The position numbers and the translations under genes were made by a program. From Anaerolineae bacterium (GTDB taxonomy: Bacteria > Chloroflexota > Anaerolineae > UBA4142 > SHND01): a stretch of DNA of 52,415 nucleotides. Position 1 is the first letter of the stretch. Every line of letters starts with the position of its first letter. Shown piece by piece: positions 1 through 52,415 of this stretch. Location of the stretch: contig JAJTXZ010000029.1 in NCBI GenBank assembly GCA_021463195.1, positions 1 through 52,415 on the forward strand, given 5' to 3'. The notes beneath the pieces are model-generated. The model was given only the letters and a program-made list of their open reading frames with translations. It ran no database searches and was not told the DNA's origin.

Positions 1-4
1 TGAG

Positions 5-232
5 AAGGGTAGCCGTCGAATTGCCGCCGCTTACGGCGGATTCGATGGCGGTGGGGAACGATGGCGGTGGTTGGAACGCGATTTGTTGGACCGCGATCCG
101 TCGGGAACGCGATCGGTGGGGGAACGCCATCGGTTGGAAACCGACGGCTGTGCATGGGAAACCCGCACGGCGGGTTTGAAAAGGGTAGCCGTCGAATTGT
201 CGCCGCTTACGGCGGATTCGATGGCGGTGGGG
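5..232. repeat. REP-like duplicated repeat region upstream of Y1 transposase
   Basis: A 52-base segment at 5-56 recurs at 181-232 with one mismatch. Each copy contains the hairpin CCGCCG-CTTA-CGGCGG (24-29 and 34-39 in the first copy). Between the copies are degenerate short units of the kind GATCGGTGGGGAACG and GCCATCGGTTGG. There is no credible gene in 1-273. Such hairpin repeats next to a Y1 transposase are what is known of REP/BIME elements and their RAYT enzymes; that these repeats are the substrate of the adjacent enzyme is inference. Confidence 0.6.
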
Positions 233-273
233 GCTGATACTGGATTCGATGGCGGTTGTGATTGGAGGGTAAT

Positions 274-693
274 ATGCCGCGCGCGGGTGTTTTCCATCAA
301 TTGTTTTACCATTTCATTTGGGCAACCAAGAATCGGGAAGCGTTATTGACGCCAACTGTCGAAGCGCGTTTATTTCCATACATCGGCAGCAAATGCAAGG
401 AATTGAAATACGTTTTGTATGCCGTCAATGGCGCGGAGAATCATATCCACGTATTGATTGCGTTGACGCCTTCGATGCTTGTCGCGGATGCCGCCAAAAA
501 CTTAAAGGGCGCGTCATCGCATTATATTAACAAGGTCAGCGGTTTGGGTGAAACATTGTATTGGCAAGATGGATACGGTGTTGTGACGATTCGTAAAGCG
601 GAAATCCCGCGGGTGGTGGAATACATCAAGAATCAAAAAGAACATCATCGCGTTCGGACGTTAGTTGATTTTTTGGAGCGCGCTGAAGAGTAA
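274..693 (+). CDS. IS200/REP-associated Y1 transposase
   Basis: This is a 139-residue single-domain HUH endonuclease of the Y1 transposase family (IS200 TnpA / RAYT type), which nicks and rejoins single-stranded DNA at hairpins. Seen in the sequence: the metal-binding HIH motif at residues 57-59, the conserved WQDGYG stretch around 97-102, and the nucleophilic tyrosine at about 117 in a VVEYIKNQ context followed by HH. Length is typical of the family. The ATG at 274 is preferred over an upstream in-frame TTG at 262 because GGAGG lies just before it. The gene follows REP-like repeats and ends only 8 bases before the restriction gene, so it may be translated with it or mark an insertion between two restriction genes. 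Whether it is an autonomous insertion sequence or a domesticated RAYT cannot be decided from one copy. Confidence 0.85.
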   Translation: MPRAGVFHQLFYHFIWATKNREALLTPTVEARLFPYIGSKCKELKYVLYAVNGAENHIHVLIALTPSMLVADAAKNLKGASSHYINKVSGLGETLYWQDGYGVVTIRKAEIPRVVEYIKNQKEHHRVRTLVDFLERAEE

Positions 694-701
694 ATCAAAT
701 T

Positions 702-3269
702 ATGCCCACACGCAAAAAAACATCTTCCATCCAACCCTCGCTCCTCGAACCCGCGTTCAAGACGGCGCCGACGGTGCCTGCCATCAAAGAGGCGGTGCGT
801 GAGTGGCGCGCAGGAAATTACAAGGGCGCGACGGACACTTCAAAAATTCTTTTGAATTATTGGTTCAAGACCGACCACCGCACGGCGAATGGGCGCGCGT
901 TTTTTTATTACGACGCGCAGCGCGAAGCCATCGAGACGTTGATTTATTTGTACGAAGTCGCGCAGGTGCGCACGCACAAAGCGTTGGTGGAAACCTACGC
1001 GGACAAAGTAAAAGATTTGCGTCTGCTGCAATACGATTTGTTTGCGCGCTATGGCGTGAAAATGGCGACGGGCAGCGGCAAGACCAAAGTGATGTCGCTC
1101 GCGGTGGCATGGCAATTTTTTAACGCGGTGGCGGAGCCGCGCGATGATTACGCCAAAACATTTTTGCTGCTCGCGCCGAACGTGATTGTGTTTGAACGCT
1201 TGAAATTTGATTTTGAAAATGGGCGCGTCTTTCGGACTGACCCGCTCATTCCGCCCGAATTGCAAATTTTTTGGGACATGGATTTTTATATGCGCGGCGA
1301 CGGCGAACGCGCGAGTTCGCAAGGCGCGCTCTATCTCACCAACATTCAGCAATTTTACGAACGCGCGGCAAAAGAGGACGACGAACCGGACGTGATGACT
1401 GCCGTTTTGGGACCGAAACCGCCCGCGCAAATGAACGAGGTGGAAGGTTTCGACAAACGCATTGCGGCGCGCGGCGGCGCGGTGATGGTAATAAATGACG
1501 AGGCGCATCACACGCACGATGAGGAGAGCGAATGGAATCGCGCGATTCGACGATTACATACAAACGTGACAGGTCTCCAAGACCTGTCACGTTTGAATAT
1601 GCAGTTGGATTTCAGCGCGACGCCGCGTTACAGCAAGGGCGCGCTCTTTACGTGGACGGTGTTTGATTATCCGCTCAAGCAAGCGATTCTTGATAATATC
1701 GTCAAGCGTCCGCTCAAAGGGATTGCGAGCGGCATCCAAGAAGCGAAATCGGATATCGCGAGTGTGCGTTACAAGGCGTATCTCACGGCGGGCGTCGAAC
1801 GTTGGCGCGAATATGTGAAACAACTCGAGCCGTTGAACAAAAAACCGATTTTGTTTGTGATGCTGAATACGACGGACGAGGCGGATGATGTCGAGGATTG
1901 GCTCAAGCGCACGTATCCAAGCGAATTCGGCGGCGAAAAATGTCTCACGATTCACACCGATAGGTCGGGCGAAGTTTCCAAAAAAGATTTGGACAATGCG
2001 CGCAAAGCAGCGCGCGAAGTGGATTCACAAGAAAATCCCATCAACGCCATCGTCAGCGTGTTGATGCTGCGCGAAGGTTGGGATGTGCAAAATGTGACGG
2101 TAGTGGTTGGCTTGCGCCCGTATTCATCCAAAGCAAACATCTTGCCCGAACAAACGGTAGGGCGCGGCTTGCGAAAAATGTTTCGCGCGTTGGCAACCGA
2201 TTACGTCGAACGCGTGGACGTGATTGGGAACAAGGCATTTATCGAATTTGTCGAGCAGTTGGAAAAAGAAGAAGAAATCGCGTTCGACACGTTCGAGGTC
2301 GGCAAAGACAAACTCTCGATCACGACGATTGCGCCCGATGCGGACAAGTTGGACAAGGACATTGCAATGCCCGTGCTGTCGCCGATTCTCGCGCGCAAGA
2401 AAACACTCGCGGAAGAAATCGCGGGGCTGGATATATCCGCGATGCAATGTCCGACGCTGCCGCGCAAAGCGAGCGACGCCGCGCAAAAAACATTTCGCTA
2501 CGAGGGCTATGATTTTTTGACGCTGCAAAAATTGGTCGAGCGCGATTACATCATGCCCGAAGCGCAAACGGCGCAAGAAATTATTTCGTATTACGCCAAA
2601 CGCATCGCGCAAGATGTAAAACTGCCGTCGCAATTTGCCGCGCTCGCGCCCAAGGTGCGCGAATTTTTGGAAACGCGCGCGTTCGGCGAACTGGTGGACT
2701 TGGACGACGCCGCCATCATCAAAGCGATCAATTCGAACGTCGCCGCGTATGTGACGGTGAAAACATTTGTGCAAGCATTGCGTCCGCTGGTGGTGCAAGA
2801 ATTGACGCCCGAATTGGCGGGCGACGCGCGCAAATTGTCCGAGACGCCGCCGTTCCCGTATGCGCGCCCGACGCTGTCCGCGACCAAAACGGTTTTCAAT
2901 CTCGTCCCGTGCGGCAATGAATTTGAAAAAGCGTTCGCCAAATTTTTGGAACAGGCGAACGACATTGCGCGCTTTGCCAAGTTGCCCGAACAATTCAATT
3001 TCGCCATCGAGTACACCGACTCGAATAACAATTTGCGCTATTACGAACCCGATTTCGTCGCGGTGACGGAAGCGGGCGCGCATTGGCTGGTCGAGACGAA
3101 AGGGCGCGAGGATGTGGACGTGGCAAACAAAGACCGCGCCGCGATTCTTTGGTGCGAGAATGCGACGCGGTTGACGGGGACGGATTGGGAATACTTGAAG
3201 GTGCCGCAAAAGGAATTCGAGAAATTGCGGGCGGATGAGTTTGCGGAGCTCACGGTTTTGCAACCATGA
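702..3269 (+). CDS. Type III-like restriction enzyme, helicase-nuclease (Res) subunit
   Basis: The 855-residue protein is a superfamily 2 translocase joined to a nuclease, as in Res subunits of type III restriction systems. Visible motifs in order: Walker A ATGSGKT at 122-128; the DEAH box in an INDEAHH context near 266; motif III DFSATP near 305; motif VI EQTVGRGLRK near 485; and a C-terminal PD-(D/E)xK nuclease with YEPDF near 781 and ETKGRED near 797. It is shorter than classical Res proteins (about 970). No Mod methyltransferase is in view: the gene upstream is a Y1 transposase, so Mod may lie left of the window or be lost. A perfect palindrome sits inside the reading frame at 1561-1595. 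It ends 7 bases from the converging DUF4058 gene. Role in phage defence is inferred from family. Confidence 0.85.
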   Translation: MPTRKKTSSIQPSLLEPAFKTAPTVPAIKEAVREWRAGNYKGATDTSKILLNYWFKTDHRTANGRAFFYYDAQREAIETLIYLYEVAQVRTHKALVETYADKVKDLRLLQYDLFARYGVKMATGSGKTKVMSLAVAWQFFNAVAEPRDDYAKTFLLLAPNVIVFERLKFDFENGRVFRTDPLIPPELQIFWDMDFYMRGDGERASSQGALYLTNIQQFYERAAKEDDEPDVMTAVLGPKPPAQMNEVEGFDKRIAARGGAVMVINDEAHHTHDEESEWNRAIRRLHTNVTGLQDLSRLNMQLDFSATPRYSKGALFTWTVFDYPLKQAILDNIVKRPLKGIASGIQEAKSDIASVRYKAYLTAGVERWREYVKQLEPLNKKPILFVMLNTTDEADDVEDWLKRTYPSEFGGEKCLTIHTDRSGEVSKKDLDNARKAAREVDSQENPINAIVSVLMLREGWDVQNVTVVVGLRPYSSKANILPEQTVGRGLRKMFRALATDYVERVDVIGNKAFIEFVEQLEKEEEIAFDTFEVGKDKLSITTIAPDADKLDKDIAMPVLSPILARKKTLAEEIAGLDISAMQCPTLPRKASDAAQKTFRYEGYDFLTLQKLVERDYIMPEAQTAQEIISYYAKRIAQDVKLPSQFAALAPKVREFLETRAFGELVDLDDAAIIKAINSNVAAYVTVKTFVQALRPLVVQELTPELAGDARKLSETPPFPYARPTLSATKTVFNLVPCGNEFEKAFAKFLEQANDIARFAKLPEQFNFAIEYTDSNNNLRYYEPDFVAVTEAGAHWLVETKGREDVDVANKDRAAILWCENATRLTGTDWEYLKVPQKEFEKLRADEFAELTVLQP
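1561..1595. repeat. Perfect palindrome inside the Res coding sequence
   Basis: Two perfect 16-base arms (CAAACGTGACAGGTCT and its exact reverse complement) flank a 3-base loop. The element is read in frame, giving about 12 residues between the DEAH box and the DFSATP motif. The length of the arms and absence of mismatches are unusual inside a conserved helicase domain and resemble palindromic repeats that invade genes in frame. Confidence 0.75.
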
Positions 3270-3276
3270 AAAGAGT

Positions 3277-4050
3277 TCAGTTTTTTTCCAACAAAGTCGC
3301 CGCCCACTCGACATCTTCCGCGTCGAGCGGCAATTTGGGGGGACGTTTGTAATTCACCAAATCTCCGTATGCGCCATTTTCGTAACAGCGTTCAAACACG
3401 GCTTGGAGATCAAGCGTCACATCGGGGTCGGGGGAAAGGAGCGGAATTCCAATGCGCGGCAAACGCTGACGCAGATTGATGGGATAAAGTTCTGCCTCGT
3501 GTCGCTTTTCGGCGCGGCTGATGCTGACGGCGTAATGCCACGGCTCGAGCAGAATCATATAATCGGCGGGGACGGCGATAGTGTGAATGCCGCCGCGCAA
3601 TAAATCAATTTCGACGAGATTCGCGGGACTGGCTAACACGTCCTCTTGTTTGCGCCGATATTGGTTATCGTCTTTGCCGAGTGTCTTGTCAGGAGGACTG
3701 AGAACCTCAATCATCGTGACAACCTCTTCGCCGCGCGCAAGATCAACAATTTCGACATACACCTGCCGCACCTCGTCCGGCGGTAAACTCACGCGAATAG
3801 GCGTGTCGGGCGCGAGAACTGCCGCGCCGACGCCCGGCTCCTTACGCGGGCGCTGAACGATTGTTACGTCGGGATAAATGCTGCGCCCGGTTTGAACAAC
3901 GTATAACCGTTCGCCAATCCGCGCGTGATAACGCGGACGAACATCCGATTGAAGTGAATCCGCAATATATGTAATCAAGCGTTGATGAACATCTTGCCAC
4001 AACGCAGGGTCTTCGAGATACGGGTCCATCCCCGGAAAAGGACTGGGCAT
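3277..4050 (-). CDS. DUF4058 family protein
   Basis: A 257-residue soluble protein that opens with the family signature PSPFPGMDPYLEDP and continues with the conserved W-x-D-V-H-x-R-L and RYHARIGER stretches typical of DUF4058, a family of unknown function common in cyanobacteria, planctomycetes and Chloroflexota. Nothing in it indicates a catalytic site or a membrane segment. It converges on the restriction gene with 7 bases between the stops, and is separated from the MoaD-like gene downstream by 48 bases of divergent spacing. Family assignment is confident; function is unknown. Confidence 0.8.
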   Translation of the reverse strand: MPSPFPGMDPYLEDPALWQDVHQRLITYIADSLQSDVRPRYHARIGERLYVVQTGRSIYPDVTIVQRPRKEPGVGAAVLAPDTPIRVSLPPDEVRQVYVEIVDLARGEEVVTMIEVLSPPDKTLGKDDNQYRRKQEDVLASPANLVEIDLLRGGIHTIAVPADYMILLEPWHYAVSISRAEKRHEAELYPINLRQRLPRIGIPLLSPDPDVTLDLQAVFERCYENGAYGDLVNYKRPPKLPLDAEDVEWAATLLEKN

Positions 4051-4098
4051 CGCGCGCTCCTTTGCTAAACGTAAGCGCGAATATCATACCACACTCGA

Positions 4099-4353
4099 TT
4101 AACCGCCCGCAATCGGGGGCCACAACGCCACTTGGTCGTCCTCACGCAAAATATATTCGCCGTCGCGCGCGATGCCATTCACCAACGCAATCGCCACAAT
4201 CCCCGACGGCAAGTTCAATTCCTCAAACAAGCGCGCGAGCGTCAAATCTTTTGGCAGCGTACACGCAAAACTCGTGCCGATTGGAACCTCCGGTTTGTAA
4301 CGGCGCAGCCCGGCGTAGAGTTTGACGTGGATGGTCAACTGACCACTCCCCAC
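4099..4353 (-). CDS. MoaD/ThiS-family ubiquitin-like sulfur carrier
   Basis: An 84-residue beta-grasp protein ending in the diagnostic Gly-Gly (PPIAGG), the residue that is adenylated and thiocarboxylated in MoaD/ThiS carriers. The start is a GTG with GGAAG a few bases upstream and overlaps the end of the aldehyde oxidoreductase gene by 19 bases; a TTG at 4338 that overlaps the oxidoreductase stop as TTGA is an alternative. Tight coupling to a tungsten oxidoreductase suggests it supplies dithiolene sulfur for the tungstopterin cofactor, a common pairing; this is inference. No MoaE, MoeB or other cofactor genes are nearby. Confidence 0.8.
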   Translation of the reverse strand: MGSGQLTIHVKLYAGLRRYKPEVPIGTSFACTLPKDLTLARLFEELNLPSGIVAIALVNGIARDGEYILREDDQVALWPPIAGG

Positions 4354-6164
4354 AAATCTTCCAACCCCAACTCGTCCAATTTTTCGCGCGTGGGCACGCC
4401 GCGTTCGTCCCAGCCGCGCAGCTGATAGTACGTTTGCAAATGGTCTTGCAATTCCGCGCGACTGCCCGCGCGCGGTCCGCCGGGGACGGGTTCGTGCATG
4501 CGGTCGGGGAGTTTGTCGTCGGCGGCAGTGAGACCCGCGCGCAAATTAAAAAGTTTTTCCAGATTCCAGATGCGGTCGCCTTGCGCGATGGATTTGTCAA
4601 AGGTGAAATCAATCCCCGTCGCGGGCGCCATCATCGAAACGATTTCGCGGTGCGTGATGGCGAATTTGCTGAACAAGCAGATGCCCGTCGAGTCCACGAA
4701 CGCGGTGGAGTTTTGAAACGGACGGCGCACGAGTTCTTCTTTGCCTTCCAAAGTTTCGGGCGGCACATATTTCGGAATGCCGTACAATTCCGCCGCGACG
4801 GTGTTGCCGCGCACATGACACGCGCCGCGATTCGACGTGGCATAATGCAGCGCCATGCCTTGAAAGACGCGCGGGCTGTACGCCGCCATCTCCAATTTTT
4901 TCACGCCCATAAAAAGTTCGGGATGTCCGTAATGTTCCGCGAGCCGATAACTGCCGTCCGCCATCAGCGCGCCAAATTCGCCGTCGCGTTCGCCCATCAT
5001 GTAGACCGCGCGCAGCATCGCGTCGTGGTCGCCGAAACGCAATGGAAAACCGATGTCGCTTTCGGGAACGTAACCGCTTTCAAACAATTCCATCGCGCAC
5101 GCGACGGTGGAACCCGCCGACATTGCGTCGAGTCCGTAATCGCCGCAGAGGTAATGCGCTTTGGCAATCGCGTCGAGATTCGAGACGCCGCACAGCGCGC
5201 CGAACGACCACGTCGTTTCGTATTCGGGACCTTCGCCGCGTCCTTTGTACGGGCCCTCTTTTACTTCGCTCACACGCGTGCAAGCAATCGGACACGCAAA
5301 GCACGCGCGATTTTTCAACAAAATTTGTTCGCTAATCGCCTCGCCGCTCGTCGCCGCCGCGCCCTGAAATACTTCTTCCAAAAAATTGCGCGTCGGATAC
5401 GCGCCCATTTCGTTGATGAGGTTCACGAGGTTCGCCGTGCCATACGCGCGGAAACTGCCGAACGAAACGGGGTCGTTGACGATTTTTTTCAACGTGTCAA
5501 GCGCGGCGTACCAAAATCCTTCCGCGTCCGCGAGTTGAATCGTTCCCGTGCCGCGCACCGCAATCGCTTTCAAATTTTTTGAACCCATCACCGCGCCGAC
5601 GCCCGAACGCGCGGCGAGGCGCGCGCGGTCATTCACCACGCCGGACAGCAGCGATAACTTTTCGCCGCCGGGTCCGATGCACGCGACTTTGGCGTGCGCG
5701 CTCGTTTCATTGCGAACCGCCGCGTCGGTTTCTTCGGGCGTCATGCCCCACAAATGCGCGGCGGAGCGAAATTCAACTTGGCTGTCGTGAATGTAGAGAT
5801 ACGTCGGCGCACTCGCTTTGCCTTCAAGGATGATAATGTCATAGCCCGCGAATTTCATTTCGGGTCCAAAAAAGCCGCCCGAATTGGAACACGCAATCGT
5901 CCCCGTCAACGGCGCTTTGCACACGACGACGTAGCGCGATGCCGCCACCGCGCCCGTTCCCGTCAACGGTCCCGTGCCGAACATTAATTTATTTTCGGGA
6001 CTGAGCGCGTCGGTCGCGGGGTCCATTTCGCGGTACAGCAAATACGAAGTCAGCCCGCGTCCGCCGACAAATTTTTCCGCGAGCGACAAATCCAACTCTT
6101 CACGCGCGATGCGCTGTCGCGTTAAATCAATGCGTAGAATCGTGCCAGTGTAGCCGTGATACAT
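4335..6164 (-). CDS. aor: Aldehyde:ferredoxin oxidoreductase (tungsten AOR family)
   Basis: The 609-residue protein has the full length and landmarks of the AOR family: N-terminal GYTGTILRIDL; GGRGLTSYLL near 34-43; the pterin-binding NSGGFFG near 94-100; GSKNLKAIAV near 194; the cluster-ligating CFACPIAC at 288-295 (C288, C291, C295) with a fourth cysteine in STGICLF near 495. Family members oxidise aldehydes to acids and pass electrons to ferredoxin from a bis-tungstopterin and one [4Fe-4S] cluster. It is co-transcribed with a MoaD-like carrier. The usual small polyferredoxin partner is not adjacent, but a 16-cysteine polyferredoxin domain is fused to an amine dehydrogenase at 9363-11084. 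Substrate is unknown; aromatic aldehydes are plausible given the aromatic cluster in the same window. Confidence 0.9.
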   Translation of the reverse strand: MYHGYTGTILRIDLTRQRIAREELDLSLAEKFVGGRGLTSYLLYREMDPATDALSPENKLMFGTGPLTGTGAVAASRYVVVCKAPLTGTIACSNSGGFFGPEMKFAGYDIIILEGKASAPTYLYIHDSQVEFRSAAHLWGMTPEETDAAVRNETSAHAKVACIGPGGEKLSLLSGVVNDRARLAARSGVGAVMGSKNLKAIAVRGTGTIQLADAEGFWYAALDTLKKIVNDPVSFGSFRAYGTANLVNLINEMGAYPTRNFLEEVFQGAAATSGEAISEQILLKNRACFACPIACTRVSEVKEGPYKGRGEGPEYETTWSFGALCGVSNLDAIAKAHYLCGDYGLDAMSAGSTVACAMELFESGYVPESDIGFPLRFGDHDAMLRAVYMMGERDGEFGALMADGSYRLAEHYGHPELFMGVKKLEMAAYSPRVFQGMALHYATSNRGACHVRGNTVAAELYGIPKYVPPETLEGKEELVRRPFQNSTAFVDSTGICLFSKFAITHREIVSMMAPATGIDFTFDKSIAQGDRIWNLEKLFNLRAGLTAADDKLPDRMHEPVPGGPRAGSRAELQDHLQTYYQLRGWDERGVPTREKLDELGLEDLWGVVS

Positions 6165-6230
6165 AGATTAACTCTTGGTTTTCGGTTTGTTCTATCTTGA
6201 TGAGAGTGTCGAATGGCCGCGCTTGGATGA

Positions 6231-7652
6231 TCACTTGCTTGGCTTGCTGACAAGAATTATTTTTTCAGTCACGCGATCGTAAAGAAAGATATCCTGAACC
6301 TTGTTCGTGTCTTGGATAGTAAGATTGGTTGCGCGCGATTGAAAGGCAAGCCACCTCCCGTCGGCTGAAAGCGCGGGATGATTACTTGATGCATTTCCGC
6401 CTGTAATTTGAGTATACTGATTCTTATCTAGAGCAAACAGGAAAACATCAAGTACATTTCCGGTCGGGTTTTGTGAAGCATAGGCAATCCACCGACCATC
6501 GCCCGAAAGACTTATACCACCTACGTTGCAGTTCCCTCCATTACCCCCCTTCAAGACATTGGAAGCGACTAGAACAGTGTGAGCTAATTCGAGATCACGC
6601 ATATACACATTGTTATTCCAAAATCCCACTTTGCTTGCATTTGCCGAGAGACTTGGTCCGCCTGCCAGAAGAACATGATTTTCCTCATCAACACTCACCA
6701 AACTTGTTTCGTGGTTTGTTCGGTTGTGAACAAAGACACTACAGAACTGCGGTGACGCATCTGGCGCCAAGTTCTTGGCCTGCGAAACAAACGCAATCGA
6801 ATTGCCGTCCTCTGAAATCACTGGCGCATAGCTCCAACCGTTACCCTGGTCTCCACCACTAGCTATACTGACACGCTCTGTGATTCCAGTTTCACGATCG
6901 TGAACAAACACATCCGGCGTCCCGTTTGTGTCGTCGGAGACTAGATTCGTCGCCCACGATACAAAGACAACCCAACGCCCATTTCCTGAAATGGAGGAGT
7001 TATCGCTTCGCTCATTGGCTTGGGTGCCGTCGCTTGCGAGGCTAACCCTCTCAGTTTTTCCTGTTGCGCGGTCTCGAACGAAAATATCAGGAGCATTGGT
7101 GGGAGGTGGGTCTGCTAGTTGATTCGTATCGTTTGCCACCAAGTTACTCGCCCAAGACATAAACGCAATATAACGACCGTCCGCCGACAAACTTGGATTG
7201 AAGCTTTCACCATTCGCTTCGACACCATCACTAGATTTGCTAATCCGCTCTAATGTAGCCGCGACGCGATCATAAACAAAGATATCAGACTCGTTGTTGT
7301 GATCATCTGGCACGAGATTGCTCGCGTCGGATTCAAATGCGATAAAGCGCCCGTCTGCAGAGATGGACGGATTACCGCTTGGACCATCCAAACGGGTTTT
7401 TGCCGTACGGCTCTTGGTCGGTGTAGGTAACACTGGGAGTGGCGAGTTAATATTTGTTGTCTTTAACGTTGGTGATGGTTCTGCGCGCGTGGGTTCATAT
7501 AAAGATGTGGGACTGGATGATAGCGCCACACTAGAAAGTGCCGTTGGTTGATCACTTGAAAGATCCATCGGTTCAGTCCGCGCACACGCCTGAATGAAAA
7601 GTACGACAATGAAAAGGTAAAACATTTTCATTGCTGTTTGAGACATACCCAT
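6231..7652 (-). CDS. TolB/PD40 beta-propeller lipoprotein
   Basis: A 473-residue predicted lipoprotein. Starting at the ATG at 7652 (preceded by AAGG) gives a short positively charged N-terminus, a hydrophobic stretch over about 10-20 and a lipobox ending at C23 (FIQAC). After a Ser/Thr/Pro-rich linker come about six PD40/TolB repeats of the form SISADGRFIAFxSxAxNLVxxDTN-DIFVxDRxTGxTERVS, making a beta propeller. The upstream frame would extend 14 residues into the preceding gene and lacks a sensible signal peptide. The start codon is 2 bases from the stop of the upstream gene, so the two are coupled. Codon and base use are less GC-rich than the AOR and dehydrogenase neighbours. Likely surface-anchored binding protein; ligand unknown. 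Confidence 0.8.
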   Translation of the reverse strand: MGMSQTAMKMFYLFIVVLFIQACARTEPMDLSSDQPTALSSVALSSSPTSLYEPTRAEPSPTLKTTNINSPLPVLPTPTKSRTAKTRLDGPSGNPSISADGRFIAFESDASNLVPDDHNNESDIFVYDRVAATLERISKSSDGVEANGESFNPSLSADGRYIAFMSWASNLVANDTNQLADPPPTNAPDIFVRDRATGKTERVSLASDGTQANERSDNSSISGNGRWVVFVSWATNLVSDDTNGTPDVFVHDRETGITERVSIASGGDQGNGWSYAPVISEDGNSIAFVSQAKNLAPDASPQFCSVFVHNRTNHETSLVSVDEENHVLLAGGPSLSANASKVGFWNNNVYMRDLELAHTVLVASNVLKGGNGGNCNVGGISLSGDGRWIAYASQNPTGNVLDVFLFALDKNQYTQITGGNASSNHPALSADGRWLAFQSRATNLTIQDTNKVQDIFLYDRVTEKIILVSKPSK

Positions 7653-7654
7653 CC

Positions 7655-8227
7655 TTAACACCATCCATCGTTCCAGAACCAACTGTAAATCCAACTGCTA
7701 GTGGTTAGCGAGTTGCCGCAAGATTGGCTAGTCCGCGTTCCAACATTCGTCTCCATATGGATATGAATACCGGTTGAACAGCCGCAAAGGCAATCTGCTG
7801 GGAGTTTTCCTATAGGTTGAGCCCATCCGCCAGACGGATAATTGAACCAAGCCCCATCCGCCACGAAGCGGACTCGCCTTTTCAAGTGTCCATACAAAAT
7901 TGTACCCATATAGCAGCTACGGTTCTGAAAGCGATACATGTGAACTTTGATGCCATCTGTCCAAGGTGAGCCTACGGAAGCACAGACATTAGAAATATAT
8001 TCAATTTCAATGCTTTGCACTCCGGAACTGGCGCGAAAGCGGATGATAGTCCCATTTGAGAACCAACCCATATCAATTGGCGAACTAAACCCTGCCCCTC
8101 CGACAATCGTATGGGTGCATCCACTGGGTCCACAGGGTGGTGTAGAATTGCATCCAGCTTTGCTGCAATAACAATCAAGTGAGACGAGTTGTCCACTCAC
8201 AGGGGCATAAATATAGAGCGTTGGCAT
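7655..8227 (-). CDS. Cysteine-rich M23/LytM-like protein, probably inactive
   Basis: A 190-residue protein with a LytM/M23-like C-terminal half: LYGHLKR near 111-117, PIGKLP near 138-143 and STGIHIHME at 151-159, matching the GH and HxH elements of zinc peptidases that cut peptidoglycan cross-links. The first zinc motif (H-x-x-x-D) is not recognisable, so the metal site looks incomplete. Twelve cysteines are spread along the chain, four of them in a CLCGC-rich patch near 146-150. No signal peptide is visible. The ATG at 8227 is chosen because AGGAG lies 9 bases upstream. Its stop touches the start of the PD40 lipoprotein gene. Function is inferred only from fold resemblance. Confidence 0.6.
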   Translation of the reverse strand: MPTLYIYAPVSGQLVSLDCYCSKAGCNSTPPCGPSGCTHTIVGGAGFSSPIDMGWFSNGTIIRFRASSGVQSIEIEYISNVCASVGSPWTDGIKVHMYRFQNRSCYMGTILYGHLKRRVRFVADGAWFNYPSGGWAQPIGKLPADCLCGCSTGIHIHMETNVGTRTSQSCGNSLTTSSWIYSWFWNDGWC

Positions 8228-8375
8228 CGTATTTGACTCCTGGTATCCTTGCAAAGGAATTCACATTGATTTTTTTCAGGCGCAATCACTTGATCAGCGT
8301 TAATGATCGTGCAAGAACTTCCGCCTCTTTTCGAGATAGCTCGTACTCTGCTCGCAATGTGTAGAAGATGTCTTT

Positions 8376-9302
8376 TTAAATCCAGTAAAATACGTACCCT
8401 GCTTGAGTGGCAATCATAATCCCCGGTGTTGGCAGAAAATCAACCTTCTCGAGAATAACCGAAGGTCCATTAGGCTCGACCGGACTGCTCGACCACAAAG
8501 GGTAGGGATGCATAAAATCAGGCTGGGCAAAAATTCCTATACTTCCCTCCCATTCATCGCTTTTCGGTTCAGGTGTTTCATAACTCACGACGGCTCCATA
8601 CACCTCGCCTGACATGTGCTTGATCAAATAGCTATCCGCTTGGCGCGCATTGGCTGGGAGATTCTTCAAGGTGTAGATCGGGAATTTGGCGGCACGTTCC
8701 AACGCAATAGGTTGCTTAAATGGTTTGGTCACAGCTTCTAATGCATATTTTCCGTTGCCCTCCCCGACTCTACACGCAATTGGAATTCCCAAACGAGAGG
8801 GCTGAACAAAGTCTGGGATGGGGTCGTTGTCAGCAAGTAATAGAAATCCATTGTAAATTTCGCTCTTGGATGAAAGTACCTGTGGGCTATTGTTGTGTAA
8901 AGTCTGCCCTTTAGAAAGTTTGCTTGGCGCGCCTAATACGACAAATCCGGCAACTGCCGTACCTACTTGACGCAAAAAATCACGTCGTCCAACTCCCAAT
9001 TCGCTCGCTGGCGCGCCAAAGCTTCGTAAAAGTTGTAAAAGTTGCAAGGCCCTTTTGGGTCCTAGTCCAAACAGAATCTGCACTTGCATTGCAATTCCTA
9101 TATACACCCGTGTCCGGTCCCCATTAACCTCCATTAACATAGGTTCCCATTTCCACCTTGGACAGCTACGATCGAGCATAGATTGTATGCTTGGATCCCG
9201 TAAGCTTTTGGCAACTACCCATCCTTCACTGGTTCGGACAATCTCTCGGGCGAGCTCTGAGCATACAGAACAACCCGAATCAAAGATCAAGTAACGATTC
9301 AT
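8376..9302 (-). CDS. DCC/thioredoxin-like domain fused to a Tat-signal-like segment
   Basis: The 308-residue protein begins with a DCC-type thiol-oxidoreductase signature (YLIFDSGCSVCSELAR, CxxC at 11-14) covering about 1-95. An internal GRRDFLRQ followed by a hydrophobic stretch (about 106-125) looks like a twin-arginine export signal, and the remaining 180 residues form an unrecognised domain. A redox head before a Tat-like anchor would place the N-terminus in the cytoplasm and the C-terminus outside. After its TAA stop the same frame stays open for another 29 codons (8286-8375) with a plausible helical sequence, so a recent stop or a small coupled peptide is possible. It lies 148 bases upstream of the M23-like gene in the same direction. 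Confidence 0.65.
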   Translation of the reverse strand: MNRYLIFDSGCSVCSELAREIVRTSEGWVVAKSLRDPSIQSMLDRSCPRWKWEPMLMEVNGDRTRVYIGIAMQVQILFGLGPKRALQLLQLLRSFGAPASELGVGRRDFLRQVGTAVAGFVVLGAPSKLSKGQTLHNNSPQVLSSKSEIYNGFLLLADNDPIPDFVQPSRLGIPIACRVGEGNGKYALEAVTKPFKQPIALERAAKFPIYTLKNLPANARQADSYLIKHMSGEVYGAVVSYETPEPKSDEWEGSIGIFAQPDFMHPYPLWSSSPVEPNGPSVILEKVDFLPTPGIMIATQAGYVFYWI

Positions 9303-9362
9303 ACGAACCTCCTCATAGAATATCTGCTTTGTTGCGCTACGCTAGCGTAATCATGAACATTG

Positions 9363-11084
9363 CTATTTCAACCCCTCCTCCAAATACCCCACATTCGCTT
9401 CCGCATTCTCTTTTATCCGCGCCATCACATCTTCGCCAAACGCGCGGAAACGAATCGCGCCCGTCGGGCAATACTGCGCGCACGCGGGATCGCCGTCGCA
9501 CAAGTCGCATTTGATGACGACATTTTTATCTTCGGAAAAAGTGATGCCGCCGTAGGGGCACGCGGGGACGCACAACATACACGCGGTGCAATTTTCGTCC
9601 ACCACGCGAATCGCGCCGCTCGCGCCGTCCGGCACCAACGCATCAAACATGCACGCGTGCATGCAATGCTGTTCGGGACAGTGAATGCATGGAATCGGCG
9701 TAAAGTGATGGTCGTCAATGTACGCTACCTTGATGCGGATTTGCGTATTGCGCGCGAGATGATTGTGGTGAATCGAACACGCCATCTCGCACATCCGGCA
9801 GCCCGTGCAAAGTTCGGGATTGATGTACAAAAGCGGCTCGCCGACTTGCGCTTCCATTTCTTGTTCGGGCGCAGCAATCTCAATCGGCGTACCGTGTCCG
9901 TTGCCCGAATGTTGTGTCGTTTCCGTCGCGAGCATCGCTTCGAATGAACCGCTCGGCGTCCATTTCGTTTGCAGCCACGCATCAAAACGATTGCGGCGGA
10001 ACGCGGCGAACGCGTCCGGTTTTTCGCCCGACGCAATCCATTCCGCGAGATAACGTCCCACAATCGGACCCAACGCGAAACCGTGTCCGCAAAAGCCCGT
10101 CGCCGCCAAAACATTTTCGTTCAAGCGGTCAATGATGGGAATGCCGTCCGGCGTCGAAGGGTCGAGACCGCCCCACGTCCGCACCAAATTTACGCGCCCC
10201 AAATCGGGAATGAGTTGGACGAGATGCTCCGCCGCGAGCCGCACATTTTTTTCCGTCGTCGCCTCGCTTTCGGATTGCTGCACCAAGCCGCCGCCGAAAT
10301 GCACGCTGCCGTGACGCGTCTGCCGAAAAAACAAATCCGCCGCCGCGACGCCAAACATGTACGGAAACATTGGCGGCAGCGCTTCGGTGACGAGCGACTC
10401 GTAGCGCATGTTCGCCAGCGGCAAATCCACGCCGAAATTCAAACACAACGCGCGCGTGCCTGCGCCCGCCGCGATGAGAACTTGACGCGCATCAAAAATT
10501 CCGCGCGTCGTTTCAATCTGCGCGCCGCCCGCGTCATTTTGCCGAATGTGCTGCACCGCGCAGTTGGTAAAAATTTGCGCGCCCAATTTGCGCGCGGCAT
10601 TCGCAAACCCCGTCACGAGTTTCAACGGATTCGCGTGTCCGTCGGTTGGACAAAAACTCGCGCCCAACACGCTCTCGCGGCGCAATGACGGCACGAGTTC
10701 GCACGTCTCTTGCTGTCCAATCCAGCGCACGTCGAGTCCATACGACTGCTGCCGCGTTACGTCCACCTGCATCGGGCGAAGGTGGTCAACGCTTTCGACG
10801 AGCCGCAAATTGCCGCGCTGTGTGTATTCAATGTCAACGCCCAATTCATCCGCCAGCGTCGGAAAGAGCGCGACGGTTTCATTCGCCAAACGCAATTCCG
10901 CCGACGCGCGCGCTGACTGTCGCACGCCGCCGCCCGAACGTCCCGACGCGCCCGCGCCAATTCCCGCGCGTTCGAGCAAAATCACGTCCGCGCCGCGTTT
11001 CGCCAAATAGTACGCCGTCGCGCAGCCGATAATGCCGCCGCCGACGATGATTACATCCGCGTTTTTATGTCCCACTCGCAACAT
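9363..11084 (-). CDS. FAD-dependent amine/amino-acid dehydrogenase fused to polyferredoxin
   Basis: A 573-residue two-part protein. Residues 1 to about 390 are a DAO-family flavoprotein: dinucleotide-binding VIIVGGGIIGCATAYYL near 11-27, ERAGIGAGASGRSGG near 38-52, and a C-terminal ATGFCGHGFALGP typical of glycine/sarcosine oxidase and HcnC-like subunits. Residues 418-573 hold sixteen cysteines in four CxxCxxCxxxC or CxxC-x(4,5)-CxxxC groups, the pattern of a four-cluster [4Fe-4S] electron carrier of the HycB/AorA type. The start at 11084 is chosen because the fold begins there; an upstream frame adds 37 unlikely residues. Fusion implies electrons from substrate oxidation go to a low-potential carrier rather than to oxygen. 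HcnA- and HcnB-like subunits at 15.4-17.2 kb are likely partners, and the AOR at 4.3-6.2 kb a possible user of the ferredoxin part. Confidence 0.85.
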   Translation of the reverse strand: MLRVGHKNADVIIVGGGIIGCATAYYLAKRGADVILLERAGIGAGASGRSGGGVRQSARASAELRLANETVALFPTLADELGVDIEYTQRGNLRLVESVDHLRPMQVDVTRQQSYGLDVRWIGQQETCELVPSLRRESVLGASFCPTDGHANPLKLVTGFANAARKLGAQIFTNCAVQHIRQNDAGGAQIETTRGIFDARQVLIAAGAGTRALCLNFGVDLPLANMRYESLVTEALPPMFPYMFGVAAADLFFRQTRHGSVHFGGGLVQQSESEATTEKNVRLAAEHLVQLIPDLGRVNLVRTWGGLDPSTPDGIPIIDRLNENVLAATGFCGHGFALGPIVGRYLAEWIASGEKPDAFAAFRRNRFDAWLQTKWTPSGSFEAMLATETTQHSGNGHGTPIEIAAPEQEMEAQVGEPLLYINPELCTGCRMCEMACSIHHNHLARNTQIRIKVAYIDDHHFTPIPCIHCPEQHCMHACMFDALVPDGASGAIRVVDENCTACMLCVPACPYGGITFSEDKNVVIKCDLCDGDPACAQYCPTGAIRFRAFGEDVMARIKENAEANVGYLEEGLK

Positions 11085-11196
11085 CACTCCATCAGTTGGG
11101 AAATGAGTTGTACTCGTTCCCCTGCTGGTATCAAAGTTGAACTTTGAAGGCGTATCGGCGCACGAGTCCAACTCGTGCGCCAACAACAGACGCATG

Positions 11197-12078
11197 TTAC
11201 AGAGGTTTCCGCGCTTTGAACAAGTACCGATTCAAACTAAAGAAATACTCGCCCTGTTCACCTTGCGCGCGCAATTCGTTTGCCCATGTCTCGGCTTGCT
11301 CGCGTGTAATGCCCCGCCGACCGCTGACGAACGCGACGATCAAATCAATCATCCCATTGCTGTATGTGTTGCGGTCAAAAACAGGATTGAACAGCGGAAT
11401 GATTTGGGGGTCTCCACCTTAAAACCCAACGCGTCGTAATTTGGATGTCAGCGTGCGGGGCAAATACGGATCGGTGAGATGCTCGGCCCACACCGTGAGG
11501 ATATGATTCATGCGCTCACGATTCGTCGTGTGCCACACGATCGCGTCCCAATCGGTCTCCAAAATGACCGCGCGTCCACCCGGTTTCAGTACGCGATAGA
11601 GCTCGGCGAGCGCAGCATCCACGGCGGGGACATATTCATAGACCTGCGTCGAGACACCGACATCGAAATGATCGTTCGGAAAATCGAGATGGACTGCATC
11701 CGCCAAGCGAAATTCGACTTGAGGTTGATGCGCGCAATACTCTCGCGCCATCGCCAACAAGGGTTCGCTGGCATCCACGCCGCAGCAGATTCTGATGTGC
11801 CGCCCAAGCGCGGTGTGGTGTCGGGTGTGCGTCACGAATTTGGGCAGGGCATCGCTCGCGCTGGATGGCGGATGGAGTGCATCCGAGTAATCCAGCAGGT
11901 TCGGCGTGGATGCGAATGAACTACATTCGACAAATCCACGTTGATAAATTCGCTGTGGGTGAGACCGACGGTGGTGTGGAGAAAGATGAACGGGATTTTT
12001 GTGAACACTATTCGTCGGTGTCTGATTCTGTGGGTGCGCCTTCACCGCTGTACCACCAGTCAAAAGTTGCCACGGCAT
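11197..12078 (-). pseudogene. Decayed class I SAM-dependent methyltransferase
   Basis: The readable part (from about 11900 down) resembles the methyltransferase-11 family: LDYSDAL, then GVDASEPLLAMAREYC, HFDVGVSTQVYEYV and LYRVLKPGGRAVILETDWD. Two lesions are visible. The glycine-rich SAM-binding motif I expected between LDYSDA and GVDASE is missing, replaced by a short His/Arg-rich join. An in-frame TAA at 11419-11421 interrupts the gene, yet the same frame continues for 73 codons (ending at 11197) with a normal family C-terminus including IIPLFNPVFD and GEYFFSLNRYL. The N-terminal 60 codons are not recognisable and overlap the end of the SpoIID gene by 71 bases. Internal deletion plus a stop fits a pseudogene; a sequencing error could explain the stop but not the missing motif. 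Confidence 0.7.
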
Positions 12079-13687
12079 TTACAGTCTCTTCAAAATAACG
12101 CACTTGCAATTTGTAGGTGCCGGTACATTTGTATCGCCAAGTAGAACTTGGGCGAAATGTTCCAATTGTCCACTCATTGATTAGTACGGATTGATTTGCG
12201 CCATTTGCATCCGCGAGCACCGCATACATTCCATCATCCATCCGTCCTTGGAACGTGACATCGCCACAACCGTTCACATAGATATAACCCTCCCAAATCA
12301 CAGAAAACCGATTTGAGGGAATTTCTGTGACGCCTGGTTCATACCCACTGTGAGTGTCCTGAGGAGAAGCATTCACCCAATCGAATTTTGTAGGGGTGTC
12401 AGGGCGAATCATGACCGAATCTGACGGAATGCTGCCTGTCGAGCCGACCTTGTACCTGTAATAGCGCCCAATCATTCCTACGCTGCGATTGATGCTCAAA
12501 CGCGCCACGGCATCATATCCAGCATCGTAATAATCCAATCGAATGCTGTGTGTCCCTTGTGTCAAAGCGACCCCAACACTCTGTAACTGGGCGCTAGAGT
12601 TGGTCCATTGGTCCAAGATGAGATTACCGTCAATATAGAGCCGCATCCCATCATCGCGCAAAGTATAAAAGGTGTACCAATCGGTAGCATCTACGGTCAG
12701 GTTCGTTTCCCATCTGACACAAAAGTTGTCTGCCGGGGCTCCCGGACGATTCGGAGGAGTACCTGCCCAATAGTAATTTATGCTGCGTGTAGAGCCCTGC
12801 CAAAGCACGGTAGAACTACACGTGCGACTACTCGGATTATATGTATAAAATTTCTCGGAATAGTTGGCGTAATAATCGTCTTGGACCCATGTGCCTGTAT
12901 AGTACTTGCGAAGTACATCGGCATAACTTGCCTTCTTCCGGTCGGCTTTGCGCCAGCTATGCGCAGAGATCTGACCGAAACCGGGTCCGCTTATGTCCAC
13001 CGCATATTGGTTGTCCACACTGGTGAGAAATTCATAGTTTGTCACTACGACGCCATTATAGAAACAAGGTGCACGCGTTTCGTTTCCACTATTCCAAGAA
13101 CATGTTGGCTCCCCAACATCGTTCCGAAATTCTGCGTCGATAAGCTTGCCATCATATGGCGGAGTCAACAAAAAATCATCCCAAGTAAGATACATGCCCT
13201 TTGTTACCGCAGATTGTTTCTTGAATTTATTAACGACCGTTGTACTGGCTGGAAAATAGGGATCGAACTGGGCATCATTACCACCATCGTATACTCCACG
13301 ACGGCCATCGGGAAGCAGATTTTTCGTGCACCAATATGCTCCCCAAGTGCGGGCAGCAATGGCTTGTGCCTTGATGACTTGGGCGTCCCAGCCATTGCCA
13401 GCATAAGGACCGCTGGGAACTACATCATGCAGCTCGCCTAAAGCAACACCCCAAGCATAATCCTCCATTGGAATTATCTGATCCCGACTAGTGCCCTGGG
13501 GCCAGTGACTATAATTGTCTCTAAGACGCACATTTATTGTATCGGGTAGAAATTTGCACTGCGCTGATGTCCCACTCAGGGCTGATGTTCCGTTCAAAGT
13601 TTCAGCATGTAATGATCCAGTCATTATCATTGCCAAACTGGCTGTGAATATGATTGCCACGATTAGTATCAAAGTTTTGTGATTCAT
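12008..13687 (-). CDS. SpoIID/LytB-domain protein with two PA14-like domains
   Basis: A 559-residue secreted protein. A signal peptide with a hydrophobic core covers about 6-27. A SpoIID/LytB region follows (about 45-265), marked by MEDYAWGVALGELH, VIKAQAIAARTWGAY and ISAHSWRKADRKKASY; the family includes peptidoglycan lytic transglycosylases. The last 290 residues contain two PA14-like beta-sandwich domains (about 270-400 and 405-545), recognised by DDGMRLYIDG and DDGMYAVLAD, which usually bind carbohydrate. SpoIID homologues are widespread outside spore formers, so this is no evidence for sporulation. It is followed 32 bases upstream by the PD40 gene in the same direction. A wall-modifying enzyme with sugar-binding modules is the likely reading. 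Confidence 0.8.
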   Translation of the reverse strand: MNHKTLILIVAIIFTASLAMIMTGSLHAETLNGTSALSGTSAQCKFLPDTINVRLRDNYSHWPQGTSRDQIIPMEDYAWGVALGELHDVVPSGPYAGNGWDAQVIKAQAIAARTWGAYWCTKNLLPDGRRGVYDGGNDAQFDPYFPASTTVVNKFKKQSAVTKGMYLTWDDFLLTPPYDGKLIDAEFRNDVGEPTCSWNSGNETRAPCFYNGVVVTNYEFLTSVDNQYAVDISGPGFGQISAHSWRKADRKKASYADVLRKYYTGTWVQDDYYANYSEKFYTYNPSSRTCSSTVLWQGSTRSINYYWAGTPPNRPGAPADNFCVRWETNLTVDATDWYTFYTLRDDGMRLYIDGNLILDQWTNSSAQLQSVGVALTQGTHSIRLDYYDAGYDAVARLSINRSVGMIGRYYRYKVGSTGSIPSDSVMIRPDTPTKFDWVNASPQDTHSGYEPGVTEIPSNRFSVIWEGYIYVNGCGDVTFQGRMDDGMYAVLADANGANQSVLINEWTIGTFRPSSTWRYKCTGTYKLQVRYFEETVNAVATFDWWYSGEGAPTESDTDE

Positions 13688-13719
13688 TGATCTCCTCGCA
13701 CAAACTTTTAGGATGCCAT

Positions 13720-15117
13720 TTACTTGACGGTAACAGGGACGGCAGTAAATTCGCCCTCCATGCTATTTACGATGATTTGATCGCCTTGCGGACTCCAGCT
13801 TGCTGAAAAGGGAAACGGTTCACGCGCAATTTCCGAAATCAGGCGACGCCCCGAGCCATCCCGATTTATCTCCCAAACCCCCGATACATCGCGATACAAG
13901 AATGATTTTTCATCTGGAGACCAACCTTGAAAAATTGGATCACCGCGTCCACTTGGAGGCAGTTCAATGATTCTCTTTTCATCTGTTATGCTCGCAATTT
14001 TGATAATACGGTTAGCCGCTGAAGTATAGACCAGCAACTCCCCATCACGTGAAATTGCCCAATGCTGATCGTTAATCCCGTCAGATATGTGGCGAATTAA
14101 TTTGGTTTCCCCATTCCGCTGAAACAAGTAAATATCTTTTTGCGATGCGAGGGCAAAAAGCCCAAGCTCTGATTGAGCGGTTACATAGCGGAGAGGCACA
14201 GCAGACTTGAACTGTGCCAGCTGGGTTTCATCAAAAAGCGCTTTTGTCGCAGAATCAATCGTATCGAATACGAGCGGCTGGTTGTCGTAATAGAATATTT
14301 CATGCTCGCTCAGCCAATCCGGCAGAGGGAAAAGCCCTCCGAAAAGAGTAGCTATCTCTGTGACTTGTAACGTTTCGACATTCACCATACGGATATGTAA
14401 AGGAAGCATCCTGTCTTCGTATGCAAGATAAGCAATCCATTTGCCGTCAGGAGACCATCTGGGCATAAAACCACGTACGAGAGGTTTTGCTGTTTTACCA
14501 TCGGGGGAGACAAGTGTAATCCACGTAACCTCCCAAGCAGGATTTCCCTTTTCATCGTTTATCCAATCCCCATCCCATTGACTAATCGCAAGATATTTTC
14601 CATCTGGCGACCAATCCACTGGACCAATGGGGTCATTGAGGTTTTCACCAAACGAAACTGTATCCCCAAATGATAAATTCTCGACCCAGAATCCAATACG
14701 CTTTTCTTGGGGAAGCGAGGGTAGTGAGGTAGAGGTTGGCCATGGAGTGGGTGACTCGGCTATTGCAGTGCCCGCTATTTCAGGCGTGCCCAAATCAGGC
14801 GTGGGCGTACGCGGGTCGCGTGTAAAAGTAGGCAGAGTTCTGGTGGTTTGGGTTGAAGGAGTCTCGGCATTTTGAACCGTATTGACAGTCGGAGTGCGAC
14901 GCGCGCGGCGGGTTTGCCGTGCGGTAATTGTGTTTTGCGCAGCAGCCGTTGCCGTCTGCGCCTGTCGCGTTTCGCGTGCAGGTCGCGTGTTTGCCGCAGC
15001 CGTAAGCGAAACCGACGGCAAATTATTCCAAACTGTCCACACCAAAACCGCCAACCCGAACATCGCCGCCAGGACAGCGACCAGCGTCAGGGATTCACGG
15101 GATTTCAATAGTTTCAT
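13720..15117 (-). CDS. Membrane-anchored PD40/WD40-like propeller protein
   Basis: A 465-residue protein with one N-terminal transmembrane segment (about 11-33), a long Thr/Ala/Arg/Pro-rich linker (about 40-130, with repeats of the type TARQTRRARRTPT) and a C-terminal propeller of TolB/PD40 motifs such as DWSPDGKYLAISQWD, RWSPDGKWIAYLAY and SWSPQGDQIIVNS. The architecture parallels the lipoprotein at 6231-7652 but with an uncleaved anchor. It lies in the same lower-GC tract as the SpoIID-PA14 gene and probably shares its transcript. Cargo or ligand is not evident. Confidence 0.8.
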   Translation of the reverse strand: MKLLKSRESLTLVAVLAAMFGLAVLVWTVWNNLPSVSLTAAANTRPARETRQAQTATAAAQNTITARQTRRARRTPTVNTVQNAETPSTQTTRTLPTFTRDPRTPTPDLGTPEIAGTAIAESPTPWPTSTSLPSLPQEKRIGFWVENLSFGDTVSFGENLNDPIGPVDWSPDGKYLAISQWDGDWINDEKGNPAWEVTWITLVSPDGKTAKPLVRGFMPRWSPDGKWIAYLAYEDRMLPLHIRMVNVETLQVTEIATLFGGLFPLPDWLSEHEIFYYDNQPLVFDTIDSATKALFDETQLAQFKSAVPLRYVTAQSELGLFALASQKDIYLFQRNGETKLIRHISDGINDQHWAISRDGELLVYTSAANRIIKIASITDEKRIIELPPSGRGDPIFQGWSPDEKSFLYRDVSGVWEINRDGSGRRLISEIAREPFPFSASWSPQGDQIIVNSMEGEFTAVPVTVK

Positions 15118-15285
15118 CTTGCCTCTCCAAACCGCTCTCTTTGTCGAAAGATCGCAGCGCTGTTAGACGCCACCCACAGCCGATAGTATTGCGACCTTCT
15201 GGTGTCCATACATTAAAAACTCGGTACAAACTCGGTACAAACCTCGCCCCCGCTCCTTAAACAAAAAGTCGGTAAAACTCGCTCT

Positions 15286-15359
15286 ACCGTCCCGCCTTTG
15301 AGCCCGTAACCGACGCGACTGCCTGACGACCCGCGCACCAAAACCGTGCCGCCAATCAT
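15286..15359 (-). pseudogene. Remnant of a GlxC-type (GXGXG) glutamate synthase gene
   Basis: Seventy-four bases on the minus strand translate as MIGGTVLVRGS-SGSRVGYGLKGG and match the interior of the intact gene at 18837-19547 (its bases about 19174-19246) with only a handful of differences. Nothing on either side continues the match. The rest of this 279-base gap holds a 12-base tandem repeat (AACTCGGTACAA, near 15209-15236) and the heptamer array at 15358-15399. It is a broken duplicate of glxC, or a trace of rearrangement at the end of the dehydrogenase operon. Confidence 0.75.
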
Positions 15360-15399
15360 CTCGAATCTCCAATCTCCAATCTCCAATCTCCAATCTCTA
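15358..15399. repeat. AATCTCC heptamer tandem array
   Basis: About five tandem copies of a 7-base unit AATCTCC lie between the glxC remnant and the stop of the HcnB-like gene. The same heptamer family, with GACTGGA/GATTGGA variants on the other strand, recurs inside two coding sequences at 31611-31660 and 39188-39222. Confidence 0.85.
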
Positions 15400-16845
15400 T
15401 TTCACCCTCGCCGCGCCGTACCCCACATGGTCTTCCATCGCCGTTCCCGTCGCGTGCGGTTCCGCGCTTGCGCCGACGACGCCGAGCGGCACGGGTTTGA
15501 CGGGAATGCGCGCAGTGAACGCGCCAACGGATTCGACGCTCGTTCCGGTCTCGCTTGCGATGAGTTGCGCGGCGATGGGTCCGCAGATGCGTCCCTGACA
15601 GCGCCCCATGCCGCAGCGATTCCACGCTTTCAACGCGTTCAGATTTTGCGCGCCCGCGCGCGCCGCGTCACGAATTTCACCCGCGCGAATTTCTTCACAG
15701 CGACACACCAACACATCGTCCGCGATGCTTTCATAAACTCCGCGCTTGACCGCAAACATGCTGCTCAAGGAATCGAACGCGGCGCGCGCCTTTTGCCATT
15801 CTTTCAAAACATCGTGTCCATTCGACTGCGCCGCATAACCAAGTTGCCGCGCCGCCGCCGCGCCCGCGATTTTTCCTTCGAGCAATGCGACCTCGACGCC
15901 GCCGATGCCGCGCACTTCGCCCGCCGCAAAAATGCCGCGCGCGGTCGTTTCCAGGTCGTCGTTCGTTTTCGTCGCGAACGCGTCAAAATGCGTGTCAAAA
16001 AATTGTTCGCAGCCCGCGAGGCGCGCGAGTTCCGTCGCAGGGACGAATCCGTAATTCATGCAAATTGTGTCCGCCGCAATCGTTTCCTCACTGCCCGCAA
16101 TCGGACGCCCGTTGCCGTCCACTTTGACAATCACCGCGCCGCGCGTTTCGGTTTCGCCCACCGCGCGCGTGACGACACAGCCGTATTTCATTGGCACGCC
16201 CGCGTCGAGCAATTTTTTTTGCTGCGCCATGCCCTGCCCGATTTTGCCCCATTGTCCAAAAAGTTTTAGCCCGCCGCCAAAAAATTCCGTCCGCGAATGT
16301 AATTCCACGAGCGCGGCGATGTCTGCGCCCGCGTCGAGCAACTGCACCGCCGCGAGTTGCAGCAACGGTCCCGTGCCGCACAACAAAATTTTTTGCCCGA
16401 CGAGCAGCCCTTGTCCTTTCAACATCAACTGCGCCGCGCCAACCGTCATCACGCCGGGCAGCGTCCATCCCGCGAACGGCACAACGCGCTCGTACGCGCC
16501 GCTCGCAAGGATGATGCGTTTCGCTTGGACGCGCGTCGCGCCTTCGGGCGCGTACAAATCGAGTATGCCGTCGGCGGTGATGTTCCAGACCAGCGTATTG
16601 GCGCAAACGGTGATTTTTGGATTGTTCAAACCCGCGATGAGTTCGCGGCCATGCTGGATATTTTCGGACAGAGAAGAGGCAACATCATTCGCGTGGAATG
16701 AAGAGGGAGGTTGTTTGTAATATTGTCCGCCGGGACGCGGATTTTCGTCAAGCAATAAAACGCGCGCGCCCGCGTTCGCCGCAGTGACAGCCGCAGCGAT
16801 TCCGGCGGGACCTGCGCCAATGACTGCGATTTCGGTTGTGTTCAT
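15397..16845 (-). CDS. HcnB-like FAD/[2Fe-2S] dehydrogenase subunit
   Basis: The 482-residue protein carries an N-terminal FAD-binding Rossmann motif (IAVIGAGPAGIAAAV, 7-21), a PGGQYY stretch near 38, a central NAD(P)-type fold (KILLCGTGPLLQLAA) and a C-terminal BFD-like [2Fe-2S] domain with VCRCEEI near 376 and CGMGRCQGRICG near 406-417. This order is that of HcnB, opine dehydrogenase subunit A and sarcosine-oxidase alpha relatives, which relay electrons from an amine-oxidising DAO subunit. It sits 59 bases downstream of the HcnA-like gene. The expected HcnC-like partner is not adjacent; the DAO-polyferredoxin at 9363-11084 is the best candidate. About 55 extra residues follow the iron-sulfur domain. 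Confidence 0.85.
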   Translation of the reverse strand: MNTTEIAVIGAGPAGIAAAVTAANAGARVLLLDENPRPGGQYYKQPPSSFHANDVASSLSENIQHGRELIAGLNNPKITVCANTLVWNITADGILDLYAPEGATRVQAKRIILASGAYERVVPFAGWTLPGVMTVGAAQLMLKGQGLLVGQKILLCGTGPLLQLAAVQLLDAGADIAALVELHSRTEFFGGGLKLFGQWGKIGQGMAQQKKLLDAGVPMKYGCVVTRAVGETETRGAVIVKVDGNGRPIAGSEETIAADTICMNYGFVPATELARLAGCEQFFDTHFDAFATKTNDDLETTARGIFAAGEVRGIGGVEVALLEGKIAGAAAARQLGYAAQSNGHDVLKEWQKARAAFDSLSSMFAVKRGVYESIADDVLVCRCEEIRAGEIRDAARAGAQNLNALKAWNRCGMGRCQGRICGPIAAQLIASETGTSVESVGAFTARIPVKPVPLGVVGASAEPHATGTAMEDHVGYGAARVK

Positions 16846-16849
16846 AGTG

Positions 16850-16895
16850 CGATAGTGTGATAGTGCGATAGTATGTTAGTGCGATAGCGTTCACG
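16850..16895. repeat. GATAGTGCGATAGTG low-complexity tandem repeat
   Basis: Imperfect 8-base units (GCGATAGT with variants) fill the 59-base gap between the HcnA-like stop and the HcnB-like start. The same family recurs at 17313-17345 and 42058-42110. Confidence 0.8.
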
Positions 16896-16904
16896 CAACA
16901 CACA

Positions 16905-17195
16905 TCACACATCACGCACGCGCACCTCGCATCCCGCGCGCGCTTCGGTCATGCACGCGCGTTGATTGGGCAAGCCGTCCACAGTGACGAGGCAATCAAA
17001 ACAGATGCCCATCCCGCAGAAAATTCCGCGCGGTGAAGCGCTTGCGTCAGTTGCGCGAAACGCGCGATATCCTGCCGCCGCCAAAACGGTCGCGATGCTT
17101 TCGCCGGGGTACGCTTCAATCGGTTGTCCGTTCACCGTGATGGAAAATGCTTGCCCGCGTTCGATCTGAGAAATGCGCTGGACTTGAATTGTCAT
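16905..17195 (-). CDS. HcnA-like [2Fe-2S] subunit
   Basis: A 96-residue plant-type ferredoxin-fold protein with cysteines C60, C65, C68 and C81 in the pattern CGMGICFDC ... RAC, which ligates one [2Fe-2S] cluster. Stand-alone proteins of this kind are the small subunit of hydrogen cyanide synthase, opine dehydrogenase and related amine dehydrogenases, and correspond to the N-terminus of sarcosine oxidase alpha. It is directly upstream of the HcnB-like gene and downstream of GlxD, so it belongs to the nitrogen-metabolism transcript. Confidence 0.85.
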   Translation of the reverse strand: MTIQVQRISQIERGQAFSITVNGQPIEAYPGESIATVLAAAGYRAFRATDASASPRGIFCGMGICFDCLVTVDGLPNQRACMTEARAGCEVRVRDV

Positions 17196-17202
17196 TGCGA
17201 TT

Positions 17203-17313
17203 TTATTTCGAGAACGTCAGCCACCATAGGTTGAGTTGTTGAAAAAGACGCGTCCACCAATGCAGTGACTGCTTTTTGCGCGTCGGACGATGGACGGTGA
17301 TGTGTTTTTGCAT
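17203..17313 (-). CDS. Possible 36-residue Trp-rich small protein
   Basis: In the 177-base gap between GlxD and the HcnA-like gene an ATG at 17313 opens a 36-codon frame whose second half is rich in Trp, Leu and Phe (SLHWWTRLFQQLNLWWLTF) with a basic first half. It ends 7 bases before the HcnA-like start, which would allow coupling. There is no convincing ribosome-binding site, and the 5' end overlaps low-complexity repeat. Kept only as a candidate. Confidence 0.2.
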   Translation of the reverse strand: MQKHITVHRPTRKKQSLHWWTRLFQQLNLWWLTFSK

Positions 17314-17372
17314 AGTGGGTTAGTGAGATGGTGCGAGAGTGCGATACGCGATTCCGAATTTCCAATTTCCCA

Positions 17373-18779
17373 TCATCCAAAAAAGCCAAACGCTTCGCCA
17401 AAGGTGTAATCGCTGCCGAGAAATGGAATGCCTGTCATCGCGCACGCTTCGAGCGAGACGGTACGCAAATCTTCGCGTTCGAGGTTGTGAATATTGCTCT
17501 TGCCGCACGCTTTGGCGAGGATAACCGCTTCGTTCGTCAGCGCGGTGAGATAATTGGCGACGCGCTGCGCGTTGAGTTTGATATTAAAACGCGCGCGCAA
17601 TTCTTCTTTTTGCGTGCCGATGCCAAATTCGCAAGCGCCCTTTTCGCATTGCAAACAAACCGTGCAGCCCATCGCGACGAGCGCGCCTGTGCCGACATAT
17701 ACCGCGTCCGCACCGAGCGCAAGCGCTTTTGCCACATCCGCGCCATCGCGAATTCCGCCCGAAACAATCAGCGACACTTCATCTTTCAGTCCCATGTCTT
17801 CGAGCGCACGCGTCGCCTGCACCACCGCCGCGAGCGTTGGCATCCCAAGATGGTCAATCGCGATTTTCGGACCCGCGCCCGTGCCGCCCTGCATCCCATC
17901 AATCACCACGCCGTCCACGCCGACCTTTGCCGCGATTTTCACATCTTCATAGACGCGTCCCGCGCCCACTTTGAGAAAAATCGGTTTTTCGTAATTGGTG
18001 ATTTCGCGCAGCTCTTGCAATTTCACCACGAGGTCGTCCGCGCCAAAAATATCGCCGTGACGCGGATGCGACGCGAGGTCAATGCCCGGCGGCAAACCGC
18101 GAAACGCCGCGACTTCGGCGGACATTTTTTCCGCCATCAAATGCCCCGATAAACCCGGTTTCGCGCCAATGCCAAAAACGAGTTCCACCACATCGGCGAG
18201 TTCGAGATTGCGGAGCGAAAAACCGAAACGGCTCGGCGTGACTTGCACGATTTGACGATACGAATGTTCGCGCTCTTCGGGCAACAATCCGCCTTCGCCG
18301 TTGTTCATTGCCGTGCCGACGCGGCGGCTGCCCATCGCGAGCGCGATTTTTGATTCTTTGCTGATGGCGCCGAACGACATAGGCGCAATCATTATCGGCG
18401 TTTCAATGACGAGCGGTTTTTTGGCATAGCGCGCGCCGAGAACCGTGCGCGTGATTGCGGTTTCGCGGTACGTGTCAACCGGCATCCGCGACAAACCCGC
18501 CGAAAGAAAAACGAGGTCGTCAAAGGTCGGGAGTTTGCGCGTGGTGCCGCAGCCGCGCACGATGTGTTTGCCCGTGCGCGCTTTTTCTTGAATCTCGTGC
18601 ACTGTCGCGGAATTCCAGCCGCCGCCGGTCAAACGCGCGCCCGTCGGTCCGCCGCCGCTGCCGCCCGAGAGAGCTGTCGTCGCGCTCTCGATTTCATTTG
18701 GAAAGCGCAGCGCTTTGGTCGGACAGACGGGAATACATTTGGCGCAATCGGTGCAGAGATTGGTATCGCAGATAACCAT
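17373..18779 (-). CDS. glxD: Ferredoxin-type FMN glutamate synthase domain protein (GlxD/MgsC-like)
   Basis: A 468-residue protein with an N-terminal ferredoxin motif (C9, C12, C15, C19) followed by the FMN-binding TIM barrel of glutamate synthase large subunit: APMSFGAISKESK, LPEEREHSYRQIVQ, GAKPGLSGHLM, VGVDGVVIDGMQGGTGAGP. A C-terminal cysteine patch (CTVCLQCEKGACEFGIGTQ) supplies the [3Fe-4S] cluster. Together with GlxB and GlxC it reconstitutes in three polypeptides what GltB does in one. In rhizobia glxBCD sits with glnT, and in methylotrophs the homologous MgsABC makes N-methylglutamate from methylamine and glutamate. It lies 57 bases downstream of GlxC. Confidence 0.85.
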   Translation of the reverse strand: MVICDTNLCTDCAKCIPVCPTKALRFPNEIESATTALSGGSGGGPTGARLTGGGWNSATVHEIQEKARTGKHIVRGCGTTRKLPTFDDLVFLSAGLSRMPVDTYRETAITRTVLGARYAKKPLVIETPIMIAPMSFGAISKESKIALAMGSRRVGTAMNNGEGGLLPEEREHSYRQIVQVTPSRFGFSLRNLELADVVELVFGIGAKPGLSGHLMAEKMSAEVAAFRGLPPGIDLASHPRHGDIFGADDLVVKLQELREITNYEKPIFLKVGAGRVYEDVKIAAKVGVDGVVIDGMQGGTGAGPKIAIDHLGMPTLAAVVQATRALEDMGLKDEVSLIVSGGIRDGADVAKALALGADAVYVGTGALVAMGCTVCLQCEKGACEFGIGTQKEELRARFNIKLNAQRVANYLTALTNEAVILAKACGKSNIHNLEREDLRTVSLEACAMTGIPFLGSDYTFGEAFGFFG

Positions 18780-18836
18780 AAGAAAGTTTGGATGTTTGAT
18801 TTATGATTTTAGATTTCTGAAATCACAAATCAACAA

Positions 18837-19547
18837 TCATAAATGTTCTAACGCGCGCTCGCGCGATTCAAACTGCGGTTTGAAAATGTGAAAGGTCTGT
18901 TTGCCGCCGCGCGGGACGAGGCAGACAAATTCGCGCGGGTCGGCTTGGATGTTGTTTTCGCCAAAGAGCCATTCCAACGCTTCGTAATCGGCGGGTTCGG
19001 GCGCGCGCACTTGGACATTGCTGCCGGTGCCCGCCGCTGCGCCGCGCCGATAACATATCACGCCGCCGTACATGGATTCTCCGGTATTCGTTCCCACATT
19101 GCCCAAAAGCACGATGCGTCCACCGAGCATCTGCTGTCCGGTCAACATGCCCACGTCGCCGCAGACGACGACAGTTCCGCCTTTGAGGCCGTAACCGACG
19201 CGACTGCCTGCCGACCCGCGCACGAGAACGGTGCCGCCAATCATCGAAGGCGCGAGATTGCTGCCCGCGTTGTTTTGCACAATCAATTTGCCGCCGAGCA
19301 TATTGTCCGCCGCATACCAGCCGACATTGCCCGTCACAAGAACGTTGGGCCCATTCATAAAGCCGCAGCAGTAAAAGCCCGCGCTGCCTTGCACGACGAT
19401 ATCGAGCGCGCCGTGAACGTTGACCGCGATGTTGTGACGCGCGTGCGTGTTGCGTAAAACGACTTGTTCGCCGCCGCCCACCAACGCTTGCAAGCGCGCG
19501 TTGAGGGCGCGTTCATCGAGTTGTTCGAGGTCTAATTCTTGGACCAT
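18837..19547 (-). CDS. glxC: GXGXG-domain glutamate synthase subunit (GlxC/MgsB-like)
   Basis: The 236-residue protein is a right-handed beta-helix with repeated Gly-Gly turns (NVGWYAADNMLGGKL, NNAGSNLAPSMIGGTVLVRG, GDVGMLTGQQMLGGRIVLLG), the GXGXG domain found at the C-terminus of GltB and in FwdC. It bridges amidotransferase and synthase sites in the complex. Its start overlaps the end of the amidotransferase gene by 16 bases, so translation is coupled. A 74-base diverged copy of its middle lies at 15286-15359. Confidence 0.85.
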   Translation of the reverse strand: MVQELDLEQLDERALNARLQALVGGGEQVVLRNTHARHNIAVNVHGALDIVVQGSAGFYCCGFMNGPNVLVTGNVGWYAADNMLGGKLIVQNNAGSNLAPSMIGGTVLVRGSAGSRVGYGLKGGTVVVCGDVGMLTGQQMLGGRIVLLGNVGTNTGESMYGGVICYRRGAAAGTGSNVQVRAPEPADYEALEWLFGENNIQADPREFVCLVPRGGKQTFHIFKPQFESRERALEHL

Positions 19548-20440
19548 ACGCGTACTTCTCCCGGCGCCATTTCCGCCGCGTAAATGTCGGGGTCAACGGC
19601 TTCAAAGGAAACTTGTTCCGAACCGAGCAAAAGCAAACCATTGCGCTGATAATACAAAATCGGTTTGATGCCCAAACGATCGCGCACCGCGCCAATTCCC
19701 GAATCCGTCGCCGCGAGATAACTGAACACGCCGTCGAAATCGTCGAGCGACGCGGTGAGCGCTTCTTGAAACGTCTTGTCCTCGCGCGTCATTTTGTAAG
19801 CGAGATAATGCGCGATGATTTCCGAATCGTTGAACGTTTTGCAGCGCACGCCTTTGGCTTCCAACTTGCGGCGCAGTTTGAAATAATTGGTGAGCTGTCC
19901 ATTATGCACGACAGTGATTTCAGGCATGAGGTCGGAACTGAACGGATGCGCGAAATTCAAGTTGTCAATGCTTTCGGTGGCGAGCCGCGTATGTCCGAGC
20001 GCGTGCTGTCCTTTGACCGCGCGCAAGCCGCCAAATTCCGCGAGCGCGTCCGCTGTGCCGACATCTTTGATGACTTGCATGCAATCGCTCAAACTGTGAA
20101 CGCAGAGCGACGGCTGCGCGTTGATTTCGCGATAGAGCCGTGATGCGTCGCGCGGTTCGCATTGGAGCGTGAGCCGCGCCATCGTATAGGGCGAATTGGT
20201 ACGATACAAATCACATTCGCCCAATTCGGCGAATTCATTCACGATGCGCCGCAGCGTTGGCAAGTCTTCGGTGGCGTTGAATAATGACACCCGCGCCGTG
20301 AGATAGTCGCGCGGCTGACCAAGATACAACGCCGTGCCTGCCGCGTCGCAACCGCGATGCCGAATTTCGTACAGCATTTTGTACAACGCGTCGCCCAAAT
20401 TGATTTCGTCACGAACCATGATTCCCGCAATACCGCACAT
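19532..20440 (-). CDS. glxB: Class II glutamine amidotransferase (GlxB/MgsA-like)
   Basis: A 302-residue Ntn-hydrolase glutaminase. Cys2 (MCGIAGI) becomes the N-terminal nucleophile after Met removal; GHTRLAT near 150 and HNGQLTNYFKLR near 180 are the glutamine-binding elements. It releases ammonia from glutamine, or in MgsA-type complexes contributes to N-methylglutamate synthesis. It has no synthase domain of its own and is first in the overlapping GlxB-GlxC pair, 76 bases after the permease. Confidence 0.88.
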   Translation of the reverse strand: MCGIAGIMVRDEINLGDALYKMLYEIRHRGCDAAGTALYLGQPRDYLTARVSLFNATEDLPTLRRIVNEFAELGECDLYRTNSPYTMARLTLQCEPRDASRLYREINAQPSLCVHSLSDCMQVIKDVGTADALAEFGGLRAVKGQHALGHTRLATESIDNLNFAHPFSSDLMPEITVVHNGQLTNYFKLRRKLEAKGVRCKTFNDSEIIAHYLAYKMTREDKTFQEALTASLDDFDGVFSYLAATDSGIGAVRDRLGIKPILYYQRNGLLLLGSEQVSFEAVDPDIYAAEMAPGEVRVWSKN

Positions 20441-20454
20441 TTGTCGCTCTGCTC

Positions 20455-20519
20455 CGACAATAGACGACGGACAAACGATTGTTGTCTGTCGTCTATTGTC
20501 TGTCGTCTGTCGTCTATTA
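20455..20519. repeat. GTCTGTCGTCTATT low-complexity repeat
   Basis: Imperfect repeats of GTCGTCTATT and GTCTGTCGTCT occupy the gap between GlxB and the permease and reach the permease stop codon. A related stretch occurs near 31670-31703 inside the E2 gene. Confidence 0.75.
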
Positions 20520-22025
20520 CTCTGCCGTCACGCCCGTGTCGTGTCCAAAGCGCGTGTCCACCGGTTCCGCCGAATCCATCGCGCTGAGGTCGCGTCCGAT
20601 TTGCGCCACGAGTCCGGGTTTGGAGATGCGCAACGAGGCAATGTAGAGTATGCCGATGACAATCCACGCGATCGCAACATAAGGCATTGTTTGCATTAAT
20701 GGGTCGGGTTGCGGTTGCAGCGAGCCATACAATGCCGCGCCCGCGCCGACGATGGCGATGAGGGGAACGACAAGATGTTTGAGCAGCGAGTAATCTTGCT
20801 TGAGCTCGCGGCGGAACCAGACGATGCCTGCGACCGAGACAAAGACGTAAATAAGTTCAATCGAAATCGCGCCGATGCCCGCGAGAAAACCGAATTGAAT
20901 GGTGTATGCGGCGACGCCGCCTTCGACTGGCGGAAACATGAGCGCAAAGCCCAACGCGACAATCAGCGCGAGCCCCAACACCGCGCCGTTTGCAATGTGC
21001 GGCGTTTTATATTGAGTGTGCGTGCGCGAGAGAATGCGCGGCAGCGCGCCGTCGCGCGCAATCGCGAACATGACGCGCGAAGAGGCGGTGAGACAACCCA
21101 TCGCCACCGCGAACCCGTCCACAATCGCCGCGAGAAAAACGAGCGTCACAAGCCAGTCGCCGCCATACATGCCGGCGATGCTAAAGAGCGCGGGCGCCGC
21201 GGGGTCTTGCCACACCGCGATTTGTTCAGGCGCAAAACCGAATCCGATCGAATATGCGTATGTGACGAACGTGTAAAGAATGACGGCGGCGGCGACCGTG
21301 CCGACCAATGCCAATGGCATCGCGCGTTTGGGCTTGGCGGTTTCTTCCGCCAACACGGCGGCGGATTCAAAGCCGGTGTACATGAGAATCGCGAAAATCA
21401 TGCCAAAGGTGAGATTGGGAATGCTGCCCACCGCTTCGAACGAAAACGGGTGAAAACTTTGTCCGGTCGCGCCGCCTTTGAAAACGACGTACGCGGCGAG
21501 AGCAATGACCAATGCGACCGAACCGAATACGAGCCATAGCTGCGTGCGCGTCGAAATGCGAATATCAAAGTACGAGAGAAAAAAGAGAATGACGCACAAG
21601 ACAACCGCGACTCCGACCCATAGAAACGGAATCGGCGCCGCGAGCAATCCGACCATCATCAGCCATTCGGTGATCCAACCGGAAACGCCCGCGATGATTG
21701 CAATCGTCAGCAGCAGCGTGGCAAAGAGATAAATCCAGCCGCCCATGAAACCTGTTTCCGGCCCGAACGCTTTGGCGGCGTAATTGTAAATCGCGCCTGC
21801 CGCGTTGACGCGCGTGGCGAATTGCGAAACGACATAGCCGAGCGCGACCATCGTCAAGCCGCCGAGAAAGACCGCGAGGGGTGTTCCCGCGCCCGCGGCG
21901 GTGGCGATATAGCCGGTGAGAAACGCCATGCTCATCACCGGCCCCAAAAATGCCAGCGATTGCGAAATGACATCCCAGGTGCTGAGGACATTTTGCTTGA
22001 GCTGGTTGTGATTTTCTGCGGACAT
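20517..22025 (-). CDS. APC-superfamily amino acid/amine permease
   Basis: A 502-residue integral membrane protein with about twelve hydrophobic helices and the APC-family landmarks near the end of helix 6 (MYTGFESAAVLAEETAKPKRAMP). A strong GAGGAGG precedes the ATG. It lies between the glutamine-synthetase-like ligase (57 bases upstream) and GlxB, so it probably imports the amine or amino acid processed by the cluster. Substrate cannot be read from sequence. Confidence 0.85.
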   Translation of the reverse strand: MSAENHNQLKQNVLSTWDVISQSLAFLGPVMSMAFLTGYIATAAGAGTPLAVFLGGLTMVALGYVVSQFATRVNAAGAIYNYAAKAFGPETGFMGGWIYLFATLLLTIAIIAGVSGWITEWLMMVGLLAAPIPFLWVGVAVVLCVILFFLSYFDIRISTRTQLWLVFGSVALVIALAAYVVFKGGATGQSFHPFSFEAVGSIPNLTFGMIFAILMYTGFESAAVLAEETAKPKRAMPLALVGTVAAAVILYTFVTYAYSIGFGFAPEQIAVWQDPAAPALFSIAGMYGGDWLVTLVFLAAIVDGFAVAMGCLTASSRVMFAIARDGALPRILSRTHTQYKTPHIANGAVLGLALIVALGFALMFPPVEGGVAAYTIQFGFLAGIGAISIELIYVFVSVAGIVWFRRELKQDYSLLKHLVVPLIAIVGAGAALYGSLQPQPDPLMQTMPYVAIAWIVIGILYIASLRISKPGLVAQIGRDLSAMDSAEPVDTRFGHDTGVTAE

Positions 22026-22082
22026 CTTTTCCTCCTCTCGAAAATAGCATAAGGGCGCATCCTTGTGGTCGCCCCACCTGAA

Positions 22083-23438
22083 TCACAAATGAAACGCGTA
22101 CTCGTTAAATTCCCAATCGGTTACGTGCGCGCGGAAACGCTGCGACTCGAGGCGTTTCACCGCGCCAAATGCTTGCACAAAAGAGGGTCCCAATATTTCG
22201 CACAACGCGCGGTCGCGTTCCAATTCATCAACGGCTTGATGCAGATACTGCGGCAGCACGGGCGTGCGCTGCGGATCGGCGTTCGAGTATGCGTCGCCTT
22301 CAAATGGTTTATCCGGTTCCAGTTGATTGACGATGCCGTCCAAGCCCGCCGCGAGCGCGGCGGCAAAGGCGAGGTACGGATTCGCCACACCGTCGGGCGT
22401 GCGATTTTCGACGCGTGTGCCGCCTTTGCGTTCGGGTGGAATGCGAACGTAACACGTGCGATTGTCATAGCCCCATACGACATAGTACGGCGCGAACGCG
22501 CCCGGCACATAGCGTTTGTACGAATTGACCGTCGGCGCGAATACGGCGGTCATGCCGCACGCGTGCGCGAGTTGACCCGCGATGAAATGACGCATCAGGT
22601 CGGACATTTCGTGGTCGCCTTTTGGATCGTAAAAAATATTTTCGCGCGTCACGGGGTCGGCGATGCTCAAGTGCATGTGATAGCCGCTGCCGCCCAGGTC
22701 CGAACGCGGCTTTGCCATGAACGTCGCCATCAAACCATTTTGATACGCAATCTCTTTGACCGCCTGCTTGTAGAAAAAAGTGCGGTCGGCGACATCCAAC
22801 GCTTCGCCGTGGTCGAGATTGATCTCGAATTGTCCGGGAAAAAATTCGTGACTCACCGCGAGCGAACGCAGTCCCATCTCTTCCACCGCGTCGCAAATTT
22901 TGCGCGTGATGCCGTCAGGGTCTACCGTCCCGTTCCACGTATACACCATGCTTGGTTTATCCGAGTAGGTTTGCCATGAACCGTTATCGCGCTTGAGTAG
23001 ATAAAATTCCAATTCGCTGCCCACAATCGGGAGCAAGTCGCGTTTTTCGTATTCGGCGATGATGCGTTTCAGGATATTGCGCGGCGCCATTTCAATCGGC
23101 TCGTCTTGATAGTAGAGGTCGGCAATGACGGCGGCGGTGTGCGGCTCCCACGGCAAAATGGTAAAAGTGCCGAGGTCGAGTCTGGCGGTCATGTCCGCGT
23201 AACCGATTTCTTCGGCGGTCCCGGTGCCGGACGCGGGATTGCCCGCGAGGTCGAGCGCAAAAGTGGGAAAGGCGAATTGAACGCCATGTTCGACGACATG
23301 CGGAAATTGTCGCGCGGGCACCGCTTTGCAGCGCGCGACGCCGTGAAAATCAGAGAATTGAATTTTGACGGTATGAATGTGCGCCGCATCAATTTGGCGC
23401 AAAACTGTTTCGACAAGCGCCGAGTCTTTGACAGACAT
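22083..23438 (-). CDS. Glutamine synthetase-like ligase (GlnT / gamma-glutamylamide synthetase type)
   Basis: A 451-residue member of the glutamine synthetase superfamily with the metal- and glutamate-binding VGSELEFYLL, FFPGQFEINL, GGSGYHMHLS, APTVNSYKRYVPG, and NRTCYVRIPP plus VENRTPDGVANPYLAFAAAL. The ATG at 23438 follows AAAGGAGGTGA; an upstream in-frame ATG at 23468 precedes that site and is rejected. It is shorter and more diverged at the N-terminus than GlnA. Co-occurrence with GlxBCD and an amine permease points to ligation of glutamate with an amine (as in GlnT or gamma-glutamylmethylamide synthetase) rather than bulk glutamine synthesis. This is inference from context. Confidence 0.8.
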   Translation of the reverse strand: MSVKDSALVETVLRQIDAAHIHTVKIQFSDFHGVARCKAVPARQFPHVVEHGVQFAFPTFALDLAGNPASGTGTAEEIGYADMTARLDLGTFTILPWEPHTAAVIADLYYQDEPIEMAPRNILKRIIAEYEKRDLLPIVGSELEFYLLKRDNGSWQTYSDKPSMVYTWNGTVDPDGITRKICDAVEEMGLRSLAVSHEFFPGQFEINLDHGEALDVADRTFFYKQAVKEIAYQNGLMATFMAKPRSDLGGSGYHMHLSIADPVTRENIFYDPKGDHEMSDLMRHFIAGQLAHACGMTAVFAPTVNSYKRYVPGAFAPYYVVWGYDNRTCYVRIPPERKGGTRVENRTPDGVANPYLAFAAALAAGLDGIVNQLEPDKPFEGDAYSNADPQRTPVLPQYLHQAVDELERDRALCEILGPSFVQAFGAVKRLESQRFRAHVTDWEFNEYAFHL

Positions 23439-23739
23439 TCGTTCACCTCCTTTGAAAATGCACAACAAATTTGTCGTGCCAACTATTCATTTCCATTCGC
23501 TGTGGGTGAGCTGCTGGCTCATGGAAAACTCGAATGAGAATCCGAACAAGAAAATTATAAGAAACGAATCTCCCAAATTTCTCCCATGTCACGCAGCCCG
23601 TAGAGACGCAAATTACAAATTTGTGGTACGAACTTCCCAAGATTTTTTCCCAAACGATTCGGGCAACTTCCTCTATGTCCCCACTTCCGCGCGTGTTAAA
23701 AACATAACATGAGAATTGTACAAACGCGGGAGGGGGAAA
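23439..23739. promoter_or_regulatory. Divergent intergenic region with paired ACAAATTTGT palindromes
   Basis: This 301-base gap separates the divergently transcribed ligase and cytochrome c genes and must contain both promoters. The palindrome ACAAATTTGT occurs at 23465-23474 and 23615-23624, each inside a near-identical 20-base direct repeat (ACAAATTTGTnGTnCnAACT), 150 bases apart. These could be operator sites; no clear -35/-10 pair is asserted. Confidence 0.4.
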
Positions 23740-24711
23740 ATGATCGGGAATCTCATCACGCTCGTAATTCTGGTCGGAATCGTCGTGCTGTTTGCATGGC
23801 TGACTTGGCGCGCGTGGAAATCGAAACGCGCGCTTTTGAAATGGGTCGGCGTCGTGGGCGCGGGACTGCTCACTCTGCTGTTCGCGCTGGTGACGCTCGT
23901 AATTGCCAAAGGGTTTTTTGATATGTATCGCCCGTATCCCGTCGCCGCAGTGAATGTTTCGATTGCGGGAACGCCGGAACAGCTCGCGCGCGGCGAATAT
24001 CTTGCGGGGTTCTTGTGCGCGTCCTGTCATTCACAAAATGGCGAACTGCCCTTGACCGGCGGCGGTAACTTGAGCGCAGAGACGGGTATGCCGCTAGGCG
24101 ATGTATACGCGCCCAACATTACACCGGCGGGTAAGCTTCAAGAACTCTCCGATGCGGATCTCTTTCGAATTTTGCGAACCGGCGTCGAACCCGGCGGACG
24201 GCTGACCGGAATGAGTTTTTTCCCGGTGCGCCATTTGAGCGATGACGATGCGAAAGCCATCATTGCCTATTTGCGCCAAGCGCAGCCGGTTCAAGGCGCG
24301 CGTCCACCGCTGAATCCGTCGCCATTGTTCCTCACATTCGTGGGCTTGGGATTCATCAGTCCGCAAGCCGCCGACTCGCCCATCCAGCCGGTTATTGCGC
24401 CGCCAAAAGCGGCGAACAAAGAGTATGGCGAATATGTCGCGAACTTTGGCTCTTGCAGCGACTGTCACGGTCCTGCGCTGGACGGTAACGCGCCGCCGCC
24501 CGCGCCGCCCGGCGCGACAAATCTCACCGTCGTCATGCCGCAATGGTCCAAGGATGATTTTTTCAAGGCGATGCGGACCGGTGTGGATCGCGACGGGCAC
24601 CAAATCAGTCCGCCAATGCCGTGGAAACAAATCGGCAAATTGGATGATGTGGAACTCGAAGCGTTGTACGAATATCTGCACGCTCTCACGCCCACCGTGG
24701 CGAAAAAATAA
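23740..24711 (+). CDS. Membrane-anchored dihaem cytochrome c
   Basis: The 323-residue protein has two N-terminal hydrophobic segments (about 5-23 and 35-56) and two c-type haem motifs, CASCH at 93-97 and CSDCH near 238-242, each at the start of a cytochrome c domain of about 110 residues (alcohol-dehydrogenase-like or c4-like arrangement). Haem attachment occurs outside the membrane, so it is an extracytoplasmic electron carrier. The ATG at 23740 follows GGGAGGGGG; an upstream frame start at 23716 is less likely. It leads a plus-strand group with small membrane proteins. No terminal oxidase is in view. Confidence 0.88.
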   Translation: MIGNLITLVILVGIVVLFAWLTWRAWKSKRALLKWVGVVGAGLLTLLFALVTLVIAKGFFDMYRPYPVAAVNVSIAGTPEQLARGEYLAGFLCASCHSQNGELPLTGGGNLSAETGMPLGDVYAPNITPAGKLQELSDADLFRILRTGVEPGGRLTGMSFFPVRHLSDDDAKAIIAYLRQAQPVQGARPPLNPSPLFLTFVGLGFISPQAADSPIQPVIAPPKAANKEYGEYVANFGSCSDCHGPALDGNAPPPAPPGATNLTVVMPQWSKDDFFKAMRTGVDRDGHQISPPMPWKQIGKLDDVELEALYEYLHALTPTVAKK

Positions 24712-24749
24712 AGTGAGCGAAAGCAAACAATTTCGCCAGAGGTGAATTC

Positions 24750-25238
24750 ATGTACGGAGCAATTGTCTATCTCCACATCGCCGGTCTAATTCTCTTTTTG
24801 CTGGGGCATGGTGGTTCTGCTAACGCTGCCTTTCAAATCAAACATGAGCGCAACCCCGACCGCTTGCGCGCGCTGCTCGATTTGTCGGTGTGGTCATATA
24901 TCGGAATGTACGTGGGCTTGCTCTTGCTCTTGATCACCGGCATCGTCGCGGGGTTTATGGGCGACTATTGGGGCAAGGGCTGGATTTGGGCATCCATCAT
25001 TCTTTTGGTCGCGCTATTTGTCATCATGGGCGTTTATGGTTCGGCGTACTATGGCAAGGTCCGAACCGCCGTTGGGTTACAGCCCTATCGCCGCACCGAG
25101 CAAATGACTTTGGGAAACGCGGCGAGCGCGCAAGAATTGGACGCGCTGCTGAACTCAAATCGTCCCATCATCCTCGCCATCGTCGGTGTGCTTGGACTGC
25201 TCATCATTTTGTGGTTGATGATGTTCAAGCCGTTCTGA
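24750..25238 (+). CDS. Four-helix membrane protein (DUF2269-like)
   Basis: A 162-residue protein with four hydrophobic helices (about 5-22, 47-68, 76-96 and 140-160). Histidines at 9 and 20 lie in or beside helix 1, as in small b-haem or copper-resistance-D-like membrane proteins. GAGG lies upstream of the ATG. It follows the cytochrome gene by 38 bases and may form a membrane redox partner. Family and function are uncertain. Confidence 0.6.
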   Translation: MYGAIVYLHIAGLILFLLGHGGSANAAFQIKHERNPDRLRALLDLSVWSYIGMYVGLLLLLITGIVAGFMGDYWGKGWIWASIILLVALFVIMGVYGSAYYGKVRTAVGLQPYRRTEQMTLGNAASAQELDALLNSNRPIILAIVGVLGLLIILWLMMFKPF

Positions 25239-25272
25239 ATTGCGCGAAAACTTTTTGTCGAGGCAAATAATT

Positions 25273-26319
25273 ATGCCCCTTACCCTCAATCCCTTGGAGC
25301 GTTTTTTCATTTTCACACTGAATCAAGGTCCCGCGATGATGCTCGACATGTACAGCGGACCTGCCACGCGCACCGTGCTGGCGGGAATTCGACTGAATGT
25401 GTTCGAGACGCTGGCAGGGCAACCCGCGACGGCGGAGGAACTCGCGCGGCGTTTGAAGCTGGACGCGCGCGGCGCGGGCATCTTGCTGGAGACATTGACG
25501 GCGTTGCGCTATGTGCAAAAACAAGGCGCGCAATTTCACGTTACCGCGATGACGCGTAAATGGCTCACTGACGCGGGGACGACGAATTTTTCACCGTTCT
25601 ATCGCTTTTGGGGCGCGGTGCTGGAAAACTTGTTTCCGCGTTTGGAAGATGCGATTCGCACAGGCGCGCCGCCGCTCGATTTGTACGAGTGGCTGGAAAC
25701 GCAACCCGAAGTGTCACGCGATTTTCAGGCGGGCTTGATGGCGGGGGCGCGCCTTTTTAAAGAGGGCGTTGCGAACGCAATTCCCGTGCCGCCGTCAGCG
25801 CGCCGCGTGCTGGATATCGGCGGCGGGCACGCGTTATACAGCGTCGCGTTGTGTCAAAAATATCCGCAGCTCTCGGCAGTCGTCTTGGACAGCGCGGACG
25901 CGTTGAGCGTGGGGCGCGAGACGATTCGCGCCGCGCAGCTGGACGAACGCATTGAAACGCGGCAAGGGAATTTTGTGAGCGACGAACTTGGCACAGGTTT
26001 TGACATTGCGCTCCTCTTTAACATCATGCACGGTTTTCGGGCGGAGCAGAATATCGCGCTGCTCAAAAAAGTGCGAACCGCGCTCAATCCGGGCGGGCGC
26101 GTGGTGATTATGGACCAACTCGTTGGGGCAAGCCCCATGCCCATTTTGGAGACGTTCGCTCAAATTTTCGGCATGAGTTTTTTTCTCCTCGTTGGCGGGC
26201 AGGCGTACACATACGATGACATGCGCGGCTGGTTGACCGAAGCGGGATTTGGCAACATTCAACTCAAGCGCAGTTTGAAAGCGGGCGGGATGTTATTATT
26301 TGCAGAGAACTCGAGTTGA
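25273..26319 (+). CDS. O-methyltransferase family 2 protein
   Basis: A 348-residue class I methyltransferase with an N-terminal winged-helix dimerisation region (about 10-100, including AEELARRLKLDARG) and the SAM-binding motif VLDIGGGHALYS near 177-188, followed by VVLDSADAL and a C-terminal GGRVVIMDQL. This is the layout of acetylserotonin/hydroxyneurosporene-type O-methyltransferases. The ATG at 25273 has GAGG about 10 bases upstream. Acceptor substrate unknown; nothing in the neighbourhood defines a pathway. Confidence 0.8.
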   Translation: MPLTLNPLERFFIFTLNQGPAMMLDMYSGPATRTVLAGIRLNVFETLAGQPATAEELARRLKLDARGAGILLETLTALRYVQKQGAQFHVTAMTRKWLTDAGTTNFSPFYRFWGAVLENLFPRLEDAIRTGAPPLDLYEWLETQPEVSRDFQAGLMAGARLFKEGVANAIPVPPSARRVLDIGGGHALYSVALCQKYPQLSAVVLDSADALSVGRETIRAAQLDERIETRQGNFVSDELGTGFDIALLFNIMHGFRAEQNIALLKKVRTALNPGGRVVIMDQLVGASPMPILETFAQIFGMSFFLLVGGQAYTYDDMRGWLTEAGFGNIQLKRSLKAGGMLLFAENSS

Positions 26320-26334
26320 GAGGATTGCATTGCT

Positions 26335-27042
26335 ATGAATATGAATTCATCAACAACGCGGCGTCGCGTGCTTTTGTGCGCGCTCGTCACGCCATTGTGT
26401 CTGCTGGGCGGCGCGCTGGTCGGCGGCATCTTGGGCGGGATTGTGCATGGCGGGCTGCCGGGGCATTTACAAGAGTGGACGAAAATCGCGATTGCGGTGC
26501 CTTTTGCGCTCGCGGGCGCGTTAGCAGGCGGCGCGCTGTGGGGTCATCTCATTGCGCGCATCACGGAGGTTGGCGAACCGCGGCGGATGATGCTCGCCGG
26601 CGCGCTCGGTTATGGACTGACTGCGCTGGCGGTCGTACTGGGTTTGACGCTGCTGGAACAAATCATTGTGGAACAAGGTCGCGGACCGAATCTGCCGCTT
26701 CATAACATCTTTACACTGTTGTTCATGCCCGCCGCGTTTCTCATCGCGTTTGGGGGCGCGTTCGCGTTGGGGTTTGCGGCACAAGGTTTCGCCCTCGCGC
26801 AGCGTGCAGGACTGGCGAGTGGGCTCGCGGCAGGCGCGACGTTTCTCGCGGTGAATTTGACGATGCAAGCGCTGGGGTGGGTGATCGGCGCGCCGGGCGC
26901 GGCAGAACGCGCGACGATGTTGACCGTGATGTTCACGGGGAATTTCGCCGCGGCGCTGGTCGCCGGTGGAGTGATGAGCATGATTCTCTTGCCCGCGCCG
27001 CGTCAACTATCACAACCGCAAAGATATTTTGAACGCGGATGA
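26335..27042 (+). CDS. Polytopic membrane protein of unknown function
   Basis: A 235-residue Gly/Ala-rich protein with about six hydrophobic segments (starting near 14, 48, 83, 122, 150 and 205). It is not recognised. It starts 15 bases after the methyltransferase stop and is probably translated from the same message. Its last codons contain ACGCGGATGA, which pairs with a complementary sequence 26 bases downstream (27068-27077), forming a hairpin that may act after the stop codon. Confidence 0.6.
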   Translation: MNMNSSTTRRRVLLCALVTPLCLLGGALVGGILGGIVHGGLPGHLQEWTKIAIAVPFALAGALAGGALWGHLIARITEVGEPRRMMLAGALGYGLTALAVVLGLTLLEQIIVEQGRGPNLPLHNIFTLLFMPAAFLIAFGGAFALGFAAQGFALAQRAGLASGLAAGATFLAVNLTMQALGWVIGAPGAAERATMLTVMFTGNFAAALVAGGVMSMILLPAPRQLSQPQRYFERG

Positions 27043-27106
27043 TTCGTTTTTCCGCGAAAATCAGCGTTCATCCGCGTCCGATAGAGTTAGGCATAGGAGG
27101 CAAAAC

Positions 27107-27637
27107 ATGACAAGCACGAACAAACCAATCAGCGCTAAAAAATCCGAAACGTTTTTTGAACGCTACAGCTGGATTGTATTCTTGGCGCTCGGACTGATTA
27201 TTGCGCTCTTTGGTCTGGGCGACATTTTGTCGGGCGGCGCAACGTTCGAGGGTGGCGAAGCACCGACTCTGCAAGGTATTAGCGGTATGACGTGGCAGCA
27301 GTTGAGCAGCGCGAACCCTAACGCGGCGAGCATGATTGACTATCTCGTTCGCGCGGGTGGGGTGCACCTTTTCATTCTCGGTCTCTTGAGCATGGTCGTC
27401 GCCGCAACCGCATTTCGGCGCGGCGAGCGCTGGGCGTGGTACGCGATGTGGCTGTGGCCCCTCTGGTTGGGAATGGTGATTCTCCTCTTGCTCAGCGTGT
27501 ACAAACAGTCGAGCCCCGGAGTTCCGCCGCCGCTTGTGTCGGGAGGGATATTTATCGTCATAACAATCGTGACACTCGCGCTCTCGTTTCGCAAATTCTT
27601 TCCGAAACAGCAAACGGCAGTCGCGGCAGTTGGATAA
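27107..27637 (+). CDS. Small membrane protein of unknown function
   Basis: A 176-residue protein with four hydrophobic helices (about 20-40, 82-102, 112-132 and 142-163) and a short polar N-terminus. The ATG at 27107 is supported by TAGGAGG immediately upstream. No family is recognised; a DUF4064- or DoxX-like integral protein is possible. It is the last gene of the cytochrome-led group. Confidence 0.6.
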   Translation: MTSTNKPISAKKSETFFERYSWIVFLALGLIIALFGLGDILSGGATFEGGEAPTLQGISGMTWQQLSSANPNAASMIDYLVRAGGVHLFILGLLSMVVAATAFRRGERWAWYAMWLWPLWLGMVILLLLSVYKQSSPGVPPPLVSGGIFIVITIVTLALSFRKFFPKQQTAVAAVG

Positions 27638-27670
27638 GTGATTTCCGATAATGTCCATCGGCGAAATCGT

Positions 27671-27769
27671 GGCAACAAGGTCACAAAGGTCTGCGGCGAA
27701 TCGAAAAGATTCGCGAACGCAGACTGGTACGCACTAACGTGCGGAGGCACGTTTCGTGTTTTTGTTGCC
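27671..27769. other. Multibranch inverted-repeat element
   Basis: In the 218-base gap before the histidine kinase, GGCAACAA (27671-27678) pairs exactly with TTGTTGCC (27762-27769). Inside are three further hairpins: GTCTGCG-GCGAATC with GATTCGC-CGCAGAC (27689-27724, 5-base loop, 3-base bulge), GCAC/GTGC (27731-27742) and CACG/CGTG (27748-27758). This nested fold looks like a structured RNA or a small transposable repeat. It is not a tRNA. Nothing else is seen in the gap. Confidence 0.45.
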
Positions 27770-27855
27770 GCGAATTCTATTCGCCCGATTGCAGTTGAAT
27801 GTCGCTTCAAGCCGCGCTATACTTGTAACGCATTGTAAATAGCGCGGGAGTTGAA

Positions 27856-30000
27856 ATGTCGGTTCAAGTGACGACGGATGTAAATGCGATTGCAAGTCAA
27901 AGCGCGCGCGCGCGGCGGCGTTGGCTCTGGCTCGCGCAAGCGTTTTGGATAATTTGCGCCGCGCTCGCGCTGTTGATTTTTTTGGCGGGCATCCCGTTGG
28001 GGTACGCGCTCCTCTTTAGCGGCGCGGGCTTTAACGTTCCAATTGATGCCCCCGCGTGGTACATCGCGAGCATGAGTGTTGTGCAAGGCATCGTGTCTCT
28101 CGCCGCCGCGCTGGTTTCGCTTGCTCTCGCGGGAATTGTTTTTTGGAAAAAACGCGCTGACCCGGGCGCGCTGTTTGTCTCGTTTTACCTCTTGGCATAC
28201 GGCGTCGTTCTTGCAGGACCGCTTGAGGCGCTCAACGGCTTTCCGCCCTTGTTTCCCGGGGCGTCCGCACCAAGCGGGATGCTCATCCCAACCAACCTGG
28301 TACTTGCCCTTCAAGCGTCGGTCTTTATTCCAGCCGTATTGCTGTTTTTTCTATTTCCAACCGGGCATTTCGTCCCGGTTTGGACGCGGTACGCAGCTCT
28401 AGCGCTCTTGCTGATTGCGCCGCTCTTTGTGTACGTCACGATAAATGAATGGCTCCCGAGGACGACACCCCTTGCTTGGTTCACGTTCGCAATGATTCTG
28501 ACGCTGCTCGGCGCAGGCATCTATAGTCAGGTCTATCGCTACCGCCGCGTTGCCAGCCGCGTCGAACGACAGCAAACTAAATGGGTCGTGTTTGGCATAG
28601 TGCTCACCTTTTTCTTGGTGAGTCTTACCCAAATTCCCTACGCCATGGTTGCACAAATACCGATGGGCGAATCGCAACCGTGGTGGGTGCCTCTATCCAG
28701 TCTGATTTGGTGGATTACGATCAGCATTCTGCCGTTCTCGCTCGCCATCGCGGTGTTGGGTTATCGCCTGTGGGATATTGATATCATCATCAATCGCGCG
28801 CTCGTGTATGGCGCGCTCACGGCGTTCGTCGTCGGGATGTACATTGTGAGCGTGGGCGCGTTCAGCGCGCTATTTCAAACGAGTGGGAATCTTTTCGTCT
28901 CGCTGCTTGCAACCGCCGCCATCGCGATTTTGTTTCAACCACTGCGCGAGCGTTTGCAGCGCGGCGTCAATCGGCTCATGTACGGCGAACGCGATGACCC
29001 ATATCGCGTGCTGACGCGTCTCGGCGCGCAGCTCGAAAATGCGATGGAACCATTTTCCGCGTTGACGCAAACGGTGGAAACCGTAGCCGCCGCGTTGAAA
29101 CTGCCGTATGTGGCGATTGCGCTGGAACAAGACGGAAATTTACAAACGGTTGCGGCGCATGGGACAGCCCCGCAAACCGTGAACCGTTTTCCGCTCATCC
29201 ATGCGGGGGAACCGATTGGGGAATTGGTCGCGGCGCCGCGCACGGCGAACGAAACTCTGACACCTGCGGATGAACGACTGCTGCGCGACCTAGCGCGTCA
29301 AATCAGCATTGCCGCGCGCACGGCAGTGTTGACGAGTGATTTGGAACAAGCGCGGCTGCGGATTGTGACCGAACGCGGCGAGGCGCGGCGGCAGCTGGCG
29401 AGTGATTTGCACGACGGCGTGGGACATCAACTCGTCGGCTTGACTCGCCAAATCGAAAATGCGACGCCCAAAGTCCCGGATTCTGCCGCGCTGCTTTCGA
29501 TTGAATTTCTCGCGGACCTCAAGCGGCGCGTCATTGCGCTTACAACACAAGTGCGCGGACTGGCGCATCAACTCTATCCCCCCGAATTAGATGTGCTGGG
29601 GTTGAGCGGCGCGCTGCGGGAACACGCAGACAGCTATTCCACTTTTAGAGTATTATTCGACGCGCCGACAAGTTTGCCGCGTTTGCCCGCCGAAATTGAA
29701 ACGGCGGCGTATTACATCGTGCTGGAAGCGCTTACGAACGTGGACAAACATGCGAACGCCAAGACGTGTACGATTCGCTTGCGCTTGTCCGCGGCGGATT
29801 TGGCGACGCACGTGCAGTGGTTGGAATTTGATATTGTGGATGATGGACGCGGATTCACCGCCAACGAAACGCGCGGCTTGGGACTGCTTTCGATGCGGGC
29901 GCGCGCTGCCGAAGTCGGAGGCGCTTGTCACATTCTGCAAAATCGCGGCGGCGGAACTGCCGTTTTTGCGCGGATCCCATGCATCCTGAAAGTGGAGTGA
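27856..30000 (+). CDS. NarL-type membrane sensor histidine kinase
   Basis: The 714-residue protein has about nine membrane helices in residues 20-355, a GAF-like segment (about 395-495), a HisKA_3 dimerisation region with phospho-acceptor His near 518 (DLHDGVGHQL) and an HATPase domain with N-box EALTNVDKHAN near 623, G-boxes DDGRGF and GLGLLSMRARA near 675. GGGAG precedes the ATG. The response regulator starts 5 bases after its stop. The large membrane input domain suggests sensing of a membrane or lipid-soluble signal; the ligand is unknown. Confidence 0.9.
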   Translation: MSVQVTTDVNAIASQSARARRRWLWLAQAFWIICAALALLIFLAGIPLGYALLFSGAGFNVPIDAPAWYIASMSVVQGIVSLAAALVSLALAGIVFWKKRADPGALFVSFYLLAYGVVLAGPLEALNGFPPLFPGASAPSGMLIPTNLVLALQASVFIPAVLLFFLFPTGHFVPVWTRYAALALLLIAPLFVYVTINEWLPRTTPLAWFTFAMILTLLGAGIYSQVYRYRRVASRVERQQTKWVVFGIVLTFFLVSLTQIPYAMVAQIPMGESQPWWVPLSSLIWWITISILPFSLAIAVLGYRLWDIDIIINRALVYGALTAFVVGMYIVSVGAFSALFQTSGNLFVSLLATAAIAILFQPLRERLQRGVNRLMYGERDDPYRVLTRLGAQLENAMEPFSALTQTVETVAAALKLPYVAIALEQDGNLQTVAAHGTAPQTVNRFPLIHAGEPIGELVAAPRTANETLTPADERLLRDLARQISIAARTAVLTSDLEQARLRIVTERGEARRQLASDLHDGVGHQLVGLTRQIENATPKVPDSAALLSIEFLADLKRRVIALTTQVRGLAHQLYPPELDVLGLSGALREHADSYSTFRVLFDAPTSLPRLPAEIETAAYYIVLEALTNVDKHANAKTCTIRLRLSAADLATHVQWLEFDIVDDGRGFTANETRGLGLLSMRARAAEVGGACHILQNRGGGTAVFARIPCILKVE

Positions 30001-30005
30001 ATTTT

Positions 30006-30665
30006 ATGGACTGTATCCGTATTCTCATTGCCGATGACCAGACCATCACGCGCAGCGGCTTGCAAACGATGCTGGCGGAACATCAAGACATGCAAGTCAT
30101 CGGCGAAGCGCGCGATGGCGCAGAAGTCGTCGAGTTGGCGGCGTCGCTGCAACCGGACGTGATTTTGATGGATGTGCGAATGCCGGGCATCAACGGCATC
30201 GAAGCGACGCGCCGCATCCATCGCACCAGTCCGCACATCCGCATTTTAGTCCTCACCGTCTTTGATGATGACACGTTAGTGTTCCCAGTGATTCGCGCCG
30301 GCGCGAGCGGGTATCTGCTCAAGAATACGGAACAAGATGAATTGCTGCGGGCGATTCGCACGGTCGCAAACGGCGGCGCCATCTTTAGCCCCGGCATCGC
30401 GCAAAAAGTGCTGGGCTATCTCAATGCGCCGCAGCCGAATGCGCCCAAGGAAAGCTTTGACGAACTCACCGCGCGCGAACGCGAAATTTTGGAACTCATC
30501 GCGCAGGGCAAAACGAACGCCGAAATTGCGACGACGTTGAACCTCAGCAGCAAGACGGTGAGCAATTACATTTCGAATGTGCTGCTCAAACTCCACGCCA
30601 CCGACCGCGCCAAGTTGATGTTGATGGCGCTTGAGCATGGCTTGGGACAGGCGAACAAACTGTGA
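30006..30665 (+). CDS. NarL/FixJ-family response regulator
   Basis: A 219-residue regulator: receiver domain with acidic pair D10-D11, phospho-acceptor D56 (LMDVRMP) and conserved K106, then a LuxR-type helix-turn-helix (LTAREREILELIAQGKTNAEIATTLNLSSKTVSNY in pieces, about 150-205). The ATG at 30006 is where the domain begins; an upstream frame inside the kinase gene is rejected. It is the cognate partner of the kinase just upstream. It converges on the E2 gene with 23 bases between stops. Confidence 0.92.
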   Translation: MDCIRILIADDQTITRSGLQTMLAEHQDMQVIGEARDGAEVVELAASLQPDVILMDVRMPGINGIEATRRIHRTSPHIRILVLTVFDDDTLVFPVIRAGASGYLLKNTEQDELLRAIRTVANGGAIFSPGIAQKVLGYLNAPQPNAPKESFDELTAREREILELIAQGKTNAEIATTLNLSSKTVSNYISNVLLKLHATDRAKLMLMALEHGLGQANKL

Positions 30666-30688
30666 GCATCCAGCAACGTAATCTTCTC

Positions 30689-31939
30689 TCACGCATACGT
30701 TTCCAGAAAATCGGTAAAACGTTGCATGAATTGGTCACCCGCCGACGCGTCGAGCAAGCGATGATCAAAGGTGAGACCGAGATACACCATCGGACGAATC
30801 GCGATTGCGTCGTCAACGACAATGACGCGCTTTTGAATCGCGCCGACGCCGAGAATCGCCGTCGTGCCGAACGGAATGATCGGCGTGCCAAAGAGCGAAC
30901 CGAAAATGCCATAGTTGGTGATGGTGAACGTCGCGCCTTGCACTTCTTCGGGCGCGAGTTTTTTCGCGCGCGCCCGCGCCGCCAAATCGTTCACCCCGCG
31001 CGCGAGCGCGAGCAAACTTTTTTCTTCGGCGTTTTTGATGACCGGCACAATCAAGCCATCTTCCAGCGCGACCGCGATGCCGAGATTCACCGCGCGCTGC
31101 ATCACAATGCCTTGTTCCGTATAACGCGCGTTGACGAATGGGGTCGCTTGAATCGCCGCGATGGCTGCCTGCGCGAAATACGCGGTGTAGGTGAGTTTGA
31201 CGCCCTGTTTTGAAAATTCCGCTTGCTGCGCGCGCATGTGCGCGAGGACGCGCGTCATGTCCGCTTCGTGAATCGAGGTCACGTGCGGAATCGTTTGTTT
31301 CGAACGCGTCATGTGTTCCGCAATCGCGCGGCGCATTGTCGTCAACGGCACGATTTCTGATTCGCCATCCGTCACAGGCGGAACGATTGTGCGCGCGGGC
31401 GCGGCGACTGTTTCCGCTTGGCGCGGCGCTTGCGTTTGAATTTTTTCCGGCGCGGCGATGGGCGCGCGTCGTTTCAAAAAAGCATCCAAGTCTTTTTTGC
31501 TGACGCGTCCGCCTTCGCCCGTGCCTTGAATCGCCGCGAGTTCCGCGCTGCTGATATTGTGTTCCGCCATCATGCGCGCGACGACGGGGGTGAGGCGATT
31601 GCGAGAGGAGGGAGATTCGAGATTCGAGACTGGAGATTGGAGACTGGAGACTGGAGACTGATTACTTGCTACTGTCGCCTGTTGACTGCCGTCTGCCGTC
31701 TGGCTTTCCCCAATCACTCCCACAACCGTTCCCGCGTTCACCGTCGTTCCTTCGCCAACGAGAATTTGCAGCAGCGTGCCTGACGCGGGCGCGGGAATTT
31801 CGGTCGTCACTTTGTCGGTGATGACTTCGATGATGGGTTCGTACAGTTTCACGTCATCGCCAACCTGTTTGAGCCATTTACCAACGGTGCCTTCGATTAC
31901 ACTTTCGCCCAGTTGGGGCATTACAACGTTCGTCGTCAT
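30689..31939 (-). CDS. Dihydrolipoamide acyltransferase (2-oxo acid dehydrogenase E2)
   Basis: The 416-residue protein has one lipoyl domain with the lipoylated Lys at 43 (EVITDKVTTEIP), a peripheral subunit-binding domain (about 115-150, VARMMAEHNISSAELAAIQGTG) and a catalytic domain ending in TFDHRLLDASAGDQF with active-site His393 and Asp397; the usual DG after that Asp is DA here. The linker between lipoyl and E3-binding domains is made of the heptamer repeat (31611-31660), giving SPVSSLQSPVSNLESP. No E1 or E3 genes are in the window, so it is an orphan or acts with distant partners. Acyl group unknown; branched-chain or pyruvate complexes are equally possible. Confidence 0.88.
   Translation of the reverse strand: MTTNVVMPQLGESVIEGTVGKWLKQVGDDVKLYEPIIEVITDKVTTEIPAPASGTLLQILVGEGTTVNAGTVVGVIGESQTADGSQQATVASNQSPVSSLQSPVSNLESPSSRNRLTPVVARMMAEHNISSAELAAIQGTGEGGRVSKKDLDAFLKRRAPIAAPEKIQTQAPRQAETVAAPARTIVPPVTDGESEIVPLTTMRRAIAEHMTRSKQTIPHVTSIHEADMTRVLAHMRAQQAEFSKQGVKLTYTAYFAQAAIAAIQATPFVNARYTEQGIVMQRAVNLGIAVALEDGLIVPVIKNAEEKSLLALARGVNDLAARARAKKLAPEEVQGATFTITNYGIFGSLFGTPIIPFGTTAILGVGAIQKRVIVVDDAIAIRPMVYLGLTFDHRLLDASAGDQFMQRFTDFLETYA
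31611..31660. repeat. Heptamer array within the E2 linker
   Basis: Tandem 7-base units GATTCGA, GACTGGA and GATTGGA run through the coding sequence for the flexible linker. Read on the coding strand they give repeated S-P-V-S-x-L-Q residues. The same unit is intergenic at 15358-15399 and in-frame at 39188-39222. Confidence 0.8.
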
Positions 31940-31980
31940 TCATTCCTCCATGCGATATGTTCAGTCTTGACCCAATTTCC

Positions 31981-32051
31981 TTTTTGGACGCGGATTTCTA
32001 AACTGTTTTTTGTTTTATCCGCGTTCATCCGCGTTTATCCGCGTCCAAAAA
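31981..32051. repeat. Inverted repeat with GCGGAT/ATCCGC units
   Basis: Perfect 15-base arms at 31981-31995 (TTTTTGGACGCGGAT) and 32037-32051 flank a spacer containing two more ATCCGCGTT units. It fills most of the 117-base gap between the PaaK and E2 genes and overlaps no essential coding sequence. Could act as a terminator-like hairpin; it resembles the repeats at 33376-33460 and 27033-27077. Confidence 0.7.
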
Positions 32052-32056
32052 AGAAT

Positions 32057-33352
32057 CTATTTGCGTTTATCAATCACGCGCACCGCTTTGCCAACGGGAC
32101 GCGCCAACGTTCCTGCCGCGACATATTTCGGCGTCACCGTCAATCCGACAAAATCCAAGATTTCGCGCGCGATGCGTTCGCGTTCTACTTCGCCGAGAAA
32201 ATTTGTTTGCTCGACGACGAGTTCGAGCGTCTCGTTGCCGTGCGTATCATAAGCGAGCGTGATGCAATAATCGTGCGCGACGCCTTCGTGACGCAACAAC
32301 AACTGTTCAATTTGACTCGGATAAAAATTGACGCCTTTGAAAATAATCATGTCATCGCAGCGTCCGGTGAAACGCGCAAGCCGCAGATGCGTACGCCCGC
32401 AGTCGCAGCGTTCGCGCGAAATCACGCGCGTCACATCGCCGGTGCGAAAACGAATGAGCGGCAGCGCGTGGCGCGTCAACGTCGTTACCACCAATTCGCC
32501 CGCTTGCCCATCCGGCAGCAATTCGCCATTTTGCGGATTCACAATTTCGACGAGATAGTGGTCTTGCCAAACATGATTGCCGTCATGCGCCATGCAGTCA
32601 ATCCCCATGCCGACGCCGCCCGTTTCCGTCATGCCGATAATATCAAACGTTTCGATGCCCATCTCGCGCCCGATGCGCGCGCGCAATTCATCGCTCCAAA
32701 TCTCCGAGCCAAAAATTCCGACGCGCAATTTCGTTTGGCGAAAATCAAAATTCTCTTCGCGCGCGGCTTCCATCAAACGCAAAGGATACGTCGCAATCGC
32801 GGTGATAACCGTCGTGTTCAAATCGCGCATCAACTGTAATTGCAACAGCGTGCGTCCGGGCCCGGTGGGAATGTAAAACGCGCCCAACGCTTCCGCGCCA
32901 TAATGAAAACCGAAACCGCCGTTCGGCAAACCGAACGACGGCGTAACTTGAATCACATCCTCGCGCGTGACGCCCGCCGTGACCAAACAGCGCGCCATGC
33001 ACTCTGCCCATTGCAAAATGTCCGCGCGCGTGTACGGATTCAGCACCGGCTTGCCCGTCGTCCCCGAACTCATCTGCACGCGCGCGAATTCTTTTTGCGG
33101 CGCGCACGCATAGCCAAACGGATAGCCCGCGCGCAAATCGTTTTTGGTGAGCAATGGAAGCTGCGTCACATCGTCCAGCGAGCGAAACGTCTCGGCGCGC
33201 GGACTGCCGATTTTTCCCCAATACGCGGGATTGTTTTCGGCGATACGTTGAATCGTCTCGCGCAAACGCGTCAGCTGTAATTGTTCCAGCGCGCCGCGCT
33301 CCATCGTTTCATAATCGGACTGCCACATATTTTCGTTGTCAAGAGCTGACAT
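32057..33352 (-). CDS. paaK: Phenylacetate-CoA ligase family enzyme (PaaK)
   Basis: The 431-residue adenylate-forming enzyme has the PaaK phosphate-binding loop SSGTTGKP near 96-103, the adenine motif IIGMTETGG near 236, FRTGDVTRV near 303 and the terminal VRVIDKRK with catalytic lysine. It makes an aryl- or arylacetyl-CoA from acid, ATP and CoA via an acyl-adenylate. A cysteine pair in the CDCG motif of the RERCDCGRTH stretch is typical of the family. It lies on the same strand as the aromatic cluster but is separated from it by the cassette array. Substrate could be phenylacetate, benzoate or a hydroxylated analogue; the name rests on family, not on substrate. Confidence 0.85.
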   Translation of the reverse strand: MSALDNENMWQSDYETMERGALEQLQLTRLRETIQRIAENNPAYWGKIGSPRAETFRSLDDVTQLPLLTKNDLRAGYPFGYACAPQKEFARVQMSSGTTGKPVLNPYTRADILQWAECMARCLVTAGVTREDVIQVTPSFGLPNGGFGFHYGAEALGAFYIPTGPGRTLLQLQLMRDLNTTVITAIATYPLRLMEAAREENFDFRQTKLRVGIFGSEIWSDELRARIGREMGIETFDIIGMTETGGVGMGIDCMAHDGNHVWQDHYLVEIVNPQNGELLPDGQAGELVVTTLTRHALPLIRFRTGDVTRVISRERCDCGRTHLRLARFTGRCDDMIIFKGVNFYPSQIEQLLLRHEGVAHDYCITLAYDTHGNETLELVVEQTNFLGEVERERIAREILDFVGLTVTPKYVAAGTLARPVGKAVRVIDKRK

Positions 33353-33375
33353 ATTACATTACCGATTTATTTTTG

Positions 33376-33460
33376 GGACACAGATTTCGCAGATTTTCAC
33401 AGATAATACAAGCGATGACCTTTATCGCAAGAATCTGTGCTATCTGTGGCATCTGTGTCC
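33376..33460. repeat. GGACACAGAT inverted repeat
   Basis: GGACACAGAT (33376-33385) is exactly complementary to ATCTGTGTCC (33451-33460). The interior holds further CAGAT/ATCTG units (CGCAGATTTTCACAGAT against ATCTGTGCTATCTGTGG), so the whole can fold into a long imperfect hairpin in the 127-base gap between the fusion gene and PaaK. Confidence 0.7.
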
Positions 33461-33479
33461 AAATCTATGATGAACTGTG

Positions 33480-34370
33480 TCAGGTCCCTAGCGCAATTTC
33501 ATCGCGATGTCCGAACCCTTGCGAATTGTCAACAAAATAAACGCGCGTCGGCGTGAGACGATACCACGCGACGCGGCTGAATGCGCGCGCGATTTTGGCG
33601 GGCGCGCGCGCGATATTTCCGACGATGGAAAATTTTTTGCCGTACAACAAGATCGCGCGCGCTTGCTCCAAACCTTCCAAGCGCGTCACGTTGCCTTCCA
33701 GCTGAATTCCTTTGATGGCGCGCCAATCGTCGTAATCTTCTTGAATCGTCACCGCCACGCGCGGGTTCGCCGCAAGGTTCAAACTGTGACGCGTGGAGGG
33801 CGACGAGAGAAAATACAAATCAAAATTTTCGTGTACGTAAAAAACCGCCGCCGCCCACAATCCTTCCGGTCCGTGCGTCGCAAGCGTCATTACATTATGC
33901 GCGCGCAAATATGCTTGCGCGTTAATGCGCGCGTTCGCGTTACTGCGCGCATCCGCGTTCTCGCGCGCGTTCGCGTTTTCGTCCATCGCCAATTCAAGCG
34001 CGAGCGCGTCGCCGTCGTTCAACTGCAAGGTTTCGCGCAATGAAACATTCGCGATAATTTCGATTTGGGTTGGCGAATATCCTGCCACTTCAGGAAAAAT
34101 AATCGCGCCGTTCACGCGCCCCGCGACGCGAATCGGATACGCGCGCGCGCTGCACCAATCCGCGTTCGGCGGAACAATCTCGACACCCGGCGCGGTTTTC
34201 CACTGTTCCCATGCGCTCGCGTCGGACGCGTCAACCATCACATTGAGCGTGCCGGGAAAGGGGTCAATGCCGAGCTTGTCAACAAATTGCGCGCGCGCCC
34301 ATTCGAGCTGCGTAAGTTGCGCGCCTTGCCCGAGTCCCGTAACAACGCGCCCGGTAATCTTGGCTGTCAC
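33480..34370 (-). CDS. CTP-dependent riboflavin kinase-like domain fused to FMN split barrel
   Basis: A 296-residue protein in two parts. Residues 1-128 resemble the DUF120 family, the CTP-dependent riboflavin kinase of archaea: GRVVTGLGQGAQLTQLEW at 7-24, the hallmark FPGTLNVMV at 38-46, and a C-terminal hydrophobic stretch DALALEL. Residues 151-296 are a pyridoxamine-phosphate-oxidase-like FMN split barrel (VMTLATHGPEGLWAAAVFYV). They are joined by a low-complexity linker (129-150) of NANAR-type repeats. A kinase that makes FMN joined to a domain that binds FMN suggests local cofactor supply, perhaps for UbiX/UbiD prenyl-FMN; this is inference. Catalytic competence of the kinase part is untested. 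Located just beyond the cassette array, on the aromatic-cluster strand. Confidence 0.75.
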   Translation of the reverse strand: MTAKITGRVVTGLGQGAQLTQLEWARAQFVDKLGIDPFPGTLNVMVDASDASAWEQWKTAPGVEIVPPNADWCSARAYPIRVAGRVNGAIIFPEVAGYSPTQIEIIANVSLRETLQLNDGDALALELAMDENANARENADARSNANARINAQAYLRAHNVMTLATHGPEGLWAAAVFYVHENFDLYFLSSPSTRHSLNLAANPRVAVTIQEDYDDWRAIKGIQLEGNVTRLEGLEQARAILLYGKKFSIVGNIARAPAKIARAFSRVAWYRLTPTRVYFVDNSQGFGHRDEIALGT

Positions 34371-34408
34371 TGTGTTTTACATCTCATATAGAACGCGGAT
34401 TTTTCAAA

Positions 34409-34464
34409 CGTAACGGTTGGCGTTACTTGCGGGAGATATTGATTGCACACTCACGCTTACTATG
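34409..34464 (-). repeat. Short degenerate attC-like site, end of fourth cassette
   Basis: The left end CGTAACGGTTGGCGTTACTT matches the left ends of the other three sites (xxAACGGxxxGCGTTACTGG). The right end near CACGCTTAC is degenerate and the whole is only about 55 bases. It overlaps the stop codon of the RibD-like gene. This is the weakest of the four sites. Confidence 0.5.
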
Positions 34465-35056
34465 CCTTGCGTATTGGGTAGCGCAAGTGCGTAACGCCGA
34501 CCCCCGGGAACACCGTGGGGTTGCCGAGGACCACTGGTGTGCCGGCGAAGTGGTCAAAGAGTCGAACTCCTGAGCCAAGAAAAACCGCCGCGATGTCGAC
34601 CGAAATTTCGTCGAGGAGGCCAGCATTCAGGAGCTGCTGGATGGTGTCAGCGCCATGGACGCCCACGGATTTTTCTGCGGCGGCGGCTTTGGCTTGGTTC
34701 ACGGCGCTTTCGATACCGTCAGTCACGAAATGGACAGTCGAATTGGGTCGCGGCCATCCAGCGGGGACCTGGTGTGTAAGGACGAATGCCGGTCCCCACG
34801 CGTGATTTCCGCCCCAGCCTTGGGCTTTCTCGAAAGTGCGGCGACCGGTGAGCACGGCGCCAAGTTCAGACCAGAGACCGCGAAGGTGTTCGACACTTGG
34901 CCCAGACACCTTGAAAGTCATGGGGTCCGACCCTCCGCCGTGGAATTCGATGTCCCCCGAGTTAAAGTACCAATCGAACACTTTGGCCACGCCATCGTTG
35001 AGGTCAGCGACATAGCCGTCGAGTGACATGGACATAATTGCGATAACCTTCGACAT
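34460..35056 (-). CDS. RibD C-terminal/dihydrofolate reductase-like protein (cassette gene)
   Basis: A 198-residue single-domain reductase of the RibD_C family, with the N-terminal signature MSMSLDGYVADL, the NADPH-binding LTGRRTFEKAQGWGG near 84 and VHGADTIQQLLNAGLLDEISVDI near 146. AAAGGAG precedes the ATG at 35056; a longer in-frame start lies inside the attC site and is rejected. Stand-alone members are common in bacteria and in integron cassettes and are not known as riboflavin enzymes. Substrate is unknown. It is less AT-rich than the other three cassette genes. Confidence 0.85.
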   Translation of the reverse strand: MSKVIAIMSMSLDGYVADLNDGVAKVFDWYFNSGDIEFHGGGSDPMTFKVSGPSVEHLRGLWSELGAVLTGRRTFEKAQGWGGNHAWGPAFVLTHQVPAGWPRPNSTVHFVTDGIESAVNQAKAAAAEKSVGVHGADTIQQLLNAGLLDEISVDIAAVFLGSGVRLFDHFAGTPVVLGNPTVFPGVGVTHLRYPIRKA

Positions 35057-35096
35057 TTCATGCTCCTTTCGATGGATGGAGATTGCGTTCAGTCCA

Positions 35097-35225
35097 CCCA
35101 ACGGCGAGCGTTAGCTGCGGTGGGGCGAGGACGGCGAAGCCGTCCAGCCAGAAAAATGCCGAGGCGTAGAAAAAGGCTTGGAATCGCGCCAGAATCCTCA
35201 GCGTTGGGCGCGCGCTTTGTTAGCC
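35097..35225 (-). repeat. attC-like recombination site
   Basis: About 129 bases bounded by CCCAACGGCGAGCGTTAGCTGCGG on the plus-strand left and GCGCGCGCTTTGTTAGCC on the right (first 20 of the left end are the conserved part). An internal hairpin GGACGGC-GAA-GCCGTCC lies at 35129-35145. It separates the nucleotidyltransferase cassette from the RibD-like cassette. Confidence 0.65.
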
Positions 35226-35235
35226 ACCTGCCTGT

Positions 35236-35892
<657 letters not shown>

Positions 35893-35947
35893 TGCATATA
35901 TCCTACGGCAAGTGTAGCATAAAACAGGCCTTATTTTGCAAGGAGGT

Positions 35948-36092
35948 GGCTAACGGTGAGCGTTACTGGTTGGCGGGCGGGCGTGGACAAAACTCCGAGA
36001 GCGGGATTCTGTTCGGGCGTGGAAAATGCGGCGAACGTTGTTCGCAAAAAATGCCGCAGAATCCCCACCGTCCAGTGCACGCTTTGTTGGCT
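35948..36092 (-). repeat. attC-like recombination site
   Basis: About 145 bases, left end GGCTAACGGTGAGCGTTACT, right end CAGTGCACGCTTTGTTGGCT; the ends are imperfectly complementary, as required for the folded bottom-strand substrate. GTTAGCC on the minus strand marks the start of the nucleotidyltransferase cassette. Confidence 0.75.
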
Positions 36093-36097
36093 TGCCT

Positions 36098-36754
36098 TTA
36101 TGGGTGCAAGACCGCTTCTTTGGTTGGCTCGTGGTCTTTTTCTGGCTGACGGAACAACCCACGAAACATGCTTTGATTCTTTCGGTCTTTTTCCAACTCA
36201 TTCACATTCAAAACATAATTGCTGACACTCAAAAGCCTTTCGTTTGCAAAGGCTTTATCCTTTTCTGTCTCATACTCAAAATAGACTGTGGCGACTCTTA
36301 CGCCATTTTTCATTAATGCCCTTGCTAAAGGCACAAAATCGCCATCGCCCGTCACCAACACTGCTATATCAATTTTATCGTCTAGTCCAACTTGCAAAGC
36401 GTCTAACGCTAATGAAATATCAACGCCTTTTTCACCTTGCGCCTGTGACATGGGAACATATTTTGGGTCAATTCCAGCGTGCATTAAATCTATGTGACGA
36501 TTTCGGTCAAGTCGCCGTTGTTGATCAGATGATTGATTTGAATGAAATAAGCCTTGAAACCATCCCGCATAAACTACTCGGTAATTGGAATAGCCCTGCT
36601 CTTTCTCGCGCAAAAAATTCTCAATCATTATGTGAAATGGAGGAAATACCATCCATCCTAATTTTCGATCATAATAAAAATGTGCTTGTGCATAAGAAAA
36701 ATATGAACCGTCGTAAAAAACGCCAATTCTGCAAAGTGATTTATCGTTCATCAT
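36098..36754 (-). CDS. NYN-domain (PIN-like) nuclease family protein (cassette gene)
   Basis: The 218-residue protein matches the NYN/LabA group of PIN-like RNases: IGVFYDGSYFSY near 10-21, KGVDISLALDALQ near 108-120 and LVTGDGDFVPLARAL near 132-146, which together supply the acidic metal-binding residues. A C-terminal basic tail (about 185-218) could bind nucleic acid. The gene is AT-rich and fills the cassette between two attC-like sites, ending 5 bases before the site. Role is likely RNA cleavage; biological target unknown. Confidence 0.8.
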   Translation of the reverse strand: MMNDKSLCRIGVFYDGSYFSYAQAHFYYDRKLGWMVFPPFHIMIENFLREKEQGYSNYRVVYAGWFQGLFHSNQSSDQQRRLDRNRHIDLMHAGIDPKYVPMSQAQGEKGVDISLALDALQVGLDDKIDIAVLVTGDGDFVPLARALMKNGVRVATVYFEYETEKDKAFANERLLSVSNYVLNVNELEKDRKNQSMFRGLFRQPEKDHEPTKEAVLHP

Positions 36755-36801
36755 TCATTCTCCCGTGGTCCTGATTTTCTGCCTTATTGTGCAAGGGGCG
36801 T

Positions 36802-36929
36802 GCCAACGGTTTGCGTTACTGGCGGGTGGGTGGGCGTGGACAATGCTCGGGATGAGAAAACTGCCGAAGCCAGAAAACTGCTTATAAAACGGCAGACTCC
36901 CCACCCGTCCAGTGCACGCTTTGTTAGCC
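36802..36929 (-). repeat. attC-like recombination site
   Basis: About 128 bases from GCCAACGGTTTGCGTTACTG on the left to CAGTGCACGCTTTGTTAGCC on the right. The TAA stop codon of the EamA gene lies inside the right-hand core (36924-36926). Shares an exact 19-base block with the site at 35948-36092. Confidence 0.75.
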
Positions 36930-37838
36930 CGCTTTGTTTGGATTAGGTGAATTTCTCCATAGTTGCACAATCAACGTGCCAACTCCAACAAGAACTATAC
37001 CAAATATTTGTTTGATGTTTAACGGCTCGTCTAAAAACAACCATGCCAGTATTGCAATTTGTGGCAACATCGTACTATTTATAATACTCGACTCAACAGC
37101 GGTGAGTGTTTTCAAGGTGTTGTTCCATAATGTAAATGCGACTGCTGTATTGACAATCGCAAGCCAGCCTATGATTAGCCATTGCGCAAGGCTAAGATTG
37201 CCAAAGCCTTGAGTCATTGCTCCGATAATTAATAAAAGTAAACCACCAATACCCATACTTACAGTCGTAACAAGAATAGGTGATAAACCACTTTGATGAT
37301 TGACTCGTCTTCCCAATAAAGATGACCCTGAATTTGCCAAAACGCCGATAAGCGCAATTATTAAACCGAGAATTTGTCCTGTGGGTATATTCAGCGGAAG
37401 GAAGTAAATAATTGCGCCTATCACCGACAAGAGGATGCCGCCCCATTGAGTTATTGAAGGTGGTTCGTCCTTAAGAAAACTGCTTGACAATGCGACAAAA
37501 ATCGGTGAAAAATTGAGCAGTAAACTCAAAGTAGCGGCAGGCAAGAAAGAAAGACTGAGAAACTGCGCCCCCTGCGTCAAGGTGTAAAACACAAATCCAA
37601 GCAAAGCAAGTTGAATCCAAGTAACACGAGAAAAAGTGCGTAATACATTTCGGTGAGTTGGGTTGATTAGAATAAATGGAATCAAGCAAAGAAAGGCAAT
37701 GAAATAACGCAAGCCTGCGAAAGTAATGGCAGGTAGGCTGGCTTTTAATCCGACCTTAACAAGCACCCAAGATGTAGACCATAGAAAAGTTACAAACAAC
37801 GCTTGCAGTACTGCTTTGATATGTAACTTTGAAGTCAT
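36924..37838 (-). CDS. EamA/DMT-superfamily transporter (cassette gene)
   Basis: A 304-residue membrane protein with about ten helices in two EamA repeats; FVTFLWSTSWVLVKVGL near 15-31 and the second-half NTAVAFTLWNNTLKTL are characteristic. Start 37838 is chosen because AGGA lies about 10 bases upstream and the family normally begins there; an upstream in-frame ATG at 37889 would add 17 residues. The stop codon is contained in the attC core, so the coding sequence runs into the recombination site. Exported or imported metabolite unknown. Confidence 0.85.
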   Translation of the reverse strand: MTSKLHIKAVLQALFVTFLWSTSWVLVKVGLKASLPAITFAGLRYFIAFLCLIPFILINPTHRNVLRTFSRVTWIQLALLGFVFYTLTQGAQFLSLSFLPAATLSLLLNFSPIFVALSSSFLKDEPPSITQWGGILLSVIGAIIYFLPLNIPTGQILGLIIALIGVLANSGSSLLGRRVNHQSGLSPILVTTVSMGIGGLLLLIIGAMTQGFGNLSLAQWLIIGWLAIVNTAVAFTLWNNTLKTLTAVESSIINSTMLPQIAILAWLFLDEPLNIKQIFGIVLVGVGTLIVQLWRNSPNPNKAG

Positions 37839-37949
37839 TAGTTCATTATCCTGTTGGCGAATTACTAATTTGTAATTCATTGATAACATGCAAAGGACGG
37901 GCTAACTAGAGATTATGCCGCAATCCTGCCGTATAATCCCCAATAGCAA

Positions 37950-37969
37950 AGACCGCAATTCTGCGGTCT
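37950..37969. terminator. Possible hairpin terminator after hcrA
   Basis: AGACCGCA and TGCGGTCT form a perfect 8-base stem with a 4-base loop. It lies between the end of hcrA and the first cassette core in a 177-base gap that contains no recognisable gene. On the minus strand it is followed only by TTTG, so termination is uncertain. Confidence 0.4.
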
Positions 37970-38083
37970 ATCCTGCCTCACCTCGCAATTTATACCGCGA
38001 CAATCTGCTCTATCGCCGCCCAATCCACAAAGAAAAGACGGCACGCTGCTCGACGGAATGTTGTTGCGCCTCAAGTTCCTTCC

Positions 38084-40486
38084 TCACCCCTTTTTTCGTT
38101 CCAAACGCGGCGCGTCCTCCGGCGGCTCGACGTGAAGCGGTTCGGGATACGGCGCGTTGGGAAAATTTTTCGGACCCACGCGCGCGGCGCGTCCTTTTTC
38201 TTTTTCCTCTAACGCTTTTAAAATTTTGTCGGGCGTTATCGGCGTTTCGTCAATCCGCACGCCAATCGCATCGTATATCGCATTCGCGATCGCGGGCGGC
38301 ACGGGAAGCAGCGGTCCTTGGCCCGCTTCCTTGGCGCCGAACGGACCTTCGGGGTCATTCGTTTCGACGAGGAATGTTTCGACGGGCGGCATGTCGTTCA
38401 TCGTCAACGATTTATAATCCAACAGCGACGGCGCCTTGTGCAGACCGCCGCGATACGTCATTTCTTCCATCAACGCTTCACCGACGCCCATGTAGACACT
38501 GCCTTCGACTTGCCCTTCAACAAGCAATGGATTTAGCGCGCGTCCGCCGTCATGCGCGAGCCAAATTTTTTCCACGCGCACTTGACCCGTTTCCGTGTCC
38601 ACGCTCACTTGTGCCACGCACGCGGCGTAACTGTAACTCGGCGAAACGCCAACGCCCGAACCCTTGTAAGGACCCGCGCGTTTCGGCGGCTTGTAACTGC
38701 CCGTGCCGCTCAATGTGCCATGTTTCGCTTCCGCGAGCGCAATCGCATCGGTCCATTTCAAACGCCGCGCGTCGTCGTCTTCGCAAATAATTTCGCCGTC
38801 ACGAAAACTCAAACTCTCGGCAGGCACGAGCAATTTTTCCGCCGCTGTATCGAGAATTTTTTGTTTGAGCGGACGAATCGCGCTGATGCACGCGTTGCCC
38901 GTCATAACTGTCACGCGGCTCGAATAGCTGCCCAAATCCACCGGCGTCAAATCGGTGTCCGCCGTAATCACGCGCACATCGCGCACATCAATTCCAAATT
39001 CCTCCGCCGCGATATACGCGAGCAGCGAAGTCGAACCTTGCCCAATATCGGTGGAACCGCAAAACACCGCGACGCCGCCGCCGCGATCCACTTTAACAAT
39101 CACGCCCGAATGAGGCATCTGATTCCAATAAATCGGCAGCCCCGCGCCAGAGAGATAGGAACCGCAGGCGAGACCGAGACCGGTTTTGAGACTGGAGATT
39201 GGAGACTGGAGATTGGAGATTCGATTATGAAAGTCTGATGCGTCAACAACCTTATCAATGCACTCTCTCAAGCCGCATGTCGTTATCGTGAGATGGTTTA
39301 CGGTTTTTGTTTTGTCGTCAACGATAAAGCGTTTGCGATATTCAGCGGGGTCGAGACCGAGATGGCGCGCGATTTTGTCGAGATGAATTTCGAGCGCGAA
39401 ACGCGGCTGCGGCGTGCCGTGTCCGCGTTTTGGTCCGCACGGCGGTTTGTTGGTGAATACGCGCATCCCTTCAAATTTGTACGCGGGAATTTTGTACGTC
39501 ACCGTTTGCAGCGCGCCGGTGTAATACGTTGACGCGACGCCATACGAACCATACGCGCCGCCGTCGAGCATCGTGCGAAAATGCAGCGCGGTCGGTTCGC
39601 CGTCATTCCGCACGCCCATTTTCACCCACATCAAAACGGGATGCCGTCCGCGATGACAATAAAAAACTTCTTGACGCGTGAGCGTGATTTTCACCGGGCG
39701 TCCGGTGAGCATCGCCAATTTGCACGCGACGATTTCGTGCGAGAACGGATCGGTCTTGCCGCCAAAGCCGCCGCCAATCGCCGCCGCGACGACGCGAATG
39801 CGACTCGCGGGCAACTCCAACGTTTTCGCCAACGCGCGATGCACGTAATGCGGCGTTTGCGTCGAACTCCACAGCGTCAAATGTCCGTCGGGCGAAAACG
39901 ACGCGAGCGCGGAATGATTTTCGAGCGCGAGATGCGTGTTGCCTTGATAAAAATAATTCTCTTCAAGAATATAATCCGCTTCCGCAAACCCCGCGTCCAA
40001 ATCGCCAAATTCCAACGCCACCATTTTGTGAATGTTGTGATGGTCGGCGTGTGCGCTGGAATGAATCGCGTCGCGCGTTTCGTCGAGCGCTTCGTTCATC
40101 GTCACAACCGGCGTCAACGGTTCATACTCGACGTGAATGAGTTGCAGCGCGCGTTCGGCGGTTTCAGGATCTAACGCCGCCACCGCCGCCACCGCGTCGC
40201 CGACAAAACGCACCTTGTCCACGCACAGCGCTTGTTCGTCCTGGCTGCTCGGCAAAATGCCATACTCGATTGGCACATCGCGTCCGGTAATCACCGCGAC
40301 GACGCCGGGCAATTCCTCCGCGTCGAGCGTGTCAATGTTTACGATGCGCGCGTGCGGTATTGTGCTGCGTAAAATACGCGCGTGCAGCATGCGCGGCAAA
40401 CTCATATCGTCCGCGTATTTCGCCGCGCCGATCACTTTGTCCCAGCTGTCAATCTTTGCGAGAGGAGTGCCGATTACGTGAGTCAT
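38084..40486 (-). CDS. hcrA: 4-hydroxybenzoyl-CoA reductase-like molybdenum subunit
   Basis: The 800-residue large subunit of the xanthine oxidase family binds the molybdopterin cytosine dinucleotide cofactor. Seen: AKIDSWDKVIGAAKYADDMS near 9-28, AAIGGGFGGKTD near 235, CGPKRGHGTPQPRFALEIHLDK near 352 (in part), and SYSYAACVAQV near 615. The CoxL AYxCSFR loop of CO dehydrogenase is absent. With the iron-sulfur and flavin subunits upstream, and a ligase and phenylphosphate genes in the same cluster, it most likely reductively removes the para-hydroxyl of 4-hydroxybenzoyl-CoA. A stretch reading RISNLQSPISSLKTG is coded by a heptamer repeat (39188-39222) and may be a recent in-frame insertion. 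The product ends in a charged tail LERKKG. Confidence 0.82.
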   Translation of the reverse strand: MTHVIGTPLAKIDSWDKVIGAAKYADDMSLPRMLHARILRSTIPHARIVNIDTLDAEELPGVVAVITGRDVPIEYGILPSSQDEQALCVDKVRFVGDAVAAVAALDPETAERALQLIHVEYEPLTPVVTMNEALDETRDAIHSSAHADHHNIHKMVALEFGDLDAGFAEADYILEENYFYQGNTHLALENHSALASFSPDGHLTLWSSTQTPHYVHRALAKTLELPASRIRVVAAAIGGGFGGKTDPFSHEIVACKLAMLTGRPVKITLTRQEVFYCHRGRHPVLMWVKMGVRNDGEPTALHFRTMLDGGAYGSYGVASTYYTGALQTVTYKIPAYKFEGMRVFTNKPPCGPKRGHGTPQPRFALEIHLDKIARHLGLDPAEYRKRFIVDDKTKTVNHLTITTCGLRECIDKVVDASDFHNRISNLQSPISSLKTGLGLACGSYLSGAGLPIYWNQMPHSGVIVKVDRGGGVAVFCGSTDIGQGSTSLLAYIAAEEFGIDVRDVRVITADTDLTPVDLGSYSSRVTVMTGNACISAIRPLKQKILDTAAEKLLVPAESLSFRDGEIICEDDDARRLKWTDAIALAEAKHGTLSGTGSYKPPKRAGPYKGSGVGVSPSYSYAACVAQVSVDTETGQVRVEKIWLAHDGGRALNPLLVEGQVEGSVYMGVGEALMEEMTYRGGLHKAPSLLDYKSLTMNDMPPVETFLVETNDPEGPFGAKEAGQGPLLPVPPAIANAIYDAIGVRIDETPITPDKILKALEEKEKGRAARVGPKNFPNAPYPEPLHVEPPEDAPRLERKKG
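39188..39222. repeat. Heptamer array inserted in hcrA
   Basis: GAGACTGGAGATTGGAGACT-type 7-base units run in frame in the middle of hcrA and code for N-L-Q-S-P-I-S-S-L. Same unit as in the E2 linker and the intergenic array at 15358-15399. Confidence 0.85.
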
Positions 40487-40549
40487 GGAACCAAATGGGT
40501 AGATAGGTAAAGAGGGAAACAGGGGAACAGAGATTGCTTGTCTACCTGT

Positions 40550-41026
40550 CTACTTTCTACCTGCTACCTCTCTCCCTGCTACCTCAACCGCTTCCAAAAT
40601 TTTTTCATAGCCCGTGCAGCGACACAAATTGCCCGCGAGCGCGTCGCGGATTTTTTCGCGCGTCGGATTTGTTTCGCGGTCGAGCAGCGCTTTCGCGCTC
40701 AACATCATGCCCGATGTGCAATAGCCGCACTGCGCCGCGTTTAATTCCGCGAACGCGCGCTGCAGCGGATGCAATTCCGCGCCGTGCGCTAAACCTTCGA
40801 CGGTTGTGATTTCGCGCTCTTGCAATTCAATTGGCAACGCAAGACACGCGAGGATTGGCGTCCCGTCAACCAAAACAGTGCACGCGCCGCACTCGCCCAA
40901 ATCGCAGCCATGTTTTGTGCCGGTCAAATCCAACTCTTCGCGTAACACTTCGAGGAGCGTCTTGTGCGGCTCGACATACAATTCGTGCGCCTGACCATTC
41001 ACGCGCAAATGTAAAACTTGTTTCAT
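40550..41026 (-). CDS. hcrC: 4-hydroxybenzoyl-CoA reductase-like [2Fe-2S] subunit
   Basis: A 158-residue subunit with two [2Fe-2S] clusters: plant-type C41, C46, C49, C61 (CDLGECGAC) and the family-specific C100, C103, C135, C137 (CGYCTSGMM ... CRCTGY). It passes electrons between the molybdenum and flavin subunits. The ATG at 41026 overlaps the flavin-subunit stop as ATGA, so the two are translationally coupled; an upstream in-frame extension is rejected. hcrA begins 63 bases downstream, after a low-complexity CTACCTGCTACC tract (40499-40585) that reaches into the last codons. Confidence 0.88.
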   Translation of the reverse strand: MKQVLHLRVNGQAHELYVEPHKTLLEVLREELDLTGTKHGCDLGECGACTVLVDGTPILACLALPIELQEREITTVEGLAHGAELHPLQRAFAELNAAQCGYCTSGMMLSAKALLDRETNPTREKIRDALAGNLCRCTGYEKILEAVEVAGREVAGRK

Positions 41027-42003
41027 TTCTCGCTCAATGCTTCCAACGCGCGCGCCACATACACGCGCGTCATTTTTTTGCGATAGCTGTGTGTGCTGTC
41101 CGTATTGTCCAACGGGCGCGCCGGTTTCCATGCCGCTTCCGCCGCCGCGCCAATGAGTTCGCGCGTTAATTTTTGTCCCATCAATAAACGCGCCGATTCG
41201 ACACATTCTAATGGACGCGAACCGACGCCGCCTAATACAATGCGCGCGTTTGCGATTTCGCCGTTCGACGCGAAACGGAGCGCGGCGGCGACGCCGAGAA
41301 TCGGAAAATCAAATGAATCGCGGCGGCGCAATTTGAGATAAACGGATTTTGTCCCATCGGCGGGCGGCAAAAGGATTTCGGTGACGAGTTCATCGCGTTC
41401 TTTGCCGAGATAGAGGATGCCGTCGTCGCGATACAAATCGCTCGCCGCGATCACGCGTTCGCCGCGCGGGCCGACGAGCCGCACGCGTCCATCCAGCGCG
41501 ACCACGACGGGCGCGCAATCGGTGGACGAAACCGCCCAACAGCGCGATGACCCCGGCGCGACCATGCAAATTTCGCCATCCTTTTTCATGCAAAAACCCA
41601 ACGCCTGCCGCCACGAAAATTCTTGATTGTAATAATTGCAGCGCGTGTCGAGACAAAGATTGCCGCCGAGCGTACCCATCGCGCGCAGCTGCGGCGTCGA
41701 AACCAGATTGGCGGCGGTGGCGAGCGCGGAGTATTGAGACTGGAGAATCGGATGACTGGCGACTTGGGAGAGCGTCGTGCCTGCGCGAATCGTGATGCCG
41801 TTGTCTTGGACGATGCCGCGTAATTCATCAATCCCGTTCAAACCAATCAGCGCTTGCGGCGTAAACTGTCGCCGTTTCATGTTCGGATACAAATCGGTGC
41901 CGCCCGCGGCAAACATCGCGGCGCCGCCAAATTGCGCGTACAAGTTCACCGCTTGCTCAATCGAGCGCGGCGCGTGATATTCAAAAGGAGGGAGACGGAG
42001 CAT
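41023..42003 (-). CDS. hcrB: 4-hydroxybenzoyl-CoA reductase-like FAD/[4Fe-4S] subunit
   Basis: The 326-residue flavin subunit has the FAD-binding AAGGTDLYPNMK near 32-43 and TLGGNLCLDTRCNYYN near 111-126. Between the two halves it carries an extra loop with cysteines C122, C138, C146 and C155 (also C117 and C163). An additional [4Fe-4S] cluster in this loop is what distinguishes 4-hydroxybenzoyl-CoA reductase from other xanthine oxidase-family enzymes, where electrons run from ferredoxin toward substrate. It is first of the three reductase genes in transcription order (HcrB, HcrC, HcrA). This motif is the strongest single clue to the function of the complex. Confidence 0.87.
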   Translation of the reverse strand: MLRLPPFEYHAPRSIEQAVNLYAQFGGAAMFAAGGTDLYPNMKRRQFTPQALIGLNGIDELRGIVQDNGITIRAGTTLSQVASHPILQSQYSALATAANLVSTPQLRAMGTLGGNLCLDTRCNYYNQEFSWRQALGFCMKKDGEICMVAPGSSRCWAVSSTDCAPVVVALDGRVRLVGPRGERVIAASDLYRDDGILYLGKERDELVTEILLPPADGTKSVYLKLRRRDSFDFPILGVAAALRFASNGEIANARIVLGGVGSRPLECVESARLLMGQKLTRELIGAAAEAAWKPARPLDNTDSTHSYRKKMTRVYVARALEALSEK

Positions 42004-42116
42004 GTCTTATTTTTGATTTATGATTTTCGATTTATGATTTTCGATTTGCGAATCAGTGCGATGGTGGGATAGTGGGATAGTGGGATAGTGCGATAGTGCG
42101 ATAGTGGAATAATAGT
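42003..42116. repeat. Low-complexity intergenic repeats
   Basis: Two repeat types fill most of the 161-base gap between hcrB and the ligase gene: GATTTATGATTTTCGATTTATG (about 42009-42050; kin to 18795-18836) and GGGATAGT/GCGATAGT units (about 42058-42110; kin to 16850-16895). No gene is seen. Confidence 0.8.
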
Positions 42117-42164
42117 GTAAGAGATGCACGCGCGAATTACGAATTCCCAATTCCCAATTCCCAC

Positions 42165-43454
42165 TCATTTCTTTACAAAAAACCGTTTTGCCTTGAGTTC
42201 AAAGCGCGGTAGCGTTCCGTGTTCTACGACGCGCACGTTCGGGCGAAAAGAAAGCGCGTGATAAATATTTTGCGCGATGGCGGTTGGCAGCGCGCGGTCG
42301 GCGTCGTCGGTCAATTCCACTTCAATGTCCATCTCATCCATCTCGCGCACGCGCTGAACGGTGATACGATATTCGACAACTTGGTGAAAATCCACAATCA
42401 ATTTTTCAACCGCCATCGGATACACATTCACGCCGCGCACCGTCGTCATGTCGTCCGCGCGTCCCAGCACGCCGCCTTCGAAACGCGCAAAGGTGCGACC
42501 GCACGCGCAGGGCTCGATATTCATTCGCACCAAATCGCCGGTGCGATAGCGGATGATCGGAAAACCCAATCTGCCTAAATTCGTAATGACAAGTTCGCCC
42601 ACTTGTCCGGGCGCGACCGGTTTGCCTGTTTCGCGGTCGAGCGCTTCGGCGATATATTCGCTTTCGATAAGATGAATGCCGGCTTGGCTTTCGCAGCTGA
42701 ACGAATGCGCGCCCACTTCTGACGCGCCCGCGTGGTCAAAACATTTCGCGTGCCAGCCCGCTTCGATGCGCGCTTTGGTTTCCGGCACGCTCGCGCCCGG
42801 TTCGCCCGCGTGAACGGTGGCGCGGATATGAAGCGAATTCATATCAAAATTATTTTCGCGCGCGACTTCTAACAAGCGCAGCGCGTACGTTGGCGTGCAG
42901 CAGATTGCCGTCGCGCCCGCGTCGCGCATGAGTTCCAGCCGCTGCAATGAATCGCGTCCGCCGCCGGGAATCATCATCGCGCCGATTTTGCGCGCGCCTT
43001 CCACCGCCGCCCAAAAACCGATGAACGGTCCAAACGAAAACGCGGCGAACAAACGGTCATCGGCGCACAAACCTGCGCCGCTCAATACATAGCTCCAACA
43101 GGTAGACCACCAATTCCAATCTTCCGCTGTATCCAACACGCGCAGCGGCGCGCCCGTGGTGCCGGAAGTTTGATGAAAGCGCACATACTGGTTGAGCGGA
43201 TAGGTGAGGTTTGTGCCGAATGGCGGACATTCGCTTTGGTCTTGGATGAGCTCGCGTTTTAGCGTAAAGGGAAATTGAGCGAGGTCGTCGAGTGAACGCA
43301 GCGCGTCCGGATGCAAACCTGCCGCTTGAAATTTGCGCGTGTAAAACGCGTTCTTGCCCCATAATTCGGTCAGCATAGTCTGAAGTTTTCGCAACTGCAA
43401 AGCAGCGAGTTGCGCGCGCGGCAGCGTTTCGATGGTGGAATCAAAATAGGGCAT
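42165..43454 (-). CDS. Aryl-CoA ligase, PaaK-like (4-hydroxybenzoate-CoA ligase candidate)
   Basis: A 429-residue adenylate-forming enzyme of the PaaK group: FHQTSGTTGAPLRV near 93-106, FDHAGASEVGAHSF near 235, YRTGDLVRMN near 305 and ARFEGGVLGRADDMTTVRGVNVYP near 327 (in part), with CACGR suggesting a structural metal site. It forms a CoA thioester. Position between the carboxylase genes and the hydroxybenzoyl-CoA reductase genes makes 4-hydroxybenzoate the likely substrate. It differs clearly from the second PaaK at 32057-33352. Its ATG overlaps the stop of the upstream fusion gene by 14 bases. Confidence 0.82.
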   Translation of the reverse strand: MPYFDSTIETLPRAQLAALQLRKLQTMLTELWGKNAFYTRKFQAAGLHPDALRSLDDLAQFPFTLKRELIQDQSECPPFGTNLTYPLNQYVRFHQTSGTTGAPLRVLDTAEDWNWWSTCWSYVLSGAGLCADDRLFAAFSFGPFIGFWAAVEGARKIGAMMIPGGGRDSLQRLELMRDAGATAICCTPTYALRLLEVARENNFDMNSLHIRATVHAGEPGASVPETKARIEAGWHAKCFDHAGASEVGAHSFSCESQAGIHLIESEYIAEALDRETGKPVAPGQVGELVITNLGRLGFPIIRYRTGDLVRMNIEPCACGRTFARFEGGVLGRADDMTTVRGVNVYPMAVEKLIVDFHQVVEYRITVQRVREMDEMDIEVELTDDADRALPTAIAQNIYHALSFRPNVRVVEHGTLPRFELKAKRFFVKK

Positions 43455-44601
43455 AGGGCACCGTTTGTTCGCGATAGGTCAAGTATACAACATTTGATTC
43501 GGGCGCGGAGCGCAGAACGATGAGTTCGCAAAAGTCGGGTTCGCCGGGGTCGGCGCCGAGCGCGCTGGCGAGCAACACGCGCATCGCGCCGGAATGAGTG
43601 ACGAGAATAAAAAGCGCGTCCGTCGCGTTCGACGAAAAAATTTCGCGCAACCGCGTTTGCAGTCGCCGCAAAACGTCTGCGGGCGTTTCCGCGCCGCCAT
43701 CGCTGTCATGCGTGAGCCAATAACCCATCGGGTCGTCGCTCGTCCAAAAGCCGCGAAAAAATTCCGCGCGCGCCGGCGAAACGGTTTTCAAAAATTCGGG
43801 CGTATTCAATTCCGCATACAAGAGCGAGGGTTCTTCGAGTCCACGCGCGGAATCAGAAATAAAACGCACGTTTTCGAGCGCGCCGTCGGGCTGTAGCGTA
43901 TGCACGCGTTCCGCGTGGGTTGGCATTGCCGCGCGCAGCGTTTCCGTCAAGAGCTGCGCGGTTTCGACCACTCGACGCACGGGTGAATAAAAGATATGAA
44001 TCGCCGCGTCGGAAGCCGCGGCGCGCGTCGCGAGTTCTTGTCCGACCGCGTGCGCTTGGACGCGTCCGCGCGCGGTAAGTTCAACATCGCTCTGATGATG
44101 TTCTACTTCGCCGTGTCTTACAAAATAAACGGTCATTTTGGAAAGCATGTTTTCGTCCGCGCGCATTTCGGCAAACAATCTTTGTTCCATCGCTTGCATT
44201 AGCGGGCGGTTTAATTCGTTCCAGGTATACGTGAGTGGCGCGACCGTGACGCCGCGCCATGCCTGATCATGGATTTGATTTACTTGCAATTCAAACAACG
44301 CGGCGGGCGACGGTTTCGCTTGGAGCCGCGCGCGCGCAACGCGTGTGGAACCTTTGACGAGACAGACGCGATTATCCGCGCCGATGATTTGCATCGCGGC
44401 GCGCGCATCGCGTTTGAGATTATGGTAGGTTGCGGTGTCGAGGTCAATGCAAAAGCGGATGCGTTTGGCGTCGGGCGCGAGCGCGTAGGTGAGCGCCGTA
44501 TGAGGAAGACCATCCGCGCCATTGGTTACTATAAACGTAGGCGCGCCATCGCGCAAGACTTGGAATGTGGGCGCGTCCAGTTCGGCTGTGAGGCGACTCA
44601 T
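43441..44601 (-). CDS. FMN split-barrel/histidine phosphatase fusion
   Basis: The 386-residue protein combines two domains. Residues 1 to about 145 form a pyridoxamine-phosphate-oxidase-like split barrel (GAPTFIVTNGADGLPHTALTYALA; FCIDLDTATYHNLKRD), a fold that binds FMN, F420 or haem. Residues 156-386 are a histidine phosphatase: YFVRHGEVEHH with catalytic His at 163, LTARGRVQAHAVG, YSPVRRVVETAQ, and the second His in VTHSGAMRVLLA near 335. The joint is a continuous reading frame, not an overlap. It lies between UbiX and the CoA ligase, overlapping the ligase start by 14 bases. A flavin-related or phosphomonoester role in the phenylphosphate route is tempting but unproven; I know of no established function for this pairing. 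Confidence 0.8.
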   Translation of the reverse strand: MSRLTAELDAPTFQVLRDGAPTFIVTNGADGLPHTALTYALAPDAKRIRFCIDLDTATYHNLKRDARAAMQIIGADNRVCLVKGSTRVARARLQAKPSPAALFELQVNQIHDQAWRGVTVAPLTYTWNELNRPLMQAMEQRLFAEMRADENMLSKMTVYFVRHGEVEHHQSDVELTARGRVQAHAVGQELATRAAASDAAIHIFYSPVRRVVETAQLLTETLRAAMPTHAERVHTLQPDGALENVRFISDSARGLEEPSLLYAELNTPEFLKTVSPARAEFFRGFWTSDDPMGYWLTHDSDGGAETPADVLRRLQTRLREIFSSNATDALFILVTHSGAMRVLLASALGADPGEPDFCELIVLRSAPESNVVYLTYREQTVPYALF

Positions 44602-44610
44602 CGAGTATCT

Positions 44611-45285
44611 TTAATCTTGCGCGATTTTAAAAGGTTCGGCGGTTTGCGACGGTTGCGTTCCATCCGCGCGCGCAGTCTGGCGCGCCTGCGGCCCTGTCCA
44701 CCGTTTGAATAAATCGCGCGGCAATTCAATCTCCAAAAGGTCCAGCACGCGGTTGACCGTTTGATTCACAATGTCGTCCAGCGTCTGCGGACGATGATAA
44801 AACGCGGGCATCGGCGGCACGATAATCGCGCCGAGCTCGGCGACGGTGGTGAGCAAACGCAAATGGCCGAGATGCAGCGGCGTTTCGCGCGGCACCAACA
44901 CCAAACGACGATGTTCTTTGAGCGTCACATCCGCCGCGCGCGAGAGCAGATTTTCGCCGAATGAGTGCGCGATGGACGAGAGCGTTTTCATCGAGCAGGG
45001 AACGACGACCATGCCGCGCGTTTTGAACGAGCCGGACGAAATCGCCGCGGCGACATCGTTAAAGCGATAGACGCGCGTCGCCAGTGTTTCGACGTGTTCG
45101 ACGGTAAAATCTGTTTCTAACAAAACCGTTTGTTTGGCGGAATTGCTGATAACAAGATGCGTTTCGATATGTTTGACTTCGCGCAGCGCTTCGAGCAAAC
45201 GAATCGCGTAAATCACTCCGCTTGCGCCGGATACGCCGATGACGAGCCGTTCTTTTTTTTCGCTCACACTGTCCTCTCGCGCCAA
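44611..45285 (-). CDS. ubiX: Flavin prenyltransferase UbiX
   Basis: A 224-residue UbiX/Pad1 homologue: IGVSGASGVIYAIRLLEAL near 16-34 binds flavin phosphate, with VVPCSMKTLSSIAHS near 95, and LVPRETPLHLGHLRLL near 129 followed by PPMPAFYHRP. It prenylates FMN to make the cofactor of UbiD decarboxylases/carboxylases, matching the UbiD gene in the same cluster. The start at 45285 is TTG; GTG at 45267 after GAGGA is an alternative. A polar tail of about 25 residues is longer than usual. It starts 21 bases after PpsB and ends 9 bases before the fusion gene. Confidence 0.9.
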   Translation of the reverse strand: MAREDSVSEKKERLVIGVSGASGVIYAIRLLEALREVKHIETHLVISNSAKQTVLLETDFTVEHVETLATRVYRFNDVAAAISSGSFKTRGMVVVPCSMKTLSSIAHSFGENLLSRAADVTLKEHRRLVLVPRETPLHLGHLRLLTTVAELGAIIVPPMPAFYHRPQTLDDIVNQTVNRVLDLLEIELPRDLFKRWTGPQARQTARADGTQPSQTAEPFKIAQD

Positions 45286-45306
45286 TGGCTGATTATTGCC
45301 GACTGA

Positions 45307-46386
45307 TTATTTTACGCGCACGCCTTTCAAGATATTCGCGACCACAAAATCAATCGCGGTGCCGCTTTGTTGAATCACGCGCGTTGGCGGTTTGCTGCTC
45401 CACACCGTTTCGGGGCGGCATTGCAAGAGCATCACATTTTCAGGAAACGGCAGGTCGCGGTCAATGCCCCATTCAATATCCATTGGCACGTGATAATAGC
45501 CCTCGACGCATTTCGCCAGAATCGTCAAGTTGGCGATTTCTTCGTCGGTCAACGAAGCGGCGTTTTGGCGTTCTTCCGGCACCGTCGCGATTTCGACTTG
45601 GCCAGCATGATGGTTGGGAATGTATTCGATGAGTTTAGGCGAAAGGGTGCGTTGTAAAATTCCTTCCGTCACTTTGTCCACCAAATAATTGTCCGGTGTG
45701 ACGACACCCGAGACGACGCTTTCGCCCAAGCCCCAACTCGAATCAATCACGATTTTGGAGCGGTCGCCGTTGATCGGGTTGAGCGTAAACATAACGCCCG
45801 CCGCGCGCGAGTTTGCCATCTTTTGAACGCCGACGCTCATATGCACCTTTTCGTGTGGAAAGCCCATCGCTTTGCGATAAGCGATCGCGCGTGAAGTAAA
45901 GAGCGACGACCAACAAAGCGTAGTGCGGACCAGCACGCTAGACGCCGAGCGCACCCACAGCGTGGTTTCTTGCTGACCCGCGAATGAGGCGCCGGGCAAA
46001 TCTTCAGCCGTCGCGCTCGAACGCACCGCGACGGGCAAATCGGGCACATTACACTCGGCGCACAAGTCTTCGTAGGCGCGGCAAATCGCGTCTTCGATGG
46101 CAGGCGAAATCGGCGTGGCGCCCATGAGTTGACGAATTTCTTGGCTCGTCCGCTCGGCGCTTTCGATGTCGTCCACATCCAACTCTTCCAGCATGCGCGC
46201 GATTTCATCGCCCAGCCCGCGCACGCCCAGGAATTGACGATACGCGAGGGTGGTGATGGCAAAACCCGGCGGCACGCGGACGTTCGCTTGCAGCATTTCG
46301 CCGAGATTCGCGCATTTGCCTCCTACGGAATTTTGTTTGCTGCGGTCACATTCAGTGAACCAGAGAATGTAAGGTGAGATGTTCAT
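45307..46386 (-). CDS. ppsB: Phenylphosphate synthase subunit B-like (PEP synthase ATP-binding domain)
   Basis: The 359-residue protein corresponds only to the N-terminal nucleotide-binding domain of PEP synthase: VGGKCANLGEML near 22-33, VPPGFAITTLAY near 37-48, VAVRSSATAEDLPGASFAGQQET near 121 (in part) and IDSSWGLGESVVSGVVTPD near 222. Such a stand-alone ATP-binding half, next to a protein holding the phosphohistidine domain, is the organisation of phenylphosphate synthase (about 40 and 70 kDa subunits). The ATG at 46386 is preferred to a GTG at 46425, which lies inside an inverted repeat. It is followed after 21 bases by UbiX. Confidence 0.82.
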   Translation of the reverse strand: MNISPYILWFTECDRSKQNSVGGKCANLGEMLQANVRVPPGFAITTLAYRQFLGVRGLGDEIARMLEELDVDDIESAERTSQEIRQLMGATPISPAIEDAICRAYEDLCAECNVPDLPVAVRSSATAEDLPGASFAGQQETTLWVRSASSVLVRTTLCWSSLFTSRAIAYRKAMGFPHEKVHMSVGVQKMANSRAAGVMFTLNPINGDRSKIVIDSSWGLGESVVSGVVTPDNYLVDKVTEGILQRTLSPKLIEYIPNHHAGQVEIATVPEERQNAASLTDEEIANLTILAKCVEGYYHVPMDIEWGIDRDLPFPENVMLLQCRPETVWSSKPPTRVIQQSGTAIDFVVANILKGVRVK

Positions 46387-46422
46387 GGATACAAGACTCG
46401 ACAGGTTCTCGCCAAGACCTAT

Positions 46423-46705
46423 CACGGTACATCACAGACTTGCATTTCGGTCGCGGATTTTGGCTTGCCGATTCCGCGTCTAGACCAGTTTCCGATTTGA
46501 TTTAGGGGACAGACTCTTTGGGTTTTCGGAAACCCAAAGGGTTTTTTACCCTAGCCCAAACAGGAATTCGCTCTAGTTTGATTTTTCCGCGTCCTAGAGC
46601 CGATTCCATTTTGATTTGTGGGTAGACCTTTCGGGTTTCCGAAAACCCGAAAGGTCTTGCCCCACAAACGAATCAGGAATTCGCTCTAATCCGTGATGTA
46701 CTGTG
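46423..46705. mobile_element. MITE-like element with two tandem hairpin units
   Basis: CACGGTACATCACAG (46423-46437) and the complement of 46691-46705 (CACAGTACATCACGG) agree at 13 of 15 positions and bound the element. Inside are two related units of about 105 bases, both starting TTCCGCGTCnnnGA... and ending AGGAATTCGCTCTA. Unit 1 folds a 10-base stem (46516-46525 with 46530-46539) and an outer TAGGG/CCCTA pair. Unit 2 folds a perfect 15-base stem (46624-46638 with 46643-46657) inside an 8-base outer stem (46615-46622 with 46661-46668). Stems differ between units but pair in both. It separates ppsA from ppsB; no coding potential is seen in this 333-base gap. Confidence 0.6.
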
Positions 46706-46719
46706 TCAGTTATTTAACT

Positions 46720-48555
46720 TTATTCAACCACTTGGACAGTTCCCGCATTGCCGTCCACGCGCAAGCGTTGACCGGTCTTGAAAATCTTGGTCCCGAAACC
46801 GGTGCCGACGACGGCTGGCACGCCGTACTCGCGGCACACAATCGCCGCGTGCGACATCATGCCGCCAATATCCGTGACGACGGCTTGAATGCGCGTAAAT
46901 ACTGGCGCCCAACTTGGCGTGGTGATGGGGCAAATGAGAATTTCGCCCGTCTCGACCAGCGCGAGGTCTTCGACATCGGTAATCACGCGCGCGGGCCCTT
47001 CGACGGCGCCGGGCGAACCTGCAAAGCCGGTGAGCTGTTTCGTGTCCTCGGCGTTCGCGGCGGGTTTGAGCCAATTCTGAATGCTTTCGGTAGTGATGCC
47101 CCACAGCATGATGGTGAATGGTTCAGTCACGACATCTGGCGGTTCGCCTAAACCGGGCGGCGGCGACCATTTTTTGAGATTCGCGAAAATTTCTTTGCGC
47201 TTGGCAATGCGCGAGGGCCAATATTTTGGTCCGCGCGTTTCGCCGCCGGAACCCCACGCGCCAATCAAATCATACAACGCGGATTGCACTTCGTAGCGGT
47301 GGAGGAAAAATAAATCATCCACTTCGTTGAAAAAGCCGTGCTTGACGAACAGTTTGCCGAACTCGCGCATCTTGTTCCAGAAAACGGTGTGATGCCAATG
47401 TTCGACATAGAAATTGTGATTCTCGACGTACGGGAAAACGGTGCGCGCCAAGCCGAGCTGTTCGCGGAACGCTTTTTTGTCTTCGTCGGTTTGCAAGAGC
47501 GCTTCGTATTCGGCGCCAAGACGGTCGCGTTCGCTTTGAATCGCTTCCATCGGACGCGTGATGCTTTTGCCTTCTTGAATTTTTTCGATATAGCCGCGAA
47601 TAGCGATATTCGGCACGGTCATGTCGTCCACCCAGCTGCGCGGCAGGTGATAGAAACCGGTGCCAGTGGAAAAATAGAACCAGGGATCTTTGGATTTATC
47701 CAATTCTTGCAGCCATTGCCCGCCCGCTTCGGACGCGCTCATCGTCGAAACCACTTCGGTCGGATTCACGGTTTGTTTGAATACATCCGCGACGCCGAGC
47801 TCAATCGCTTTGTGCGCGAGGCGTTTCAATTCTTCGTCGGGGCGGAAAAGGATGACGTCAATGCCGGAGACGAGTTTGGCGATCGTTTGGTCCGAGATGC
47901 CGGGGAACGCTTGTTTGCAGAAACCGTAAAAGGTGAGATACGCGGCGTAACCGAGATTGAGAAATTCAAAATGCAAATGCCACATCTTGTGCATGTTCTC
48001 AATCGCGCGGTTGTACGCCACAATCAAATCGAACGCGCTGGTCAAACCGCGCCCTTGCGTGACGGTCTCAATCGGCTCCATTTCGGGCAAGTCTGGCACT
48101 TGGACCGCTTTGAGCTCGTTGATGGCTTCTTCGGCTTTGGCTTGCCACTGCGCGTACAGTTCATCCCAGTGGCGATAGTAATAGCCCGCGCGTTCCATGA
48201 AATGCGCGACGCGTCCGGGAATATCGTCCGGATTCGGCACGGGGAGCGCGCTGATATAAAGATAGCCATTCAGCACGCGATGGTCAATCCCGAGCGCAGG
48301 CGGCACGATAAAGACACGCGTATTCATTTCACCCAGCGCGACCCACCAGCTTTCGCAAGTAATAGTGTCGAACGGGTAGATGGGTTCGGGATGATGCATC
48401 GCGTCTTGGAACCAGAAACGATTGTCCTCGAACTCGCGGCGGTCATCGCTGAATACGTAATAGTACGGATATAGGTCTCGCCAGCCCTCGGCGCCCTCTG
48501 GGGTTGGGACGTTGAATGGACTGGGGAAACGGTTGCTGCCATTATTTTCGGACAT
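46720..48555 (-). CDS. ppsA: Phenylphosphate synthase subunit A-like (phosphohistidine domain)
   Basis: A 611-residue protein whose C-terminal 110 residues are the mobile phosphohistidine domain of PEP synthase (TGFAGSPGAVEGPARVI; then DIGGMMSHAAIVCREYGVPAVVG with His569). The N-terminal 450 residues lack ATP-binding and PEP-binding barrel motifs and begin with the aromatic-rich YPYYYVFSDDRREFEDNRFWF. This size and arrangement match the 70-kDa phenylphosphate synthase subunit, which carries phosphate from ATP (via PpsB) to phenol. It lies upstream of ppsB in transcription order with the MITE-like element between. No CBS-domain third subunit is found nearby. Confidence 0.82.
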   Translation of the reverse strand: MSENNGSNRFPSPFNVPTPEGAEGWRDLYPYYYVFSDDRREFEDNRFWFQDAMHHPEPIYPFDTITCESWWVALGEMNTRVFIVPPALGIDHRVLNGYLYISALPVPNPDDIPGRVAHFMERAGYYYRHWDELYAQWQAKAEEAINELKAVQVPDLPEMEPIETVTQGRGLTSAFDLIVAYNRAIENMHKMWHLHFEFLNLGYAAYLTFYGFCKQAFPGISDQTIAKLVSGIDVILFRPDEELKRLAHKAIELGVADVFKQTVNPTEVVSTMSASEAGGQWLQELDKSKDPWFYFSTGTGFYHLPRSWVDDMTVPNIAIRGYIEKIQEGKSITRPMEAIQSERDRLGAEYEALLQTDEDKKAFREQLGLARTVFPYVENHNFYVEHWHHTVFWNKMREFGKLFVKHGFFNEVDDLFFLHRYEVQSALYDLIGAWGSGGETRGPKYWPSRIAKRKEIFANLKKWSPPPGLGEPPDVVTEPFTIMLWGITTESIQNWLKPAANAEDTKQLTGFAGSPGAVEGPARVITDVEDLALVETGEILICPITTPSWAPVFTRIQAVVTDIGGMMSHAAIVCREYGVPAVVGTGFGTKIFKTGQRLRVDGNAGTVQVVE

Positions 48556-48680
48556 TGCTCTCTCCTTTTAAGAATATCGCGCAGCTTGATCGCGCTTGGC
48601 ATGCTGACGAATCTACGCGCCGCGCGATATTCCAAACGGCGGAATTTCGGGCGCGTAGATTCGCGGTTCCAACTCTTGCG

Positions 48681-49493
48681 TCACGCGGGAATTTGTTCCA
48701 ATTGCTCCAGCCAGGCGGGCAGTTGATTTACATCTGCCAACACCAAATCCGGTTTCAAATGTTCGGGCGCGTGGTCCGCCTGCGCTTGGGTCGTCGCGCC
48801 GGTGAGAACAAGAATGCTAAACAAGCCCGCGTCCTTGCCCATGCGAATATCTTGTTCCAGCGTGTCGCCGACGACCGCGCCATATTCGGGCGCGAGGCCC
48901 AATGCCTTTAACGCCATTTCACCTGCCCATTTCGATGGCTTGCCGGTGACGAGCGGCTCTTTGCCTGTCGCGTATGCCACCGCTTTAATCATCGGACCCG
49001 TCGCGGGAATGAACCCGTTCGAACTTGGCACTTTGGCATCGAGATTCGTCGCGATAAAATCCGCGCCGTTCCAAAGCGTTTGGCAAACCGCATCGAGACG
49101 TTTCATATTGAAATCGGGGTCTTTGCCCATGACCACGACTTGCGCCTCGGCTGCATGTTCCCAATCTACGCGTGTGACGCCAACCAAATCGAGCGCTTCC
49201 AGCAACCCCGCCGCGCCGACCGCCAAAACTTTTTTGTTCGGGTGCAAAGTGTTGGTCACGTGCGCGGCGACTGTCGCCGAAGTCAGCACATCATCTTGCG
49301 CGCATGGGATTCCAAGTCCATTCAGTTTTTCGACAACTTGGGCGCGCGTGCGCTGATTTTCATTTGTCAAGAACGCGCAGCGAATTCCGCGTCCGCGCAG
49401 CGCGGCGAGCGTCTCTGGCACGCCGGGCAGCGCGTGATTGCCGCGCGCGACACAGCCATCTACATCAAAAACGAAACCGGAGATTTTTGGCAT
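48681..49493 (-). CDS. HAD-superfamily (NagD-like) phosphatase
   Basis: The 270-residue protein has HAD motif I FDVDGCV (D10, D12), motif II FLTNENQRTR near 40, the type IIA cap region, lysine in TGKPSKWAGEMA near 189, and motif IV VVGDTLEQDIRMG near 208-220. It is a small-molecule phosphatase by family. Placement between the UbiD carboxylase and ppsA recalls the HAD-type delta subunit of phenylphosphate carboxylase in Thauera, although that protein is shorter. It may remove phosphate from phenylphosphate or related esters; substrate is not established. It lies 68 bases downstream of ubiD. Confidence 0.8.
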   Translation of the reverse strand: MPKISGFVFDVDGCVARGNHALPGVPETLAALRGRGIRCAFLTNENQRTRAQVVEKLNGLGIPCAQDDVLTSATVAAHVTNTLHPNKKVLAVGAAGLLEALDLVGVTRVDWEHAAEAQVVVMGKDPDFNMKRLDAVCQTLWNGADFIATNLDAKVPSSNGFIPATGPMIKAVAYATGKEPLVTGKPSKWAGEMALKALGLAPEYGAVVGDTLEQDIRMGKDAGLFSILVLTGATTQAQADHAPEHLKPDLVLADVNQLPAWLEQLEQIPA

Positions 49494-49501
49494 GTTGGAT
49501 T

Positions 49502-49558
49502 ATGGCGGATAGCAGATAGCAGATAGCAGATAGTAACCTGCTACCTGCTACCTACTAC
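49502..49558. repeat. TAGCAGA / TACCTGC low-complexity repeat
   Basis: Heptamer-like units GATAGCA and CTACCTG fill the 68-base gap between ubiD and the HAD gene. The CTACCTGCTACC part is the same family as at 40535-40585, before hcrA. Confidence 0.75.
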
Positions 49559-49561
49559 TTG

Positions 49562-51058
49562 TCACATTTCAAATTGCGCGCCTTCCGATACGGCGGTGGA
49601 TTGCGCGGCGGGCATGTGTCCATTGCCTTCGCTGGATGCGGCGGCGACGGCGACAGTTTCGGGAAAGAATTCGCTCCATCGCGCCAACACGCGTTGTTTC
49701 ACCTTTTCGTCGAGTTCGATTGGAATTGGTTTGTCTTTCCATTCGTACGGAATCGTCGCGTCGAGAATAATGCGCGAGGTGATTTCGCGCGCGTTAATCG
49801 GCAGCGACGGATCGAGCGGTGTCGAGCGTCCGCGCTTGAGAAATTCGGCGCGCGACGGATTAAAGCGGAACGAGAGCGCCCACAATACGCGCGGAATGTC
49901 CCAGGCGTCAATATCGTCGTCCACGACAATGACCGTTTTTAAACCGTACGCGCCCATTTCAGTCGAAATCGCGGCGGTGCCGATCTGCGCGGAATGTCCG
50001 GGGTACATTTGCTTGACCGAAATAATCGCGAGGAAACGGCCTGCGCCTTCGGGCGGGCAGTAGACTGATTTGATGCCGGGGATGCGCATCGCTTCGAGTT
50101 CTTGCCACAGCGTCGAGCCGTACGTCAACGCCATTGTCATGTGCGTATCGGTGACGGCGCGTCCGACGGTGGTGCCCCAATAAATGGGATTGTTGCGATG
50201 CGTGATGCACTTTACTTTGATGAACGGGCGCGGCGTGGTGCCGATGCCGGAATAGTAACCGGTGTATTCGCCGAACGGCCCTTCGGGCATGGTCTCGGTG
50301 GGGTCCACTTCGCCTTCGACGACGATTTCGGCGGAAGCGGGAACGGGCAAATCGTTCGTGTGCGCTTTGATGACTTCAATCGGTTCGCCTTTGATGGCGC
50401 CTGCGAACGCGTATTCATCTTCAAACGCGGGCAAGCGCGCGGTGCCCATGAGGAACAAGAGCGGATCGGCGCCGACGACGGCGACGACGGGCATCGGTTT
50501 GCCCATTGCCGCGTATTGTTTGTGCATGAGGTCGGCGTGTTTGCCTTTGATGAATTGCGTGCCGAGCACGTCTTTGCCGAGCATCTGCAAACGGTATGTG
50601 CCGAGATTGATCCAACCGCGTTCGGGGTCGCGTGTGATGACAAAGACGGCAGTGCCGAAATAACGGCCGCCATCTTTGGGATATACCCACGGCACGGGGA
50701 ATTTGTTCAAGTCAATATCGTCGCCGAGCAGAATGTTTTCTTTGCACGGCGCGTTTTCGACCCATACCGGCGGAATCATTTTGCGCGTGCGTTTCACCCA
50801 TTCGCGCATGAGTTCGACGAGCGGCGTGTCTTTGGGCATGCCCATGATGAGCGCGAGACGCGCGGTGCTGGTGCAAACGCTGGTCAGCACGGGCGAAGTA
50901 TAGTCCTTGACGTTTTCAAAGAGCAACGCGGGCCCGCCGCGTTCCTCGTTGACTTTGGCAACGTGGCTGAGTTCGAGATTCCAATCCACCTCTGCCTTGA
51001 TGCGTTGTAGCTCGCCCTCGCGTTCGGCGAGAGCGATAAAATCGCGCAAGTCTTTCAT
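49562..51058 (-). CDS. UbiD-family prenyl-FMN carboxylase (phenylphosphate carboxylase candidate)
   Basis: The 498-residue protein is a full-length UbiD homologue: LFENVKDY near 46, DGGRYFGTAVFVITRDPERGWINLGTYR near 128 (in part), GKHADLMH near 173, and the acidic active-site stretch MPEGPFGEYTGYYSG near 254-268, whose two Glu belong to the Arg-Glu-Glu site. It uses prenyl-FMN, supplied by UbiX in this cluster, to carboxylate or decarboxylate aromatics. Context with phenylphosphate synthase suggests para-carboxylation of phenylphosphate to 4-hydroxybenzoate. Thauera uses two UbiD-like subunits plus a small one; only one UbiD gene is present here. Its ATG overlaps the regulator stop as ATGA and follows AAAGGAGA. 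Confidence 0.88.
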   Translation of the reverse strand: MKDLRDFIALAEREGELQRIKAEVDWNLELSHVAKVNEERGGPALLFENVKDYTSPVLTSVCTSTARLALIMGMPKDTPLVELMREWVKRTRKMIPPVWVENAPCKENILLGDDIDLNKFPVPWVYPKDGGRYFGTAVFVITRDPERGWINLGTYRLQMLGKDVLGTQFIKGKHADLMHKQYAAMGKPMPVVAVVGADPLLFLMGTARLPAFEDEYAFAGAIKGEPIEVIKAHTNDLPVPASAEIVVEGEVDPTETMPEGPFGEYTGYYSGIGTTPRPFIKVKCITHRNNPIYWGTTVGRAVTDTHMTMALTYGSTLWQELEAMRIPGIKSVYCPPEGAGRFLAIISVKQMYPGHSAQIGTAAISTEMGAYGLKTVIVVDDDIDAWDIPRVLWALSFRFNPSRAEFLKRGRSTPLDPSLPINAREITSRIILDATIPYEWKDKPIPIELDEKVKQRVLARWSEFFPETVAVAAASSEGNGHMPAAQSTAVSEGAQFEM

Positions 51059-51750
51059 TCTGTCTCCTTTTTATTGATTTGAAGCTCTTCGGTCGTAAGG
51101 TCGTCTAGCACGCTAAGTAAATGTTTGCGAAATAACGCTTCGGCGTTGTCCGCGTCGCGCGCGCGCAGCGCGACCAGGACGTGACGATGTTCTTCGGCGG
51201 ATTTTCGCAGGCGCCCGTTAAGATGACTCGAAAGGATGCGAAAGCGTTGCAGCTGATTTTCAAAATTTTCGGCTAACGCGACGAGTCGTTTATTCTCGAC
51301 TTGGGCGAGAATGATTTCGTGAAATCTGCCGTTGAGTTGGGTGGCAAGTTCGATATTGCCCGCGTCAATCGCTTCCAATTCGCGGTCAATCAGACTTTCG
51401 AGATATTCCAGATCGGACTCGCTCAAGATGGATGTCGCCAGCCGCGCCGCCAGTCCTTCCAACACCGCGCGCACTTGGATAATTTCACGAATATCTTGAG
51501 CGGTAATTTCCGAAACGAACGTGCCAGAGTAGGGGATTTTGGTGACGAGACCTTCACGACGCAGTTCGAGCAGGGCATCGCGCACTGGGGTTTTGCTGAT
51601 ACCGAGCCGTTCCGCGAGTTCCGCTTCGACGAGTGGCGCGCCGGGTTTTAGCTGCAAGTTGAGAATTGCATCTTTGATGCGTTGATACGCGTGGTCCTTG
51701 AGGGAAGTGGGACCATTAAGGGGGGCAATTATAGGATTGCTTGATTGCAT
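51055..51750 (-). CDS. GntR-family regulator, FCD (FadR) subfamily
   Basis: A 231-residue regulator with an N-terminal winged helix (AYQRIKDAILNLQLKPGAPL near 22-41; LAERLGISKTPVRDALLELRREGLV near 46-70, in part) and an all-helical FCD ligand domain (about 95-225) with the metal-binding pattern ExxLEGLAA, NGRFHEIIL and EEHRHVLVAL. FCD regulators respond to small organic acids. It is the first gene of the aromatic cluster and is translationally coupled to ubiD. A long palindrome 73-110 bases upstream of its start is the likely operator, so it probably controls the whole cluster including itself. Confidence 0.9.
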   Translation of the reverse strand: MQSSNPIIAPLNGPTSLKDHAYQRIKDAILNLQLKPGAPLVEAELAERLGISKTPVRDALLELRREGLVTKIPYSGTFVSEITAQDIREIIQVRAVLEGLAARLATSILSESDLEYLESLIDRELEAIDAGNIELATQLNGRFHEIILAQVENKRLVALAENFENQLQRFRILSSHLNGRLRKSAEEHRHVLVALRARDADNAEALFRKHLLSVLDDLTTEELQINKKETE

Positions 51751-51822
51751 CGCTCACCGGGTTGTTTCTTCTTTGAACAAACGGTCGTCGAACGTGCGGT
51801 GCGATTGCGCGATTTGATGCGC

Positions 51823-51860
51823 GCGAATATGTTATACAGCATATCGTATAACATATTCGC
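51823..51860. promoter_or_regulatory. Operator-like palindrome upstream of the aromatic cluster
   Basis: GCGAATATGTTATAC (51823-51837) and its perfect complement (51846-51860) flank the 8-base spacer AGCATATC. Inner half-sites TTATAC/GTATAA fit what FadR/FCD-type regulators bind. The rest of the 183-base gap (51751-51933) shows nothing further that I can support. Binding by the adjacent GntR protein is inferred. Confidence 0.7.
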
Positions 51861-51933
51861 AGACATATATCACGACCCGATGAGATAATTTTTTAGATGA
51901 TTTTGGGTAGTCTTGCGCGCGCCAAAGTGTAGG

Positions 51934-52415
51934 TCATGCGGCCATGCGCGGCGCGTTCTTGGCGCGCAAAGTGGAGAGAACCGCGCGCGCCATCAAAAAG
52001 AGAAAGAGCAAAATAGAAATCACATTCAACATTCCGCCCCATTGCCGCACGTACAAGCCGAACCACAAATCGCCTGTCACGCGCAGGATGAGCGAAAGAT
52101 TGAGCAAAATCAATGGAACGTACATGAGCGGCGAATAGGGAACGTGACGCGCTAGCACGGCGGGTAAAATAATTGGCGCGTGTCCGAAAATCATCGAAAA
52201 GACGAAACCGACAAAGACCGAATGCAAGAGCGCGTCGTAAATTGGACCCGCAAACGCGCCCGCCATGAGAATGCGGAGAATGCCGCCGATGCCGAGCCAC
52301 ACATAACCGAGCAACAAACACCACGCGATAAAGCGCGTGAGTCCGCTCTGTTTGACGGTGCGCCGCGCAATGTCGTATCGCAAGAGCCACAGCGCGAGCG
52401 CAATCATGCCCAAGC
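51934..52415 (-). CDS. Polytopic membrane protein, partial (5' end outside the window)
   Basis: At least 160 residues with about five hydrophobic helices, including HSVFVGFVFSMIFGHAPIILPAVL, a His-rich helix pair reminiscent of NnrS or haem-copper-related membrane proteins. The frame stays open to the window edge, so the true start is not seen. It ends 74 bases before the GntR operator, on the same strand, and is probably outside the aromatic transcript. Assignment is tentative. Confidence 0.6.
   Translation of the reverse strand, partial: LGMIALALWLLRYDIARRTVKQSGLTRFIAWCLLLGYVWLGIGGILRILMAGAFAGPIYDALLHSVFVGFVFSMIFGHAPIILPAVLARHVPYSPLMYVPLILLNLSLILRVTGDLWFGLYVRQWGGMLNVISILLFLFLMARAVLSTLRAKNAPRMAA

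Follow-up and report, generated by a model that had tools for sequence, protein, structure and literature searches.

Several described systems come close to the locus analyzed here. In the dehydrogenases HcnABC and OdhABC, D-hydroxyproline dehydrogenase and the archaeal L-proline dehydrogenase (PDB 1y56), a gamma subunit with a [2Fe-2S] cluster, an alpha subunit with FAD and a BFD domain and a beta subunit of the DAO family are encoded together. Opine dehydrogenase contains two FAD, one FMN and a [2Fe-2S] cluster (PMC4575208). In the aldehyde oxidoreductase (AOR) complex AorABC of Aromatoleum aromaticum, the clusters of AorA link AorB to the flavin, with all steps under 15 Å, and in the A. aromaticum subclade filaments form by means of a C-terminal helix of AorA (PMC10413684). 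According to the 2026 classification of tungsten oxidoreductases, these enzymes form five classes and 92 clades, with roles defined in only five (PMC13328260). For the N-methylglutamate pathway (gmaS-mgsABC-mgdABCD), MgsABC was proposed to move the methylamine of a gamma-glutamylamide onto 2-oxoglutarate (PMC6237917). Glutamine synthetase (GS) needs both Asp50' and the glutamate of the Glu-flap, which are absent in GmaS, and Asp177 is strictly conserved in GmaS (PMC7948447).

The window, i.e., the whole analyzed stretch of 52,415 bp from an Anaerolineae bacterium (contig JAJTXZ010000029.1), contains the following features, given from the ligase gene to the AOR gene:

22083..23468, minus strand: putative glutamine-synthetase-like gamma-glutamyl-amine ligase without the GS Asp50' and Glu-flap residues
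20517..22025, minus strand: APC-family amino acid/amine permease, conserved in the Chloroflexi operons
19532..20440, minus strand: MgsA-like class II glutamine amidotransferase (GATase), N-terminal MCGIAG, 35% identity to MgsA-type proteins
18837..19547, minus strand: MgsB-like GXGXG subunit, 30-32% identity to MgsB-type proteins
17373..18779, minus strand: MgsC-like FMN glutamate-synthase subunit, 48-50% identity to MgsC of Rhizobium etli and Sphingobium plasmids
16905..17195, minus strand: HcnA/OdhC-like gamma subunit, Fer2_4 [2Fe-2S] domain, C-X4-C-X2-C-X12-C
15397..16845, minus strand: HcnB/OdhA/SoxA-like alpha subunit (482 aa), FAD domain and BFD-like [2Fe-2S] domain, C381-X-C383...C416-X4-C421
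15286..15360, minus strand: 75-bp relic of the GXGXG gene with 91% identity to 19171-19245, bordering on insertion 1
11419..15117, minus strand: insertion 1, with genes for a PD40 repeat protein, a SpoIID/PA14 protein and a methyltransferase fragment; absent from the intact operon L018
9972..11084, minus strand: DAO domain of the fusion protein (residues 1-371), with the FAD motif GxGxxG (G15-G20) and the FMN motif R302-T-W304
9849..9971, minus strand: linker (residues 372-412), of low confidence in the model and read as disordered, varying in length among relatives
9435..9848, minus strand: four-[4Fe-4S] domain (residues 413-550), by sequence an AOR small subunit (AorA/WorS), best PDB match AorA (8c0z_C)
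9378..9434, minus strand: C-terminal helix (residues 551-569) predicted by the model, at the place where AorA has its filament-forming helix
6231..9302, minus strand: insertion 2, with genes for a PD40 repeat protein and two unknown proteins, GC3 0.44-0.45
4335..6164, minus strand: predicted tungsten AOR large subunit (WorL/AorB), AFOR_N E = 4e-78, AFOR_C E = 1e-136, best PDB matches 9mqx_D, Pf AOR and 8c0z_A

A dehydrogenase subunit fused to a 16-cysteine domain

The fusion protein comprises 573 amino acids and is encoded on the minus strand at 9363..11084. The longest ORF at this locus is 9363..11195 (minus strand), and the ATG at 11084 was taken as start because it yields a product that aligns with the relatives. 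The ORF runs without interruption through a DAO/sarcosine-oxidase-like part, the linker, a 16-cysteine domain for four [4Fe-4S] clusters and the C-terminal helix. The Pfam family DAO (PF01266) matched residues 10-349 with E = 2.8e-78 and several Fer4 families matched residues 421-546. The C-terminal domain holds exactly 16 cysteines (426/429/432/436, 466/469/474/478, 499/502/505/509 and 526/529/535/539), which are all invariant in an alignment of the six fusion proteins. Five other genomes encode the same in-frame fusion (L018 to L022) with 58-72% identity, the highest value of 72% being that of L018; four are Chloroflexi-labelled MAGs and one is a Deltaproteobacteria-labelled MAG. A sequence-only reading of this DNA had proposed a DAO-family dehydrogenase joined in one frame to a 16-cysteine polyferredoxin and had named an assembly or frame artefact as the finding that would speak against it. 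The ORF, the Pfam matches, the cysteine count and the five relatives bear out the proposal, and an artefact is ruled out by the occurrence of the fusion in six MAGs.

Fold searches placed the DAO domain closest to the beta subunit of L-proline dehydrogenase (1y56_B), the beta subunit of sarcosine oxidase and glycine oxidase. The structure model used here was calculated from a 25-row alignment (pLDDT 82.7, pTM 0.68), an earlier model from six sequences having been unusable (pLDDT 39.9). Since the fold searches listed the DAO domain only, the assignment of the ferredoxin part rests on sequence and not on fold comparison. The linker is predicted to be disordered, and therefore the model does not set the distance between the clusters and FAD; the fusion might do no more than tether. 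Sequence similarity to AorA tails off at the predicted helix 551-569.

Genes for the two other subunits of an HcnABC-type trimer are located just upstream of the fusion; co-occurrence with HcnAB-like subunits had been suggested as a check. The gamma subunit sequence CGMGICFDCLVTVDGLPNQRAC within 16905-17195 fits the pattern C-X4-C-X2-C-X11~12-C (PMC4575208). The alpha subunit has GxGxxG at position 10 and a match to the BFD family; its cysteine pattern C-X-C-X32-C-X4-C has a longer gap than the quoted C-X-C-X15~20-C-X4-C (PMC4575208), and no tetrahydrofolate (GcvT) domain was found in this subunit. The DAO part of the fusion contains both GxGxxG and R-X-W, as does the beta subunit of opine dehydrogenase (PMC4575208). 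By these sequence features, the fusion protein is predicted to be the catalytic beta subunit of a dehydrogenase of the HcnABC/opine dehydrogenase type. The earlier label "glycine-oxidase-like" was apt as far as a DAO-family amine/imine dehydrogenase is concerned, but loose, as this domain is predicted to serve as beta subunit in a trimer of the HcnABC/opine/proline dehydrogenase type. In contrast to HcnABC, OdhABC and 1y56, the beta subunit here bears an AOR small subunit at its C-terminus and the genes are set in an operon with ligase, MgsABC-like and AOR genes.

The fusion was present in three of 396 genomes of the host's class. It appears to be rare, because a phylum-wide sample of 400 genomes revealed no further case; none of the viral contigs searched carried it. 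The closest unfused DAO proteins (53-56% identity) are encoded together with HcnA and HcnB in two more genomes of the class (L015 and L016), where they have no ferredoxin domain and no adjoining AOR gene. Neither genome gave a match to the GS-like ligase or MgsC at the thresholds used, whereas all six fusion genomes encode the GS-like ligase and an MgsC.

The fused domain as small subunit of an aldehyde oxidoreductase

The best PDB match of the ferredoxin domain was AorA of A. aromaticum (8c0z_C, E = 7e-35), followed by 9mqx_E and then by the WOR5 small subunits. Its four cysteine motifs align one to one with those of 8c0z_C at the same spacing. A ferredoxin of the HycB/FHL type was rejected, as HycB-type proteins matched more weakly and ranked after the AOR/WOR small subunits; of the "AorA/HycB kind" proposed at the outset, the AorA part was thus retained. 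A genome scan that did not use AOR yielded 13 stand-alone relatives of the domain. All 13 loci adjoin an AOR gene; at 12 of them the relative is encoded directly upstream of it, as is the case for aorA. The fusion gene itself directly precedes the AOR gene in all five relatives, and in the window insertion 2 separates the two.

The host genome encodes three AORs in all. An ortholog of the AOR from the window (E ≤ 1e-200) was present in exactly those three of the 396 class genomes that hold the fusion, so that the suggested co-occurrence with AOR was found both in gene order and in distribution. Trees placed the AORs partnering fusions in one clade (100/100) and the fused ferredoxin domains likewise (96/99); the small ferredoxin tree has many long branches and only its one-clade result was used. 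Judged by its sequence relationships, the fused domain is specifically an AOR small subunit (AorA/WorS). The position of all 13 unfused relatives and of the fusion in the five related genomes next to an AOR gene indicates that the AOR of the window does have a small subunit, namely the fused one. The sequence-only reading had described this AOR as lacking its small polyferredoxin partner, which is correct in that no separate gene for a small polyferredoxin adjoins it; the fused domain is the partner.

With AorA of AorABC (8c0z), the fused domain shares the four [4Fe-4S] clusters, the cysteine motifs and, in the five relatives, the gene position directly upstream of AOR; a C-terminal helix is predicted at the corresponding place. 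AorA, however, is a small protein of its own that passes electrons to the FAD subunit AorC. Its counterpart here forms the C-terminal part of an amine dehydrogenase subunit, and the operon showed no AorC. It also resembles the bifurcating class IV enzymes WorSLABC in that a larger module with flavin and Fe-S clusters is joined to WorL and WorS, but WorABC-type genes were not seen in it and the additional module is an amine dehydrogenase.

The operon and its ligase and synthase genes

At L018, nine contiguous and co-directional genes encode the GS-like ligase, the permease, the GATase, the GXGXG protein, the FMN glutamate-synthase domain protein, the Fer2_4 protein, the FAD/BFD protein, the DAO-AorA fusion and AOR. 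The window holds the same nine genes, split by two three-gene insertions of unrelated genes. GC3 is 0.44-0.47 for the inserted genes except for the methyltransferase (0.60), compared to 0.62-0.71 for the operon genes and 0.57-0.70 for most other genes of the window. A PD40 beta-propeller protein is encoded in each of the two interrupting blocks. The 75-bp GXGXG relic is a rearrangement scar. Tandem-like heptamer repeats (CAATCTC/GGAGATT type) are common to 15361-15397, 31611-31663 and 39188-39224. Elsewhere in the window, a gene island of very low GC3 (0.35-0.37; 35236-37889) includes genes for an NYN-domain protein and an EamA transporter, and 33480-34370 encodes a CTP-dependent (archaeal-type) riboflavin kinase domain fused to a PNPOx-like domain, here in a bacterium.

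The genes are found together as a block in two major groups, Chloroflexi and the Deltaproteobacteria-labelled MAG. At L022/L057, the set is the same except that an ABC transporter replaces the permease. In G742, G743 and G744, the operon is present in two halves, the first on one contig and the second on another, and the MgsABC-like set of G744 is of the more divergent type. Directly after the first GATase/GXGXG/GltS set, G743 has another, divergent one (L054, 9835-12727).

The identities of the MgsA-, MgsB- and MgsC-like proteins were measured against proteins encoded on R. etli p42e and Sphingobium pSH1. These reference clusters also hold glnT and soxBDAG-type genes, i.e., the known gene set of the N-methylglutamate pathway. 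At its N-terminus, the MgsC-like protein has an additional Fer4 motif, which lies beyond the region aligned with proteobacterial MgsC and may point to ferredoxin as electron donor. In all six operon ligases, the ammonium-binding Asp50' of GS is replaced and Phe occupies the position of the catalytic Glu-flap residue, and Ser, Ala, Cys or Asn is found at the position of GmaS Asp177. As the GS residues are absent, as in GmaS, and Asp177 is absent too, the enzyme is best read as a putative gamma-glutamyl-amine ligase.

The operon thus resembles the N-methylglutamate pathway in its ligase without GS catalytic residues, in its separate MgsA-, MgsB- and MgsC-like subunits and presumably in a DAO-family dehydrogenase that releases an aldehyde from an N-substituted glutamate. 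It differs in the missing Asp177 and in its dehydrogenase, which is of the HcnABC type and has neither SoxD nor SoxG nor a tetrahydrofolate domain; no SoxD or SoxG subunit is encoded in the operon. The aldehyde is disposed of via tetrahydrofolate in the proteobacterial pathway, a task that would fall to AOR here.

Proposed reaction sequence and alternative explanations

We propose, with a probability of roughly two in three, that the fusion protein is the hinge of a pathway for glutamate-borne amines, in which an AOR held on the fused domain oxidizes the released aldehyde. This proposal is based on sequence data, namely the fusion, the domain identities, the operon, its conservation in six genomes and the co-distribution with one AOR clade. 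The GS-like ligase would convert the amine to a gamma-glutamyl-alkylamide, from which the MgsABC-like synthase would transfer it onto 2-oxoglutarate, forming an N-alkylglutamate. The HcnA-HcnB-DAO trimer would oxidize the latter to glutamate and an aldehyde, which would be passed on locally and converted to the acid by AOR docked on the fused ferredoxin domain. As the clusters of AorA join AorB to a flavin, the fused domain would by analogy join AOR to the flavins of the trimer, tethering the last two enzymes and probably also wiring them. The low-potential electrons of AOR would then reach the flavins and [2Fe-2S] clusters of the trimer via the [4Fe-4S] chain and go on to a shared acceptor, and the C-terminal helix might allow filaments to form. 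The classification of tungsten oxidoreductases places the aldehyde/acid couple near -500 mV (PMC13328260); flow from AOR to the flavins would therefore be downhill, and the reverse is not expected. The sequence-only reading had inferred that an amine or imino acid is oxidized with low-potential carriers instead of oxygen. This part of it goes beyond the data, since electrons may run from AOR to the flavins rather than from the amine to ferredoxin and the host genome encodes a cytochrome oxidase.

The same genes and the same chemistry would also suit an arrangement in which the fused ferredoxin only passes amine electrons from the DAO flavin to soluble ferredoxin, AOR being a separate enzyme that is merely an operon neighbor. 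Dehydrogenases fused to their own electron acceptor are common, and the predicted flexibility of the linker agrees with such a role. We nevertheless consider it unlikely, because the domain belongs with AOR small subunits (13/13 relatives beside AOR), the fusion gene occupies in five genomes the aorA position immediately before AOR and the trimer already has its own exit route via FMN and [2Fe-2S]. Moreover, the potential of amine oxidation is generally too positive for the reduction of AOR-type [4Fe-4S] clusters, and the value near -500 mV given above for aldehyde/acid (PMC13328260) likewise argues against this arrangement.

Somewhat less probable still is a route like that of E. coli, which combines PuuA and PuuB (DAO family) with an aldehyde dehydrogenase: the ligase would glutamylate an amine or polyamine, the DAO protein would oxidize the gamma-glutamylated amine directly, and the GltS, GXGXG and GATase proteins would do something else. 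The Asp50'-loop region of the ligase does resemble that of PuuA, but each fusion genome examined has MgsA-, MgsB- and MgsC-like genes besides that of the ligase, with the three-gene split of the N-methylglutamate pathway, and the nearest solved relatives of the DAO domain use secondary amines such as proline and sarcosine. The bare Pfam names (Gln-synt_C, Glu_synthase, DAO, AFOR) would suggest ordinary GS/GOGAT ammonia assimilation beside a dehydrogenase degrading proline or another imino acid and an unrelated AOR. This is very improbable given that all six operon ligases lack Asp50' and have Phe for the Glu-flap residue, that the genes form the same block in two major groups and that the AOR clade was found only with the fusion.

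Regarding the substrate of the proposed glutamate-borne route, the genomic context gives conflicting hints. In the Deltaproteobacteria-labelled MAG, frmA and frmB (both above the NCBIfam cut-offs) are located upstream of the ligase gene, a hint at formaldehyde and so at methylamine. This hint is tempered by other ligase/MgsABC-like clusters in the same MAG, beside a TMAO demethylase gene. Its locus L058 (G745, C128) encodes a TMAO demethylase (above cut-off), an ammonium-transporter family protein and two ligase-GATase-GXGXG-GltS sets, suggesting a methylated-amine specialist. Methylamine was not accepted as a proven substrate, as the ligase lacks Asp177 of GmaS. AOR in methylotrophs was also discarded as a precedent, the AOR transcript of Methyloversatilis being higher on methanol, not on methylamine (PMC5023235). 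A hint at an aromatic amine comes from 38084-51750 of the window, which looks like a cluster for anaerobic phenol degradation, with genes for phenylphosphate carboxylase beta (TIGR02724, above cut-off), 4-hydroxybenzoyl-CoA reductase alpha/beta-like proteins, a PEP-synthase-type split dikinase and a PaaK-like ligase. In G743, parts of a similar cluster are found just upstream of the amine ligase gene, which is directly preceded by a PaaK-like ligase gene; no phenol-degradation cluster was seen in the flanks of the operon in G741.

No paper joining these parts was found in a literature search, most subscription journals and preprints being outside its scope. The sections of the tungsten oxidoreductase classification that were consulted describe no class with an amine dehydrogenase, and a term search of its text gave no sarcosine, amino-acid-oxidase or glutamate partner (PMC13328260). 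The data suggest one complex that carries out both steps of glutamate-based amine breakdown. Tentatively, and with less than even confidence, one may go further and consider a complex that converts N-alkylglutamate to glutamate and a carboxylic acid, passes the toxic aldehyde locally from the flavin to the tungsten site and merges both sets of electrons, which would make it a new class of tungsten oxidoreductase. If so, the strongly reducing electrons of the aldehyde could help to drive the amine step to an otherwise unreachable acceptor, and AorA-type filaments would possibly bear amine dehydrogenase and AOR side by side. On the proposed reading, the operon would give one group of tungsten oxidoreductases a concrete role, the disposal of an aldehyde freed from a glutamate-borne amine, and would provide uncultured Chloroflexi and a Deltaproteobacteria-labelled lineage with a route for N-alkylglutamate-type amine utilization without tetrahydrofolate.
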